In this document: piece after piece, positions 1-64,000 of the stretch
Numbering within the stretch: position 1 is the first letter of the stretch
Layout: each line of letters opens with the position of its first letter
Notes under the pieces: generated by a model
Databases searched by the model: none
Told to the model about the DNA's origin: nothing
The model's input: only the letters and a program-made list of their open reading frames with translations
Program-made: the position numbers and the translations under genes
From: Microbacterium sp.
GTDB taxonomy: Bacteria; Actinomycetota; Actinomycetes; Actinomycetales; Microbacteriaceae
Direction of reading: 5' to 3'
Length of the DNA: 64,000 nucleotides
NCBI GenBank assembly: GCA_013823625.1
Contig: PNMM01000001.1
Coordinates: 62,001-126,000, forward strand

Positions 1-346
1 AGCCACCGAAGATCGTGAAGTCTTGGCTGTAGACGGCCACCTGGCGACCGTGAACCGTGCCGGTGCCCGTGACGACGGCGTCGCCATAGGGCCGCTTGGC
101 GTCCATGCCGAAGGCGTGGGTGCGGTGGCGCACGAACTCGTCAAGCTCAACGAAGCTGCCGTGGTCGAGCAGCGTGTCGATGCGCTCGCGGGCGGTCATC
201 TTGCCCTTGGCGTGCTGCTTCTCGATGGCGGCTTCGCCGCTCGCGGTCACGGCCTCGTGGTACCGCACCTTCAGATCGGCGATCTTGCCGGCGGTCGTCG
301 TGAGGTCGGGGGCAGCAGGGGCAGGCGCACTCGTGTGGTCGGTCAC
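1..346 (-). CDS. Acyl-CoA carboxylase beta (carboxyltransferase) subunit, N-terminal part, truncated by window edge
   Basis: Reverse-strand translation from GTG at 346: VTDHTSAPAPAAPDLTTTAGKIADLKVRYHEAVTASGEAAIEKQHAKGKMTARERIDTLLDHGSFVELDEFVRHRTHAFGMDAKRPYGDAVVTGTGTVHGRQVAVYSQDFTIFGG, the typical AccD/PccB N-terminus. Missing from the ORF track because it runs off the edge. Confidence 0.9.
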   Translation of the reverse strand, partial: MTDHTSAPAPAAPDLTTTAGKIADLKVRYHEAVTASGEAAIEKQHAKGKMTARERIDTLLDHGSFVELDEFVRHRTHAFGMDAKRPYGDAVVTGTGTVHGRQVAVYSQDFTIFGG

Positions 347-526
347 CGTGTCAGCCTATCGACAGCACCCCGCCCGGTGCCGTTGGAGAACATCCACAGA
401 GATGGTGCTCGCACCTGGTGCCTGGCGGAGTGTCGCTCGACTGCCATTCGCTCACCGGTAACGCGCTGTGCACGTGCCGTTGGCTCTCGCTTCGTAGCGT
501 CGGCTGAACGGTCGGATGGAGGAGCG

Positions 527-1474
527 GTGTACAGCGAGCTCAGCGCGTGGGTCGAGTCACCCCTGCAATTGCTCGGTGCGCTCGAGCACGCGGCGCTGAT
601 GAGCTCGAGCACGCCTCATCACGCGATGACGATCGTGCCGCGCGGCGGAGACGCCCAGCTCGAGACGACCGCGAGTCACCTCGCCGACCGGGTGCGCACG
701 CACGCTCACGTGAACGCACGCATGGCGATTGACGTGCGCGTCATGCCCTTTGCTCTCTTCGCCGCCGACACGCCCTGGCTGATCGGCGACGCCTTCTCGG
801 GCCAAGTGCAAGCGCGGCTTGACCGGGTCGAGCCGAGCACCCTGACGATCGTCGACGATGGCGCCATCACGCGAGTTCTCGCCCGCCACCTCGCCGAGGG
901 CACCCCTCTCGTGCGCCCGCGTGCCCCCCGCTTGTGGGCAGGCTTGCGGCGTGAGCTTGCGGCGCGCACCACTCGCCGGCTTCGCGCGCTCGCCGCCGAC
1001 GGCCGCCTCTCGGTCACGACCTATCTCGCTGACGACGACGATGCCGTGACGCAATTGCGATCGATCGGTGCGAGCGTCGTGACCCATCGCTTCGACGTCA
1101 CGCGAATGCTGGGCGAACGAGCGGTGCACGTGCCGCGCGGTGCCCGCATTGTTCTCGGCACCGCGCATGTTGCCGACGGGCTGACGGATGCCGCAACCGA
1201 GCTGCAGCGCATCGCCGAGCTCGCGCGCTCGGGTGCCGTGGCCTACCTGCCACACCGACGCGAACCCGCGTGGTTCACGACCGCCGTGGGGCGCTTGCCT
1301 GAGACCAGCGTGATCGCGGCGACGCTGCCAATCGAGCTTGCTCTAGCGGGCACTGAGCGACCGCTCGAGATCATCGCTGCGTTGTCGACGGCAGCGGAGA
1401 CACTGCCGATCGTGTTGCGCGGTTCAGGGTCGACGGTCTCGGCCCAGCCGACGGTACGCGAGGTCACGTCGTGA
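527..1474 (+). CDS. Putative polysialyltransferase-like/glycosyltransferase of a nonulosonate cassette
   Basis: Start revised from ORF 23..1474 to GTG 527, preceded by GGAGG. N-terminus VYSELSAWVESPLQLLGALEHAAL resembles the SPLQ-type N-terminus of sialyl/polysialyltransferase families. Overlaps neuA by 4 nt (1471..1474). Confidence 0.5.
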   Translation: MYSELSAWVESPLQLLGALEHAALMSSSTPHHAMTIVPRGGDAQLETTASHLADRVRTHAHVNARMAIDVRVMPFALFAADTPWLIGDAFSGQVQARLDRVEPSTLTIVDDGAITRVLARHLAEGTPLVRPRAPRLWAGLRRELAARTTRRLRALAADGRLSVTTYLADDDDAVTQLRSIGASVVTHRFDVTRMLGERAVHVPRGARIVLGTAHVADGLTDAATELQRIAELARSGAVAYLPHRREPAWFTTAVGRLPETSVIAATLPIELALAGTERPLEIIAALSTAAETLPIVLRGSGSTVSAQPTVREVTS

Positions 1475-2199
1475 CGAGCGAGGTCGTCGCGATCATCCCG
1501 GCTCGCGGCGGTTCGGTCGGCATACCTCGCAAGAATCTGCAGCTCGTGGGCGGTGAGTCTCTCGTTGCGCGGGCGGTGCGCAGCGCGCGGGCTGCCGTGG
1601 GCATCCACCGCGTCATGGTGTCGACCGACGATGACGAGATTGCAACTGAGGCGCGTCGAGCCGGGGCCTTCGTGGTCGATCGTCCGGCAGCACTCGCCAC
1701 GTCGACCGCCTCGTCAGAGTCGGCCTTGTTGCACGCGATCGCCAGTCTTGATCACCCTCCGGCGATTGTGGTCATGCTGCAAGCGACCTCGCCCTTCATT
1801 GACGCGCGTGACCTCGACGCGGCGATCTCTCGCGTGGCGGCGACCGAGGCCGAAGTGGTCTTCGCGGCAGTCGCGACTCCGGTGTTTTTGTGGCGCCCCT
1901 CTCTGCTCGACGGTGCTGGCTGGGAGGGCGTCAATCATGACGCTGCCGTGCGCCCGCGGCGCCAAGACCTTCCGCCGCAGGTTGCCGAGACGGGCGCCTT
2001 CTATGTCATGCGAGCCGAGGGCCTGCAGGCAGCAGCACATCGCTTTTTCGGCCGTGTCGAGCCACAGCTTGTTGACGAGAGATTCGCCGTCGACATCGAC
2101 ACCGAGGTCGAACTCGAGATCGCGCGAGCACTCGCTGGCGTGCACGACGGCGCGCGCACCATCGCCGCCCAGCCGACAACAGAGGGATCACTGTCATGA
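1471..2199 (+). CDS. neuA: Acylneuraminate/nonulosonate cytidylyltransferase
   Basis: VVAIIPARGGSVGIPRKNLQLVGGESLVARAVRSA: CMP-NeuAc synthetase N-terminal motif. Followed by a NeuB homologue. Confidence 0.85.
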   Translation: MTSEVVAIIPARGGSVGIPRKNLQLVGGESLVARAVRSARAAVGIHRVMVSTDDDEIATEARRAGAFVVDRPAALATSTASSESALLHAIASLDHPPAIVVMLQATSPFIDARDLDAAISRVAATEAEVVFAAVATPVFLWRPSLLDGAGWEGVNHDAAVRPRRQDLPPQVAETGAFYVMRAEGLQAAAHRFFGRVEPQLVDERFAVDIDTEVELEIARALAGVHDGARTIAAQPTTEGSLS

Positions 2200-3068
2200 C
2201 TGTCTCTATCGCTTCGCGCCTTATTGGCGACGACCACCCCGTGTATGTGATTGGCGAGATCGGACTCAACCACAACGGCGATGTTGAACTTGCCATGCGC
2301 TTGATTGACGTCGCCGCCGAGGCGGGTGCCGACGCCGTGAAGTTTCAAAAGCGAACGCCCGAGATTGCCACCCCCGAGCACATGCGTGACACGCTGCGCG
2401 AAACCCCGTGGGGAACCATGACCTACCTCGACTACCGATACCGCGTCGAGTTCAGCCCCGAGCAGTACCGCCAAATCGGCGACTACGCCGCGTCGCGCGG
2501 TCTCGACTGGTTTGCCTCGCCGTGGGATGTTCCGAGCGTCGACGTGCTCGAAGAGCTCGACGTTGTCGCGCACAAGATCGCCTCGGCGTCGGTCACCGAC
2601 ATCGAACTGCTCGAGCGAGTGGCGGGCACCGGAAAGCCCGTCATTCTCTCGACCGGCATGTCGACCCTGGACGAGATCGATCGCGCGGTTGAGACGCTCG
2701 GCACCGAGCGGTTGATCATGCTGCACGCCACCTCGACGTATCCGATGCCGGCTGAAGAAGCCAATCTTCGCACGATCGCGACTCTTCGCGAGCGTTACGC
2801 CGGTGTGCCCATCGGGTACTCGGGCCACGAGCGAGGGCTGCAGATCAGCCTCGCCGCTGTCGCGCTGGGCGCTTGCGTCGTTGAACGGCACATCACTCTC
2901 GACCGCACGATGTGGGGGTCTGACCACGCGGCATCGCTCGAGCCTCAGGGCTTCGAGCACTTGGTGCGTGACATTCGCATCATCGAGTCGGCCCTCGGTG
3001 ATGGCGTGAAGCGCGTCTTCCCGGGTGAGGAAGCGCCCAAGGCAAAGCTGCGTCGCGTTCTCGCGTGA
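2196..3068 (+). CDS. neuB: N-acetylneuraminate synthase family protein (nonulosonate synthase), TIM-barrel only
   Basis: YVIGEIGLNHNGDVELAMRLIDVAAEAGADAVKFQKR, ILSTGMSTLDEI, GYSGHERGLQISLAAVALGACVVERHITLDR: NeuB motifs. 290 aa, no C-terminal SAF domain. Confidence 0.88.
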   Translation: MTVSIASRLIGDDHPVYVIGEIGLNHNGDVELAMRLIDVAAEAGADAVKFQKRTPEIATPEHMRDTLRETPWGTMTYLDYRYRVEFSPEQYRQIGDYAASRGLDWFASPWDVPSVDVLEELDVVAHKIASASVTDIELLERVAGTGKPVILSTGMSTLDEIDRAVETLGTERLIMLHATSTYPMPAEEANLRTIATLRERYAGVPIGYSGHERGLQISLAAVALGACVVERHITLDRTMWGSDHAASLEPQGFEHLVRDIRIIESALGDGVKRVFPGEEAPKAKLRRVLA

Positions 3069-4261
3069 TCGTCGTCGCCCTCACCGACTCAGACTCGTAC
3101 CTCAAGTGGGGTGCGGCAACGCTGGAGCGTGTTGCTCCTGACGCCGAGCGGCACATCATCGTCGTGGCGAACCCGGTCATGCCCAGCTCGGCACAGCGCG
3201 CTTCTGCCGTCGCGGGCACGCAGTGGGCGGGGCGCGAGGTCGATGTGCTGTCAGCCGATGCGGCCGTCGAGCGCGTGCGGGCCCTCGGGGCCGACGCCGT
3301 GCTCGTTGCCATGCGCGGGCCGACAGCCGCGCTGCTCTTGGCGATGCTCGCCGAACGTGATCGGCGGCCCGTGCTGTGGTCGGGCATCCCGGGCATCGCG
3401 TTGCCGGCGCGTCGCAAAGCACTCGTGTATCGCGCTCAGGCCGACCTCATGATCGTGCATTCGCACCACGAGCGGGAGATGTTTCAGGCACTCGATGAGG
3501 CAGAAGGCATGCAGCATCGATTCGCCCTCACGACGCTTCCGTTTCTCGATCGCCGACCGAGTACGGGTGACGACCTGGTGTTTGCGGCCCAAGCGCTCGT
3601 GCCGGCAACGCGCGCCGAACGGCGTCATCTTGTGGTGCAGCTCATCGCCGCGGCCGAGTCTCACCCTGACCGCCGCGTCGTGCTCAAGGTGCGAGCGCAG
3701 GCAGGCGAGCGCCAGACGCACGACGAGCGGTGGCCGCTTGATGCCCTGCTGCCCCCCGTGGTTCCCCGCAATCTCGTGGTTCAAGCGGGGCCCATGGCTC
3801 ACGTGCTCGATACCGCGGGCAGCGTGGTCTCGGTGAGCTCGACGGCCATCATCGAGGCCTTTGCTCGAGGAATTCCCGCGCTCGTGCTCGACGACTACGG
3901 CATCGGCGATGAGCAACTCAACGCAATCTTCACCGACAGTGGCCTCGTGGGCTCGACCGCCGACATGGTTGCCGGCCGTTTTCGGTCGGTCGACCGAGAG
4001 TGGGCTCGTCGCAACTATCTGCACGATCACACCGACGACGATGCCGCGAGCCAGCTTGCTGAACTCGTGCAGCAGCACGCGCGATCGCCGCTCTCGCCTC
4101 GAGCGCCTCAGCGGTCGACAGCCGGGGGTCGCTTGCGGCGCGCATGGGATCGCCGCACGGCGCTCGGCCGGCACGATGGCGACGCTGTGGGCGTGCTCGC
4201 GCTTGCCCTCGGCGTTCCGGCTCGGGCGGTCGTGCGCTTCGCTCGTAAGCTCGCAGGGTGA
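3065..4261 (+). CDS. Putative glycosyltransferase (DUF6716-like) associated with nonulosonate genes
   Basis: N-terminus MIVVALTDSDSYLKWGAATLE and late motif SVVSVSSTAIIEAFARGIPALVLDDYG (nucleotide-sugar binding-like). Overlaps neuB and birA by 4 nt each. Confidence 0.6.
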   Translation: MIVVALTDSDSYLKWGAATLERVAPDAERHIIVVANPVMPSSAQRASAVAGTQWAGREVDVLSADAAVERVRALGADAVLVAMRGPTAALLLAMLAERDRRPVLWSGIPGIALPARRKALVYRAQADLMIVHSHHEREMFQALDEAEGMQHRFALTTLPFLDRRPSTGDDLVFAAQALVPATRAERRHLVVQLIAAAESHPDRRVVLKVRAQAGERQTHDERWPLDALLPPVVPRNLVVQAGPMAHVLDTAGSVVSVSSTAIIEAFARGIPALVLDDYGIGDEQLNAIFTDSGLVGSTADMVAGRFRSVDREWARRNYLHDHTDDDAASQLAELVQQHARSPLSPRAPQRSTAGGRLRRAWDRRTALGRHDGDAVGVLALALGVPARAVVRFARKLAG

Positions 4262-5064
4262 CTCTCGCTTCATCGACTCCCCCCGAGCTGCCACTCAGCC
4301 GTGCGATCAGTGCCGACCTTGACTGGCGCGACCACAGCCCCTCGACGAACACCGAGCTCGTCGCCCGCGCGTCGAGCGCGCCCGACCTTGCCGTGGTTGC
4401 CACCGATAACCAGACGGCGGGGCGCGGCCGGCTCGATCGGGTGTGGTCGGCGGCGCCGGGCTCGGCGCTCGCGGTCTCGGTGCTCGTTCGCCACGACGCC
4501 GCCGCGGTTGACCCCGTGCGGCTGGGGTGGCTGCCCCTGCTCGCCGGCGTGGCCATGAGCCGCGCCGTACGGTCTCTCGGCGTCGCGCGCGTCGGGGTCA
4601 AGTGGCCCAACGACGTTCTCGCCGCAACGGCCGAGGGTGAGCGCAAGCTCAGCGGAATCCTCGCCGAGCTCTCGCCCGACGGAGTCGTGATTGGCGCCGG
4701 GCTCAACCTCACGATGTCGCACGACGACCTGCCGGTGCCGACCGCAACATCCCTCGCCCTCGAGGGAGTGCCGACGGATGCTGCGCTCACCGATCGCGCC
4801 CTCGCCGCCTATCTGCGCGAGCTGCTGGCCCTCGTCGGCGAGTGGCGCGCGGCGACGCACCCGAGCGCTCTGCGCGCCCTGGTCGAGCCAGAACTGCAGA
4901 CCCTCGGCCGTGCTGTGCGTGTGGACCGCCCGGGGGTACCGGTCGTGCTCGGCGTGGCCGAGGGGCTCGACGATGATGGCCGACTGCTCGTTCGCGCTGC
5001 TGATCCGATCGTCGGCGTCATCGCCGTGGCTGCGGGCGACGTGACGCATCTGCGATATGAATAG
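4258..5064 (+). CDS. birA: Biotin--[acetyl-CoA-carboxylase] ligase
   Basis: STNTELVARASS, VVATDNQTAGRGRLDRVWSAAPGSALAVSVLVR, VGVKWPNDVL, KLSGILAEL: biotin protein ligase motifs. Confidence 0.9.
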   Translation: MTLASSTPPELPLSRAISADLDWRDHSPSTNTELVARASSAPDLAVVATDNQTAGRGRLDRVWSAAPGSALAVSVLVRHDAAAVDPVRLGWLPLLAGVAMSRAVRSLGVARVGVKWPNDVLAATAEGERKLSGILAELSPDGVVIGAGLNLTMSHDDLPVPTATSLALEGVPTDAALTDRALAAYLRELLALVGEWRAATHPSALRALVEPELQTLGRAVRVDRPGVPVVLGVAEGLDDDGRLLVRAADPIVGVIAVAAGDVTHLRYE

Positions 5065-5067
5065 GGC

Positions 5068-5604
5068 ATGACGGGCGAGAACCGCGTTCCCGAGCGGGCG
5101 ATCGCCCGACTGCGCCCGCACGCTCGCGTGCTCGTGCTGCCGTCGATTGCGCTTGTTGTGGTGGTTGGCGCGGGCACGTTTGGGGTGTTCGCGGTCGACG
5201 AGGTGTGGCAGAGCCTCACGGTGCTCGCGGTGGCGATCGCGAGCGTCGGGCTGTTTTGGGTGCTTCCGCTGCTGCGCTGGCTGAGCACGCAATACCTGAT
5301 CACGACGCGGCGAGTCGTGCTGCGCAGTGGCTTCTTCGTGCGCACCCGTCACGAAGTGCTCTTGAGCCGCAGTTATGACGTGACCGTGCGGCAATCGGGC
5401 CTGCAACCGGCGTTTCGCTCGGGCGACGTGCTCATCACGACCGGCGCTGATCGCCCCGTGGTGATGCGCGATGTTCCGCGTGCTGACATCGTGCAGCGCG
5501 CCCTCGGCGACGTCATGGAGGCGAGTACGACCTCGATCACGACCATTCGTCGCCCGGTCGAAGCGGCCGAGCCCGGCCTTCGTCGTGACCGATCAGGCCG
5601 CTGA
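5068..5604 (+). CDS. PH (bPH2)-domain membrane protein
   Basis: Two TM segments followed by YLITTRRVVLRSGFFVRTRHEVLLSRSYDVTVRQS, a bacterial PH domain pattern. Confidence 0.7.
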   Translation: MTGENRVPERAIARLRPHARVLVLPSIALVVVVGAGTFGVFAVDEVWQSLTVLAVAIASVGLFWVLPLLRWLSTQYLITTRRVVLRSGFFVRTRHEVLLSRSYDVTVRQSGLQPAFRSGDVLITTGADRPVVMRDVPRADIVQRALGDVMEASTTSITTIRRPVEAAEPGLRRDRSGR

Positions 5605-6060
5605 CTCGGCCGATTCTTCGGGGGCGGGCTGCGGGGCTCGACGCGGGTGAAAGACCCACCCCCTGTAGAGCGTGAAGCGAAAGGCGCTGCCGAGCGCGAG
5701 CCCGACGACGTTCGAGGCGATGTTGTCGGCGAGCAGGCTCGTGAAGCCGAAAACGTAGTGCGAGATCACGAGGCACCCGACGGCGATGAGCATGCCCCCG
5801 ATGCTGACGATGGCGAACTCGAGGGCCTCGCGAGCCGCGGGGCGTCGCTGCTCGAGGCGGAACGTCCACAGTCGACTGCCCACCCAGTTGACGGCGATCG
5901 CGACGGACGTCGACAGCACTTTGGCGATGACCGGGCCTTCGGCGATGACCGCGGGGTCGAGCACGGTCACGCGCAGCAGGTTGAACAGGGCCACGTCGAC
6001 AACGACCCCGACGAGTCCGACGGTGCCAAATCGGGCCAGCTGTGCCAAGAGGGTGCGCAT
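5593..6060 (-). CDS. gtrA: GtrA family membrane protein
   Basis: LLAQLARFGTVGLVGVVVDVALFNLLRV...NWVGSRLWTF...GLALGSAFRFTLYRGWVF: GtrA four-TM pattern. Confidence 0.85.
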   Translation of the reverse strand: MRTLLAQLARFGTVGLVGVVVDVALFNLLRVTVLDPAVIAEGPVIAKVLSTSVAIAVNWVGSRLWTFRLEQRRPAAREALEFAIVSIGGMLIAVGCLVISHYVFGFTSLLADNIASNVVGLALGSAFRFTLYRGWVFHPRRAPQPAPEESAESAA

Positions 6061-6142
6061 CGTTCCTAGGGGGCGTCGGGGCGGGGTGCTCGCGGTCGGC
6101 CAGAATAGAGGTGAGTCGTCCGCAGTCTAGTGAGGAGCATCC

Positions 6143-7243
6143 ATGCCCGTTGTCGGGGTCATCGGAGGAGGCCAGCTCGCACGCATGATGATTCCTGCGG
6201 CGGTGGGCCTGGGCATTGAGCTGCGGGTGCTCGCCGAAGCGCCTGATTCCTCAGCGCGGCTCGCGGCGACGGCGGTCGGCGACTATCGCGACGAAGCCAC
6301 CGTGCTCGCGTTCGCGCGCGAGTGCGACGTCATCACGTTCGACCACGAGCACGTGCCGCAAGCGGTGCTGCGCGCGCTCGTTGCCGCGGGTGCCGCCGTG
6401 CATCCGGGGCCGGATGCCCTGCTCTACGCGCAAGACAAGCTCATGATGCGCGAGCGCTTGTCGCAGCTCGGCGTGCCCCAGCCCGACTGGGCGCGCGTCG
6501 AGTCGGCCGATGATCTGACCGGATTCCTCGCTGACCACGGTGGCCGGGCCGTCGTGAAGACGCCGCGCGGAGGCTACGACGGCAAGGGCGTGCGCGTCAT
6601 CGACGATGCCGCGCAGGTTGCCGATTGGCTCGCTGATGGCCCGCTCTTGGCGGAAGAGCTCGTGGCGTTTGAACGTGAGCTCGCGCAACTCATTGCGCGT
6701 CGCCCGAGCGGCGCAGCCCAACTGTGGCCGCTCGTCGAGACGGTGCAGCGCGGGGGAGTGTGTGCCGAGGTGATTGCTCCCGCACCGCAGACCACCGATG
6801 CCCAACAACGTGCCGCCGCTGAGATCGCCACCTCGATCGCGCACGGGCTGGGCGTGACGGGCGTGCTCGCCGTCGAGCTCTTCGCGGCGTCTGATGGCCG
6901 CGTTCTGGTCAACGAGCTCGCCATGCGCCCGCACAACAGCGGCCACGTGACGATCGATGGTTCTGTCACGAGCCAGTTTGAGCAGCACCTGCGCGCGGTG
7001 CTCGATTGGCCGCTTGGCGACACCACTCCGCTGGCGCCGTGGGGCGTGATGATCAACGTCTTCGGCAGCTTGCCCGACGAGAAGATCGCCGCGGCCCTGG
7101 GCCACCAACCGACCGCCAAAGTGCACGCCTACGGCAAAGGACCGCGCGCGGGTCGCAAGGCCGGACACGTGACGGTCATCGGCGCCGAGCTCGACGACGT
7201 CGCCTACCGTGCGCGCGCCGCGGCCAGCCACTTCGATGACTGA
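6143..7243 (+). CDS. purK: 5-(carboxyamino)imidazole ribonucleotide synthase
   Basis: [85 protein letters not shown]. Confidence 0.96.
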
Positions 7244-7259
7244 GTCCTACCCTGGAGGC

Positions 7260-7772
7260 ATGAACTCACCCCTCGTCGCCGTTGTCATGGGATCCGACAG
7301 CGACTGGTCGGTCATGCAGCGCGCCGCCGAGGCTCTCGACGAGCTCGGTATTGCCTACGAGGTCGAGGTGTTGAGCGCCCACCGCACTCCCGACGCGATG
7401 ATCGCGTATGGCCGTGCGGCGGCCGGCCGGGGCATCCGCGTCATCATCGCTGGCGCCGGCGGTGCCGCCCACTTGCCCGGCATGATCGCGAGCGTGACGA
7501 CGCTGCCCGTCGTCGGGGTGCCCGTGCCCCTCGCGACGCTTGATGGCCTCGACAGCCTGCTGAGCATCGTGCAAATGCCCGCGGGCATTCCCGTGGCCAC
7601 GGTCTCAATCGGTGGCGGGCGCAACGCCGGCCTGCTCGCCGCTCGCATCATTGGGTCGACGGATGCGGCCGTGGCCGATCGCCTCGCCGCCTTTGCCGCC
7701 GCACTTGAGCACACCGTCGCCGAGAAGAACGCTGCCCTGAAGGCGTCGATCGGCGCCGCGTCGGCGACGTGA
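7260..7772 (+). CDS. purE: 5-(carboxyamino)imidazole ribonucleotide mutase
   Basis: Start revised to ATG 7260: [47 protein letters not shown]...[16 protein letters not shown]. Confidence 0.96.
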
Positions 7773-9103
7773 GCCACACCTCGCCGCTGCGTCACCCCGA
7801 CTCGCGCGATCCCGCGGTCATGGGTCGCCGCGCCTGGTGGCTGCTGGCGCTCAACCTTCTCGTGCCCGGCAGTGCCCAGTTGCTCGCGGGCAACCGACGC
7901 TGGGGCCGATTCGCGGTGGGCGCGACCTTCACCCTCTGGGCGATCGCGGCGGGCGCGGCGCTGTTGTTCTGGCTCTGGCGGCCGGCGGCCCTCACGCTCG
8001 CGACCAACGTCGTCGTGTTGTGGGTCGTGCAACTGGGTCTCGTTTTCTACGCCGTGCTCTGGCTCGTGACGACCCTCAACGCCTTCACGCTCGTGCGCCT
8101 CGTGCGAACCCCGCCTCGTGCGCGGTTGCCGATTGCGATCTTCACGGTGCTGAGCCTCGTGCTCACGGTCGGAACCGCGAGCTATGCGGCCGTCGTGGCG
8201 GGCGTCGGCCGCGATGCCTTGAGCGCGGTCTTCGCGGGCGGCACGATCGTCGAACCTATCGACGGGCGGTACACCATTCTGCTGCTGGGCGGCGACGCGG
8301 GGGCCGATCGCTTCGGCTTGCGACCCGACAGCATGACGCTCGTGAGCATCGACGCGACGACGGGCGCCGTCACGATGGTGGGCATCCCGCGCAATCTCTA
8401 CAACGCGCCGTTCAGCGAGGATTCACCGTTGTGGGATGCGTGGCCCAACGGTTTCGACTGTGGCGACGAGTGTCTTCTTGCGTACCTCTACCCGTGGGCC
8501 GAAGAACACCCTGAGTTGTACCCCAACGCCGAGAAAGAGGGCAGTACGCCCGCGATCGAGGCCATGCGTGACGCGGTCGAGGGGGTCACGGGCTTGCCCG
8601 TGCAATTCACGGTGCTCATCGACATGGCGGGCTTCGCGTCGCTCATCGACGCACTGGGCGGGGTGGTCGTGACGGTCGAGAACCCGGTCACTCTCGGCAT
8701 CAACGGCGGCCCGGTGGTCGGCGAGATCGCGGCGGGCGAGCAGCGCATGGACGGCTACACGGCACTCTGGTACGCCCGCAGCCGGTACGAGCTCACCGAC
8801 TTCGACCGCATGAAGCACCAGCGCGACATCCAAGAGGCGATGCTGCGGCAACTCGAGCCCGGAGTTGTTCTCACGCGCTTTCAGGCGATCGCCGAGGCCT
8901 CGAGCGATCTCGTGCGCACCGACATCCCCCAATCGATGCTCGGGGTCCTCAGCGATCTCGCGGTGCTCTCGCGCGAGCACGAGATCGTGCGGCTCGAACT
9001 CGTGCCGCCTCTCATCGACAACGTCGAGCCTGACTTCGAGGTCGCGCGCGCGAGCATCGCCACCGCGGTCGCCCCGCGGCCCACGCCGACGCCCACTCCC
9101 TAG
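7769..9103 (+). CDS. LytR-CpsA-Psr (LCP) family cell-wall polymer ligase
   Basis: TM region followed by [44 protein letters not shown] ... [40 protein letters not shown] motifs. Confidence 0.92.
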
Positions 9104-9121
9104 CGGCGTCGGGATGCTGCG

Positions 9122-10260
9122 CTAGAGGTCAGCGTGCAGTTGCCAGGTCTTCTCGGCCGAGTCGCGCCAGCTGAAGGCGCGTGCTCGGTCGCGGCCGCGC
9201 ACCGTCAACTCGGCCGCGAGTGCGGAGTCGTCGAGCACCGAGCGCACGGCTTCGGCCAGTCGCTCGGGGTAGCCCTCAGCGTCGTCGCGGGCAACAACCA
9301 CCCCGGCGTCGCTGCACACCTCGAGCAGTGCGGGCGTGTCGGAGTGCACGACCGGGGCGCCGAGGCTCATGGCTTCGAGAGCGACGAGTCCAGAACCCGC
9401 CGAGATCGCGGGCACGGCCACGACGGTCGCCCGCGAGTAGGCCACGGCGAGGGCGGTCTCACCGAGCACACCCAAGGCGCGAACGCGCGAGCGGTCGAGC
9501 GGCGCGTCGAGGTCACGCATGAGGGTGTCAAGTTCGTCGTCGCTCACGCCGACGAGCAACAGCGGCACCTCGGGTGCGTGGGGGCCCGCAGCGGCCCGCA
9601 CGAGCGCAGGAATGCCGCTCACGCCATCAAGGCCGCCGACGGCGAGCACATACCGCTCGGGTAGGTCGAGCGCCGCCGCCTGCGAGTCGCGGCTCGGGCC
9701 AGGGTCGAGCGAGGGGCTCACGGCCGCGGCAATGACGCGAACGCGATCGCCGAGGTCGAGCGCCGAGGTGAGGTCGTCGGCCACGGCGTGCGTGGGTACG
9801 ACGATGGCGTCGGCGTAGCGCTCGGCGCGTTTAGCCATGGCCCGCGTCCACGCCACGGTGCGGCTCGGCAGGGTCTCGGGGTGAGTGAAGGCTGCCGAGT
9901 GATGAATCGTGACGACGGTCTGCTCGCCCGGCGAGTTGATGCGGTCGTGACGGTAAAGCGGCGCAAAGAGGCTCGGGGCGTGCACCATGCCGGCGCCCGG
10001 CAGCCGCGTAAAGCCGTGCTGCCAGGCGGCGGCCAGTTGGCGGCGATCGAGCGCACTCTTGAACAGGTCGCTCAGGCCCGGCAGCTGTTGTTCGATGCGC
10101 TCGTATTCGCTGGCTGGCGACGAGGCCACGATGCCGGCGACATCGCACCCGCGCGGTGCGGTCTCAATGAGTGCTCGCGTGAGCTCGAGCGCGTAGCGAC
10201 CGATGCCGCTCGGCACCGGGTCACCCACCTGGTCGAGCACGACCCGCAGGGTGGTGAGGC

Positions 10261-10264
<4 letters not shown>
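9122..10264 (-). CDS. Glycosyltransferase, GT4-like
   Basis: VVLDQVGDPVPSGIGRYALELTRAL ... YVLAVGGLDGVSGIPALVRAAA ... AISAGSGLVALEAMSLGAPVVHSD. Start set at 10264, overlapping the rfbD stop. Confidence 0.85.
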
Positions 10265-13011
<2,747 letters not shown>

Positions 13012-13038
13012 GGTGTGCCCATCGTAGCCGTCCCGCTC

Positions 13039-13044
13039 TAGGCT
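13039..13044 (+). promoter_or_regulatory. Putative -10 box (TAGGCT), 7 nt before GTG 13052; possible leaderless start
   Basis: TAGGCT-GACGATC-GTG. Confidence 0.4.
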
Positions 13045-13051
13045 GACGATC

Positions 13052-14059
13052 GTGGCGAAACCCCTCGAGCACGCTGATCTCTCGGTGGCGATGTGCACCC
13101 ACAACGGTGCCGCCTTCGTTGGTGAGCAAGTGCGCAGCATTCTCTCGCAGCGACCAGCGCCTCGAGAGCTGGTGGTGGGCGATGACGCGTCAACCGATGA
13201 CACCGTCGCTGAAGTAGAGCGTGCGGTGAGCGAAGCGCGAGCCGCTGAGCCAGGGCTCCAGACGCAACTCACGGTGCTGCGACGGTCTCAACCCCTCGGC
13301 GTGACAGCCAACTTCGACGCCACGATCGCTGCCTGTACCGGCGAACTCGTCGCCCTGAGCGATCAAGACGACGTCTGGCCCGCAGGCAGGCTGTCGCGTC
13401 TCATCACCGTCTTCGACGACCCGGCAGTGCTGCTCGCACACTCTGACGCTCGACTCGTCGACGCTCATGGCGAGGCGCTCGGCGCGACCCTCTTGCAGGT
13501 GCTCGAGGTGAGCGCGGTCGAGCGTGCCGGTCTGCGGGCGGGTGACGCCTGGCCGATCTTGCTTCGCCGCAATACCGTCACGGGAGCCACCGTCGTCATC
13601 CGTCGCTCCCTCGCCGAGCGCGCTCACCCGTTTCCTGCTGCGTGGGTGCATGACGAGTGGCTCGCCATTGTCGCTGCCGCTTACAGCGGAGTTCGCCTGA
13701 TCGATGAGCCGCTCGTCGACTACCGTCAGCACGGCGGCAACGTCATCGGTGCGACACGGGTCACCTGGGCTCGGCGCTGGGAGCGCTTGCGCGAGCCACG
13801 CGACGCTCGCGCAGCCCGACTCGTGGCCCGGGCAGCGGCACTCGTCGAGCGCCTTCCCGAGTGGGGCGCCCCTGACGACATGATGACGGATGCCCAGCTC
13901 AAGCTGGCATTCGAGCGCTCCCGCGCGGCGGCGCCCGGCTGGCAGCCCGCCCGCGTGCCCGGCATCGTGGCTCGACTTCTCCGCGGTGAGTACCAACGTT
14001 TCGCGCGGGGGACCATCGACGTGCTGCGCGACCTCGTGCAGCCGCCACGAGAGCGTTAG
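13052..14059 (+). CDS. GT2 family glycosyltransferase
   Basis: LSVAMCTHNGAAFVGEQVRSILSQRPAPRELVVGDDASTDDT ... ALSDQDDVWPAGRL ... WVHDEWLAIVAA. Confidence 0.88.
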   Translation: MAKPLEHADLSVAMCTHNGAAFVGEQVRSILSQRPAPRELVVGDDASTDDTVAEVERAVSEARAAEPGLQTQLTVLRRSQPLGVTANFDATIAACTGELVALSDQDDVWPAGRLSRLITVFDDPAVLLAHSDARLVDAHGEALGATLLQVLEVSAVERAGLRAGDAWPILLRRNTVTGATVVIRRSLAERAHPFPAAWVHDEWLAIVAAAYSGVRLIDEPLVDYRQHGGNVIGATRVTWARRWERLREPRDARAARLVARAAALVERLPEWGAPDDMMTDAQLKLAFERSRAAAPGWQPARVPGIVARLLRGEYQRFARGTIDVLRDLVQPPRER

Positions 14060-14062
14060 GCT
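14057..14062 (+). promoter_or_regulatory. Putative -10 box (TAGGCT), 8 nt before GTG of rfbC, overlapping the upstream stop codon
   Basis: TAGGCT-CGACGACC-GTG. Confidence 0.4.
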
Positions 14063-14070
14063 CGACGACC

Positions 14071-14706
14071 GTGCAGATTCGTGAGCTTTCCATTCCTGAC
14101 GTCTACGAGATCACTCCGATTCAGCGGGGTGACGACCGCGGCGTATTCCTCGAGTGGTATCGGCATGATCTGCTCGAACAAGCGGTGGGTCACTCGCTCA
14201 CCTTGAGGCAGGGCAATACCTCGGTCTCGAAGCGCGGCGTGGTGCGGGGCATCCACTTTGCCGACCTTCCGCCGGGGCAGGCAAAGTACGTCACCTGCCC
14301 GAGTGGCGCCGTTCTCGATTTCGCCATCGACGTGCGCCTGGGTTCACCGACCTTCGGCCAGTGGGACACGGTATTGCTCGACGATGTTGACCGTCGCGCG
14401 ATCTACCTTGCTGAAGGACTCGGCCATGCCTTCGTTGCGCTCACCGAGAACGCCACGGTGTCGTACCTCGTGACCGATACCTACAACCCGCAGCGCGAGC
14501 ACGCGGTGAACCCCCTCGATGAGCAGATCGCCCTGCGCTTTCCGGCCGAGTTGGGCGAGCCCCTTCTGTCACCGAAAGACCTCGAGGCGCCGTCTCTCGC
14601 TGAGGCCGAACGTTTGGGCCTCTTGCCGACGTACGACGACGTACGCAACTGGTATTCGACCCTCGATGCCGACGCTGCCGACCGTCGATCGATTGAAGAC
14701 TCCTAG
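14071..14706 (+). CDS. rfbC: dTDP-4-dehydrorhamnose 3,5-epimerase
   Basis: RGVFLEWYRHDLLEQAVG ... LRQGNTSVSKRGVVRGIHFADLPPGQAKYVTCPSGAVLDFAIDVRLGSPTFGQW. Confidence 0.94.
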   Translation: MQIRELSIPDVYEITPIQRGDDRGVFLEWYRHDLLEQAVGHSLTLRQGNTSVSKRGVVRGIHFADLPPGQAKYVTCPSGAVLDFAIDVRLGSPTFGQWDTVLLDDVDRRAIYLAEGLGHAFVALTENATVSYLVTDTYNPQREHAVNPLDEQIALRFPAELGEPLLSPKDLEAPSLAEAERLGLLPTYDDVRNWYSTLDADAADRRSIEDS

Positions 14707-14826
14707 ACCGACCGGGCCGTTTTCTAGCGAGACGTGACGTCGCGTCGATTCTGGCGTCGGGCGTCTGATTCGTCGAACGTGCGGCAGTGTCGGCTCGCTG
14801 CGCCGGGGTGCGCCGTTGGCCCCGGC

Positions 14827-14832
14827 TAGGCT
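14827..14832 (+). promoter_or_regulatory. Putative -10 box (TAGGCT), 7 nt before ATG of rfbA
   Basis: TAGGCT-GGTCGTT-ATG. Confidence 0.4.
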
Positions 14833-14839
14833 GGTCGTT

Positions 14840-15712
14840 ATGAAGGGCATCATTCTTGCGGGTGGCTCGGGCACCCGACTGTGGCCGATCACGAAGGGCA
14901 TCTCGAAGCAGCTGATGCCCATCTACGACAAGCCGATGGTCTACTACCCGCTGTCGACGCTCATGATGGCCGACATTCGTGAGATCTTGATCATCACGAC
15001 GCCCGAGTACAACGAGCAGTTTCGCGCGTTGCTCGGCGACGGCAGCGACCTTGGCATTCGCCTCGAGTACGCCTCGCAGCCCTCGCCCGACGGCCTCGCC
15101 CAGGCCTTCCTCATCGGTGAAGAATTCATCGGCGACGACAGCGTCGCCCTCGTGCTGGGCGACAACATCTTTCATGGCTCCGGCCTGGGCTCGTCGCTGC
15201 GCCAGCACACCGACATTGAGGGTGGCCTGATCTTCGCGTACCAGGTTGCTGATCCCGCTGCTTATGGTGTCGTCGAGTTCGACGACGAGATGCGAGCGAT
15301 CTCCATCGAAGAAAAGCCTGCGCAGCCCAAGAGCAACTACGCCGTACCGGGGCTCTACTTCTACGACAATTCCGTTATCGAGGTCGCCAAGGCAATTCGC
15401 CCGAGTGCACGCGGTGAACTCGAGATCTCGAGTGTCAATGAGCACTATCTCGACCATGGTCAACTGCAGGTGCAGGTGCTCGACCGTGGCACGGCCTGGC
15501 TCGACACCGGCACTTTTGAGTCGATGATGCAAGCGTCTGAATATGTTCGTGTGATCGAAGACCGTCAGGGATTCAAGATTGGGTGCATTGAAGAAATAGC
15601 GTGGCGCGCGGGGTGGATCGACGACGCTCAGCTCGAGGCTCTTGCCGCACCGTTGCGCAAGAGCGGGTACGGAGCGTACTTGCAGCGGCTGGTCGAGGGC
15701 GCTCGTGGCTGA
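14840..15712 (+). CDS. rfbA: Glucose-1-phosphate thymidylyltransferase
   Basis: Start revised to ATG 14840: [57 protein letters not shown] ... LGDNIFHG. Confidence 0.96.
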
Positions 15713-16961
15713 GGGGCACCGAACTGGTCCGCTCGGGCTCGTGCGCGCGACGTGGCGCACGCTGCGGCAGAACGGGCCACGGGCAACCCTCGCGCGCGTG
15801 TTCGGAAAGCTGCACCAAATCACCGCAGCTCACTCGTCGAGTTCCATGCTCGTGGCGGCGGATGACGCCGCTCGCGTTGACTGGACGCGTCCCGGCGAGA
15901 ACCTGACAGATCCGCTTCTCGTGACCGAAGCGTCGCTCAACCTCGCGTGGATCATGTCCCCACCTGGTCGAGGGAGCGGGGGCCACCAGAACCTGTTTCG
16001 ATTCATTGCCTTCGCCGAGCAGGCGGGGCACCGGTGCACGATCTACCTCTACTCGTCGGCATCGACGCCCCCGAGCGTCGATGAAGCCCGTGCGGTTGTC
16101 GCCGAATCGTCGGCCTACCCGACGGTCGACGCTGAGTTCGTTGTCTACGACCGACAGTCGGGAGTCGGCGACGAGACGCACGCGATCATTGCGACCGGTT
16201 GGGAAACCGCCTACCCGTCTTTTCTTGACCCCTCGCACGCACGGCGGTTCTACTTCGTTCAAGACTTCGAGCCAAGCTTCTACCCCCTCGGCAGCGAGTA
16301 CGTGCTCGCCGAAAACACCTACAGGTTCGGGTTTCACGGCATCACCGCGGGGGGTTGGCTGGCCGAGACGCTGTCGCGCGACTACGGCATGGTCACCGAC
16401 AAGTTCGATTTCGCCGCAGACACTGCGCACTACTCGGTCACGAACCCCGAGGCGCGATCTGAGGTGTTCTTCTACGCCAGGCCCGTCACTGCCCGACGCG
16501 CCTTCGAGCTGGGAATACTCGTTCTCGAAGAGTTTGCCCGGCTCAAGCCTGACGTCACGATTAACCTTGCCGGCTGGGACCTCACGGGCTGGAATGTTCC
16601 GTTCCCGCACGTCAACCACGGCTCGCTCAATCTCGAACAGCTCAATGGGCTGTACAACCGATGCGCTGCGGGCTTGGTCTTGTCGCTCTCGAACATGTCG
16701 CTGCTGCCCCTTGAACTGATCGCCAGTGGGGTCGCCCCCGTCGTGAACGATGGCCCCAACAATCGGCTCGTTTCTGACAACCCCTTTATTGAGTACGTGC
16801 CGACCGCCCCCGGTGCCATGGCCCGACGCATGGTTGAGATTCTTGAAAGGCCCGATGCTGCTGAGCGTGTTCGCGCGATGCCGGCATCTTTGGGTGCTCC
16901 TGACTGGCGTGAGTCGGGTCAGCAGTTCTTGCGGGCACTCGAGCGGGGCGTTCGTGGCTAA
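15705..16961 (+). CDS. Rhamnosyltransferase, WsaF-like glycosyltransferase
   Basis: [41 protein letters not shown] ... [45 protein letters not shown]: WsaF-type architecture. GTG 15705. Confidence 0.8.
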
Positions 16962-17883
16962 CGCTCTCGTACTGGGTGGTGGTGGGTTCATCGGCTCGCA
17001 CTTGGTCGATGCACTCGTAGCCGAAGGGCACCGCGTGACCGTCTTCGATCGGTTCCGCGACGGGATTCCTGCGGTGGCACGCCCCGGCGTCGTCTACTGT
17101 GCGGGTGACTTTCTCGACCGCGCCAGCCTTGATGAAGCGGTGGTTGGCCACGACTGGGTTTTTCATCTGCTGTCGACAACCTCCCCGGCCACTGCCCAGG
17201 CCGATCCCACGGTCGACCTGCAAACGAATGTGCTCCAGTCGGTCGAGCTGTTCTCGGCCTGTGTCAGAGCCGACGTCAAGCACGTCTACTTTGCATCGAC
17301 AGGAGGTGCCATTTACGGTCCGCAGAATCAGTCGGAGTTCTCCGAGCTTGATCAAACCCTCCCCGTCTCGCCCTATGGAATCGGCAAGCTGGCGATCGAG
17401 AATTACCTTCGCTACTTCTCGGCGGTGCACGGCCTCCGCTCGACGAGCCTGCGAATCTCTAACCCGTACGGCACCCGGCAGCAACCTCATCGCAAGCAGG
17501 GATTCATCCCCATCGCCTTGCGCAGCATCATTGAGGGGGGCGACGTCGTGCAGGTCGGCGATGGCTCTATGGTGCGCGACTACATCCTTGTTGACGATCT
17601 CGTCGCCATGATCGTGCGGCTCACTCGCACCATCCCGAAGCACGACGTCTACAACCTCGGAAGCGGGCACGGCGCGTCAGTCTCCGACGTTATTGAGGCG
17701 ATGCGGCGCGTGACGCGCGTAGATTTCGGCATCGAGTTGCGCGAGAAGCTCAGCACCTTTGTCGACCGTTCGGTACTCAATGTCGACCGTTTCGTCGGCG
17801 AGTTCGGTGCTGTCGATCTCACTCCTCTCGATGAGGGAATCCGTCAGACCTACACAGAAATGCTGGAGCATCACCGTGGCTAA
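16954..17883 (+). CDS. NAD-dependent sugar epimerase/dehydratase (extended SDR)
   Basis: [33 protein letters not shown] ... YFASTGGAIYGPQNQ ... SPYGIGKLAIENYLRYF. Overlaps preceding stop. Confidence 0.85.
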   Translation: MANALVLGGGGFIGSHLVDALVAEGHRVTVFDRFRDGIPAVARPGVVYCAGDFLDRASLDEAVVGHDWVFHLLSTTSPATAQADPTVDLQTNVLQSVELFSACVRADVKHVYFASTGGAIYGPQNQSEFSELDQTLPVSPYGIGKLAIENYLRYFSAVHGLRSTSLRISNPYGTRQQPHRKQGFIPIALRSIIEGGDVVQVGDGSMVRDYILVDDLVAMIVRLTRTIPKHDVYNLGSGHGASVSDVIEAMRRVTRVDFGIELREKLSTFVDRSVLNVDRFVGEFGAVDLTPLDEGIRQTYTEMLEHHRG

Positions 17884-18883
17884 GGCCCTTCGTGCGACCG
17901 TTGCCATCCTCACCTACAACGGCGAGACCTACCTTCGCGAAATCCTGGATGCCGTGCTCGCGCAAGAGCACATCGACGGCCCTTTCGAAGTTCTCGTCAT
18001 CGATTCGGGCTCGACCGATTCGACCCTCGACATCATTCGTTCGTTCCCCTCCGTGAGGCTTCACGAGATTCCGAACAGTGAGTTTGGTCATGGCCGCACC
18101 CGCAATCTCGCGGCTCAGCTGGCGGGCGGCGAGTTCGTCGCGTTCCTTACCCACGACGCGATTCCTGCTTCTCCACGTTGGCTCGCTGAGTTGCTGGCGC
18201 CCTTCGCTCTAAACCCGGCGGTGCAGGGAGTCGTTGGTCGTCAGATTCCCCGCGCGAACTGTGTTCCGACTCTGCGATACGACATCATTCACACGTTTGC
18301 CACCCTCGGCCCGAAGCTGGGAACGACTCTCTACCGGTACGACCCGAGTGTGTTCGCCGAGTCTGACCTTGACGCCCTGTCGTTCTACTCAGATGTCAAC
18401 TCCGCCGCTCGGCGCTCGTTTCTGGTCGACGTCATCCCGTATCGCGATGTGCCCTACGCCGAAGACCAGCTCTTCGGCAAAGACCTCCTCGTGGCCGGCC
18501 ACATCAAGGCATACAGTGCTCGGGCTGCCGTGATCCACTCCAATGATCTGACGTTGCACGAGTTTGGTCGCCGCATCATCGATGAGACGGTGGGGCTTCG
18601 TCGTATTGGTTTGCCCGTGCAACAGGTCTCCGTGCCGGGGGCCGCTGTGCGAATGGTCAAGGGCACGCTCGGCGACACGTTGCGGCTCGTGCGCGACGAT
18701 GGCTATTCGCTGCCGCAGAAGGTGAAGTGGCTGTTCGTGAACCCCTGGTTTCAGTGGCGCAAGTGGTCGAGCATCTACCGGGGCCAGCACATTCGGCTCG
18801 ATGATGTGGCTCGATTCGAGAGCAAGTCACTCGAACACACCCGTCGGCGCAAGCATGAGAAGGCGGCGCGGCAAGCGGACTAG
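17876..18883 (+). CDS. GT2 family glycosyltransferase, rhamnosyltransferase-like
   Basis: RATVAILTYNGETYLREILDAVLAQEHIDGPFEVLVIDSGSTDSTLDIIRSF ... EFGHGRTRNLAAQLAGGEFVAFLTHDAIP. Confidence 0.88.
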   Translation: MAKALRATVAILTYNGETYLREILDAVLAQEHIDGPFEVLVIDSGSTDSTLDIIRSFPSVRLHEIPNSEFGHGRTRNLAAQLAGGEFVAFLTHDAIPASPRWLAELLAPFALNPAVQGVVGRQIPRANCVPTLRYDIIHTFATLGPKLGTTLYRYDPSVFAESDLDALSFYSDVNSAARRSFLVDVIPYRDVPYAEDQLFGKDLLVAGHIKAYSARAAVIHSNDLTLHEFGRRIIDETVGLRRIGLPVQQVSVPGAAVRMVKGTLGDTLRLVRDDGYSLPQKVKWLFVNPWFQWRKWSSIYRGQHIRLDDVARFESKSLEHTRRRKHEKAARQAD

Positions 18884-18959
18884 AGCCCGCCAGCGGTCGC
18901 AACACTTGCTCGATTAACGGTGAGTCATCGAGGGTGCGACCTGGGCATTGACTCGAAGC

Positions 18960-18995
18960 GTCGCGCGTCGGCTGCTACGGCGCCGCACGCGCGAC
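18960..18995. terminator. Putative bidirectional intrinsic hairpin between convergent transcription units
   Basis: GTCGCGCGT (18960-18968) and ACGCGCGAC (18987-18995) form a perfect 9-bp stem; CGGC/GCCG extends it past a 1-nt bulge. Lies between convergent genes ending at 18883 (+) and 19062 (-). Confidence 0.55.
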
Positions 18996-19061
18996 ACGGC
19001 ACACCGTCGTTGGCACGAGCGTGAGACGCGGGGTGCTGAGCGGGCCCGCCTAGATTGCGCG

Positions 19062-20270
19062 CTAGTCGAGCCGACCGACGGTCGCGGTGGTGTCGAATCT
19101 CACAACGCCAACAGCGGCGGTCTGGTCCTCCACGCGAAAGCTCGCGGCAAGCGGGGCATCATCGATGGTTGACCTGTTGGCGGCGTAGATGGTCGCCCGA
19201 ACGTGGTACTCGCCTTTAGCCAGGGCGCTGTCGGGCAACAAGAAAGCGACGTCGTAGGTTCCCGGCTTCGACGGCAGCCCGAGGCTCATGCCGTGCGTGT
19301 TGATGCCGTACACGGCGTTCCCGGCTGGGGTTTGAATCCCAATGCCCACGATGAGGCCTGGGTCAACCGAAGCGATGCGGTATCTCACGGCGACGGAAAT
19401 GTCGCCACCGGGGAGAAAGTCTCCTGCGAGGTTGGTCTTCGTCGACGTGAGGCGAACGCTCTCGACCCGGGCGCCCGTGGTTAGCTCTTCGAGAACTGTC
19501 GCTCCCGTGGTGTCGGTCGCTGCAGTCCCGGCCACGAATGACTCGCGAAGCGCGGCAATGCCGCCTTCGGCATCGCCGTCAAAGATCATGCGCCCGTGGT
19601 CCAGAACAATGACGCGATCACACAACTGCATCACCTGGTCGGCGGAGTGGCTGACGAACACAATCGTGCGCCCCTCGCGCTGGAACTGCTGAATCTTGTC
19701 CATGCACTTTCGTTGGAAGGGTTCGTCGCCGACTGCCAGCACCTCATCGACGAGAAGCAGGTCGGGGTCGACGTGAATCGCCACCGAAAAGGCGAGCCGC
19801 ACGTACATGCCCGAGCTGTAGAACTTCACTTGCGAGTCAATGAACTCACCGATCTCAGAGAACTCGACGATGTCGTCGAAGTATCGGTCGGTCTCTGCGC
19901 GAGACAGGCCGAGGATCGACGCGTTGAGGTAGACGTTTTCACGGCCCGTGAGGTCGGGGTGGAAACCGGCACCGAGTTCGAGCAGCGCGGCGATGCGACC
20001 TCGGCGCTTTACGGTTCCGGAAGTCGGCTGAATGATGCCGCCGATGACCTTGAGCAATGTGCTTTTGCCCGAACCGTTGTGCCCAACAAGCCCGACTGTG
20101 GTGCCGGACTCAATGTCGAGGGTGATGTTGTGGAGGGCCCAGAAGTCGACGCGGTGCTGACGGGCGCGGCGCAGGTTGAGTAGCCGTTCCTTGACTGACT
20201 TGTCTTTGTGCAACACGAAACGCTTTGATGCGTCGGTGACACTCACGATGAGAGGAGCGGGCGACGTCAT
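19062..20270 (-). CDS. wzt: Polysaccharide ABC exporter ATP-binding protein with C-terminal Wzt_C-like domain
   Basis: ALHNITLDIESGTTVGLVGHNGSGKSTLLKVIGGIIQPTSGTVKRRGRIAALLELGAGFHPDLTGRENVYLN ... LLLVDEVLAVGDEPFQ; about 150-aa beta-rich C-terminal extension. Confidence 0.92.
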   Translation of the reverse strand: MTSPAPLIVSVTDASKRFVLHKDKSVKERLLNLRRARQHRVDFWALHNITLDIESGTTVGLVGHNGSGKSTLLKVIGGIIQPTSGTVKRRGRIAALLELGAGFHPDLTGRENVYLNASILGLSRAETDRYFDDIVEFSEIGEFIDSQVKFYSSGMYVRLAFSVAIHVDPDLLLVDEVLAVGDEPFQRKCMDKIQQFQREGRTIVFVSHSADQVMQLCDRVIVLDHGRMIFDGDAEGGIAALRESFVAGTAATDTTGATVLEELTTGARVESVRLTSTKTNLAGDFLPGGDISVAVRYRIASVDPGLIVGIGIQTPAGNAVYGINTHGMSLGLPSKPGTYDVAFLLPDSALAKGEYHVRATIYAANRSTIDDAPLAASFRVEDQTAAVGVVRFDTTATVGRLD

Positions 20271-21190
20271 CACAGCTCCTGCGCAAAGTTGCCTTGCAAG
20301 CGAGCGAAGATGCGCTGGCTTACCCACAGCAAAACGAGGCTCACGCCGAGAGCGATCCACATGCGCAGGGCGAGGTCGGGCGGCCACACGACTCCGCCTT
20401 CGGCGAGAGAGCCGGCGAGCCAGAGGCCCTTTTGCATGCCCAAAATGGCGACCGTCACAGGATTCGCGAGGTACAGCTGCTCAAGCCATGTGCCGCTGAT
20501 CGCATTGCTGACGAACGCATAGGAGTAGACGATGGGCGAAGCCCAAAAGAGCACGGCCAGGATGACCTCGACAAGGTGTTCAAGGTCGCGCAGGTAAACG
20601 GTCAATCCGGCGAGCAAGATACCGAGCGCGGTTCCGAAAACGATGATCAGAACGATTCCGAGGAGCGCGTAGGGCAGGTCGGGCGTGAGCGGAAAGCGCG
20701 AGAGAACGAGCGTCGCCGTGATCAGAATAAGGAACTGCATCGCGAAACTGAACAGAGCGCCGCCGACACTCGCGAGAGGGAAGATCTCGCGGGGGAGGTA
20801 CACCTTCTTCACCAACCCGCCGTTGCTAATGATCGACTTCGTGCCGTTGCCAACGATTTCGATAAAGAGTGTCCACCCGGTGAGTCCGACGAAAACGAAG
20901 ATCGCAAAGTCAGGCACTGCGCGGGCTACACCGAGAATTTGGCCGACGGCAAAGTAGTAGATGAGCAGTTGGGTGAGTGGGCGCACAAGGCTCCACAGAA
21001 CACCGAGAGAGCTGTCTTTGTAGCGCGCCTTGAGCTCGCGACGAACGAGGAGGCCGAGTAGTTCTCGCTGGCTCCAGATCTCTCCCAGTGAACGCACTGC
21101 GCCGCGAAAGAACCCCTGAGTTCGCCCGACTTGTACCATCGGCAGCGTTTCGATGCGCGCTGCGCGCTCGGCGGCGCCGGAATCTGTCAC
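20270..21190 (-). CDS. wzm: Polysaccharide ABC exporter permease
   Basis: LGEIWSQRELLGLLVRRELKARYKDSSLGVLWSLVRPLTQLLIYYFAVGQILG; ABC-2 membrane protein adjacent to wzt. Confidence 0.92.
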   Translation of the reverse strand: MTDSGAAERAARIETLPMVQVGRTQGFFRGAVRSLGEIWSQRELLGLLVRRELKARYKDSSLGVLWSLVRPLTQLLIYYFAVGQILGVARAVPDFAIFVFVGLTGWTLFIEIVGNGTKSIISNGGLVKKVYLPREIFPLASVGGALFSFAMQFLILITATLVLSRFPLTPDLPYALLGIVLIIVFGTALGILLAGLTVYLRDLEHLVEVILAVLFWASPIVYSYAFVSNAISGTWLEQLYLANPVTVAILGMQKGLWLAGSLAEGGVVWPPDLALRMWIALGVSLVLLWVSQRIFARLQGNFAQEL

Positions 21191-21235
21191 TGTGTCGACC
21201 TCAAACGAGTGGGGGAGGGGAAGAGAGGCCTCAGT

Positions 21236-21619
21236 CTAATTGATGTCCCTCTTGCCAGCACTGTCGCCGTCGCGATCTTCCGCTTCGCGCAGACGAAGGT
21301 CGAGCATCGCGACTTTCTCCGCGAGGGTGCGCGTCTTCGCCTCGAGTCTCGTGAGTTCGGCGCTGTGTTGAAGGTGGGCGAGGAAGAGAACCGTGATGCT
21401 GGCGAAGAAGACAAGGTTCGTCGGCACGGCGACACCGAGAGCATCTGCTGTCCACTGCAGGATCGAGGGGAACACACCGATCACGAGAGCGATCATGCCG
21501 CCGAGGAGCCACCAGATCGCATGCCGCTCTCGCAAAGATCCACGGCGCAGCATTTCGATGATGATCACGAGCACAAGCACGGCCGAGAGGATTCCGAAGA
21601 TATAAGAAGCGGTGCTCAT
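21236..21619 (-). CDS. DUF2304-like small membrane protein
   Basis: MSTASYIFGILSAVLVLVIIIEMLRRGSLRERHAIWWLLGGMIALVIGVFPSILQWTADALGV...NLVFFASITVLFLAHLQHSAELTRLEAKTRTLAEKVAML. Start overlaps the GT2 stop by 4 nt. Confidence 0.8.
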   Translation of the reverse strand: MSTASYIFGILSAVLVLVIIIEMLRRGSLRERHAIWWLLGGMIALVIGVFPSILQWTADALGVAVPTNLVFFASITVLFLAHLQHSAELTRLEAKTRTLAEKVAMLDLRLREAEDRDGDSAGKRDIN

Positions 21620-22341
21620 GAGGCGCCTTTCGGAAGATGTGACGAATCCGGCGCTTGACGGATCAAGCCAATAAGGAGGGCGATGGATGCGCGACCAAGA
21701 TAGACCGCACTCCGCAACGGCTGGTGCGACGGTGTGCCTCCCGATCGCTCGCGCATAACGACGGGTACCTGCACGACGCGGCACCCCGCCTTGCTCGCGA
21801 TGACGAGGGCCTCGATCGTGTCGCCGAGATACTCAGCGGGGTAGTCGCGAGCGAAGAGGTCGAGCGCGCGGGGACCCATCGCCTTGAAGCCCGATGTTGA
21901 ATCGGTCAGCTTTTGGCCGGTGATGCGACTCAGAACGATCGACAGCACAACCATCGCCCATCGGCGAGGGCCGCGAACCACGTAGTCGCCGCGACCAGCG
22001 AAGCGTGCACCGATCACAAGGTCTGCGTGCTCAAGCTGTTCTAACAGTCGCGGTACCTCGCTGGGGTCGTGCTGCCCGTCGGCATCGATCTGCACGGCTT
22101 GGGTGTAGCCGCGGTCACGAGCGAATCGAAAACCCGCTCGCATCGCGGCTCCCACACCGAGATTGAAGGGCAATGAAATGACGGTGGCACCAGCGGCACT
22201 CGCGACGTGACGCGTCGCGTCGGTAGAACCATCGTCGACGACCAGCAAGTCGAACGCCGGGAGCGCGCGGCGAACATCCGCAATCGTCACCGCGACCGAC
22301 TGTTCCTCGTTGAAAGCGGGCATGATCAGCAGGGTCGTCAC
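21616..22341 (-). CDS. GT2 family glycosyltransferase, polyprenyl-phosphate sugar synthase-like (DPM/GtrB type)
   Basis: TLLIMPAFNEEQSVAVTIADVRRALPAFDLLVVDDGSTDATRHVA ... QIDADGQHDPSEVPRLLEQLEHADLVIGAR. Confidence 0.88.
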   Translation of the reverse strand: MTTLLIMPAFNEEQSVAVTIADVRRALPAFDLLVVDDGSTDATRHVASAAGATVISLPFNLGVGAAMRAGFRFARDRGYTQAVQIDADGQHDPSEVPRLLEQLEHADLVIGARFAGRGDYVVRGPRRWAMVVLSIVLSRITGQKLTDSTSGFKAMGPRALDLFARDYPAEYLGDTIEALVIASKAGCRVVQVPVVMRERSGGTPSHQPLRSAVYLGRASIALLIGLIRQAPDSSHLPKGAS

Positions 22342-23609
22342 GCACTCCTCCTTTGCTCTGAGCGTAGGGCCGCGGAGTCACGTCGTGCGTCGAGCAGCAG
22401 CACGATGGCGGCTGCGCTGCCGAGTAGACCGTTCGCGATGATGTAGTGCTCAACCGTCGGCAGCAGAGCGACACCGGCGATGCCTTGGGCCACGGCGACG
22501 ACGATCACCACGACGAGGCCGAAACGCGATGCGACGGCCGTGGTGCGGATGAGCACGGCTTGAGCGACTGCCCAGGGTACGAAACTGATCGCGAGCAGCG
22601 GAAGATAACTGATTGCCAGCGAGTACTCACCGCCGAAAAGAAGCTCGATGATCGGTCCGGCGATGAGCGCGAGCGCGAGGGCAACGAGGATGCCGCCACC
22701 GAGGGTCACCAAGAGGGTCAGCGTAAGACCGCGTCTCGATCGCGCTCGATCGTCGCTGTGCACCACGAAGCGTGGCAGCAGGTACAGCGACAGCGTCGCG
22801 GGAATAATGAGAGTCGTCTTGACCAAAACGGCGGCGGCGGCGTACGCCCCGGCTTCGGTCGTTGATGCCAGCGCCCGCACGAGAATCACATCAACATTCG
22901 TGACGACGGCGAAGGCGATCGTCAGCAAGAGCACAACTGTCGTGTCTCGGTCGAAGGCTCGACGGCTAGTAGGAGTGCTCAGCCGCCGCGCCTGCATGCT
23001 CGACCCAAAGGTGCCGAGAATCACTGTCGCGAGAACCGCGATGAGCACCCCGGTGACCCCAAAGCCAAGCATCACGACAGCGACGGTGAGCGCGAGCTGC
23101 AGCACCTGCGATCCTGTCGTCCAATAGACGACGGCACGCGTACGGCCGAGCCCTTGGAGCACTCCTTGCGCGCGAGCAAAGAGGAAGTATGGAAGCAGGG
23201 CTGCCGTTGTGATGGCAAGCGCCAGCGGCGTGCTGTCGAGGGCGATCAGCAACCACGGCGCGAGAACGACAACGGTCAGAGTCGAGGCTCCGCCCAAGAT
23301 GAGTGATTCCGTGAGGGCGGTATCACGCGTCGCTCCCCCCGGCTGACCAGCAGGGGCGAGAGTAGCTCGAGCGGCGTTGACCGCAACCGAGGTGCGTAGC
23401 GCGCCACTCCCGATCGCGACGATGTTGATGACCGCGAGAAGGGCCGCGAGCAAGCCAAAGTCGGCTGGTCCGAGGCCCCGTACGGCGACGATCTGGAAGC
23501 CAGCAGTTGCAATGATTCCGACGATGCTGACGATCGCGATTGTGCCGAGCTCTCGACCATGTCGCGCTAGCGACGACGAGGCGGGCGACGGGTCGCCGCC
23601 GTCAGTCAT
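22338..23609 (-). CDS. Polysaccharide/oligosaccharide flippase (Wzx/MATE-like)
   Basis: Multi-TM protein with ELGTIAIVSIVGIIATAGFQIVAVRGLGPADFGLLAALLAVINIVAIGSGALRTSVAVNAAR; polysaccharide_synt pattern. Confidence 0.82.
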   Translation of the reverse strand: MTDGGDPSPASSSLARHGRELGTIAIVSIVGIIATAGFQIVAVRGLGPADFGLLAALLAVINIVAIGSGALRTSVAVNAARATLAPAGQPGGATRDTALTESLILGGASTLTVVVLAPWLLIALDSTPLALAITTAALLPYFLFARAQGVLQGLGRTRAVVYWTTGSQVLQLALTVAVVMLGFGVTGVLIAVLATVILGTFGSSMQARRLSTPTSRRAFDRDTTVVLLLTIAFAVVTNVDVILVRALASTTEAGAYAAAAVLVKTTLIIPATLSLYLLPRFVVHSDDRARSRRGLTLTLLVTLGGGILVALALALIAGPIIELLFGGEYSLAISYLPLLAISFVPWAVAQAVLIRTTAVASRFGLVVVIVVAVAQGIAGVALLPTVEHYIIANGLLGSAAAIVLLLDARRDSAALRSEQRRSA

Positions 23610-24711
23610 CGGCGGTCGGATCCCCGACGACGGGGGGTTTCGGCTCTGCGTACCCCCGCCGAGCAAGGTCGTCAACGATGATCTCGGAGGGGGAGTGCGG
23701 CGGGCGCATGGCGGGCCGTCGATACTGCTCGAAAGACTTAAGGAAGTCGGTCAGAGCCGATGAGCTCCACCCCGACAGCACGATGTTCTCGCCGACGCCC
23801 TCTTGCTGCTCTGTCGTGACGCGGTGCACGAGGGTTGGCACACCGACGAGCGCGGCCTCCGCCTGGATCCCGCCCGAGTCAGTGACGATGAACGACGCAC
23901 GGCGCAGCAGACTAATGAACTGCTCGTGCGGCAACTTGTCTTGCACCTGGATCATGCCGCCGTCGGCCGCCGCGAGCAGGCCGGGAATCGTCTCTCGTGC
24001 GTACGCGTCCACGAAGAAACGCAGGGGAAGAGGGCTCTCTGCCGCGAGCACCCTCATCGTCTCTTCGACGAGCTCTCGGTTCGACAGGTACTCGTATCGG
24101 TGAAGGAGTACGACGCCGACCGGATCACGTTCGCTGGGCGCATCGACCGCGTGATCGAGCACGGCGTCGATGACGGTGTTGCCATGGGTGTAGACGACGT
24201 TCTCTTTGCCCGCGAGGTTCGCCGTCGCTTCCTCAGACGGCGTGTAGTGGATTGTGGCGAGCCGTCCGGCAATTCGTCGGTCAAGCTCCTCAGGGAACGG
24301 ATGCCGCCAGTTCCCAGAGCGGAGTCCGGCCTCGACGTGAGCCGAGGGTAGGCCCAAGCGTCGCGCGATCCACGTTCCCACAACTGTCGTGAGCGTGTCG
24401 CCGTGCACGACGATGATCGAGTGGGCCGGCAAACTCGCCCGCAGACCGCGTCTCTCGGCGCGCACCCACCGCCAGATCGTCCACAACCAGCGCACGACAT
24501 CCCGACTGCTACCGAGGGGGGCGCTGCCGTTGCCGTAGGCGATGATTCGATCCGGCTCGGGAAGGCCCAGCTCGGGGATCATGCGTGTCAGCGATTCTGT
24601 GTGTTGACACGTCAACCATTGCTCAAAGGGCACCCCGCGTTCCATGAGGCGGCGGGCGATAGGGGCCAGCTTGATCGCTTCGGCTGTGGTGCCGTAGATG
24701 AAGATGATCAT
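23602..24711 (-). CDS. UDP-N-acetylglucosamine 2-epimerase family protein (divergent)
   Basis: VVHGDTLTTVVGTWIARRLGLPSAHVEAGLRSGNWRHPFPEELDRRIAGRLATIHYTPSEEA ... IVTDSGGIQAEAALVGVPTLVHR. Confidence 0.82.
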   Translation of the reverse strand: MIIFIYGTTAEAIKLAPIARRLMERGVPFEQWLTCQHTESLTRMIPELGLPEPDRIIAYGNGSAPLGSSRDVVRWLWTIWRWVRAERRGLRASLPAHSIIVVHGDTLTTVVGTWIARRLGLPSAHVEAGLRSGNWRHPFPEELDRRIAGRLATIHYTPSEEATANLAGKENVVYTHGNTVIDAVLDHAVDAPSERDPVGVVLLHRYEYLSNRELVEETMRVLAAESPLPLRFFVDAYARETIPGLLAAADGGMIQVQDKLPHEQFISLLRRASFIVTDSGGIQAEAALVGVPTLVHRVTTEQQEGVGENIVLSGWSSSALTDFLKSFEQYRRPAMRPPHSPSEIIVDDLARRGYAEPKPPVVGDPTADD

Positions 24712-25799
24712 GGGCTAACCTCCGAGGCTTGCGTACTGGGTTGGCGACGAGCGAAGGCCGCGCGGTGAATCACGAGGCCGCGAACGAGGCCCACCCAGAA
24801 GGCAAGGCCGAAGGGGATGATGAACAGCGCGTAGGCGAGGAGCGCTCGTCGCGGCGCACCGCACCGCGCGCCGACCACAGGTGGAATGCCCAGTGCGATC
24901 ACGGCTACCGCAGCGATAGCAATCGCAATCCAGGCCTGACCGGCCACCAGCGCGATCGCGATCACCAGCACACCCACGAGTGGAGCCGCAGCGAGCGCGA
25001 TGAGGGCGAGTGATCGAGCGAGGGTCGTGCCGGCGTAGCTGTCGACGAAGAGTGTGCCGCGGTCGAGAGTGTGCCTCATGAACGGGCCGAACGACGTGCG
25101 AGGCCGGTACGTCGCTGCGAAGCCCGGGTCGATCTGGATGGGAGTCACAGCGACGAGCGCGCGGAGCAGGGAGGTGTCGTCAGAGACGAGGTGTGTGTCA
25201 GCCGTCGGCCATGCCCGTTCGCACGCTTCGAGAAAGAGGTGTCGATCAACGGCGAAGAGCGTGGTGCCCTTGGGCATGCGATCGAAGTTGTCGAGCGTGA
25301 TGTGCATGGGGCGCGGTTTCGCAAGGTAATCCCGCCAGAAGATGTGTGTAAGCACTTCCCACAGTCGACCGATGAGTGGTGCTTGCTCATCAATCTCTAT
25401 GTGCCCGTTCCACGCCCGAAGCGAACCTGGTTCGGCCAGCCGTTCGAGCAGGTACCGAATCGAATCGGGGTGCATGAGCACTCGCGAATCGAGGAGAATA
25501 ATGTGAGCCGCCGTGGCGGTGCTTGCTCCGACGAATCGGGCGGCAAACCGGCCGCGGTTGCCCTGAGTGACAACCGACACCGCCATACTGTGCGACGCCG
25601 GTCGATCACGCAGCAACTCGGCCGTGCCATCGGTCGAGCCATCGTCGACGACGATCACATTGACCGTGATGCCGGCTACCCGAGCCGCCTCTTCTAGGGC
25701 ATCGAGGGTGCTCGGTAACCAGGGCGCCGAGTTGAAGCTGGGGATCACGACGGCGATGTCGGAAGCGAATGCGCCGACCGAGCCATCACTGTTGCTCAC
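24708..25799 (-). CDS. GT2 family glycosyltransferase with C-terminal TM segments
   Basis: DIAVVIPSFNSAPWLPSTLDALEEAARVAGITVNVIVVDDGSTDGTAELLRDR; hydrophobic C-terminus. Confidence 0.85.
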   Translation of the reverse strand: MSNSDGSVGAFASDIAVVIPSFNSAPWLPSTLDALEEAARVAGITVNVIVVDDGSTDGTAELLRDRPASHSMAVSVVTQGNRGRFAARFVGASTATAAHIILLDSRVLMHPDSIRYLLERLAEPGSLRAWNGHIEIDEQAPLIGRLWEVLTHIFWRDYLAKPRPMHITLDNFDRMPKGTTLFAVDRHLFLEACERAWPTADTHLVSDDTSLLRALVAVTPIQIDPGFAATYRPRTSFGPFMRHTLDRGTLFVDSYAGTTLARSLALIALAAAPLVGVLVIAIALVAGQAWIAIAIAAVAVIALGIPPVVGARCGAPRRALLAYALFIIPFGLAFWVGLVRGLVIHRAAFARRQPSTQASEVSP

Positions 25800-25977
25800 G
25801 TTTTGCTCCGACGGTTGTACGACGAGGTGTGTAGGTTTGTGTCTGCCGACATGACCTAGCGGCTCGACTGGCTGTTCGAGCTTTCACCCTATGGCATGGA
25901 TCACGGCGCGGGGAGTCGGTGACGGCCGTCTGCGCACGTGCTCCGCAACCGTAACCAGTACCTCTCGAGAGCGAGCG

Positions 25978-27486
25978 ATGTCGATGCGATTCCCATCCCG
26001 GGTAGCCCTGCGAGTGGCGGCCCCCGTTGCGTTGTTTGTCGCTTTGGCCAGTTGGGCGATCTCCTCACCAGTGGGGTCGAGCCCCGATGACGACTACCAC
26101 ATGGCGAGCATCTGGTGCGGCCAGGGAGTGCGCGAGGGGCTCTGCGAGCAGGGTGCCGAAGACGATCTCTTCGCGGTTCCGGCTGCCGCCGTTCTCGCAT
26201 CGGAGTGCTTCGCTTTTGATCCCGCTGTCAGCGCGGCGTGCACCGAAGAGGTGCAGGGCGGACTCATCGAGACTCGACGGAGCAATGCGAGCGATGGCAA
26301 GTACCCCGATGTTTTCTACGGGGTAATGAGCCTCTTTGCGACGCCAGACGTGAGTAGCTCGGTCGTGACAATGCGCCTCTTCACGGCTTTTCTCTTCACG
26401 GCATTCACGACGGCACTGTGTTACCTGCTTCCCGTTCGCATCCGGCCGGCCTATGTGTGGGGAGCGCTCGCGACATCGGTGCCCCTCGGCATGTTCATCG
26501 TGCCGAGCGTTAACCCGAGTGGGTGGGCGGTCTTGGCGGCAGTGACGCTTTGGGCTGCCACGCTGGGATGGCTCACCGAGTCTGACCGACGGCGATGGAT
26601 TGCTCTTGGTGCCCTCGCTGCACTCGCGTGCGTGGCTGGCGCGGGAGCGCGGGGTGACGCGGCGGTGTACGGCGTGATGGCGATGACCGCGGCCGCGATC
26701 GTCGGTTTCTCAAAGACGAGGTCGTATCGGCTGCGCCTTCTTCTCCCTTTCGCCTTGACCTTGCTCTCGATCGTTCTCTTCTTCACGGCGGGGCAGGGGT
26801 CAGTCGCTGACCCGAGCGGCCTCGGGCAAGGCACTCCGTGGTCGCAGACGGTGGCGCTCGCCATCACGAATCTGCAGCTCTTGCCAGAGCTCTGGATCGG
26901 TGTTTTGGGTTTCTGGGGTCTGGGGTGGCTCGACACCGAAATGCCCGGCATCGTGTGGGTCACCACGGTGGCTGTCGTCGGGGCCCTGATTGTGATCGGT
27001 CTCAAGCACGCCGATCGCCTCAAGATGCTCGGGGTCGGAATGGTGTTCACCGCCCTCATCGTCATTCCGATGTACATCCTCACCAACGACGAAGTGCTGG
27101 TCGGTTCGTATGTGCAGCCGCGGTACATCCAACCGATCCTGATCGTTCTCGTGGGGCTTGCCCTGCTCCGCGTCCACTCTGGACGTCGCCTTCTGTCGCG
27201 CGGTCAGGCCATGATGATCGTGATTGGGCTCTCGGTAGCCAACGCCGTCGCGTTGCACATCAACCTGCGCCGCTACGTCACCGGAACCGATGTCTTCGGG
27301 CTCAACCTCGACAATGCGACGGAGTGGTGGTGGGCGTTGCCCTTCGGCCCCATGTGGGTGTGGGCCGCGGGTTCTGTCGCGTTCGCCGCACTGCTCGTAC
27401 TGACGAGCCCGTTGCTCGTCACCGCGGTCTCGGCAGACACCGCTCGTGAGGCTTCACCGCGGGCGGCGGAGCTGACGTCCTCGTGA
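25978..27486 (+). CDS. DUF2142-like polytopic membrane protein (copy 1)
   Basis: SSPVGSSPDDDYHMASIWCGQG, VLVGSYVQPRYIQPILIVLVGLALL, LHINLRRYVTGTDVFGLNLDNATEWWWALPFGP. Start revised to ATG 25978. Confidence 0.8.
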   Translation: MSMRFPSRVALRVAAPVALFVALASWAISSPVGSSPDDDYHMASIWCGQGVREGLCEQGAEDDLFAVPAAAVLASECFAFDPAVSAACTEEVQGGLIETRRSNASDGKYPDVFYGVMSLFATPDVSSSVVTMRLFTAFLFTAFTTALCYLLPVRIRPAYVWGALATSVPLGMFIVPSVNPSGWAVLAAVTLWAATLGWLTESDRRRWIALGALAALACVAGAGARGDAAVYGVMAMTAAAIVGFSKTRSYRLRLLLPFALTLLSIVLFFTAGQGSVADPSGLGQGTPWSQTVALAITNLQLLPELWIGVLGFWGLGWLDTEMPGIVWVTTVAVVGALIVIGLKHADRLKMLGVGMVFTALIVIPMYILTNDEVLVGSYVQPRYIQPILIVLVGLALLRVHSGRRLLSRGQAMMIVIGLSVANAVALHINLRRYVTGTDVFGLNLDNATEWWWALPFGPMWVWAAGSVAFAALLVLTSPLLVTAVSADTAREASPRAAELTSS

Positions 27487-28991
27487 CGCGGCGGGCCTTG
27501 ATCGCGGCGGTTCTCGCACCGCTGCTCGCGTTGACGGCGCTCGCCGCCTGGGCATTCGCATCGCCGGTCGGGGCGACTCCCGATGAAGACTTCCACCTGA
27601 CCAGCATTTGGTGTGCCGCGGGCGACCGCACGGGGCTGTGCGAAGAGTCGGGTGATCCCACGACGCGGCTGGTCTCGCCCGCCTTCGCCGAGCCGCCGTG
27701 CTTCGCTTATGTGTCGAGCCAGTCGGCAGTCTGCCAGCTCGATGACCTCAGCAGTACCGCGCTTCTCGAAACTGATCGCGGCAACTTCGTGGGTGCGTAT
27801 CCGCCGATCTTCTACGGCACGATGTCGGTGTTTGCCACTGACGACATCGCGGCCTCTGTTCTTGTTATGCGGCTCGTGAACGCGCTGCTTTTCGTCGGGT
27901 TGATGACCGTTCTCGTCGTGCTGATGCCCGCGCGCCACCGTCCCATGGTCGTGTTGGCCTATCTCGTGACACTCGTGCCGCTCGGGCTCTTTCTCGTGCC
28001 GTCGGTCAATCCCAGCGGCTGGGCGATCGTCGGGGTTGGCATTTCGTGGATGTCGCTGCTGGGCTTCATCGACCGCCCAGACCGCGCTCGCTGGGGGCTC
28101 GCCGCCGTATTCGCCGTGAGTTCGCTCATGGCAGCGGGCGCGCGGGCCGACGCGGGCGTGTTTGTTCTGCTGGGCGTCGCGGCTGTGCTCTTCTTGCGCT
28201 TTGAGCGGTCACGGCGGTTCGCGGTCGATGCGATCGTGCCCGTCGTCGTTGCCTTTGTGAGCATCGCGATCGTGGTGAGTTCGGCGCAGCTCTCGAGCGG
28301 GGTTGGCGGCTTCGGCGGATCCGGGTCGGCTCCGGTGGTCGACGGAGAGTCAGCTCCGGTTCCGACCGGACTCGGCTTGCTGCTTACGAACATCGTCAAC
28401 GTGCCGTCGATCTGGGCCGGCGTGTTCGGGTCGTGGAACCTTGGGTGGTTCGACACGCGCCTGCCCGCTGTGGTGGGGCTCGCGGGCATCGGAGTCTTTG
28501 TCGCCGTCGCCACTCTCGGCTTCGCCCGCATGACGTGGCGCAAAGCCCTCGTGTTTGCCGGGGCGGCGTCGGCGCTCTGGTTTATTCCGGTCTACACGCT
28601 CACGCGCGGCGGCGACCCGGTCGGCCTCGAGGTGCAGCCGCGCTACCTCTTGCCGCTCATCATCATGCTCGTGGGCTTCGCGTTGCTCGCTGTCGGCCAG
28701 TGGGTCGTGGCGATTCCGCTCGCCTTGCGCGTCACCGTCGTGCTCGCCTCGGCTGCGACGCAGTCGCTCGCCCTGTACGTCAACCTGCGCCGCTATGTCA
28801 CCGGCGACGACGTCACGGGGATCAGCCTTGACGCCAATCTCGAGTGGTGGTGGACCGCCGTGCCATCACCCATGGTCGTGTGGGTGCTCGGTTCGCTGGC
28901 GTGGGCTGGCCTGCTCACTCTCGTTGTGCTGCGTCGCCAGCCGGTCGCGGCCCCAGAGCTGCAGAGTCAGGCGATACCGATAACGCGGTAG
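27483..28991 (+). CDS. DUF2142-like polytopic membrane protein (copy 2, tandem paralogue)
   Basis: ASPVGATPDEDFHLTSIWCAAG, PVGLEVQPRYLLPLIIMLVGFALL, LYVNLRRYVTGDDVTGISLDANLEWWWTAVPSP; clear paralogue of 25978..27486. GTG overlaps preceding TGA. Confidence 0.8.
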   Translation: MTRRALIAAVLAPLLALTALAAWAFASPVGATPDEDFHLTSIWCAAGDRTGLCEESGDPTTRLVSPAFAEPPCFAYVSSQSAVCQLDDLSSTALLETDRGNFVGAYPPIFYGTMSVFATDDIAASVLVMRLVNALLFVGLMTVLVVLMPARHRPMVVLAYLVTLVPLGLFLVPSVNPSGWAIVGVGISWMSLLGFIDRPDRARWGLAAVFAVSSLMAAGARADAGVFVLLGVAAVLFLRFERSRRFAVDAIVPVVVAFVSIAIVVSSAQLSSGVGGFGGSGSAPVVDGESAPVPTGLGLLLTNIVNVPSIWAGVFGSWNLGWFDTRLPAVVGLAGIGVFVAVATLGFARMTWRKALVFAGAASALWFIPVYTLTRGGDPVGLEVQPRYLLPLIIMLVGFALLAVGQWVVAIPLALRVTVVLASAATQSLALYVNLRRYVTGDDVTGISLDANLEWWWTAVPSPMVVWVLGSLAWAGLLTLVVLRRQPVAAPELQSQAIPITR

Positions 28992-30256
28992 GTGACATCG
29001 GGCCAACGGTCGGCGCTCGAGACGCGACGACCGTCGATAAACGTGCGGATGCCCGGCAAGTCTGCGGGCCTCAGGGTGCGGTAGTCGGCGTGGTCGGCCT
29101 GCACGACCGCCGCATCCACCGATTCGCCCAGGTGGTAGGGGCTAAACCCGAGGCGCGCGAGCTCGTCGTCGGTGTAGAGCGGATCGTGAACGAGCACGTG
29201 AGCCCCGCGAGCGCACAGAGCCTCAACGGCCGGGAACACGCCCGAGAACGCCGTCTCTTTCACTCCGCCGCGGTAGGTCGCGCCGAGCACGACGACCCGT
29301 TGGCCCTGAAGATCGCCGTGAACCCCCTCGAGCAGGCCGATCGTGTACGCGGGCATTCCGGCGTTCGCTTCGCGCGCCGCGCGCACGATCGTTGCCGCCG
29401 GATCGTTCCAGAGATACAACCGCGGGTAGACGGGAATGCAGTGCCCCCCGACGGCGATACCCGGTTGGTGGATGTGGCTGTAGGGCTGGGAGTTGCTCGC
29501 TTCGATGACCTGGTAGATGTCGATTCCGGCGGTCGCGGCGTACTGTGCGAACTGGTTGGCCAGCCCGATGTTGACGTCGCGATAGGTGGTTTCGGCGAGC
29601 TTTGCCATCTCGGCGGCCTCGGCGCTACCGAGATTCCACACGCCATTGCCGCGGGCCAAGTCGGGGCGCTCATCGAAGTCGAGAGCCGCTTCGTAGAACT
29701 CAACGGCGCGGGCAGCGCCCGCATCGCTCAGGCCGCCAACGAGCTTCGGGTACTTGCGCAGATCAGCGAAGACGCGGCCCGTCAGCACGCGCTCAGGGGA
29801 GAACACGACGTGGAAGTCGACACCCTCGGTCAGCGAGCTGTGCCTCTCGAGCATCGGCTTCCACCGCGTGCGAGTCGTCCCGACCGGCAGCGTGGTTTCG
29901 TACGCGACGAGGGCGCCGGGGCTGAGGTGCGCGGCGATCGAGCGGGTCGCGTCATCCATCCAGCCGAAGTCAGGTACAGCGTTCTCGTCGACGAACAGGG
30001 GCACCACAACGACGACGACCTGCGCGCCGGGGATGCCATCGGCATAATCGGTGGTCGCCCGAAGGCGGCCTGCAGGCACGACCTCGGCGAGTTGCTCGGC
30101 CAGGTTCGCCTCGCCCGGAAAAGGTGTGGTGCCCGCGTTCACGAGGTCGACCGTGGCGGGGTTGACGTCAATGCCGACAACCTCGTGGCCCTTTGAGGCG
30201 AACTGCACAGCGAGCGGCAGCCCGATCTTTCCGAGGGCGACAACGGCGATCTTCAC
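28967..30256 (-). CDS. Nucleotide sugar dehydrogenase (WbpA/WecC-like)
   Basis: MKIAVVALGKIGLPLAVQFASKGHEVVGIDVNPATVDLVNAG ... GTTRTRWKPMLER ... FSPERVLTGRVFADLRKYPKLVGG ... GIAVGGHCIPVYP ... LGATYRGGVKETAFSG. Confidence 0.9.
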   Translation of the reverse strand: MKIAVVALGKIGLPLAVQFASKGHEVVGIDVNPATVDLVNAGTTPFPGEANLAEQLAEVVPAGRLRATTDYADGIPGAQVVVVVVPLFVDENAVPDFGWMDDATRSIAAHLSPGALVAYETTLPVGTTRTRWKPMLERHSSLTEGVDFHVVFSPERVLTGRVFADLRKYPKLVGGLSDAGAARAVEFYEAALDFDERPDLARGNGVWNLGSAEAAEMAKLAETTYRDVNIGLANQFAQYAATAGIDIYQVIEASNSQPYSHIHQPGIAVGGHCIPVYPRLYLWNDPAATIVRAAREANAGMPAYTIGLLEGVHGDLQGQRVVVLGATYRGGVKETAFSGVFPAVEALCARGAHVLVHDPLYTDDELARLGFSPYHLGESVDAAVVQADHADYRTLRPADLPGIRTFIDGRRVSSADRWPDVTYRVIGIA

Positions 30257-30307
30257 GGGCAGGCAATCCTCACGAGGAGCAGGGCGGGGTACCGCACGAG
30301 TCTACGG

Positions 30308-30691
30308 TTAGCCCCGCGGCCGGTTTGCCGCCGCCAACTCCGCCTCGAGGGCGTCAATGCGGTCGACGAGCCGCGCTTCAGTGAGGGTGATCTCACGAGC
30401 CAGCTGAGTGTTTGCGCGGGCGAGCTGTACCGATCGCTTGTACTCATTCACCACATACAGCAGGGCCGCGACGATGAACACGTAGAACAACAGGTCTGAC
30501 CCACGACCGATTCCGACCAGTGAGGCGAGCTGGGTGAGAAGGCCCGGCGCGACGACCACGACGACACCTGCCACGAGGGCGACGAGCACGAGCAGCCGTC
30601 GAATCGCGAGATGTCGTGGGCTCGGGGTCGATCGGATGAGGTAGATCGCGATGCCCACGAGCGACGCGATAAGGATGATCTGGAACCACAT
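30308..30691 (-). CDS. DUF2304-like small membrane protein (second copy)
   Basis: MWFQIILIASLVGIAIYLIRSTPSPRHLAIRRLLVLVALVAGVVVVVAPGLLTQLASLVGIGRGSDLLFYVFIVAALLYVVNEYKRSVQLARANTQLAREITLTEARLVDRIDALEAEL. Confidence 0.78.
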   Translation of the reverse strand: MWFQIILIASLVGIAIYLIRSTPSPRHLAIRRLLVLVALVAGVVVVVAPGLLTQLASLVGIGRGSDLLFYVFIVAALLYVVNEYKRSVQLARANTQLAREITLTEARLVDRIDALEAELAAANRPRG

Positions 30692-30722
30692 GACGGGCGC
30701 CCTCTCCCTGGATTGTTGCCGA

Positions 30723-31436
30723 TCAGTTGATGATGAGGTCGACGAGAATGTTGATCGAGTTGAGCAACGACTGCCCCTTGGCTTTCGAGTAGTCGGTGTA
30801 CAACACTTCGACGGGATGCTCGCGCCACGGCAACCCCGAACGCCCCAGCTGCACCACGATCTCGGTGGCGTGCGCCATGCGGTCTTGCTTGAGGTTGACC
30901 GCCTCAGCGGCGTCGCGCCGGAGCACGCGAAGACCGTTGTGGGCATCGGTGAGGGTGAGGCCGGTCGTGAGATTGGTGACGGCGACTGCCGTTTTCAGCA
31001 CGATCTTCTTGAGCACGCCCGGCTTTGTGCGGTCATCAAGAAAGCGCGAGCCGAAGACAACCCCAAGGTTTTCGTCGCGGGCCTGGTGCAACATGGCGAG
31101 AGCATCGACGACGCGGTGCTGACCGTCGGCATCGAACGTCACGAGAAACTCTGCGGTCGGCTGGCTGCGCGCGTACGCGATGCCCGTCTGCAGGGCGGCA
31201 CCCTGGCCAAGATTGTGCGGATGCCGAAGCACGCGGGCCCCGGCCGCCTCGGCGGTCTCGGCCGATCCGTCGGTCGATCCATCGTCGACACACACAATGT
31301 GCTCAAAGTGTTGTCGCAGCTCGGTGACGACCGCGCCGATGACCGATTGCTCGTTATAGAGCGGGATGACGACCCACGTGGTGGCGTCGAGCGCACCGGG
31401 AAGAACAGGGGAGGGCTCGGCGACCATAGGGGCCAT
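30723..31436 (-). CDS. GT2 family glycosyltransferase, polyprenyl-phosphate sugar synthase-like (second copy)
   Basis: TTWVVIPLYNEQSVIGAVVTELRQHFEHIVCVDDGSTDGSAETAEAAGARVLRHPHNLGQGAALQTGIAYA ... TFDADGQHRVVDALAML. Confidence 0.88.
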   Translation of the reverse strand: MAPMVAEPSPVLPGALDATTWVVIPLYNEQSVIGAVVTELRQHFEHIVCVDDGSTDGSAETAEAAGARVLRHPHNLGQGAALQTGIAYARSQPTAEFLVTFDADGQHRVVDALAMLHQARDENLGVVFGSRFLDDRTKPGVLKKIVLKTAVAVTNLTTGLTLTDAHNGLRVLRRDAAEAVNLKQDRMAHATEIVVQLGRSGLPWREHPVEVLYTDYSKAKGQSLLNSINILVDLIIN

Positions 31437-31504
31437 TGTGTCAGAAGGCGATAGTCTTGAAAGGCGCGTGCCCGCGCATCCGCCCTCATCGAAAGCGCGC
31501 CTTC

Positions 31505-32113
31505 GTGACTCACTCTGCCGACGTTCGCATTGTTGATTCTGCCGATGTCGCTGCCTCTGCGCGCATTGGCTCGGGCAGCTCCATCTGGCATCTCGCTCAA
31601 GTGCGAGAAGACGCCGTGATGGGGGAGAACTGCGTGGTCGGGCGCGGCGCGTACATCGGCACGGGCGTGATCATGGGTGACAACTGCAAGGTGCAGAACT
31701 ACGCGCTCGTGTATGAGCCCGCCGTGCTCGAGGCCGGCGTCTTCATCGGCCCTGCTGTCGTGCTGACCAATGACACGTATCCACGCGCCGTCAATGTTGA
31801 CGGCAGCCCCAAGTCAGCACACGACTGGCAGCCCGTCGGAGTGACCATTCGTGAGGGGGCCGCGATTGGCGCGCGCGCCGTCTGTGTGGCACCCGTCGAG
31901 ATCGGCCGCTGGGCCACGATCGCCGCGGGCAGTGTCGTGACCAAAGATGTTCCCGCTTTCGCCCTCATGGCCGGTGTGCCAGCACGCCGCTTGGGCTGGG
32001 TGGGTAAGGCTGGCGTGCGCCTCATCGAGCAAGACGGTCGCTGGGTGTGCCCGCAGACCGGCCAGAGCTATGTTGAGGCCGACGGCCTTCTGAGAGAGGA
32101 ACCCCTCGCGTGA
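31505..32113 (+). CDS. Left-handed beta-helix N-acetyltransferase, WbpD/WlbB-like
   Basis: VRIVDSADVAASARIGSGSSIWHLAQVREDAVMGENCVVGRGAYIGTGVIMGDNCKVQNYALVYEPAVLEAGVFIGPAVVLTNDTYPRAV. GTG 31505. Confidence 0.88.
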   Translation: MTHSADVRIVDSADVAASARIGSGSSIWHLAQVREDAVMGENCVVGRGAYIGTGVIMGDNCKVQNYALVYEPAVLEAGVFIGPAVVLTNDTYPRAVNVDGSPKSAHDWQPVGVTIREGAAIGARAVCVAPVEIGRWATIAAGSVVTKDVPAFALMAGVPARRLGWVGKAGVRLIEQDGRWVCPQTGQSYVEADGLLREEPLA

Positions 32114-33210
32114 GCAAGCCCCTGATCCCCGCAGCGAAGCCGCTCATCGGTCGAGCCGAGCGCAAGGCCGTTGACCGCGTCTTGCGGTCGGGCATGGTCG
32201 CGCAAGGGCCTGAGGTTGCGGCTTTCGAGGCAGAGTTCGGTGCTCACTTCGTGCAGGGCCGCGCGTGCGTCGCCGTCAACAGCGGCACGGCCGGTCAGCA
32301 CCTCGGCCAACTCGCTGCCGGTGTCGGACCGGGTGACGAGGTCATCGTTCCGTCGTTCACCTTTGCAGCGACCGGTAACTCGGTGGCTCTCACGGGTGCC
32401 ACCCCGGTGTTCGTCGACATCGAGCCGGAGACCTTCGGCCTTGATCCGGCCGCTGTTGAGAAGGCGATCACCAAGAAGACCAAGGCGATCATGCCGGTGC
32501 ACTTGTATGGGCACCCCGCGCGCATGGTTGAGCTCGAGGCGATCGCCCAGAAGCACGGCCTTGAGATTTATGAAGACGCCGCGCAGGCGCACGGGGCATC
32601 ACTCAACGGGCGCCCCGTTGGCACGTGGGGCCGCTTCGCGATGTTCAGCCTCTACCCGACGAAGAACATGACCTCGGGCGAGGGTGGCATGGTCGCGTGC
32701 GACAGCCCCGAGCTCGTGCGGGCCGTCAAGCTGCTGCGCAACCAGGGTCAAGAGATTCAGTATCACAACGAGGTCATCGGCTTCAACGCTCGCATGACCG
32801 ACATTCACGCCGCGATTGGCCGCGTGCAGCTCGGTCGTGTCGATGGCTGGACCACCACGCGCCAGCAGAACGCGGCCTACTTGAGCGCCGGCATCTCGGG
32901 GGTTTCCACTCCCGTCACTGCCCCGGGTGCCGTGCACGTGTTCCACCAGTACACCGTTCGGGTCACCGACGACCGCGATGGCTTCGTCAAGGCCCTGCGC
33001 GAAGAGCACGGTGTGGGCTCGGGCGTCTACTACCCGATTCCCAACCACCGGTTGCCGTCGCTCGCGACGTACGCGCCCGGGCTCGACTTGCCCGAGACCG
33101 AGAAGGCTGCGCGCGAGGTTGTGTCGCTGCCCGTGCATCCGTCACTCTCTCGTCGTGATCTCGACCGCATCGTGACGGCGGTCAACGCCGTGGCGGCGGC
33201 AGGCGCCTGA
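32110..33210 (+). CDS. DegT/DnrJ/EryC1/StrS aminotransferase, WbpE-like
   Basis: IPAAKPLIGRAERKAVDRVLRSGMVAQGPEVAAFEAEFGAHFVQGRACVAVNSGTAGQHLGQLAAGVGPGDEVIVPSFTFAATGNSV ... SLYPTKNMTSGEGGMV. Confidence 0.93.
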   Translation: MSKPLIPAAKPLIGRAERKAVDRVLRSGMVAQGPEVAAFEAEFGAHFVQGRACVAVNSGTAGQHLGQLAAGVGPGDEVIVPSFTFAATGNSVALTGATPVFVDIEPETFGLDPAAVEKAITKKTKAIMPVHLYGHPARMVELEAIAQKHGLEIYEDAAQAHGASLNGRPVGTWGRFAMFSLYPTKNMTSGEGGMVACDSPELVRAVKLLRNQGQEIQYHNEVIGFNARMTDIHAAIGRVQLGRVDGWTTTRQQNAAYLSAGISGVSTPVTAPGAVHVFHQYTVRVTDDRDGFVKALREEHGVGSGVYYPIPNHRLPSLATYAPGLDLPETEKAAREVVSLPVHPSLSRRDLDRIVTAVNAVAAAGA

Positions 33211-34196
33211 TGACGACGCTTCGCGCCGGACTCATCGGCGTTGGCATGATGGGCCGCCACCACGCCCGCGTGCTCCGTGAGCTCGATGGCGTCGAGCTGG
33301 TCGCCATCGCCGACCCGGGCGGCGACCCCCACGGCGTTGCCGGGAGCCTGCCGATTCTCCCCGACATCAACGCGCTCGTTGCCGAAGGCGTCGACATCGC
33401 GGTTGTCGCAGTTCCCACGCGTTTTCACGAGGATGCTGCGCTCACCCTCGCGGCCGCCGGAGTACACACGCTCGTCGAAAAGCCCATCGCCGACACCCTC
33501 GAGGCGGGGCAGCGCATGGTCGACGCCTTCGAGTCGGCAGGATTGATCGGGGCCGTTGGCCACATCGAACGCTTCAACCCTGCTCTGCAAGAGATGCGCC
33601 GTCGCATCGCTGCGGGCGAGCTCGGCGAGGTGCACCAGGTCATCACGCGCCGCCAGGGGCCGTTCCCCTCGCGCATTGCCGATGTTGGCGTGGGCAAAGA
33701 TCTCGCGAGCCACGACATCGACCTCACTGCCTGGGTCGTCAAGAGCACCTACGAAACCGTCTTCGCCCAGATTGCGTTCAAGTCGGGCCGCGAGCACGAA
33801 GACATGATCATCGCGTCGGGCCGGCTGGCCAACGGCGTCATCGTGAACCACATCGTGAACTGGCTCAGCCCCATGAAAGAGCGCATCACGATCGCCACGG
33901 GTGAGGCCGGCGCGCTCGTTGCCGACACCGCCACGGGCGACTTGACGTTCTATGCCAACGGCACCTTCCCGCTCGAGTGGGAGTCGGTCACGGCGTTCCG
34001 CGGGGTGAGCGAGGGCGACATGATCCGCTATGCGTTCCCCAAGCGTGAACCGTTGCGCGTCGAGCTCGAAGCCTTCCGCGACGCCGTGCTCGGCCACGAG
34101 ACCGACCTCGTGACGATGCAGCAGGGTCTGCGCACGCTCGCGGTCGTCGAGGGCGTGCTCGATTCGGCGCGAACGGGCCGGTCGGTCAGCTTCTGA
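33210..34196 (+). CDS. Gfo/Idh/MocA family oxidoreductase, WbpB/WlbA-like
   Basis: LRAGLIGVGMMGRHHARVLRELDGVELVAIADP ... TLVEKPIADTLEAGQRMVDAFESAGLIGAVGHIERFNPALQEMR ... VGKDLASHDIDLTAWV. Confidence 0.9.
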   Translation: MTTLRAGLIGVGMMGRHHARVLRELDGVELVAIADPGGDPHGVAGSLPILPDINALVAEGVDIAVVAVPTRFHEDAALTLAAAGVHTLVEKPIADTLEAGQRMVDAFESAGLIGAVGHIERFNPALQEMRRRIAAGELGEVHQVITRRQGPFPSRIADVGVGKDLASHDIDLTAWVVKSTYETVFAQIAFKSGREHEDMIIASGRLANGVIVNHIVNWLSPMKERITIATGEAGALVADTATGDLTFYANGTFPLEWESVTAFRGVSEGDMIRYAFPKREPLRVELEAFRDAVLGHETDLVTMQQGLRTLAVVEGVLDSARTGRSVSF

Positions 34197-34198
34197 CC

Positions 34199-35356
34199 AT
34201 GCGCGTCATCATCGCGAGCCGCGTCTTCGCGCCCGAGCCGGCGGCCGCGGCCTTCCGGCTCGCCGCTCTCGCTCGCGAGCTGACCGTTCGTGGTCACGAG
34301 GTCGAGGTGTTGACGAGCCGCCTACCGGCCGGCGCCGAAGTGCCTGACTCCACGCCGGCGGGCGTCCGTGTGCGCCGTGCTCCCGTGCTCCGCGACCGCA
34401 CGGGAGTCGTTCGGGGCTACCTGCCCTACCTGAGTTTCGACATCCCCCTGTTCTTTCGTCTCGTGGCGGCGCGGCGGGCAGCTGTCTTCGTTGTCGAGCC
34501 GCCTCCGACGACGGGTCTTGCCGCGGTTGCTGCGGCCGCGCTACGTCGCACGCCGGTGGTCTACTACGCGGCCGATGTGCTCGCCGATGCTGCGGCGAGC
34601 GCGGGCAACGCTGCCGCGGTGGTGCGAGTGGTGCGGTGGATGGAGCGCACGGTCTGGCGCCGCTCGGCGGCAGTGCTGAGCGTGTCGCCGAGCGTCACGG
34701 CCCGGCTGGTCGAGCTCGGGGTGCCCACGGCCCGCATCGTTGAGGTGGGCAACGGCATCGACACGAACGTGTTCACGCCCGAGGGCTCGACGTCAGTTGC
34801 GCAGCCGGGGTATGCGCTTTACGCGGGCACCGCATCCGAAGTGCACGGCGCGGGGGTGTTTGTTGAGGCTCTCGCCACGGTGCCCGAGGCCCGCCTGGTC
34901 TTCATGGGCGGTGGTGTCGAGTTCGCTGCCCTGCAGCGACGAGCCGACGAGGTCGCGCCCGGTCGGGTCACTTTTCACCCCACCGCTGCTCCTGAAGAGG
35001 TCGCCCGGTGGCTGCGCGGCGCTGCCGTCGCACTCGCGAGCGTGAAGCCCGACGGCGGCTACCAGTTCGCCTTCCCGACCAAGCTCTACGCCGCTGCCGC
35101 CACGGGTGCTCCGCTGCTGTTTTCGGGCGACGGACCGGGGGCCGGTTTCGCGCAGGATGCTCCCCTCGGCAGCGCCGCCCCCCACGATCCTGCGGCGGTG
35201 GCCGACGCGCTCAGCGCGCTGCTGTCGGCGCCCGCCACGGTCGCTGAGCGCCACGCCCAAGCGGAATGGGCCCGCGCTCGAGTCGATCTGGCCGCGGTCG
35301 CGGGCCGCGCGGCAGACGCCGTTGCGGGCGTGGCACGCACACGACCCACGCGCTGA
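34199..35356 (+). CDS. GT4 family glycosyltransferase
   Basis: RVIIASRVFAPEPAAAAFRLAALARELTVRGHEVEVLTSRLP ... VVYYAADVLADAA ... VVEVGNGIDTNVFTP-type motif (IVEVGNGIDTNVFTPEG). Confidence 0.88.
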   Translation: MRVIIASRVFAPEPAAAAFRLAALARELTVRGHEVEVLTSRLPAGAEVPDSTPAGVRVRRAPVLRDRTGVVRGYLPYLSFDIPLFFRLVAARRAAVFVVEPPPTTGLAAVAAAALRRTPVVYYAADVLADAAASAGNAAAVVRVVRWMERTVWRRSAAVLSVSPSVTARLVELGVPTARIVEVGNGIDTNVFTPEGSTSVAQPGYALYAGTASEVHGAGVFVEALATVPEARLVFMGGGVEFAALQRRADEVAPGRVTFHPTAAPEEVARWLRGAAVALASVKPDGGYQFAFPTKLYAAAATGAPLLFSGDGPGAGFAQDAPLGSAAPHDPAAVADALSALLSAPATVAERHAQAEWARARVDLAAVAGRAADAVAGVARTRPTR

Positions 35357-35369
35357 GCTACGCTCAGCG
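35351..35369 (+). promoter_or_regulatory. Perfect hairpin over the stop codon of the upstream GT4 gene, 1 nt before the GTG of the CWB2 gene
   Basis: CGCTGAG-CTACG-CTCAGCG: 7-bp stem, 5-nt loop. Upstream stop TGA is 35354-35356; GTG start is 35371. Confidence 0.4.
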
Positions 35370-35370
35370 A

Positions 35371-37080
35371 GTGCCTCTGATTAGTCGCCTCCGTCGCGTC
35401 GGCATCGCAGCGTCAGTTGTGGTCGCCACCGCGCTTGCCGCCGTCGTCACCGCTGTTCCGGCGCACGCGTCGTATCCATTCACCGTCACGGTCACGTGGG
35501 TCGATTCCGAAGGCGTTCGTCGCCCGGTACCGAACGCAAACGTGCAGGTGACGCTCGTCAACATCACCGATCGCGACGATCGCGGGGGCTATTGGCAAGG
35601 GACGTTCCCGACGAATGCATCCGGGGTGACGACCGTGTCGCTTCCTAGTAGCGTGCCGGCTCGTGAGATCCGACTTGCGGCCTCGGCCCCCGGAGGTTCC
35701 ATCGGCGGGGTTCCCGTCACCACCGCCCACCTTGGGCAGAGCCTCATCCTCGAGGAATCGGACTACATGCTCGTCGGCCGCGAGTACAGCGCGTCGATCG
35801 TGCTGCACCCGACCACGACCGTAACCGGCTCGGTTGTGGCAGCCGACGGCCAGGCGATCAATGGTGCCGCTTCGGTACTTCTCTGGCACCGCACGATTCC
35901 TGATGGCACCTTCGCGCCCGTCATCGAGGTGCCTACCGATGCGACTGGTCGCTTCGTAGCGACCAGGGTTCCGATCGGCGACTACCGCGTCGAGGTGCGC
36001 AGTGCCGCCACGGGGCGGCTATTCGACCGTAGCTTCCACCCCCAGATGCCGACCGTGGGCGATGGCGCCACTTTCTCCACGAGCGGGGGGCCGTCGACCG
36101 ACGTCGGCGCCATTGACATTGGAGCGTGGGGCCTCCCGAGCGTGCGGGTCGCCGGAAACGACCGCTATGCCACGTCGGTTGCGGTCTCGCAGGAAGTTTT
36201 CCCCGATCCGATCGAGTATTCGCCAGGGATCGTCTACATCGTGAGCGGATCGTCGTTCGCTGACGCGCTGAGCGCAGCGCCCCTTGCGGGCATGGCGGGT
36301 GGTGTTCTGCTCCTCACGGCATCGACGGCACTGCCGCCCGCCGTTGAAACCGAGCTGCGCCGCTTGCGACCAGAGAACATCGTCATCGTCGGCGGCACGG
36401 GCGTCATTTCGACGTCCGTCGAAAACCGCGTACGGGCTATTGGTTCGAGCTGGGGGCTTCTCGAACTGTGGCGGGTTGCAGGAGAGAACCGCTACGAGAC
36501 GTCGCGTCGCCTCGTGGAGCACGCCAACAACGAACGCGGCGCGGGGTTCTACGGCAGGCCCGTATTCCTTGCTACGGGCACCGACTTCCCCGACGCCTTG
36601 AGTGCGGCGGCGGCAGGCAGCGTCGCGCGCATCCCTGTGATCCTCACGGGCGGCATCAATGAGTCGAACCTGGCGCCCGAGACGGTCGCGCTGCTTGATT
36701 CGCTGCGGCCATCGCGACTCTACGTCGCGGGAGGCTGGGCAACCGTCAACCCGATGGCCATGAACCAGTACGCGTGGCCCCGATTGATCCCCGTTACGCG
36801 GTTCGCCGGAACTGATCGCTACGAGACCAGCCGCCTCATCAACGCAGTCTTCTTCAGCGACAGCGATGTGGCGGTCGTGGCCAGCGGAACACAGTTCCCC
36901 GATGCGCTTGCCGCAGGCCCCTTGAGCGCCGCACTCGGGGCGCCCCTTGTGCTCACGCCTCCGTCATGCGTGCAGGCCGAGCTCGCGCGCGATCTCGCTC
37001 GCCGAGGAACCGATCTCGCAGTTCTCGTCGGAGGTTCTGGCGCACTGTCAGCGCGGGTCGCCGCCATGTCGAGCTGCTGA
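35371..37080 (+). CDS. Secreted protein with N-terminal carboxypeptidase-regulatory/Ig-like region and C-terminal CWB2 repeats
   Basis: Signal peptide VPLISRLRRVGIAASVVVATALAAVVTAVPAHA; CWB2 units VRVAGNDRYATSVAVSQ...VYIVSGSSFADALSAAPLAG...IVIVGGTGVIS, WRVAGENRYETSRRLVEH, VTRFAGTDRYETSRLINAVFF. Confidence 0.88.
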   Translation: MPLISRLRRVGIAASVVVATALAAVVTAVPAHASYPFTVTVTWVDSEGVRRPVPNANVQVTLVNITDRDDRGGYWQGTFPTNASGVTTVSLPSSVPAREIRLAASAPGGSIGGVPVTTAHLGQSLILEESDYMLVGREYSASIVLHPTTTVTGSVVAADGQAINGAASVLLWHRTIPDGTFAPVIEVPTDATGRFVATRVPIGDYRVEVRSAATGRLFDRSFHPQMPTVGDGATFSTSGGPSTDVGAIDIGAWGLPSVRVAGNDRYATSVAVSQEVFPDPIEYSPGIVYIVSGSSFADALSAAPLAGMAGGVLLLTASTALPPAVETELRRLRPENIVIVGGTGVISTSVENRVRAIGSSWGLLELWRVAGENRYETSRRLVEHANNERGAGFYGRPVFLATGTDFPDALSAAAAGSVARIPVILTGGINESNLAPETVALLDSLRPSRLYVAGGWATVNPMAMNQYAWPRLIPVTRFAGTDRYETSRLINAVFFSDSDVAVVASGTQFPDALAAGPLSAALGAPLVLTPPSCVQAELARDLARRGTDLAVLVGGSGALSARVAAMSSC

Positions 37081-38241
37081 CTCGGTCGCCTGCTTACGCT
37101 CGAGCCGGGCATCCCACCAGCGACGCATGCGGCGTTCGACGGGCTTCTCGACCCCTAGGTGCAATGCGAAGGCCAGCGCGAGCGCTGCGATGATCAGGGG
37201 TGGGTACCAGACGATGCCCCACCAGCCGAGCGACTGTACGCCGACGAATCCGAGCACGAAGTAGATCACGGTCGCGTGCACCAGGTAGAACGCGTACGAC
37301 GCCTCGCCGAGCCGCACCATCCACTTGTGACGTAGCCAGCTGCGGCCGCCGAGAGCATCGCGCGAGGCGACGGAAGCGATGAGTAGCGTGCAGAACACGA
37401 GAACCCACTCGGTTTGCGTGGCGCGCACGAACTCGCGCACGGGGTCGAGCCAGGCCGTGCCGGCGTCGTAGGTCAGCACGAAAGCGAGGGCCGCACCGCC
37501 CGCGAGCACTGTCCAGGGCGGCAACGGGAGGCGCCATCCACTCTTCATCGCGGAGGCGAGGCACATTCCGATGACGAACTCGGCGAGCCGGCTGAGGGGA
37601 ACCGGAATGGGCAGGCTCGCCACAGCGGGCGAGGCGAATTCGAGCATCCGCCACCCGAACGACAGCACGAGCAGTGCGATGGCGACGATGAGCGCACCGC
37701 GTGAGCGCAACACTGCGAGCACGCGCTGAAGCCACGGGTGCAGGGCGTAGAAGAATGCTTCGACGGTCAGGGTCCAGGCGGCGGGGTTGCCCGAGAAGAA
37801 AACGACCGGGCTCGACCACCAGCCCTGGATGAGCAGCACCGAGAGCAACAGCACGCCGACGTCGAGGGGCTTGACCCACCACTGCTCAGGGTCGGGGCTG
37901 ACGCTATAGAACACGGGGATGGCCAACAGCAATGCCACGAAGTGGGCCGGGTAGATGCGCGCGAAGCGCCGCCAATAGAAGGTGCCCACGGTTGTACCGG
38001 GCCGCGCCGACCAGGTGAGCACAAAGCCCGAGAGCACAAAGAAGAACATGACTCCGTAGTTGCCGAGGTCAAGCAGCTCAGAGACCGGCAGTGGCGCCAG
38101 ATTGGCCATGTGGTAGAAGAACACGCCGAAGGCGGCCCACCAGCGCAACCCGGTCAGCGACTCGAGGCGCGCCTCTATCGTCGCGCCACGAGGCGGGCTC
38201 GACGCAGGGGTCTCAGCACTCGCGCTCACGAGGCCGAACAA
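37048..38241 (-). CDS. Acyltransferase family 3 membrane protein
   Basis: RLESLTGLRWWAAFGVFFYHMANLAPL ... YGVMFFFVLSGFVLTWSARPGTTVGTFYWRRFARIYPAHFVALLLA. Confidence 0.92.
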   Translation of the reverse strand: MFGLVSASAETPASSPPRGATIEARLESLTGLRWWAAFGVFFYHMANLAPLPVSELLDLGNYGVMFFFVLSGFVLTWSARPGTTVGTFYWRRFARIYPAHFVALLLAIPVFYSVSPDPEQWWVKPLDVGVLLLSVLLIQGWWSSPVVFFSGNPAAWTLTVEAFFYALHPWLQRVLAVLRSRGALIVAIALLVLSFGWRMLEFASPAVASLPIPVPLSRLAEFVIGMCLASAMKSGWRLPLPPWTVLAGGAALAFVLTYDAGTAWLDPVREFVRATQTEWVLVFCTLLIASVASRDALGGRSWLRHKWMVRLGEASYAFYLVHATVIYFVLGFVGVQSLGWWGIVWYPPLIIAALALAFALHLGVEKPVERRMRRWWDARLERKQATESAARHGGDPR

Positions 38242-38263
38242 TATCAGCGCGCCCGCCCCGCCC

Positions 38264-38269
38264 TAGAAT
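38264..38269 (+). promoter_or_regulatory. Putative -10 box (TAGAAT), 8 nt before ATG 38278
   Basis: TAGAAT-CGGTGACC-ATG in the divergent intergenic region 38242..38277. Confidence 0.4.
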
Positions 38270-38277
38270 CGGTGACC

Positions 38278-39492
38278 ATGGTCACAGCGGCAGCATCGGG
38301 GGCGCACCGCGCGCTGAGAGGGCTGATCGGCGCAGCCTTAGCGGTGCTGCCCGAGCCGGTTATCCGCGCGATGCTGCCGGGGCGCTACCGGTACGACGCG
38401 GCACGTGTTCCGCGCCCGCCCGAGCCGCCCGCGCACCGCGTGCGGCTGTACGTGGCGCCCGTCGACTGGGCAGGGCAGGGCACGCGCTGGGCGCGGGCCG
38501 CAGAACGGCACCTCCACGACGTCGGGGCGGTCACGATGGCGTACCGGGTTGGCGGTGAGTTCGGGCATCCCGTCGATCAGGCGGTTCCCGTCGGTGCCTA
38601 TGTCACGTCGCGGCGCTGGCAGAAGGCGCAGCGGGATGCCGTGCTCACGGGCTTCACGCACGTGCTTATCGAGGCCGAGCGCGCGCCCTTTGGCGCCCTC
38701 TTCACTGAGACGGTCGCCGACCAGGTGCGCGAGTTGCACGAGCGGGGGATCGCCGTGGCGATGGTGTGCCACGGCTCCGACATCCGCCTGCCGAGCCGGC
38801 ACGCAGCGAGTCATGCCGACTCACCGTTCGCGCCGGGGCTCATGTCGACGACGCCCGCCCTCGAGCGCGAGGCTCTCGCGAACCGCCGACTGCTTGACGA
38901 ACTGCACCTGCCCACGTTTGTGTCGACGCCCGACTTGCTGGTGGATGTGCCCGAGGCTCAGTGGCTGCCGGTCGTCGTCGACGTCGAGCAGTGGATGCCG
39001 GGGCCCCCGGTTCTCGAGCGCGCCGTGCCGGTTGTCGTCCACGCCCCTAGCCGCAGCGTGATGAAGGGCTCCGACCTCATCGACCCCGCGATGCGCGCGC
39101 TCGAGGCGGAAGGCATCATCGAGTATCGGCGACTTTTGGGGGTGCCGGCCGACGAGATGCCGAGCGCGATCCGTTCTGCCGACATCGTTCTCGAGCAATT
39201 TCGGTTGGGGAGCTACGGCGTCGCTGCGTGCGAGGCTCTCGCGGCTGGCCGCATCGTTGTCGGAAACGTGACCGAGCAGGTGCGCGACCACGTGCGCGCG
39301 GCGACCGGTCGCGAGCTGCCCGTCGTGCAGAGTACTGCGGCTGACGTCGCCGCGGTCGTGCGCGGCCTGCTCGCCGACCGCCAGACTGCTCGTGAGCAGG
39401 CGGTGCACGGTCGAGAATTCGTGCTCGAGGTGCACGATGGCCGACGCTCTGCCGCGGTTCTCGCGCCGTTCCTCGGAACAACGACCGTCTAG
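38278..39492 (+). CDS. Putative glycosyltransferase (same family as 44650..45903)
   Basis: VRLYVAPVDWAGQGTRWARAAERHL ... VAMVCHGSDIRLPSRH ... VVVHAPSRSVMKGSDLIDPAMRALEAEGIIEYRRLLGVPADEMPSAIRSADIVLEQFRLGSYGVAACEALAAG. Start revised from 37738. Confidence 0.75.
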   Translation: MVTAAASGAHRALRGLIGAALAVLPEPVIRAMLPGRYRYDAARVPRPPEPPAHRVRLYVAPVDWAGQGTRWARAAERHLHDVGAVTMAYRVGGEFGHPVDQAVPVGAYVTSRRWQKAQRDAVLTGFTHVLIEAERAPFGALFTETVADQVRELHERGIAVAMVCHGSDIRLPSRHAASHADSPFAPGLMSTTPALEREALANRRLLDELHLPTFVSTPDLLVDVPEAQWLPVVVDVEQWMPGPPVLERAVPVVVHAPSRSVMKGSDLIDPAMRALEAEGIIEYRRLLGVPADEMPSAIRSADIVLEQFRLGSYGVAACEALAAGRIVVGNVTEQVRDHVRAATGRELPVVQSTAADVAAVVRGLLADRQTAREQAVHGREFVLEVHDGRRSAAVLAPFLGTTTV

Positions 39493-39501
39493 ATTAGGCT
39501 C

Positions 39502-40566
39502 GTGCGAATTCTCAGCGTCGTCGGTGCCCGGCCGCAGTTTGTGAAACTCGCCCCCATCGCTCACGCCATTGCCGGGCGCGCCGAACACATCGTCGTCCAC
39601 ACGGGCCAGCACTACGACGAGCTCATGTCTGACGCCTTCTTTCGCGACCTCCAGATTCCTGACCCCGACCTCAACCTCGCGATCGGGTCGGGTTCGCATG
39701 GTGCGCAGACAGGCGCGATGCTGGCGCATCTTGAGCCGGCGTTCGAACGATTCCGCCCGGATTGGGTGTTGGTCTATGGCGACACGAACTCGACGCTCGC
39801 CGCCGCGATCGCCGCCGTCAAGATGCACGTGCCCGTCGCGCACCTCGAGGCGGGCTTGCGGTCGTTCAACCGCCGCATGCCCGAAGAACACAACCGCGTG
39901 CTCACTGACCACGCGGCCGATCTGCTGCTCGCGCCCACGGCGGTCGCCATGGAGCACCTCGCGCACGAGGGACTCGCCGAGCGCAGTGTGCTGGTGGGCG
40001 ACGTGATGACCGATGTGCTGTTGCGCGTGCGTCGGGCTGTCGAGGGTGACGCCGTTGCTCTGCCCGGGCATCCCGAAGCCGGCAGCTACTACGTCAGCAC
40101 GCTGCATCGCCCCGACAACACTGATGACCCTGCTCGGTTGGCGGCGATCATCAACTACCTCGCGCTGCTCGATAAGCCGGTGTTCTTGCTCGCGCACCCG
40201 CGATTGGTCAAGCTCGCCGCCGAACACGGCATCGCGCTTGACGCCGGCGCCGTCGTGCCGGTCTCGCCGCTCGCGTATCCGCAACTCGTGCGTGCGGTCG
40301 TCGGCAGTGCGGGCGTCGTCACCGACTCGGGCGGTTTGCAGAAAGAGGCTTTCTTGCTGCGTGTGCCCTGCACGACGCTGCGCCCCGAAACAGAGTGGGT
40401 CGAGACGGTCGAGCTGGGGTGGAACGTCTTGGTCGATGCCGACCTCGCGAGTCTGCCCGCTGTTGTCGCGCGGTCTGCGCCTGCGGCCACCGATTCGCAG
40501 CCCTATGGCGACGGTCATGCGGCCGAGCGCGTCATCGACGAGCTGCTGTCTCGCCCGGCCCGATGA
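39502..40566 (+). CDS. Non-hydrolysing UDP-sugar 2-epimerase, WbpI/WecB-like
   Basis: RILSVVGARPQFVKLAPIAHAI ... HTGQHYDELMSDAFFRDLQIPDPDLNLAIGSGSHGAQTGAMLAHLEPAFERFRPDWVLVYGDTNSTLAAAIAAVKMHVPVAHLEAGLRSFNRRMPEEHNRVLTDH; closest recalled pattern is WbpI. Confidence 0.92.
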   Translation: MRILSVVGARPQFVKLAPIAHAIAGRAEHIVVHTGQHYDELMSDAFFRDLQIPDPDLNLAIGSGSHGAQTGAMLAHLEPAFERFRPDWVLVYGDTNSTLAAAIAAVKMHVPVAHLEAGLRSFNRRMPEEHNRVLTDHAADLLLAPTAVAMEHLAHEGLAERSVLVGDVMTDVLLRVRRAVEGDAVALPGHPEAGSYYVSTLHRPDNTDDPARLAAIINYLALLDKPVFLLAHPRLVKLAAEHGIALDAGAVVPVSPLAYPQLVRAVVGSAGVVTDSGGLQKEAFLLRVPCTTLRPETEWVETVELGWNVLVDADLASLPAVVARSAPAATDSQPYGDGHAAERVIDELLSRPAR

Positions 40567-41669
40567 CGACCGACGTGACGTCGATCGATCCTGCGCCGCC
40601 GATCGTCGATCTGGTCATTGCTATTCACGATGCTCGCCGGCCGCTCGCTGCGGCCATCGCGTCGCTGCGGCACCAGGGCCTCTCTCTTGGCACGCAGCTG
40701 CGAGTGACGGTTGTCTGTCACAACATCCCGATCGACGAGATCGAGGCACTCCTGTCGGCCTCCGATCGGGATGCTGTGCGCCTGATGTCGTGCAATGACG
40801 GCATCCCCAGCCCGGCCGGGCCTTTCACCGCAGGTCTCGCCGCGGCGACAGGCCGCTATGTCTCGGTCATGGGGTCGGATGATTCGCTCGAGCCTGGCGC
40901 GCTCGCGGCGTGGGTCGCGCGTGCCGAGCGATACAGCTTTGCGGCTGTCATTGCGCCCGTGCGCCTGCCGAACGGGGCCATCGTGCGTACGCCCCCGCGC
41001 CGGCCCGGACGCCGTGCCGCACTAGACCCCGTGAAAGATCGGCTCGCCTACCGCACGGCTCCGCTGGGCCTCGTGCGTCGTGACGTCGTGACGCGCCTGG
41101 GGCTGAGCTTCACCCCCGGGGTCACGACGGGCGAAGATCACGAGTTCTCTCTTCCCCTGTGGTTTTCGGGCGAGCCCGTCGGATACGCCGCGGGTGATCC
41201 TGCATACCGAGTCGGTTCAGGCGTCGCCCCGCGTGTGACCGAAACCCCGCGCCCTGCCGATGAGCTGGTGCGGGCGATCGAGTTGCTGATCGATCAGCGC
41301 TGGGTTCGCGCGCTTCCTGCGTCATCGCGCCACGCGATTGTCGTCAAGTTGCTGCGCGTGCACGTATTCGCGCTGGCTGCCCGCTCGTCGATCGGCGCGG
41401 GCTGGCTGACCGGCGAGCGAGAGCACGTGGCGGCCCTCGTTCGTGACCTGATCGCCCTCGCCCCGACGGCCACCGATGTGCTGGCGATTGCCGACCGCGA
41501 CCTGCTCGATGCTCTGCTCGACGTCTCGACTGACTCAGCAGAACTCGTGCGCCTCGCGCATCGTCGGCGGCGGTTCGGAACGCCGGCGACCATGCTCACG
41601 CGGTCGCCCCGGCACCTCCTCGCCCGGGAAGCCCCGGTGCGGTTCATGGTGGCCTCGGCGCTGGTTTAG
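40563..41669 (+). CDS. GT2-like glycosyltransferase
   Basis: IVDLVIAIHDARRPLAAAIASLRHQGLSLGTQLRVTVVCHN ... GRYVSVMGSDDSLEPGALAAWVARAE. Start revised from 40395 to ATG 40563. Confidence 0.78.
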   Translation: MTTDVTSIDPAPPIVDLVIAIHDARRPLAAAIASLRHQGLSLGTQLRVTVVCHNIPIDEIEALLSASDRDAVRLMSCNDGIPSPAGPFTAGLAAATGRYVSVMGSDDSLEPGALAAWVARAERYSFAAVIAPVRLPNGAIVRTPPRRPGRRAALDPVKDRLAYRTAPLGLVRRDVVTRLGLSFTPGVTTGEDHEFSLPLWFSGEPVGYAAGDPAYRVGSGVAPRVTETPRPADELVRAIELLIDQRWVRALPASSRHAIVVKLLRVHVFALAARSSIGAGWLTGEREHVAALVRDLIALAPTATDVLAIADRDLLDALLDVSTDSAELVRLAHRRRRFGTPATMLTRSPRHLLAREAPVRFMVASALV

Positions 41670-42811
41670 CCGGCAGCCTCGGCGCGGCGGGCAGCGATGG
41701 CCGCGATGGGCTCTGCCCATCCGCGATTCTGCTCTTCGGCCGAGAGCGCCCGAGCGGCACGGTGCGCCGCCTCTTTCCACTGGGCGACCAACTCGGGCGT
41801 CATGCTCGCAATCGCGTCGCGCAGCGAATCGACCTCGAAGTCACGGGCCACGGCGCCGAGGCCATACTGCTCGAGAATGCTCACCATCTCGGGCGAGGGG
41901 CCAATGACAAGTCCGATTCGCGCCTGTACCGCTTCGAAGAACTTGTTGGGGAGCGCGTGGCGGTGGTTGAAGCTGAGGGGCGGCAGAAAATTGAGCGATA
42001 CGTCATAGCCAGCCACCAGCTCGACGAGTTGCGCATAGGGCACGGGGTCGATGAAACGCAGGCGCGGAATGGTCGCCCCGGCCGCCTTCAGCTCGGCGAC
42101 ATAGTCGGGCTCGTTGGGCATGACAATCAGGTCGAGCTCGACGCCAGGAGGGGCGTCGCGCATCAGCTCGATGAAGTTCTCAAGCCGACGCTGCCGCTGA
42201 CCGGCGGCGCTGTGAATCATGCGAATGGGTGAGTGCACGGGCTGCGGCTCGCGGTCGGCATAGGGCGCCGCGTTGGTGACGACACCGAACGGCACGCCAT
42301 AGTCCTTCTCGTAGGCACGGGCGATGCCGGGCGCCACGGTGGTCGCCGAGGCGACGCGGGGCAGGTAACGGCGGCAGATCCAGCGCAAGAAGGGCGCGAC
42401 GAACAGGCGCCAACCCAGCAGGTCTTCTTTCTCACGCGGAGCGAACTCGTGCAGATCAGCGTGCACCCCGAGGCGAGGCTCGAGAGACAGGGCTAGGGGG
42501 AGAGTCACGAGATCGTTGGCCAGCACGATGTCGAAACGCGACCCGGCGAGCAGGTGCCGCGCCGCCGCCACACCCTGGATGTTCTCGTAGGCGCGGGTGT
42601 ACTGGCGCGTGATCAGCGCGACGCGGTCGTCGACCCAGCCGCGAGCATCCGACGGAATCTCTAGGTGAGCGACGACCCCGTCGGGGGCCGGCCCCTGCCC
42701 GCACGTCGTGACCTCGTAGTCAGCGCTGAACAGTCGAACCTGCTTGAGCACGCGGGGGTCAGAGACGATGCGCGAGATAGAAATGATGAGCAGCCGGGGA
42801 CGCGTGGGCAT
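41666..42811 (-). CDS. GT4-like glycosyltransferase
   Basis: RPRLLIISISRIVSDPRVLKQVRLFSADYEVTTCGQGPAPDG ... LHEFAPRE ... VTNAAPY. Start revised to 42811. Confidence 0.82.
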   Translation of the reverse strand: MPTRPRLLIISISRIVSDPRVLKQVRLFSADYEVTTCGQGPAPDGVVAHLEIPSDARGWVDDRVALITRQYTRAYENIQGVAAARHLLAGSRFDIVLANDLVTLPLALSLEPRLGVHADLHEFAPREKEDLLGWRLFVAPFLRWICRRYLPRVASATTVAPGIARAYEKDYGVPFGVVTNAAPYADREPQPVHSPIRMIHSAAGQRQRRLENFIELMRDAPPGVELDLIVMPNEPDYVAELKAAGATIPRLRFIDPVPYAQLVELVAGYDVSLNFLPPLSFNHRHALPNKFFEAVQARIGLVIGPSPEMVSILEQYGLGAVARDFEVDSLRDAIASMTPELVAQWKEAAHRAARALSAEEQNRGWAEPIAAIAARRAEAAG

Positions 42812-42842
42812 GGCTCCATACTGGCATCGCAGGGCTGCGGGC

Positions 42843-44639
42843 TTAGTCGCCCCAGGTTCCGGTGAGGCCAGCGAGCTCTGCTTGTCGAGCAAACTCGGGG
42901 TTCGCCGCCACGAGTTCGTCGAAGGTGCCGTGCGCGGCGAGCACGCCCTCGCTCATGAAGAAGATCTGGTCGGAGTGCTGAATGGTCGCCAGTCGGTGCG
43001 CCACCGTGATGGTGGTGACCCGGCCGCGCAGGCTCGAGATCGCCTCGGTCACACTCGCCTCTGTTGCCGTGTCGAGTGCGCTCGTTGCTTCATCGAGTAC
43101 CAGCACGAGGGGTTGCGCATAGAGCGCACGGGCGATGCCGAGCCGTTGTCGTTGCCCGCCCGAGAGTGAGAGCCCGCGCTCGCCGATGCCGCCATCGATG
43201 CCACCGAAACGCGCCTCGATGGTCGCCAGAAGCTGGGCCTGTTCCAGTGCCGCGACGACTCGATCACGATCGACGTCGTCTGACCAGCTCAACGCCACGT
43301 TCTGAGCGACGGAGGCATCGAAGAGCGACACCTCTTGCGGAACATAGCCGACGCGCGCTCGCCACCACCGGGTCAGTTCGGGCAACGGCGTGCCGTCGAC
43401 CGCGATGATTCCCTGCTCGGGCTGGATGAGGCCCAGCAAGAGGTCGATGAGCGTCGACTTGCCCGAACCCGAGGCTCCGACGATCGCCGCCGTTGATCCG
43501 AACGGGATGCTGAGCGAGACGTCGTGCACCGCCCACTGCTGCGCGCCTGGGTAGCGAAAGCCGACGCGCTCGAGGGAGAGCATGCGTGGCGACTCGATCT
43601 CAGCGACGGCGGTCTCGTCGGCGACAGCCTCAACGCGAGTGGCGCGCGCGTCGAGAATGTCGGTGACCACCGTCTCGACGTAGGGCACGGCCGTCGTGAC
43701 CTGCGTGAGCACGTTCTGAAAACGCTGGATCGAGGGCACCAACCGAAACCCGGCGAGGGCGAAGAGCGAGATTGCCGTGACCGCAGCGGCGAGCCCACCG
43801 GTCAGATAGCTGGCCGCCCCGACGAGCACAAACCCTCCGATGAGAGCGGCTTCGAGCACAACGCGAGGCACATTGCCAAGAATCTGGATGTTCGCGCGCG
43901 CCCGAGCGGTGTGCACACGGTTCTCGCGCACGACCTCGGCGACCTCGTCGACTTTGTCGCGCAGCGTGATCTCTTTGAGCGCACCGACCATCTCGGTGAT
44001 CAGCCGCGACACGGTCATCGAGTAGCGCAGCCCAACGCTGCCGGCTTCGCTTGCTCGCCGTGAGATCCAGAAGTAGAGCACGACGGCGACGAGGCCCAGG
44101 TAGACCAACGAGATTGCGGCGACGAGCGGTTGGGTGACCGAGAGCACGATGAGCACGACCACGAAGGTCATGAGCTCTCCGGGCAGGGTCGCTATGGGCA
44201 GCACGAACCCCGAGATTGTGTTGGCGATGCCAATGTCGGCGATGCGGATGAGATCGGACGAATTGCGCGAAAGCCGGTCAACCCACGGCGCCTTGAGGTA
44301 GGCGTCGAGAAGCTGGTTGCCGATGAGCAGTTCGTAGCGGGCCATGCGCCGTGCGGCAATCCACACGAGCAGCAACGTGAGCGCGCCCTTAACGATGATG
44401 AGCGCACAGACGACGCCGAGCGCGATGAGCAGGCCGACACTGTCGACCTCTCCGATCAGCGGAAGGCGGGCTGGCGTTCCGGCGATGAGGGGCGTAATGA
44501 TGAGGGCGAGTAGCCCCAGGGCAGCGGCATCGAGAATCGACAATAGGCCGAGCTGGGTCGCATAGAGCGCCAAGAACCGCGAGGCGCTGGCCGGCATCAC
44601 CGCAAGCAGTCGGCGCAGAGTGCTGATCAGCGTTCTCAT
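42843..44639 (-). CDS. Fused ABC transporter (TM + ATPase), PglK/MsbA-type flippase
   Basis: Polytopic N-terminus; Walker A GASGSGKST, signature LSGGQRQRLGIARALYAQPLVLVLDEATSALD. Start revised to 44639. Confidence 0.9.
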   Translation of the reverse strand: MRTLISTLRRLLAVMPASASRFLALYATQLGLLSILDAAALGLLALIITPLIAGTPARLPLIGEVDSVGLLIALGVVCALIIVKGALTLLLVWIAARRMARYELLIGNQLLDAYLKAPWVDRLSRNSSDLIRIADIGIANTISGFVLPIATLPGELMTFVVVLIVLSVTQPLVAAISLVYLGLVAVVLYFWISRRASEAGSVGLRYSMTVSRLITEMVGALKEITLRDKVDEVAEVVRENRVHTARARANIQILGNVPRVVLEAALIGGFVLVGAASYLTGGLAAAVTAISLFALAGFRLVPSIQRFQNVLTQVTTAVPYVETVVTDILDARATRVEAVADETAVAEIESPRMLSLERVGFRYPGAQQWAVHDVSLSIPFGSTAAIVGASGSGKSTLIDLLLGLIQPEQGIIAVDGTPLPELTRWWRARVGYVPQEVSLFDASVAQNVALSWSDDVDRDRVVAALEQAQLLATIEARFGGIDGGIGERGLSLSGGQRQRLGIARALYAQPLVLVLDEATSALDTATEASVTEAISSLRGRVTTITVAHRLATIQHSDQIFFMSEGVLAAHGTFDELVAANPEFARQAELAGLTGTWGD

Positions 44640-44649
44640 CGCGTGCAGT

Positions 44650-45903
44650 CTACGCAGACGGATGCGGCTCGGCGCCGCGTGGCGATGTACCGGCGTAGAC
44701 CTCGTCTTGAGTGAGGCGCGAGCGAGCATCGGCATCGTAGGTGCCGTCAAGCACCGACGAGAGAATCGCGGTCATGAGGGGCCCGGCATTCTCGGCCGAT
44801 TGGTAGCGCCACGCCCACTCGGCACCGCGTGCGGCGAGCGGTTCGATGCGTTCGGGCGCATCCAACAACGCTTTGAGGTTGCTGTAGACCTGCCAGTGTT
44901 TGGTGACCATGATCGCGTCGTTGAGACCGGGCGGCAGATTGGTCTCGATGGTCGAGTCTGAACTCGAGAGCACGGCGCACTGCGCGGCCAGCAGTTCGAC
45001 CCCGAAGACCGTGATCGTGAAGCCATAGAACTGATTGAGCCCAATGTGGGTGCGGCGCAGTTGCGCGAGCAGCTCAGCATTGCTCACGCCGATGAGCTCG
45101 CAGTATTCGAAGTCGTACCCTTCGGCACGCAGCTGGGCGACGGCAGCCCGCACGAGCGGGGTTCCTTTGATGACGGGCGAGGTCGTCGCGTGTGTCACCA
45201 CGATCGTGCTGAGGTCATCGAACTTGCTGCGATCGGTCGTGAAGTGGTCTTTCGAGAGCATGAAGAACGTCGGCTCGCGATGGCAGGTGAGGTAGCCGGC
45301 CTGATCAGAGGGGTAGTCAAACATGACGTGCGCGTGCCGCATGGCGACCTCGGCGCGCACGCGCTGCACCCGTTCATGCGCGGGTGTCTCGTAGTGCGGA
45401 GAGATCACGCCAATGTAGGTCGAGATGTTCGGGATGCCCATCTCGCGTTCGAGCGCGTGCATGACGCTCGTCGACCGAATGTCAGAGCCCGTCCAATAGA
45501 GACCGACCTTCAGACCCTGTGCGCGCACGAAGCGGAGTTCGAACTCGCGCTCATCGGGGCTCAGCAGAAACCCTGTCGGCCCCACGTAGAGAATGCCGCG
45601 GGCGCGATTCATGAGGCGGCCGAGCAGCCACGGCCCCAGAAACAATCGTTTGATCGCCCGCACTCGAGGTGTGCCCCGCAGTGGCCCCACGTCGTAGTGC
45701 ACGTCGTAGGCCTGCTCGCGCAAGAACGAGACCGAATACGTGCCGGGCACGGCCGCGCGAATCTGCGCGAGGCACGAGGCCAACTCGTCGGGCCCGACGA
45801 CCCAGTCGATCGACTCTCGGTGATGGCGCCGAGTCGTGAGACGGTGCACGGCGTAGCTCAGCAGCAGCAGTAGCCGCTGGCCGATCGCCAGCATCCTCAC
45901 CAT
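44650..45903 (-). CDS. Putative glycosyltransferase (same family as 38278..39492)
   Basis: VGLYWTGSDIRSTSVMHALEREMGIPNISTYIGVISPHYETPAHERVQRVRAEVAMRHAHVMFDYPSDQAGYL ... IVVTHATTSPVIKGTPLVRAAVAQLRAEGYDFEYCELIGVSNAELLAQLRRTHIGLNQFYGF. Confidence 0.75.
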   Translation of the reverse strand: MVRMLAIGQRLLLLLSYAVHRLTTRRHHRESIDWVVGPDELASCLAQIRAAVPGTYSVSFLREQAYDVHYDVGPLRGTPRVRAIKRLFLGPWLLGRLMNRARGILYVGPTGFLLSPDEREFELRFVRAQGLKVGLYWTGSDIRSTSVMHALEREMGIPNISTYIGVISPHYETPAHERVQRVRAEVAMRHAHVMFDYPSDQAGYLTCHREPTFFMLSKDHFTTDRSKFDDLSTIVVTHATTSPVIKGTPLVRAAVAQLRAEGYDFEYCELIGVSNAELLAQLRRTHIGLNQFYGFTITVFGVELLAAQCAVLSSSDSTIETNLPPGLNDAIMVTKHWQVYSNLKALLDAPERIEPLAARGAEWAWRYQSAENAGPLMTAILSSVLDGTYDADARSRLTQDEVYAGTSPRGAEPHPSA

Positions 45904-45935
45904 GGTCCTCAGTCTAGCGAGCGACCTCTGTTGCC

Positions 45936-45941
45936 TAAGAT
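45936..45941 (+). promoter_or_regulatory. Putative -10 box (TAAGAT), 6 nt before GTG of the HisH-like gene
   Basis: TAAGAT-GAGCGA-GTG in the 44-nt divergent intergenic region. Confidence 0.4.
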
Positions 45942-45947
45942 GAGCGA

Positions 45948-46565
45948 GTGACTGTGGCAATCGTTCAAACGGGGTTGGGCACGACCGCGTCGATGCTCAA
46001 CATGTTTCGCCACATCGGGGTCGAGGCAGAGGTCACGCCCGACCCTTCTCAGCTCGATCGGTTCACGCACGTCGTGCTTCCCGGGGTCGGGCACTATTCC
46101 GAGGGTTCTCGGCTTCTGTCTGACGGCGGGTGGAGAGGTCCGATCGCCGCGTTCGCCGCTTCGGGGCGACCGTTGCTCGGGGTGTGTCTCGGCATGCAGC
46201 TCTTGGGTGAGGGCAGTGACGAAGGCGCGGGCGAAGGGTTGGGGCTGTTGCCCTTTCGGATGACGCTCATCCCGAGTGCACCGGGTGTGCCGGTACCGCA
46301 CATGGGGTGGAACACCCTCACGCCCGTGGCACACGCTGATCAACGCCCGGCCGGGGTAATCGACGCCGAGAGTGATTCGCGCTACTACTTTGTGCACTCC
46401 TACGCCGCTCCCGCCGATTCGACTGTTGCCGTGGCGACAACGTCGTATGGTTCCGACTTCGCGAGCGCGGTTGGTCGCGACAACATCGTCGGTGCGCAGT
46501 TTCATCCAGAGAAGAGTCACCGTTTCGGAATGGCGCTATTGCGCCGATTCGCGGAGGCAACCTAA
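45948..46565 (+). CDS. HisH-like glutamine amidotransferase of acetamidino-sugar synthesis
   Basis: IVQTGLGTTASMLNMFRHIGVEAEVTPDP ... VLPGVGHYSEG ... LLGVCLGMQLLGEGSDEG ... VGAQFHPEKSH (Cys-His-Glu triad). Confidence 0.9.
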   Translation: MTVAIVQTGLGTTASMLNMFRHIGVEAEVTPDPSQLDRFTHVVLPGVGHYSEGSRLLSDGGWRGPIAAFAASGRPLLGVCLGMQLLGEGSDEGAGEGLGLLPFRMTLIPSAPGVPVPHMGWNTLTPVAHADQRPAGVIDAESDSRYYFVHSYAAPADSTVAVATTSYGSDFASAVGRDNIVGAQFHPEKSHRFGMALLRRFAEAT

Positions 46566-47341
46566 TGGTCTTTCCTCGACTCATTCCGCTCTTGCTCGTG
46601 CACGGCGGGCGGCTCGAAAAGTCGCGTCGCTTTGGCGATTGGCGATACGTGGGCGATGTTCTCAACGCCATCAAGATCTTCAATGAGAAAGACGTCGACG
46701 AACTCATTGTTCTCGATGTTGACGCCGCGCGAACGGGGCGAGGCCCTGACTTCGCGCTCCTCGAACAACTCGCGGGTGAGTGCTTCATGCCCCTTGCCTA
46801 TGGGGGTGGTGTCGAGTCTGCTGACACGGCTCGACGCATCATGCGGCTCGGAATCGAAAAGGTCGTCATCAACGGGGCAGCGATGCGCAGGCCCTCGCTC
46901 ATCACGGAGGTTTCTGACGTTCTCGGAGCATCGAGCACGGTGGTATCGATCGATGCGACGATGACCCGACGTGGTGCCGTGCGATTCGATCACCGCACCG
47001 GCGCGGCGGTCAAGAAAGAGAGCATCGCCGACCGCATTGACGAGGTGGTCGCTGCCGGCGCAGGTGAGCTGGTCATCCAAAGCCGCGATCGTGACGGAAC
47101 CCTCGACGGCCCCGACCTGGCGCTGATTCGCGAGGTAACGAGCTCTGTATCTGTGCCGGTCGTTTACGGAGGAGGCATCTCGTCGCTCGCGGATTGCGAG
47201 GCGGTGTGGAGTGCCGGGGTGAGCGGTGTGGCGGCCGGGTCGTGGTTCGTGTTTCGCGGCCCCCACCGAGCCGTGGTCATTACGTATCCCCGCTATGACT
47301 TGATCACCGACGCGTTCGAACGGGTCGCTGCAGCACGCTGA
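46565..47341 (+). CDS. HisF-like cyclase of acetamidino-sugar synthesis
   Basis: RLIPLLLVHGGRLEKSRRFGDWRYVGDVLNAIKIFNEKDVDELIVLDVDAAR ... LAYGGGVESADTARRIMRLGIEKVVIN ... VPVVYGGGISSLADCE. TAATG overlap with the HisH-like gene. Confidence 0.9.
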   Translation: MVFPRLIPLLLVHGGRLEKSRRFGDWRYVGDVLNAIKIFNEKDVDELIVLDVDAARTGRGPDFALLEQLAGECFMPLAYGGGVESADTARRIMRLGIEKVVINGAAMRRPSLITEVSDVLGASSTVVSIDATMTRRGAVRFDHRTGAAVKKESIADRIDEVVAAGAGELVIQSRDRDGTLDGPDLALIREVTSSVSVPVVYGGGISSLADCEAVWSAGVSGVAAGSWFVFRGPHRAVVITYPRYDLITDAFERVAAAR

Positions 47342-47391
47342 CTCGCCCGCGGCACTCGATACACTCGGCAGGTCAACTGAGGAGGGCATGA

Positions 47392-48567
47392 GTGACCGAG
47401 TACCGAGTCTGCAGTGTGTGCATCATGGATACTTCGGCACCAGGAATTCAGTTCGACGACAACGGTCAGTGCAACTTCTGCCGAGCCTTCGAGGCCGTCT
47501 TGGCCAACGACTCGCTCATCGTCGACCCCCTCGTTCGCGAAAGTCGCTTGGCCGGGCTGGTTGCCGCGGTCAAGAAGAACGGCGCCGGTAAGCGCTACGA
47601 CTGCATCGTGGGAGTGAGCGGCGGGGTCGACAGCTCGTGGGCACTCGTTCAAGCCGTGCGGCTTGGCCTTCGGCCGCTTGCTGTTCACATGGATAACGGG
47701 TGGAACACCGAGCTCGCTGCCAACAACATCGCCAATCTCATTGAGACCCTCGACGTCGATCTCTACACCTATGTCATTGACTGGGCCGAGTACCGCGAAC
47801 TGATGCAGGCGTTTTTCGACGCCGATGTCATCGACGTCGAGCTGCTCTATGACAACGCGATGCTCGCCGTCTGTTACCAGCAGGCTGACGCGTACCGCCT
47901 GAAGTACATCCTCTCGGGCTACAACCTCAGCACCGAGGGCCTGCGCATGCCGTTGGAGTGGTCGTGGCGCGACAAGCTCGACGCGACGAACATCCGCTCC
48001 ATCGCGAAGGCGTACGGAGTGCGCATCAAGTCGTTTCCGCTGTTCTCGAACGCGCGCTTCTTGCGTCACCGGCACATCACGGGCACGCGCTGGGTGCCGT
48101 TTCTCGACTATCTCGACTACCGCAAAGACGAAGCTCTCGACACCCTGGTTGCCGAGTATGGCTACAAGCCGTACCCCTACAAGCACTATGAGAGCGTCTT
48201 CACGCGCTTCTACCAGGGCCACATCTTGCCGGAGAAGTTTGGCGTCGATAAGCGGCGTGCTCACTTGTCATCGCTCATCATCACGGGCCAGCTGTCGCGG
48301 GCGGATGCCCTCGCTGCGGTTGAGCGCATCCCCTACCCGACTGACGACGACCTCGAAAAAGACAAGGCGTATGTCGTCAAGAAGATGAACTGGCAGCCGG
48401 GTGACCTCGAGGCGTACCTTGCTCGACCAGAACGCGGTCACGATGAGTGGGCGACCGACCCCGTGAAGCGCTATGTCTGGCCCGTGCTTGCCCGCGCAGG
48501 AGCCTGGCGTGATCGCGTGCGAGCATCTCGACGTGCCCAACGAGCTGCGCGCTCGTCGAACGGCTGA
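47392..48567 (+). CDS. N-acetyl sugar amidotransferase, WbpG/PseA-like
   Basis: YRVCSVCIMDTSAPGIQFDDNGQCNFCRAFE (Cys pairs), YDCIVGVSGGVDSSWALVQAVRLGLRPLAVHMDNGWNTELAANNIANLI (PP-loop). GTG 47392. Confidence 0.93.
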   Translation: MTEYRVCSVCIMDTSAPGIQFDDNGQCNFCRAFEAVLANDSLIVDPLVRESRLAGLVAAVKKNGAGKRYDCIVGVSGGVDSSWALVQAVRLGLRPLAVHMDNGWNTELAANNIANLIETLDVDLYTYVIDWAEYRELMQAFFDADVIDVELLYDNAMLAVCYQQADAYRLKYILSGYNLSTEGLRMPLEWSWRDKLDATNIRSIAKAYGVRIKSFPLFSNARFLRHRHITGTRWVPFLDYLDYRKDEALDTLVAEYGYKPYPYKHYESVFTRFYQGHILPEKFGVDKRRAHLSSLIITGQLSRADALAAVERIPYPTDDDLEKDKAYVVKKMNWQPGDLEAYLARPERGHDEWATDPVKRYVWPVLARAGAWRDRVRASRRAQRAARSSNG

Positions 48568-48679
48568 GTGTTCGGTCGTCGTACAGCTGGCCGCCGTCTG
48601 TTAACCCCATCTCGTGATCCCCGACGTATCCTGGTTGTGGGGTACGCGCATGATGTCGCGTTAATTGGGGGTAATCCGC

Positions 48680-50530
48680 GTGAAGACAAGAATGGCGCTT
48701 CGGCGCCCGACTCGTATGGTCGTGGCGACCCTGACTCTTGCCGTGCTGGTCTCAACGGCGGCCGTCACGAGCGCGGCGTCGGCCGAAGTCTCGCCGAGCC
48801 CCGTTGATGACCGCCCGCCCTCGACCAGCACCGCGCCCCTCGACCCGGCGGTAGTTGAACAAGGCGGGTTTGCGCCAGCAGCGGTTGCCGCCAACTTCTC
48901 GGCGGGCTACCTCATTAACGATCACGTCATGTTCAACGGCTCGGCCATGTCTGAAAGCCAGATTCAGTCGTTCCTCGACGCGCGCATCGGCACGTGCACC
49001 AACGGCAAGTGCCTCAACGTTCTCTCGGTGCCCACGACATCGAAGGTTGCTGACCCCATGTGTGACGCCTACACCGGCGCAGCATCCGAGTCGATTGCAC
49101 GCATCATCTACAAGGTGCAGGTTGCCTGCGGCGTGAGTGCCAAGGTCATTCTGGTCACGCTGCAAAAAGAGCAAGGCTTGGTGACGAGAACCGCTCCGTC
49201 TGACTCGACGCTGAACAAGGCGATGGGCTATGCCTGCCCCGACACAGCACCGTGTGACCCTGGGTTTGCCGGCGTGGCCGACCAAATCTATTGGGGCGCG
49301 CGGGCGTTCGATCGGTACACGATGCCGCCCGGCACGGGGCCGGGCACGCCGTTCTTCACGAACTTCAACTGGTTTCCGGTCGGCGTACCGATGCAAATTC
49401 GGTACCACCCGAATGTCGCGTGCGGCACGCAAACCGTGACGATTCGCAATAAGGCCACGGCCTCGCTCTACTACTACACGCCCTATACGCCCAACGCCTC
49501 GGCGCTCGCCAATCTGTATGGCACCGGCGACTCGTGTGGCTCGTATGGCAATCGCAACTTCTGGCGACTCTTCACTGACTGGTTCGGCAGCCCGACGACC
49601 GTGAGCATCCCGACCGCGGTTCAAACGCGGGTTGCCGGGGTCGACCGGTTCGACACCTCGGTGCAGCTCTCGGCAGCGGCGTATCCGGCGGGAGCGAGCA
49701 CGGTGTACATCGCTGTCGGCACGCAGTTTGCTGACGGGCTCGCCGCCGCCCCCGCGGCAGCGCGGGTCGGAGCGCCCTTGCTGCTGGTGCGCTCGGGATC
49801 AGTTCCTCCCGCTGTTCTTGCTGAGGTGCGCCGCCTCAACCCGTCGTCGATCGTGATCGTCGGAGGCACGTCGGCGGTCAGCGATTCCGTGGCTTCCGCG
49901 CTTGCCAGTGCGATGCCGTTGGCCACGATCGAACGATTCGCCGGAGAAGACCGCTTCGCCACTGCCCGGCAGATCGCCGAGCGAGGCTTTCCGACGGGTG
50001 CCCCGATCGTCTTCCTTGCTAGCGGAGCGAACTTTCCCGATGCGCTGTCGGCGAGTGCCGCGGCCGGGCACCTGGGTGGCCCGGTGTTGCTCGTGAACGG
50101 CTCGGCGTCTGAGCTTGATCAAGAGTCACGCGCACTCATTGAGAGTCTCGGTGCGACCACGGTCGTGATTGCCGGCGGCACAGGGGTCATCAGCTCTGCG
50201 ATCGAATCGAGCGTCAGTACGATTCCGGGAGTCACGAGCGTGGTTCGCCGCGGCGGCGCTAACCGCTTTGAAACGTCGTCGCTGCTCAATCAGTATGCGT
50301 TCGCTGATGGCGAGGCGGGCTTCATCGCGTCGGGCTTCGACTTCCCTGACGCATTGAGCGCTGCTGCCATCGCAGGAGCCCAGGGTGCGCCACTCGCTCT
50401 GTCGAACGGTGTGTGCACCTGGGTCAACTCTCTTGACCAATTCATCGCGTTCGAAGTCAGCACGGTGACTCTCGTCGGAGGCACCGGAGTTCTCGGTCCG
50501 AGCGTGGGGCTCTACGAGACATGCGGCTAA
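48680..50530 (+). CDS. Secreted CWB2 protein with N-terminal lysozyme/transglycosylase-like region
   Basis: Signal peptide; SAGYLINDHVMFNGSAMSESQIQSFLDARIGTC ... SESIARIIYKVQVACGVSAKVILVTLQKEQGLVT; C-terminal CWB2 units TRVAGVDRFDTSVQLS, IERFAGEDRFATARQIAE, VVRRGGANRFETSSLLNQ. GTG 48680. Confidence 0.85.
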   Translation: MKTRMALRRPTRMVVATLTLAVLVSTAAVTSAASAEVSPSPVDDRPPSTSTAPLDPAVVEQGGFAPAAVAANFSAGYLINDHVMFNGSAMSESQIQSFLDARIGTCTNGKCLNVLSVPTTSKVADPMCDAYTGAASESIARIIYKVQVACGVSAKVILVTLQKEQGLVTRTAPSDSTLNKAMGYACPDTAPCDPGFAGVADQIYWGARAFDRYTMPPGTGPGTPFFTNFNWFPVGVPMQIRYHPNVACGTQTVTIRNKATASLYYYTPYTPNASALANLYGTGDSCGSYGNRNFWRLFTDWFGSPTTVSIPTAVQTRVAGVDRFDTSVQLSAAAYPAGASTVYIAVGTQFADGLAAAPAAARVGAPLLLVRSGSVPPAVLAEVRRLNPSSIVIVGGTSAVSDSVASALASAMPLATIERFAGEDRFATARQIAERGFPTGAPIVFLASGANFPDALSASAAAGHLGGPVLLVNGSASELDQESRALIESLGATTVVIAGGTGVISSAIESSVSTIPGVTSVVRRGGANRFETSSLLNQYAFADGEAGFIASGFDFPDALSAAAIAGAQGAPLALSNGVCTWVNSLDQFIAFEVSTVTLVGGTGVLGPSVGLYETCG

Positions 50531-52962
50531 ATCGCGCCGACGTGGCATCTCGCCGCTCGGGCTCCGGGCGTCACACGCTTCGGGGCGTCGCTGTAGTCGG
50601 CGCGCTGACGCTCGCGGTGTCCTTCGTGGTGCCCCTCAGCACAGCACACGCTCGTGAACTCCCGGTCGCCGACGACGAGGTATCGCTCGTTCCGATGCTC
50701 GCGATTGACGTCGCTGACTTTGTCGCCGAGGCGGCCGAGCTTCCGAGTGAACTCGAGGCGGCCCTCGAGCGCGATGCGGGCATCAGCGGTGCCGAATGGC
50801 TCGCGCAGGCTGAGGCGAGCGAGGTGGGCATTGAGGTGGTGGATGCCCTGCGCGACCACATTGACGTGCACGGTGCACGGCTCGAGGGCCTCGAGCTCGT
50901 CGTCACCGTGGGTTCTGCATCCGACGCCGAGGTCGTCGAAAGCGTCGGAGCGATTGCCGAAATCGGTGCTCGCGTTGATCGTGACGACAACGTTCTTGGG
51001 GGGCTGCAGCCCGCCGCCGACCTGCGAGGCGGCACCCCGTATCTCTTCAGCGGCAACAGCATGCGCTGCTCCGTTGGGTTTGTCGGAGTTGACAACGTCA
51101 CCGCTCAAGCGCAGATCATGTCGGCGGGGCACTGCGAAGGCGATGGGCTGCTGCGCAACGCAGCCACCAGTAATCTTCCGACCGTGTCGGGGGGCTCGGT
51201 CGGCGGGCCTCTGCAGACCATTGGCGATGCAGGACTTCACGTGGCGGGCGCTTACCCCAACCCCGGTTATGTGGACTTCGCGTACTACGACCTCGGCATA
51301 ACTCCGGTCACAGGCGCTGGGTGGACGCCGAAGCCTGAAGTGGTGACCTGGGGTGGGTCATCCAGCGGTGCACCACTCTCTTCTGCACCGCTTGTTATCC
51401 GTGACGCGGGCCCGGCAATGGTCGGATCAACGTTGTGCAAGTCGGGGGCGACCACAGGCTGGACCTGCGGGCCGATCACCGGGGTCGACCAGATCCGGGC
51501 CGTCGGCCCGGGCAGTACCTGCCCGCCGACGTCTTCCAGCTACTACTGCGTTGGCGGCATCGTAGCCAGCGTGTGTGTGCGCTCCGGCGACAGTGGTGGT
51601 GCCGCCATGGTCGGCAGCCGCGCGGTCGGCATCACCTCAGCATCTTCAGTGATATCGGGAACGTGTAGCGGAGGCGGCATCGCGGTCTTCTCGACGCTGT
51701 ACTCCACGAACCCTGCGTTCGAGCAGGTCAACAAGGTGTTTCCCCGCTGGGAACCTCTGGTCGCTGTTGAGCAACCATCGTTAACGATCACTGGCACCGT
51801 GTTCTCGGGCACGTTGGATCAGGGTGGAACTCGTCACTCGGTCGACGTCACTTTCAGTAACGGGGAGAAGCGTTCAACGTCGGTCAATGCCGACGGAACG
51901 TGGCTAGTTGACACCTCGACTACCAGCCCCATCACGAAGACGTACTCGGTGGTGGCTCGATGGAGGCTAGGTTCGTTTTCCACCCCAATCACCGGGACCT
52001 TGCAAGGTATCGATACGGCACGACTGTTCGGCGCTGACCGGTACGCAACTCCCGTCGAGATCGCTCGGGCGCAGTTTCCCGGAACGAGCACGCCCACCGG
52101 GCCGGTGACCCCCGGTGTGCCGGTCGTGTACCTCGCGAACGGAGCATCCTTTCCCGATGCCCTGAGCGCAGGGCCCGCGTCTGCGCTCGAAGGCGGGCCG
52201 ATGCTCTTGACGCCGTCGAGCTCGTTGCCGGCCGTGGTGGCCGCCGAGCTCGATCGCTTGAACCCGCAGAGTGTCGTTGTCGTCGGCGGAACCGGTGTCG
52301 TTTCTGACGCCGTGGCCGCTGCCGCGGGCTCTTTTGCCACGTCAGGCTTCGTGCGCATCGGTGGTCAAGACCGCTATGAAACCTCACGCCTGATCGCTGC
52401 GCGCATGTTGGCCAACGGGCTCGTGACCGGCCAACCGCTGTGGGTCGCCACGGGCGCCAACTTTCCCGATGCGCTCTCAGCCGGTGCCGCCGCAGCGGCG
52501 CAGGGCGTTCCGATTTTGCTCGTGAACGGAGCCGCGTCAACCCTCGACCCGACAACTGCTGCCTTCGTCAACGGCCAGTTGCAAAGTTCGGTCGTCGACA
52601 TCGCGGGGGGAACGGGTGCCGTGAGCGCGGGCATCCAGTCGTCGCTCGATGCTCTCGCGAGTACGACCAGCGTGACACGACGCGGCGGAAGCGACCGTTT
52701 CAGCACGTCGCTCTTGATCAACCAAGCGGCCTACGGTGGCTCGGCGCCCGAAGTGTTTCTCGCGTACGGCTTCAACTTTCCTGACGCCCTGGCCGGCAGC
52801 GTGATGGCGGGCTTGCGCGGTGGCCCGCTCTACATCACCGAGACCCCGTGCGTTCGAACGGGAGTCGTCGAGCATGTGCTCGATCTGAGCCCGAGCCGCG
52901 TCACCGTCTTTGGCGGTTCGGCGATCGTCAGCGATGCGGCACGCGACCTCGTGCGCTGCTGA
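50521..52962 (+). CDS. Secreted S1-type (streptogrisin/alpha-lytic-like) serine protease with C-terminal CWB2 repeats
   Basis: IMSAGHCEGDG (His), CVRSGDSGGAAMVGSRAVGITSAS (Ser); CWB2 units TARLFGADRYATPVEIARAQF, FVRIGGQDRYETSRLIAARM, VTRRGGSDRFSTSLLINQAAY. Overlaps the previous CWB2 gene by 10 nt. Confidence 0.88.
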   Translation: MRLNRADVASRRSGSGRHTLRGVAVVGALTLAVSFVVPLSTAHARELPVADDEVSLVPMLAIDVADFVAEAAELPSELEAALERDAGISGAEWLAQAEASEVGIEVVDALRDHIDVHGARLEGLELVVTVGSASDAEVVESVGAIAEIGARVDRDDNVLGGLQPAADLRGGTPYLFSGNSMRCSVGFVGVDNVTAQAQIMSAGHCEGDGLLRNAATSNLPTVSGGSVGGPLQTIGDAGLHVAGAYPNPGYVDFAYYDLGITPVTGAGWTPKPEVVTWGGSSSGAPLSSAPLVIRDAGPAMVGSTLCKSGATTGWTCGPITGVDQIRAVGPGSTCPPTSSSYYCVGGIVASVCVRSGDSGGAAMVGSRAVGITSASSVISGTCSGGGIAVFSTLYSTNPAFEQVNKVFPRWEPLVAVEQPSLTITGTVFSGTLDQGGTRHSVDVTFSNGEKRSTSVNADGTWLVDTSTTSPITKTYSVVARWRLGSFSTPITGTLQGIDTARLFGADRYATPVEIARAQFPGTSTPTGPVTPGVPVVYLANGASFPDALSAGPASALEGGPMLLTPSSSLPAVVAAELDRLNPQSVVVVGGTGVVSDAVAAAAGSFATSGFVRIGGQDRYETSRLIAARMLANGLVTGQPLWVATGANFPDALSAGAAAAAQGVPILLVNGAASTLDPTTAAFVNGQLQSSVVDIAGGTGAVSAGIQSSLDALASTTSVTRRGGSDRFSTSLLINQAAYGGSAPEVFLAYGFNFPDALAGSVMAGLRGGPLYITETPCVRTGVVEHVLDLSPSRVTVFGGSAIVSDAARDLVRC

Positions 52963-52970
52963 CCGGCACC

Positions 52971-52976
52971 TACACT
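52971..52976 (+). promoter_or_regulatory. Putative -10 box (TACACT), 6 nt before GTG of galE
   Basis: TACACT-GAACGA-GTG. Confidence 0.4.
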
Positions 52977-52982
52977 GAACGA

Positions 52983-53939
52983 GTGCGTGTACTCGTTACC
53001 GGGGGATCCGGCTACATCGGTTCGCACATCTGCCGATTGCTGACCGAGCGCGGCGACACACCGGTGGTGGTCGACGACTTCGTGTTTGGGCTGCGTCACC
53101 GGGTGGCAGGCATTTCGCACCATGAACTCGACCTCGCAGCGCCCAGCGCAAGCGCGGCACTTCTCGAGATTCTGCGCGACGAGCACGTCGACGCGGTCAT
53201 CCACTTGGCCGCGCGCAAGCAAGTGGGTGAGTCGGTCGCGCGACCGCTCTGGTACCACGCACAGAACCTGGGTGGCCTCACGGCCGTACTCGAGGCGATG
53301 GTCGCAGCGGGTGTGCAGAACCTCGTGTTCTCGAGCTCGGCCGCTGTCTATGGCGACGCTGACGGAGTGGTCACCGAGCGCGCGCCGACCGTGCCCGTCA
53401 ACCCCTACGGCCAAACGAAACTCGCGGGCGAGTGGATGGCGGCCGACGTCGCCCGGGCCGAAGGCCTGCGCGTGACGAGCTTGCGCTACTTCAACGTGGC
53501 GGGTGCTGGCTGGCCCGACCTTGCCGACACTGCCGTGCTCAACCTCGTGCCGATGGTGCTCGAACGCCTCGAAGCCGGCGAGTCGCCTCAGATCTTTGGC
53601 GACGACTATCCCACCGTCGACGGAACCTGCGTGCGCGACTTTGTGCACGTTCGCGACCTCGCCGAGGCGCACCTCGCGGTGCTCGACGCGTTGCCGGGGC
53701 AGCCTGGGCCCCACCGGGTCTACAACGTGGGCACGGGGCAGGGGGCAAGCGTGCGTGAGGTTGTCGAGGGCATCCGTCGACGGCTGGTGGATGCCCCGCC
53801 GGCCGTCACGCGTCCCCGCCGGCCTGGCGACCCGGCCGCCGTCGTCGCCGACGTTTCTCTCATCGCCGACGAGCTCGGCTGGCGTGCCCGCCACACTCTT
53901 GACGACATTCTCGACTCGGTCATCGCCGCGCGTTCGTAA
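52983..53939 (+). CDS. galE: UDP-glucose 4-epimerase
   Basis: VRVLVTGGSGYIGSHICRLLTERGDTPVVVDDFVFGLRHRV ... IHLAARKQVGESVARPLWYHAQNLGGLTAVLEAM ... NPYGQTKLAGEWM ... RYFNVAGAGWPDL. GTG 52983. Confidence 0.92.
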   Translation: MRVLVTGGSGYIGSHICRLLTERGDTPVVVDDFVFGLRHRVAGISHHELDLAAPSASAALLEILRDEHVDAVIHLAARKQVGESVARPLWYHAQNLGGLTAVLEAMVAAGVQNLVFSSSAAVYGDADGVVTERAPTVPVNPYGQTKLAGEWMAADVARAEGLRVTSLRYFNVAGAGWPDLADTAVLNLVPMVLERLEAGESPQIFGDDYPTVDGTCVRDFVHVRDLAEAHLAVLDALPGQPGPHRVYNVGTGQGASVREVVEGIRRRLVDAPPAVTRPRRPGDPAAVVADVSLIADELGWRARHTLDDILDSVIAARS

Positions 53940-54078
53940 CCTGCCGCTGCCCGCTCGCGTACCCCTCAGGGGTGGCGTGGTTTCGCGCAAAGTTCGGCGC
54001 GACAAATAGGTGAAGAAGGGTTATGGTTTTGTCGAACGCGAACTTCTCTCGCGCATCCTCGAACCCGGACCGGTGACC

Positions 54079-57000
54079 ATGTCGACCTCGTTCACGCCCA
54101 TTGCCTCGCGCTCGCGCGCCCAGCAGATTCTCGCCGCCCTCGTCGCCGCCGCCCTCGCGGTGAGCGCGAGCGTGCTCGGTTCGGCGCCGCAGGCCAATGC
54201 TGCGCCCAGCGCGAGCATCACGGGCACCGTCACGGCGGCTGAGGGTGGTGCGCCGGTCGAGGGCATCACCGCGCGGTGGTACAAGTTCAACGAGTTCGGC
54301 GGATACTTTGCGGGCGACACCGTGACGACGGGCCCCGACGGCACCTATACGTTCAGCGGGCTTGAGCCGGGTCTCTACTCGGTCAACTTCGTCGACGACA
54401 CGAACCTGTATCTCAGCATGTGGGTGGCCGACGCCGACCCATTCACGACGAACTATCGCATGGAACTCGCCGATGGCGACCTCTTTACGGGCGCCGACGT
54501 CTCGCTCTTGCGCGCGGGCTCCATCACCGGAACGGTGCGCGACGCTGCGACCAACGCCCCACTTGAGGCTGTCGAGGTGAGTGCCGAAATCAACCGGGAA
54601 GGCCTTTTGTACTTTGGCAATGCCGTGACGAACGCCGACGGCGAGTACGCCCTGGTTGGCTTGCGGCCGGGCGACGCGTGGGTGCTCACCTTCAATGGCC
54701 AAGCTCAGGGCTACATTGTCGAGTACTTCGACGACGCCCAGAATGCGGCCGACGCTACCCCCGTCGTGGTGGCCCCGGGCGAAGTAACGGCAGGTGTTGA
54801 CGCCACACTGGCCCGCGGTGGAACCATCAGCGGCTCGATCACCCGTGCCGCAAGCCCCGGAACTCCGGTTGAGGGGGTTGAGGTTCGCGCTGAAGGAAGC
54901 AACTCGACCTTCTTCGCCAACACCGCAGCCGACGGCACGTTCCAGATCTCGGCGCTGCCCGACGGCGACTACCGTGTGGTTTCTGACGATGCCCCGGGCT
55001 TGGTGTCGCGGTGGTGGGATGGCGCGTACAGCTTTTTCGACGCGGAGGTCATCACCGTAAGCGGCGGAGAGACCGTCACGGGCATCGACATCGCGCTTGA
55101 AGAAAGCGGAACAATCTCGGGAAGGGTGACTGGACCGACTGGCGACCCTCTTGCCGACGTTGAGGTCATTGCTGAGCTCGGCACCAGCCCAGACACGCTG
55201 TACACGACCACTGACGCCAATGGCGAATACGTTCTTGAGGGGGTAGGGCCGTCAACCTACTTGGTGTACTTCCAGCCCTCCGAGTCTGTCAACGTGCAGT
55301 CTCAGTACTGGCCCGGCGTGACTCTCATCGCTGATGCCACGCCCGTGCAGGGCATTGTCGCCGGCGCTGTCTCGGGCATCGACGTTCAGCTTCCAGAAGG
55401 CTCCATCATCAGCGGTACCGTCACCGACGAGGTGTCGACCGACCCGATCGCCGGCCTCACGGTCTACGTCGAGTCGCGATCGAACCAAACCGGACGCTAT
55501 GTGTCGACGGATGCCTCGGGCAACTGGGTCTCGATGGGACTTCCGGGTGCTTCCGACTACACCGTTGAGTTCATCGACTACTTCGACGTCTATGTCTCTG
55601 AGTACTACGACGGAGTGCGTCGAGAGGCCGACGCGACCCGGTTGACCGCGACGGTCGGCGAGACGCTCGGCGGCATCGACGCGTCGCTCGTGCAAGCCGC
55701 TTCGGTCTCAGGGCGGGTTGTCGATGAGTCGGGCGAGGGCCTCGACGGAATCGAGGTGCGGTTCGGCCTTGATGGGCAATTCGCCGAAGGCTCGCGGTCG
55801 GTCAGAACGGCCCCCGATGGCAGATTCACGATCGAGGGGCTTACCCCCGGGCAACACCGAGTTCTGATCGGTGACTTGTTCAGTGAGCCGCAGCTCTATC
55901 GCGCCGAATGGTTCGACAACACGTATGTGCCGAGCGAAGCGTCTTTGGTGTCGTTGCTGGCGGGAGAAGACATCATCGGGTTCGACGTTGAGCTCGCGCC
56001 GAACAGCGCGCCTGAGGTTCCCGAAGCAACGGAGGTGTCGCTCTCGAATCTTGAGTCGGGCTACCCGACCGTCAGCTTCACGCTGCCGACCTCAGGGCCG
56101 ACCCCGTACGGTGTGCAGGCCGTCATCAACTTCGGTTCCAACGGTCGCGAGTACACCGGCTCGACGTTTGACTCGCTCGAGTGGAACCTGGCCGAGCCGT
56201 GGTTCTGGGCCGACTACGACGGTCACGCGCGCCTGTCGGCGCAGACGTTTGGCGCAGATGGACAGAGTGCAGCTGTGCGCGAGCTATTCACGGTGGGTGA
56301 TGGGCCCAGCTACCCCGTCACACCGGAACCGCAGCTTGTCTCTGCCGGTGGCTCGTCGTTTACCGTGTCGTGGGACATCGGCGAGAGCGGCGACGGAGTC
56401 GACTACTGGACGTGGGATCTCTTCACGGTCGGCGTGCCCGGTGAGCCCTACCTGCAAACGGGATATGAGCAGGGCGGCGACCGGTACTCGTCAACGCAGA
56501 CGATCAGCGGGCTTGAGCCCAACACGCAGTACGAGCTGTATGTGATGGGATTCACCGACACCGACAACACCTACTGGGGTCAGGGCTTCTTCTCGACGAC
56601 TGAGGGCCCCGAGGTTCTCGCGTTCACCGAGAGCCCTGTGCCGACCCTGACCGGTGGCCCGCGGGTCGGTGGCCTTCTGACCGCGAGTGCGGGTGCGTGG
56701 GCTCCTGCACCCGTCGACCTGCAGTATCAGTGGATGCGCGACGGCGCTCCGATTGCCGGCGCTCAAGGGGCGACCTACGCGCCGACCGCCAGTGATGTTG
56801 GGGCGAGACTCAGCGTGAGCGTCACGGGTTCGAAGTCGGGATACCTCACGACGATGCGCACTTCGACCGAGACGACCCCGGTGGTCGACCTCGCCGACGC
56901 AACAAGTGATCGCCTCGCCGGTGCTGACCGCTTTGAGACGGCGGTTGCGGTGTCGGAGAGTGCCTACGCTCCGGGAGTGTCCGTCGTGTATCTCGCGACC

Positions 57001-57813
57001 GGATCCGGATTCCCCGATGCACTGTCTGCCGCTGCGGCATCGGCGAACGTCGGAGGTCCGCTGCTGGTGACCGCGCCGAATAGCCTTCCCGCCGTCGTGA
57101 GAGACGAACTCGTTCGTCTCGATCCTCAGCGAGTGATCGTCGTGGGCGGGCCCACCGTCGTCTCTGAGTCAGTGCTCGATGCCGTCGACGCGCTGCTGCC
57201 GAGCGCCACGGTCGAGCGGCAGTTCGGTGCCGACCGATACGAGACGTCACGCGAAATCGCGCTCGACGCCTTCGTGCCGGGCGCGACACCCATCGCATTC
57301 ATTGCCACGGGGCGCAACTTCCCCGACGCTCTCGCTGCCTCGGCGGCGGCCGGGTCCCTCGGCGCGCCGGTGATTCTTGTTGACGGCTCGTCGTCGGTGC
57401 TCGATGCGTCCACCATTGCGTTGCTGTCAACCCTGCAGGTCGAGCGCGTGGCAATTGCGGGCGGAACGGCCGTGGTGAGCGCCCCCATCGAAAGTGCTTT
57501 GCGAACCCTGCTGGGCTCGGCAAATGTCACCCGATTTGGCGGTGCCGATCGATACCTCACGGCCGTGGCGATCAACGACGGCAACTTCATGTCGGCGAGT
57601 CGCGTGTACTTCGCAACGGGTCGAGACTTCCCTGACGCCTTGGCCGGTGCGGCGCTTGCCGGCGCGCAGGGGGCGCCGCTCTACACCGTGCCCGGCACGT
57701 GTGTACCGCGGGAGGTGCTCGACAGCATGGCCGGCCTCGGCGCGAGCGAGTACGTCATGCTGGGAGGAACAGGAGTGTTGTCGGCCTCGGTCGCATCACT
57801 CACCGCCTGCTAA
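54079..57813 (+). CDS. Large secreted stalk-like protein: tandem carboxypeptidase-regulatory/SdrD-like repeats, Fn3- and Ig-like regions, C-terminal CWB2 repeats
   Basis: Signal peptide MSTSFTPIASRSRAQQILAALVAAALAVSASVLGSAPQANA; six SITGTV-like units; CWB2 units SDRLAGADRFETAVAVSES, VERQFGADRYETSREIALDAF, VTRFGGADRYLTAVAINDGNF. Confidence 0.88.
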   Translation: MSTSFTPIASRSRAQQILAALVAAALAVSASVLGSAPQANAAPSASITGTVTAAEGGAPVEGITARWYKFNEFGGYFAGDTVTTGPDGTYTFSGLEPGLYSVNFVDDTNLYLSMWVADADPFTTNYRMELADGDLFTGADVSLLRAGSITGTVRDAATNAPLEAVEVSAEINREGLLYFGNAVTNADGEYALVGLRPGDAWVLTFNGQAQGYIVEYFDDAQNAADATPVVVAPGEVTAGVDATLARGGTISGSITRAASPGTPVEGVEVRAEGSNSTFFANTAADGTFQISALPDGDYRVVSDDAPGLVSRWWDGAYSFFDAEVITVSGGETVTGIDIALEESGTISGRVTGPTGDPLADVEVIAELGTSPDTLYTTTDANGEYVLEGVGPSTYLVYFQPSESVNVQSQYWPGVTLIADATPVQGIVAGAVSGIDVQLPEGSIISGTVTDEVSTDPIAGLTVYVESRSNQTGRYVSTDASGNWVSMGLPGASDYTVEFIDYFDVYVSEYYDGVRREADATRLTATVGETLGGIDASLVQAASVSGRVVDESGEGLDGIEVRFGLDGQFAEGSRSVRTAPDGRFTIEGLTPGQHRVLIGDLFSEPQLYRAEWFDNTYVPSEASLVSLLAGEDIIGFDVELAPNSAPEVPEATEVSLSNLESGYPTVSFTLPTSGPTPYGVQAVINFGSNGREYTGSTFDSLEWNLAEPWFWADYDGHARLSAQTFGADGQSAAVRELFTVGDGPSYPVTPEPQLVSAGGSSFTVSWDIGESGDGVDYWTWDLFTVGVPGEPYLQTGYEQGGDRYSSTQTISGLEPNTQYELYVMGFTDTDNTYWGQGFFSTTEGPEVLAFTESPVPTLTGGPRVGGLLTASAGAWAPAPVDLQYQWMRDGAPIAGAQGATYAPTASDVGARLSVSVTGSKSGYLTTMRTSTETTPVVDLADATSDRLAGADRFETAVAVSESAYAPGVSVVYLATGSGFPDALSAAAASANVGGPLLVTAPNSLPAVVRDELVRLDPQRVIVVGGPTVVSESVLDAVDALLPSATVERQFGADRYETSREIALDAFVPGATPIAFIATGRNFPDALAASAAAGSLGAPVILVDGSSSVLDASTIALLSTLQVERVAIAGGTAVVSAPIESALRTLLGSANVTRFGGADRYLTAVAINDGNFMSASRVYFATGRDFPDALAGAALAGAQGAPLYTVPGTCVPREVLDSMAGLGASEYVMLGGTGVLSASVASLTAC
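54214..56010 (+). repeat. Six tandem ~100-aa carboxypeptidase-regulatory/SdrD-like repeats within the CDS
   Basis: Unit starts: SITGTVTAAEG, SITGTVRDAAT, TISGSITRAAS, TISGRVTGPTG, IISGTVTDEVS, SVSGRVVDESG, each followed by a [DN]GxYxxxGLxPGxY-type motif. Confidence 0.75.
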
Positions 57814-57821
57814 CGACGTCG

Positions 57822-59072
57822 TCAGTCGAAGCGGCCGCGCCACGATCTGTTGCGCGCGGCCGCAAAGGCTGAGGTCACAAAGAGCAGTAGGCCACCTTCG
57901 AAGAGCAGGTAGCTTTCGGTCATGCTCACGGTCGCGAGCAACACGAGCGTGAGCGCGGGCCACACATAGACAGTGCTGCGGCGATCGGTCGCCACAATCC
58001 ACGCGCGCACGAAGGCCAAGCTCAACGCGGCGAGAAGCACGATGATGCCCGCGAGCCCCAATTGCAGCCAGATGTCGGCATAAGCGTTGAGGGCGGAATC
58101 GGGATGCCCCCCACTGCTCGATCGCACGCTCGAGAACGGGTACACCTCGGTGGGCCAGATACCCACCCACCCCCAGCCGAGCACGGGTTGTTGCGCGACG
58201 AGGTCTCCGACCGCGCTCCAGACACTCGTGCGTTCTGAGACCTCGGCAGCAGCATCCACGAAGCCCACCAGCGGGCCGCGGAAGACCCACGCCAGCACGG
58301 CGAACACGAGCGCCGAGATGAGAAGCACCGATTGTGTCGCGCGCCGGGCGGTCGCTTCTTGGCGGCGGATCAGCACGAGAGCAAGGCCAACAACGAGCAC
58401 GGCGGCGAGCACCAGCAGGGCCACGGGGGAGCGCGCAAAGATGATCGTCGCTCCGGCGAGAGTGAGTGAGTAGGCGGTCAGGCCCCGCGAGACCGAACGT
58501 GTGCGGAACTCGATCCAGAAGCTCAACGCCGCGAGAGCACCGAGAAAGGCGAAGGCGTTACGGGTGCCCACGATGCCCTGCACGGGGCCGCCCTCGGAGA
58601 GGTCACCCGTGATGCCGATCCACAAGAACGGGGTGTCGAAGAGAACCCCGCTGAGGATCTCGAGCGCGAACGATGCCGTCAAGATGACGCGCAGGGCGTT
58701 GCCTACAGCGCGAACGAGCTGAATGAGGTCACGCACCAGGGCGATGTAGACGCCGAGAAAAGCGTAGGCAGCGGCGTAGGCGAGACCGCCGAGGGTCGCC
58801 CAGGTGTACTGGCTCCAGATGATGCTGACGGTCATGAGCGACAACAACGCGATGAGCGAAATGGGCAAGACGCCTCGCCACTCAACGCGCTCTGGTTGAC
58901 CGGCAAGGCTGAGAGCGGCGAGCACGACGAGCGCTGAGAGTATGGCGATACTGCCCGGCCACCCGAACAGAGCTCGAACCGCGAAGGTCGCGAGCGCTAC
59001 GCCAACGATGGTTTCGGTGAGCGCTTGCGTGAAGCGCGGCGACGAGAGAAAGGCACGCGCGGCGGCGATCAT
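57822..59072 (-). CDS. O-antigen ligase/polymerase-like membrane protein (Wzy/WaaL superfamily)
   Basis: Polytopic; GTRNAFAFLGALAALSFWIEF ... QQPVLGWGWVGIWPTEVYPFSS...HPDSALNAYADIWLQLGLAGIIV. Confidence 0.85.
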   Translation of the reverse strand: MIAAARAFLSSPRFTQALTETIVGVALATFAVRALFGWPGSIAILSALVVLAALSLAGQPERVEWRGVLPISLIALLSLMTVSIIWSQYTWATLGGLAYAAAYAFLGVYIALVRDLIQLVRAVGNALRVILTASFALEILSGVLFDTPFLWIGITGDLSEGGPVQGIVGTRNAFAFLGALAALSFWIEFRTRSVSRGLTAYSLTLAGATIIFARSPVALLVLAAVLVVGLALVLIRRQEATARRATQSVLLISALVFAVLAWVFRGPLVGFVDAAAEVSERTSVWSAVGDLVAQQPVLGWGWVGIWPTEVYPFSSVRSSSGGHPDSALNAYADIWLQLGLAGIIVLLAALSLAFVRAWIVATDRRSTVYVWPALTLVLLATVSMTESYLLFEGGLLLFVTSAFAAARNRSWRGRFD

Positions 59073-60409
59073 GGGCCGCCTCCGTTCTCGACGCGAGACC
59101 CGGCATCAGCGGGCGCGGTCGGCACCGTGATCGTGCTCGTGACCGCGGCGACGCCGCGCAACCGGCTCGCGACAGCGAGCCAGACGAGCAACGCAAAGCC
59201 CGCTTCTACCAGCAGGCGCGACTCGGCGAGGCTGTGCACGATGAGCACCGTGAGCAGCAAGCCGGGCAACAGGCGCAGGGCGGGGGATGCGGGGGCATCG
59301 CCGAGCGGAGCATCCACCGACCACGACAACACGCGCAGGCCGGTCGTCGCCACGAGAATCGCAAAGACCACGAGCCCCACCCAGCCGAGTTGCATGAGCA
59401 CATCGAGCCACGCGTTGTGGGCCTGCAAGTAGGTCACGCCGTTGATCACGACGAGGTCGTTGAAGGGTTCGACCCAGGGCACCCAGTAGCTCACCCAGCC
59501 CCACCCCACCACGGGTCGCTGTGCTGCCAGGTCGATGACGGCGGCCCAAATGTCGAGCCGCCCGGTGAGGTCTTCACTGCGGCCAACGATGGCGAGCAGT
59601 GTTTCGCGAAACGCGATCGCTGCGGCAACGACACCGGCGAGTGCGACAACGGTAAGGCTATAGAGCGTGAGCCTCCCGCGAGTGGAGAGCCGCCGAGCGA
59701 GCAGCAGAATGCCCAGGGCAACGACCGCGGCGAGCCCTGCCACGAGCACCGTCGAGGATCGCGTGAGCGCGAGCGTCAGTAGCGATGCGCCCAGCCAGCC
59801 CCACCCTGCCACCACGCCGACGCGGCGCTCGGCGAGTTGAATGGCGAAGACGATGACGGCGAGTAGCGCCGCGAAAGCGAGCAGGTTCGCATTGCCGACA
59901 ATGCCTTGAATGCGGCCGCCCTCGAAGAGCAGGTTGCGCGACCAGTAGAAGGCTTTCGGAAACGGTTCTTCCCACGAGACCCACAAGGGCAACACGGGCC
60001 GCTGCAGCACGGCGGCGACGAAGAGCTCGAAAACGATCGATAGGCCGATGATGTAGCGAAGGGCCAGACCCAGGGCGCGCACCATTTGCTCGAGAGTGAG
60101 CGTGTGAGCCATGACGATGCCCACGAAGGCTGTGGCGAACGACAGCAGCACGCCCAGGGCCGATGCGCCCGGGTAGAACGACCACACGATCGAGAGCACC
60201 ATGAGGCCCAGCAGGGTACCAAGGGCGATCGGGATGCGCCGTAGGTCAACGCGCTTCTGCACCGCGACAACGACCCACGCCACGAGAACCGCGACGACGA
60301 TCACACCCCAGCCATACCAACTCAGCAGGTTGCGCCACGCATCACCCGCCAGAAGCGTGAAGAGCGTGACCGCGGCAAGAGCCACGCGCCGTTCGCGAAG
60401 CCACGTCAT
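59069..60409 (-). CDS. O-antigen ligase/polymerase-like membrane protein (tandem paralogue)
   Basis: Polytopic; GIVGNANLLAFAALLAVIVFAIQLAERR ... AAQRPVVGWGWVSYWVPWVEPFNDLV...LQAHNAWLDVLMQLGWVGLVVF. Confidence 0.85.
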   Translation of the reverse strand: MTWLRERRVALAAVTLFTLLAGDAWRNLLSWYGWGVIVVAVLVAWVVVAVQKRVDLRRIPIALGTLLGLMVLSIVWSFYPGASALGVLLSFATAFVGIVMAHTLTLEQMVRALGLALRYIIGLSIVFELFVAAVLQRPVLPLWVSWEEPFPKAFYWSRNLLFEGGRIQGIVGNANLLAFAALLAVIVFAIQLAERRVGVVAGWGWLGASLLTLALTRSSTVLVAGLAAVVALGILLLARRLSTRGRLTLYSLTVVALAGVVAAAIAFRETLLAIVGRSEDLTGRLDIWAAVIDLAAQRPVVGWGWVSYWVPWVEPFNDLVVINGVTYLQAHNAWLDVLMQLGWVGLVVFAILVATTGLRVLSWSVDAPLGDAPASPALRLLPGLLLTVLIVHSLAESRLLVEAGFALLVWLAVASRLRGVAAVTSTITVPTAPADAGSRVENGGGP

Positions 60410-60494
60410 GCGTCGAGCCTACCCGCGCAGTTCGTGACACCATGAGGGGCACTCGTTACGGTGCGCTCGCCTGAGGCATGAAACGGATTCTGAC

Positions 60495-63296
60495 ATGAGC
60501 CTGACCTGGATAGACGGTGCCGATCATGCGCGGTGCATCCCGTGCGATCGAGACCGTGACGTCGAGCAGCTCTTCACGGCCCAGACGTCGATTGGCACTC
60601 CGATGCGGGGCACGCTGTGCCCAACGTGTGGCTCGGTGACGGTGCACGGGGGCGAGATGCAGGTCGAGCCTGACGACGTCTTCGTTGACCACTATCTGCA
60701 GTCCGAGGCCGGGATCGACACGATTGTGCAGAACCTGTATCGCGTCGACCGGGGCCCGGGAACGAACTTTCTCGACGTCGGCGCCAACTACGGGTTCGCC
60801 GTTCGCTATGCACGCGACGTTCTCGGCTGGAACGCGCTCGGTGTCGAACCCTCATACGCTGGCCGCCGCGGTGCACGCGAACTCGGTGTTGAGATTCTCG
60901 ATCAGTATGTGACGGCCGAAACACGCTTGCAGCGCCGGTTCGACGTCATCTTGGCCTCGGAAGTCATTGAACACGTCGCAGATCCGCGAGAGTTTGTCGT
61001 CGCCATGCGCGCCCACCTTGCGCCAAATGGCGTGTTGATCATGACCACACCGGCTGCTGAGATTGTGCGCCCTGCCACCGAGTCGTGGGCGATCCAGGCC
61101 GTGGGCCCGGGAGGCCATCTCTTTCTTGCCTCGGCAGAGGCGCTGCAGTCGATTCTGAGCGATGCCGGGTTTGGCAGTTTCGCGGTTGAGCGTGACGGCC
61201 CCACCCTCTACGTTGCCGCATCCGTCGAATCGGGGCGGAGCCTCACCGTTGCGTCGCACGGGCCGAGCGCTGAGCAGGTTGCCACATTCTTTGCCAGTAT
61301 CGAGGCCGATCCCGCGAGCCCTGTGACGCTTCGTGCGGCGATGTCTGTTCGGCACTATCGAACGCTCGTCAACATGGGCCACGATGCGGCAACTGATGAG
61401 GCGACGATGATCGACACCGTGCTCTCGGCGCACGGCATCAACCTTGCAGATCCCGCCGCGCTTTCTCGCCGCATTGCCGCGGGTGAACCGATGCCGATTC
61501 TCGTCGCCCCGGCTGCCTTCGCGTGCGGAATGCGCCGCGTCGTTCATCGAACGGAGTGGGCGCAGGCTGCCGCGTTCTTCGCGCTTGCTGAAGCGTCGGT
61601 GGCCGACAAGCGGGCGCGGTTTCACACGTTCGACGGTGACTCGCGAATCATCGAGTCAGCGGCCCGACAGCATCGCGTGCTCGCGCTGCTGCACACAGAC
61701 CCCGCCGCCGCCGCGTCGCTGTGGTTGCACCTTGTCGATTCCGCAACGGCGGTTGAGCCTGCGCACTGGACGGTGCGTCTCTGCGTCGAGGCATCCGTTC
61801 TGGGGCACAGCTCGTACGTCGAGAGCATGCTCGATTCGTTGGCGCACGCGATCATCGAGTTGGGAGCCGACGGGCGAGCAGATTCGGCCATCGCGGGGCT
61901 AGACGGCGCTTACCTTCTGAGCCGGGCTGCGGTCGGTCGAGGTGATCGATGGTGCGCAACTCAGTGGGCATCGGTCGCCGAACAGATGCTGGATGCTCGG
62001 CGCTCGGTTCTGCCCGCCGAATGGGTCGATGCCGCTGTCGATCGCTTTCGCGAACTCCGCGACGAGATCACTCCGTTGCAAACAGAGGTCATTCCGTCGA
62101 CCGTGCCGATGCCGGGGCCCGAGCACGAAGCCATGCTGTGGCCGGAAGTCTCACCGGCAGCAGAGCCCGGCAGCATCTCGGTCATCATGGCCCTGTATCG
62201 AGGCGAGCGATATGTGCGAGACGCACTCGACTCGATCGCCGCTCAATCTCGACTGCCCGGTGAAGTGATCGTCGTCGATGACGGATCGCCCGACAATGCT
62301 GCCTCGCTTCTCGAGAGCGTGACTCTGCCGTTCGAGCTACGGATCATCCGCCAAGGCAACGCCGGACAAAGCGCTGCCCGAAACACGGGCATTCGCGCAG
62401 CGCGAGGCGAGTTCATTGCCTTTCTCGATCAAGACGACCTCTGGCGGCCAGAGCATCTTGAGGTGCTTGCTGAGACATTAGGAGCAGACCCTTCGCTCGC
62501 CTGGGTTTTCGCCGACTTCGACCTGATCGACGCCGACGGCAACACTCTGGTCGGCTCTTACTTGACCGAGACCGGGGTTGTGCTCGAGCGGCGCACGGCC
62601 GCCGACACTGTGCGAACAGACATCATGGCGCTCCCTTCGGCGAGCCTCATGCGGCGAAGTGCTCTTGAGCTGGTGCGGGGTTTCGATCGACGTCTGTCTG
62701 GGTACGAAGACGACGAGCTCTACCTTCGGCTGTATCGACGGGGCTTCGCCATTGCCGCGCAACCGCGAAGCAGAATTCGCTATCGAACTCATCCGGCTAA
62801 TGCGTCGTCGTCGGTGGCGTTTCTGCGTAGCCGGCTCGTGTATTTGCAGTTGGTGGCCGCCCGTTTTCCGGCCACGGCACACACTCCGCCGATCGCAGAG
62901 ATCGCCGCACCTCGGCTTCTACAGTCGACGGTCTCTGACTATTTCACAGCGCTGACGGTGGGCGACGATCAGCTTGCCCGCGAGGTCGCGTGGGCCGCCT
63001 CACAGATGTTGCCTCTTGCGCGCGACGTGACGGTCAAGCGCCGCGTTGGTCTTGCGCTCATGATGCGGCCTCGAACCATGCGAGGCACGTTGTCGCTCTT
63101 GAGTCGCCTGCCTTTGGGGCTTCGCCGTCGGTTCTTGCCGCCGATGATCATCAATGCCGTGGGCCGAGTGCCGTCGCGTCGCAATCGCAGTTCGAGCTGG
63201 TCGATCGCCAACGACCATCGGCCTCGATGGATCGGTCTTCCGCGGCGCTCTTTTGCCGACAAGACGACCGAGGCCTCACCGCGCACGTCACGCTGA
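60495..63296 (+). CDS. Multidomain class I SAM methyltransferase - GT2 glycosyltransferase fusion
   Basis: N-terminal Cys motif CIPC...CPTCG; LDVGANYGFAVRYARDVLGWNALGVEPS ... FDVILASEVIEHVADPREFV (SAM MTase); C-terminal SVIMALYRGERYVRDALDSIAAQSRLPGEVIVVDDGSPDNAA ... LDQDDLWRPEHL (GT2). Confidence 0.87.
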   Translation: MSLTWIDGADHARCIPCDRDRDVEQLFTAQTSIGTPMRGTLCPTCGSVTVHGGEMQVEPDDVFVDHYLQSEAGIDTIVQNLYRVDRGPGTNFLDVGANYGFAVRYARDVLGWNALGVEPSYAGRRGARELGVEILDQYVTAETRLQRRFDVILASEVIEHVADPREFVVAMRAHLAPNGVLIMTTPAAEIVRPATESWAIQAVGPGGHLFLASAEALQSILSDAGFGSFAVERDGPTLYVAASVESGRSLTVASHGPSAEQVATFFASIEADPASPVTLRAAMSVRHYRTLVNMGHDAATDEATMIDTVLSAHGINLADPAALSRRIAAGEPMPILVAPAAFACGMRRVVHRTEWAQAAAFFALAEASVADKRARFHTFDGDSRIIESAARQHRVLALLHTDPAAAASLWLHLVDSATAVEPAHWTVRLCVEASVLGHSSYVESMLDSLAHAIIELGADGRADSAIAGLDGAYLLSRAAVGRGDRWCATQWASVAEQMLDARRSVLPAEWVDAAVDRFRELRDEITPLQTEVIPSTVPMPGPEHEAMLWPEVSPAAEPGSISVIMALYRGERYVRDALDSIAAQSRLPGEVIVVDDGSPDNAASLLESVTLPFELRIIRQGNAGQSAARNTGIRAARGEFIAFLDQDDLWRPEHLEVLAETLGADPSLAWVFADFDLIDADGNTLVGSYLTETGVVLERRTAADTVRTDIMALPSASLMRRSALELVRGFDRRLSGYEDDELYLRLYRRGFAIAAQPRSRIRYRTHPANASSSVAFLRSRLVYLQLVAARFPATAHTPPIAEIAAPRLLQSTVSDYFTALTVGDDQLAREVAWAASQMLPLARDVTVKRRVGLALMMRPRTMRGTLSLLSRLPLGLRRRFLPPMIINAVGRVPSRRNRSSSWSIANDHRPRWIGLPRRSFADKTTEASPRTSR

Positions 63297-63316
63297 TGAG
63301 GTGCCGTCGACCTGCA

Positions 63317-64000
63317 TCATGACGACGGGCGTCGCCCAGTCGCACGGCGCCGAAAGGGTGCTGTGATGCGCCACGATCGTGAGCGCTCGAAGTCGTCTCG
63401 AAGTGAGGCCAGCGCCGCAGCGGCAGAAGCTCGTTCTTCGAGCCGCACACTCTCGATCGCCGCGTTGAACAGTGAAGCGTCGACAGTCCACGCGTCAACG
63501 ACGGTCTGGAGGTCGGCTGTGCTCAGTTGATTGATCAAGATTTCGCGGAGCGCCGGAGACCGGGCATCCCACGTCGTCCACTGCGAGTGGGCGCTATCGG
63601 CATGCCAGCGCTTGGTGTACCAGGCATCCATTCGGCCAATGGGGCCGCGTTCCACGAGTGACAGCGCCCACAGCACATCGCTGTACTGGTCATCGGTGAT
63701 CCCCGGGGGTAACGGTCGAACAGCCGAGGTGCGCACGACTGATCGATAGAGCACGCCGAGATCGGCGGGTCGCCCGCTCAGCAGCGCAGCGAGCGCTGCA
63801 GCGATGCGCTCGCGTGAGTCAGAGAGCTCAACAAACGACGGCACGTCGAGCACAAGTCGGCGAGCGGGCTCGACGTCGTCGAACGAGCGAACAGGGCCAC
63901 AGGCAGCCACCACGTCGCGCTTCTCTTCGAGAACCGCTTCGGCCGCCGTGATCCAATCGACTCCAATGTGGTCGTCGTGCGAGTGCCACATCAGATACGG
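63317..64000 (-). CDS. Probable GT2-type glycosyltransferase, C-terminal part; start lies beyond the window
   Basis: Open frame continues upstream to the window edge (PYLMWHSHDDHIGVDWITAAEAVLEEKRDVVAACGPVRSFDD); WHSHDDH-type motif as in GT2 enzymes. Confidence 0.6.
   Translation of the reverse strand, partial: PYLMWHSHDDHIGVDWITAAEAVLEEKRDVVAACGPVRSFDDVEPARRLVLDVPSFVELSDSRERIAAALAALLSGRPADLGVLYRSVVRTSAVRPLPPGITDDQYSDVLWALSLVERGPIGRMDAWYTKRWHADSAHSQWTTWDARSPALREILINQLSTADLQTVVDAWTVDASLFNAAIESVRLEERASAAAALASLRDDFERSRSWRITAPFRRRATGRRPSS

Follow-up and report, generated by a model that had tools for sequence, protein, structure and literature searches.

The window analyzed here, a stretch of 64,000 nt from Microbacterium sp. 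(Microbacteriaceae; GCA_013823625.1, contig PNMM01000001.1, 62,001-126,000, forward strand), contains two neighboring gene modules which quite probably encode two copies of a multi-component transmembrane glycosylation system of the Gac/PpgS type (GacI/J/K/L and PpgS/Rv3632/Rv3779). This reading builds on gene content, the constant pairing of GT2 and DUF2304 genes in relatives, a GT-C-like structural model, and a one-to-one assignment of DUF2142 proteins to pairs by phylogeny and synteny. Module W (21236-27486) comprises genes for DUF2304, GT2, a Wzx-like protein, epimerase, a second GT2, and DUF2142 a, while module P extends from 27483 to 31436 and includes the sugar genes up to 34196 (Table 1). 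As described in an earlier note on this DNA, two GT2-DUF2304 pairs surround tandem DUF2142 paralogues, with every family match above its Pfam cut-off. The coordinates also bear out that DUF2304 follows GT2 on the minus strand, with an overlap of 4 nt in module W; in module P, the two genes are separated by 31 nt. The whole-genome search (2.45 Mb) revealed two DUF2304 and two DUF2142 genes, and since all four are located in this interval, the arrangement is not due to chance.

Table 1. Features of the two modules and of further candidate genes (positions in the window).
Feature	Position	Strand	Evidence and predicted role
GtrA-family protein	5593..6060	-	PF04138 81.8 bits; only PF04138 match of the genome; 15 kb away, non-adjacent
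Wzt (with Wzt_C) and Wzm ABC exporter	19062..21190	-	PF14524, PF01061 over cut-off; flanks module W insertion point
DUF2304 protein, module W (P0001)	21236..21619	-	PF10066 87.4 bits (cut-off 25.5); 3-TM; predicted GT2 activator/membrane anchor, GacJ/WpsB-like
GT2, module W (P0002)	21616..22341	-	PF00535 90.5 bits (cut-off 23.3); predicted polyprenyl-phosphate sugar synthase, GacI-like
Wzx/MOP-like 11-TM protein, module W (P0007)	22338..23609	-	TM count; gene overlaps GT2 P0002; predicted flippase
Epimerase_2 protein, module W (P0008)	23602..24711	-	PF02350 151.7 bits; UDP-GlcNAc 2-epimerase family
GT2 with C-terminal TM helices, module W (P0009)	24708..25799	-	PF00535 62.9 bits; 3 TM; predicted lipid-linked sugar extender
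DUF2142 a, module W (P0005)	25984..27486	+	PF09913 173 bits (cut-off 30.1); predicted GT-C transferase; start uncertain (25978, 25984 or 26014)
DUF2142 b, module P (P0006)	27483..28991	+	PF09913 187 bits (cut-off 30.1); GT-C-like model; predicted GT-C transferase
Nucleotide-sugar dehydrogenase	28967..30256	-	TIGR03026 298.9 bits, over cut-off; WbpA/UDP-ManNAc-dehydrogenase-like
DUF2304 protein, module P (P0003)	30308..30691	-	PF10066 74.1 bits (cut-off 25.5); Rv3632-like
GT2, module P (P0004)	30723..31436	-	PF00535 86 bits (cut-off 23.3); predicted PpgS-like polyprenyl-phosphate sugar synthase; start at 31427 equally likely as 31436
Hexapeptide acyltransferase	31505..32113	+	PF00132; cluster position; WbpD-like role
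DegT/DnrJ/EryC1 aminotransferase	32110..33210	+	PF01041 393 bits; WbpE-like role
Gfo/Idh/MocA oxidoreductase	33210..34196	+	PF01408; best NCBIfam match UDP-GlcNAc 3-dehydrogenase NF040723, 205.8 bits (cut-off 450); WbpB-like
ABC protein	42843-44597		Module P flippase candidate

For both modules, we infer catalytic activities, sugar identities, flippases, and the acceptor as follows. The GT2, with its active site inside the cell, would move a sugar from a nucleotide sugar onto polyprenyl phosphate, assisted by the DUF2304 protein, a membrane-bound partner that activates it. The lipid-linked sugar would then be carried across the membrane by a separate flippase, namely the Wzx-like protein in module W and perhaps the GtrA-family protein or the ABC protein in module P; the GtrA-family protein is a possible flippase for either module. 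Outside the membrane, the polytopic DUF2142 protein would transfer the sugar onto a wall polymer, probably that exported by Wzm/Wzt. For module P, a 2,3-diacetamido-2,3-dideoxy-hexuronic acid may be the sugar used, or a building block of an oligosaccharide.

The GT2 proteins of both pairs are short, with no C-terminal TM pair apparent from hydropathy, and each is encoded adjacent to its DUF2304 partner; a GT2 of this kind together with a 3-TM partner of the DUF2304 type is characteristic of the Gac and Wps systems. In P0002, the motifs DDGSTD and DADGQH are intact. Its best NCBIfam match is PpgS (NF058614), for which P0002 scored 98.6 bits and P0004 276.3 bits, both below the curated cut-off of 370, while PpgS of a mycobacterium-type genome exceeded it with 404.9 bits; neither pair's GT2 passed an equivalog cut-off of NCBIfam. 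The comparison of W-type and P-type DUF2304 by hhalign gave 97.4%.

In the earlier note, DUF2304 had been given the role of a small flippase like GtrA, resulting in a three-component system of GT2, DUF2304, and DUF2142. We regard this as very improbable. A similar size, 3-4 TM helices, and a gene adjoining GT2 as gtrA adjoins gtrB are in its favor. However, the DUF2304 and GtrA profiles were unrelated (hhalign probability 1.0 and 0.2, with a GtrA profile of only five sequences), and no GtrA or DPMS-TM structure was among the Foldseek matches of the only moderate DUF2304 model (pTM 0.54); on these grounds, DUF2304 was rejected as a relative of GtrA. Where GtrA/GtrB/Gtr systems have a small membrane protein of PF04138, a DUF2304 protein without GtrA similarity is encoded here. 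Moreover, the characterized relatives GacJ, WpsB, and Rv3632 are GT2 helpers: GacJ and WpsB raise GT2 activity experimentally, GacI and GacJ form a complex (PMC10821137, PMC8327497), and Rv3632 was studied experimentally as a DUF2304-type helper (PMC9671496). In such systems, translocation is attributed to another protein, of the Wzx type. The W pair already has a neighboring Wzx-like gene, which had been overlooked, and in some W-type loci (L085, L090, L122) a GtrA gene is present alongside DUF2304. Because DUF2304-type proteins help the GT2 and flipping is attributed to another protein, the system would have four components instead of three.

The GT-C role proposed earlier for DUF2142 was supported by structure prediction and by an invariant motif. 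The AlphaFold model (pLDDT 93.9, pTM 0.93) is GT-C-like, and its six best PDB matches were all GT-C enzymes (ArnT, ArnT, EmbC, Pmt4, AftA, and EmbC; probability 0.66-1.00, with a TM-score of only 0.25-0.43 and an E-value of only 0.006-0.08). As in the Gac and Wps systems, a transferase of predicted GT-C fold is encoded with the pair. Since no Foldseek match of the model reached an E-value of 0.001, support for this fold is moderate. Solved structures related by sequence to DUF2142, DUF2304, or DUF6541 were not found. Directly after TM1 (helix 3-25), in the first extracytoplasmic loop, the motif P33-D34-[DE]35-x-x-H38 was present in 75 of 75 DUF2142 homologues, with P33, D34, and H38 invariant and position 35 always D or E. 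As the genome also encodes one PMT-family protein on another contig, DUF2142 is not the sole possible GT-C.

Co-occurrence was analyzed in 117 genomes of the family (84 genera with 1-2 genomes each; counts are raw and not corrected for phylogeny). All 70 full DUF2304 matches, distributed over 63 of the genomes, are directly downstream of a GT2. DUF2142 or DUF6541 was present in 57 of the 63 genomes with DUF2304 compared to 18 of the 54 without (odds ratio 19, uncorrected for phylogeny), so that the co-occurrence with GT2 and a GT-C candidate expected in the earlier note was observed, rather than pairs mostly without such a candidate. Genomes of the class that belong to other families showed the same trend (16/23 DUF2304 genomes versus 25/129 others). 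The two transferase candidates are nearly exclusive, with only one of them in 56 of the 63 genomes, both in one, and neither in six, and each of the seven genomes with two pairs has at least two DUF2142/DUF6541 proteins. Profile comparison gave no support for uniting DUF2142 and DUF6541 in one family, any similarity being very weak (hhalign probability of 10.7). W pairs are linked to DUF2142 (28/37 genomes), whereas P-type pairs alone are uncorrelated with it (12/33 versus 36/84 genomes), which rules out that DUF2142 is tied to every pair type. In a mycobacterium-type genome, PpgS adjoins DUF2304, and DUF6541 is located beside galactan Wzt, GlfT1, Wzm, GtrA, DprE1, and AftA, i.e. in the place of Rv3779, to which the transfer of GalN to arabinogalactan has been assigned (PMC5964476, PMC9671496).

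Two modules, as suggested earlier, with one DUF2142 per pair are supported by tree, synteny, and genome counts. In the tree, P0005 groups with seven W-linked homologues (support 99) and P0006 with three P-linked ones (support 100). The two proteins are 39% identical, which together with their separate clades rules out a recent tandem duplication. In three sister genomes, only 112-122 bp separate wzm from the following DUF2142 b, whereas in the window 6.3 kb containing six genes lie between them. As these six genes (21236-27486) are missing from the sister genomes, module W looks like an inserted, ready-made cassette; at locus L089, homologues of all six are clustered together. Both DUF2142 proteins could also belong to one pathway, one polymerizing the lipid-linked repeat unit (WpsI-like) and the other attaching it to the backbone (WpsJ-like). 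The lactococcal WpsI and WpsJ types have been described as DUF2142 or GT-C proteins (PMC12599335, PMC10821137), and several relatives have tandem DUF2142 genes with a single GT2-DUF2304 pair. Nevertheless, this is unlikely, as the two proteins fall into separate clades with different partners, the P pair occurs with DUF2142 b alone in the sister genomes, and DUF2142 a comes with a complete W cassette. Because P pairs alone do not correlate with DUF2142, the assignment of DUF2142 b to module P is based on the tree, gene order, and the absence of DUF6541 from this genome and from one same-genus genome searched. It is also quite unlikely that DUF2142 b serves the backbone exported by Wzm/Wzt and that the transferase of module P is a GT-C encoded elsewhere, e.g. 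the PMT-family protein. The position of DUF2142 b next to wzm in the sister genomes and the frequency of DUF6541 with P pairs in other genera are consistent with this, but the three closest homologues of DUF2142 b each adjoin a P pair, and DUF6541 is missing from this genome and from the same-genus genome.

Four genes between the pairs had been left out of the earlier note, encoding the Wzx/MOP-like protein, the Epimerase_2 protein, a third GT2, and the nucleotide-sugar dehydrogenase. P0007 has a weak O-unit flippase-like match in NCBIfam (E-value 0.01) and no Pfam match; Wzx-like proteins are encoded near 18 of 30 W pairs versus 6 of 31 P pairs, and adjacent to module P here there is no Wzx-type flippase gene. 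A Gfo/Idh/MocA gene is linked to 17 of 31 P pairs versus 1 of 30 W pairs. All four families of the WbpA/B/D/E pathway to UDP-2,3-diacetamido-2,3-dideoxy-hexuronic acid are present, with the curated NCBIfam cut-off passed by the dehydrogenase alone, at subfamily level. Wzm/Wzt is the probable exporter of the decorated polymer.

More generally, actinobacterial GT2-DUF2304 pairs may well be a common sugar-lipid synthase core with interchangeable acceptor transferases (DUF2142, and DUF6541 including that at the Rv3779 position), whose modules move as cassettes, this genome having gained a second independent wall decoration. Two families of unknown function, DUF2142 and DUF6541, thereby obtain testable roles as alternative outside transferases, the guessed role of DUF2304 is corrected to a partner subunit of a lipid-sugar synthase, and environmental Microbacteriaceae are tied to the galactosamine pathway of mycobacteria and to the group carbohydrate pathway of streptococci. 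Since phages and toxins use wall-polymer decorations as receptors, a decoration-adding cassette is a plausible way to alter them.

Among known systems, O-antigen GtrA/GtrB/Gtr and CsbB/GtcA/YfhO follow the same logic of a lipid-linked sugar made inside, flipped, and transferred outside by a GT-C; however, their GT2 has its own TM helices and their small protein is a GtrA flippase instead of DUF2304. Streptomyces teichuronic acids with ManNAc3NAcA/GlcNAc3NAcA (utr genes) are likewise actinobacterial wall polymers and contain the sugar predicted for the WbpA/B/D/E-like genes of module P (PMC13274773), but the predicted chain-building enzymes there are different glycosyltransferases, namely UtrC, UtrF, and UtrG. 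With PpgS (Rv3631)/Rv3632/Rv3779 of Mycobacterium tuberculosis, which adds galactosamine to arabinogalactan, module P shares a PpgS-like GT2 (276 bits, below the PpgS cut-off) and an Rv3632-like DUF2304; it differs in having DUF2142 instead of DUF6541, the family at the Rv3779 position, and in neighboring genes suggesting a diamino-uronic acid rather than GalN. WpsA/WpsB/WpsG/WpsJ (and WpsI) of Lactococcus also combine a GT2-DUF2304 pair with a Wzx-type flippase (here predicted for module W) and a DUF2142-containing GT-C, with possible extension of the lipid-linked unit prior to its transfer (PMC10821137, PMC12599335), whereas here two pairs are present, each with one DUF2142. Finally, GacI/GacJ/GacK/GacL of Streptococcus pyogenes (GlcNAc side chain of the group A carbohydrate) likewise consists of a GT2, a DUF2304-type activator, a Wzx-type flippase (again, predicted here for module W), and a polytopic GT-C, and the polymer that it decorates is likewise one whose export depends on an ABC transporter (PMC8035078, PMC8327497); in contrast, the locus described here, from another phylum, has DUF2142 as GT-C, two modules, and additional epimerase, GT2, and sugar-biosynthesis genes.

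The interval comprises module W (21236–27486, with DUF2142 a, P0005) and module P (27483–31436, with DUF2142 b, P0006, and continuing in sugar genes up to 34196). Two GT2–DUF2304 pairs flanking tandem DUF2142 genes had been described in the earlier note, and this arrangement was confirmed at the positions tabulated here, with all six genes (two of each family) exceeding the curated Pfam cut-offs.

GT2 and DUF2304 genes of the two modules
Feature	Position	Strand	Remark
GT2 of module W	21616–22341	minus	4-nt overlap with DUF2304 21236–21619
DUF2304 of module W	21236–21619	minus	Pfam above curated cut-off
GT2 of module P	30723–31436	minus	31 nt upstream of DUF2304 30308–30691
DUF2304 of module P	30308–30691	minus	Pfam above curated cut-off

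DUF2142 a and b are encoded on the plus strand with a 4-nt overlap and share 39% identity, the start of DUF2142 a being ambiguous (25978, 25984 or 26014); a whole-genome search revealed no DUF2304 or DUF2142 genes elsewhere in the 2.45-Mb genome. By its nearest named homologues, the organism is placed in the Microcella/Yonghaparkia group of Microbacteriaceae. Missed in the earlier note were a Wzx/MOP-like protein (11 TM) between the pairs, whose gene overlaps the module-W GT2 by 4 nt, and the following Epimerase_2 and third GT2 genes. Together with the module-W pair, these form a compact minus-strand run with overlaps of 4–8 nt. The only GtrA gene of the genome is located at 5593–6060, the 10–17 kb part of the window contains rhamnose genes together with a WsaF-like transferase, and one PMT-family protein is encoded elsewhere in the genome; therefore, another GT-C exists. 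This glycan region also includes, at its margin, nonulosonic acid genes for a PseF/NeuA-like cytidylyltransferase and a NeuB-like synthase (1471–3068, plus strand).

Full DUF2304 matches were found in 63/117 Microbacteriaceae genomes (70 matches), and a GT2 gene lies directly upstream of 70/70. By PpgS-model score, two GT2 classes were distinguished, P (250–288 bits) and W (85–121 bits), and the window contains one of each; their DUF2304 partners are mutually related (hhalign 97.4%). The GtrA role proposed for DUF2304 was not borne out, as no relation to GtrA was detected (hhalign 1.0% and 0.2%, with a GtrA profile of five sequences only) and the characterized relatives assist a GT2. Proteins like GacJ typically carry DUF2304 (PMC8327497). 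GacI makes polyprenyl-phosphate-GlcNAc and forms a complex with GacJ, which boosts its activity, WpsA/WpsB act like GacI/GacJ, and flipping is ascribed to the Wzx-type GacK or WpsG (PMC10821137, PMC8035078); likewise, Rv3632 is a helper of PpgS (PMC9671496). The DUF2304 model (pLDDT 85.2, pTM 0.54) comprises four helices, of which the fourth is long and extends beyond the membrane, in agreement with the four-helix description of WpsB (PMC10821137); comparison with the PDB gave no meaningful match.

For the proposed GT-C role of DUF2142, a very confident model of DUF2142 b was obtained from 75 sequences (pLDDT 93.9, pTM 0.93), and its six best PDB matches were all GT-C (ArnT twice, EmbC, Pmt4, AftA and again EmbC), though with weak E-values (0.006 to 0.08) and low TM-scores (0.25–0.43). 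Because of these values, the model supports a GT-C fold but does not settle it. All 75 DUF2142 sequences share P33, D34 and H38 immediately after TM helix 1, with an acidic residue at position 35 throughout; this is the site of the catalytic acid in GT-C enzymes. An extracellular-loop motif of the DxD type has been mentioned (PMC8035078), and in lactococci both WpsJ and WpsI have been classed as proteins of the DUF2142 or GT-C type (PMC12599335, PMC10821137).

Co-occurrence was counted in a family sample of 84 genera with 1–2 genomes each, the counts ignoring shared descent. The expected association with DUF2142 held for W pairs (28/37 genomes with vs 20/80 without), but not for P pairs taken alone (12/33 vs 36/84). 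Many pairs without DUF2142 have a DUF6541 protein (13–15 TM) nearby, and both families occur together in only one of the 117 Microbacteriaceae genomes. With kinship ignored, DUF2142 or DUF6541 was present in 57/63 DUF2304 genomes vs 18/54 others and, in the class outside Microbacteriaceae, in 16/23 vs 25/129. All genomes with two pairs (7/7) have at least two DUF2142/DUF6541 proteins, and 64/76 DUF2142 loci from named genomes have a DUF2304 gene inside their 10-kb flanks. Polytopic proteins close to P-type pairs were also seen in genomes without either family (cluster 36; L064, L067, L077; representative without Pfam match) and in genomes with a distant DUF6541 (cluster 114; L071, L203:8258–9781); both are possible further GT-C families. 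Microbacteriaceae-type DUF2142/DUF2304 loci in records labelled Acidobacteria and Mesorhizobium MAGs (L161, L167) are probably mis-binned contigs; L167 is nearly identical to a Micrococcales MAG.

In the mycobacterium-type genome G198, PpgS (above cut-off, 404.9 bits) is followed by DUF2304, and a DUF6541 gene lies ~216 kb away (L200:9510–11597, minus strand), followed by genes for the galactan-exporter Wzt, GlfT1 and Wzm, then GtrA, DprE1 and AftA. We take this location to be the place of Rv3779 on the M. tuberculosis map. By this synteny, Rv3779, the transferase for polyprenyl-phosphate galactosamine, probably belongs to DUF6541; a search of the C. glutamicum control genome for DUF6541 was negative. 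The arabinogalactan cluster begins at Rv3779 (PMC7168186), which has been assigned galactosamine transfer to arabinogalactan (PMC5964476). G198 also has an 11-TM Wzx-like gene immediately upstream of the PpgS–DUF2304 pair (L201:10643–11860, minus strand); as the flippase of the pathway is called unidentified (PMC9671496), its product is a flippase candidate.

The proposal of two modules was corroborated by a tree of 97 DUF2142 proteins, in which DUF2142 a falls in a group of eight, the other seven from W loci (support 99), and DUF2142 b clusters with three P-locus proteins (support 100); W/P labels clustered beyond shuffling. In the sister genomes L123, L124 and L125, the DUF2142 b orthologue follows wzm after 112–122 bp, whereas in the window this distance is 6.3 kb and holds DUF2304, GT2, Wzx, Epimerase_2, GT2 and DUF2142 a, a block absent from all three. 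Another genus has homologues of all six genes at a single locus (L089; 44–61% identical). Loss in the sisters is possible; taken together, these findings favour a reading of module W as a cassette acquired in the window's lineage, with module P as the system already in place. Wzx-like proteins were found close to 18/30 W pairs vs 6/31 P pairs. Two adjoining Wzy_C (O-antigen ligase/polymerase) proteins of the window (57822–60409, minus strand; 10–11 TM each) are homologous to tandem pairs close to several W loci.

Also absent from the earlier note was a nucleotide-sugar dehydrogenase gene before the module-P pair; after the pair, genes for a hexapeptide acyltransferase, a DegT aminotransferase and a Gfo/Idh oxidoreductase lie on the opposite strand. 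The four correspond in family to the WbpA/D/E/B genes, whose pathway leads to UDP-2,3-diacetamido-hexuronic acid and serves actinobacterial teichuronic acids (PMC13274773). We infer that the module-P sugar may be 2,3-diacetamido-hexuronic acid, a tentative assignment because the dehydrogenase alone among the four exceeds an NCBIfam cut-off, and does so at the level of a subfamily. Gfo/Idh (WbpB-like) genes occur close to 17/31 P pairs vs 1/30 W pairs. In the three sister genomes, DUF2142 b is separated from the sugar dehydrogenase by an additional glycosyltransferase-like gene (~374 aa); the window is without it.

Beyond the observed gene content, pairing, model, phylogeny and synteny, each GT2 would load polyprenyl phosphate, and in module W the Wzx-like protein would turn the lipid-linked sugar over. 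For module P, flippase candidates would be GtrA (5593–6060) or the ABC protein at 42843–44597, whose family is nearer P pairs than W pairs. Each DUF2142 would then pass the sugar to a polymer that is probably the product exported by Wzm/Wzt. The earlier observation thus stands and its interpretation is half right, the DUF2142 transferase and the two modules being retained and the GtrA role of DUF2304 abandoned. Of general interest is that DUF2142 and DUF6541 probably interchange behind one conserved GT2–DUF2304 core. The system is of the known Gac/PpgS kind in a new arrangement, two neighbouring modules that would use DUF2142 as transferase.
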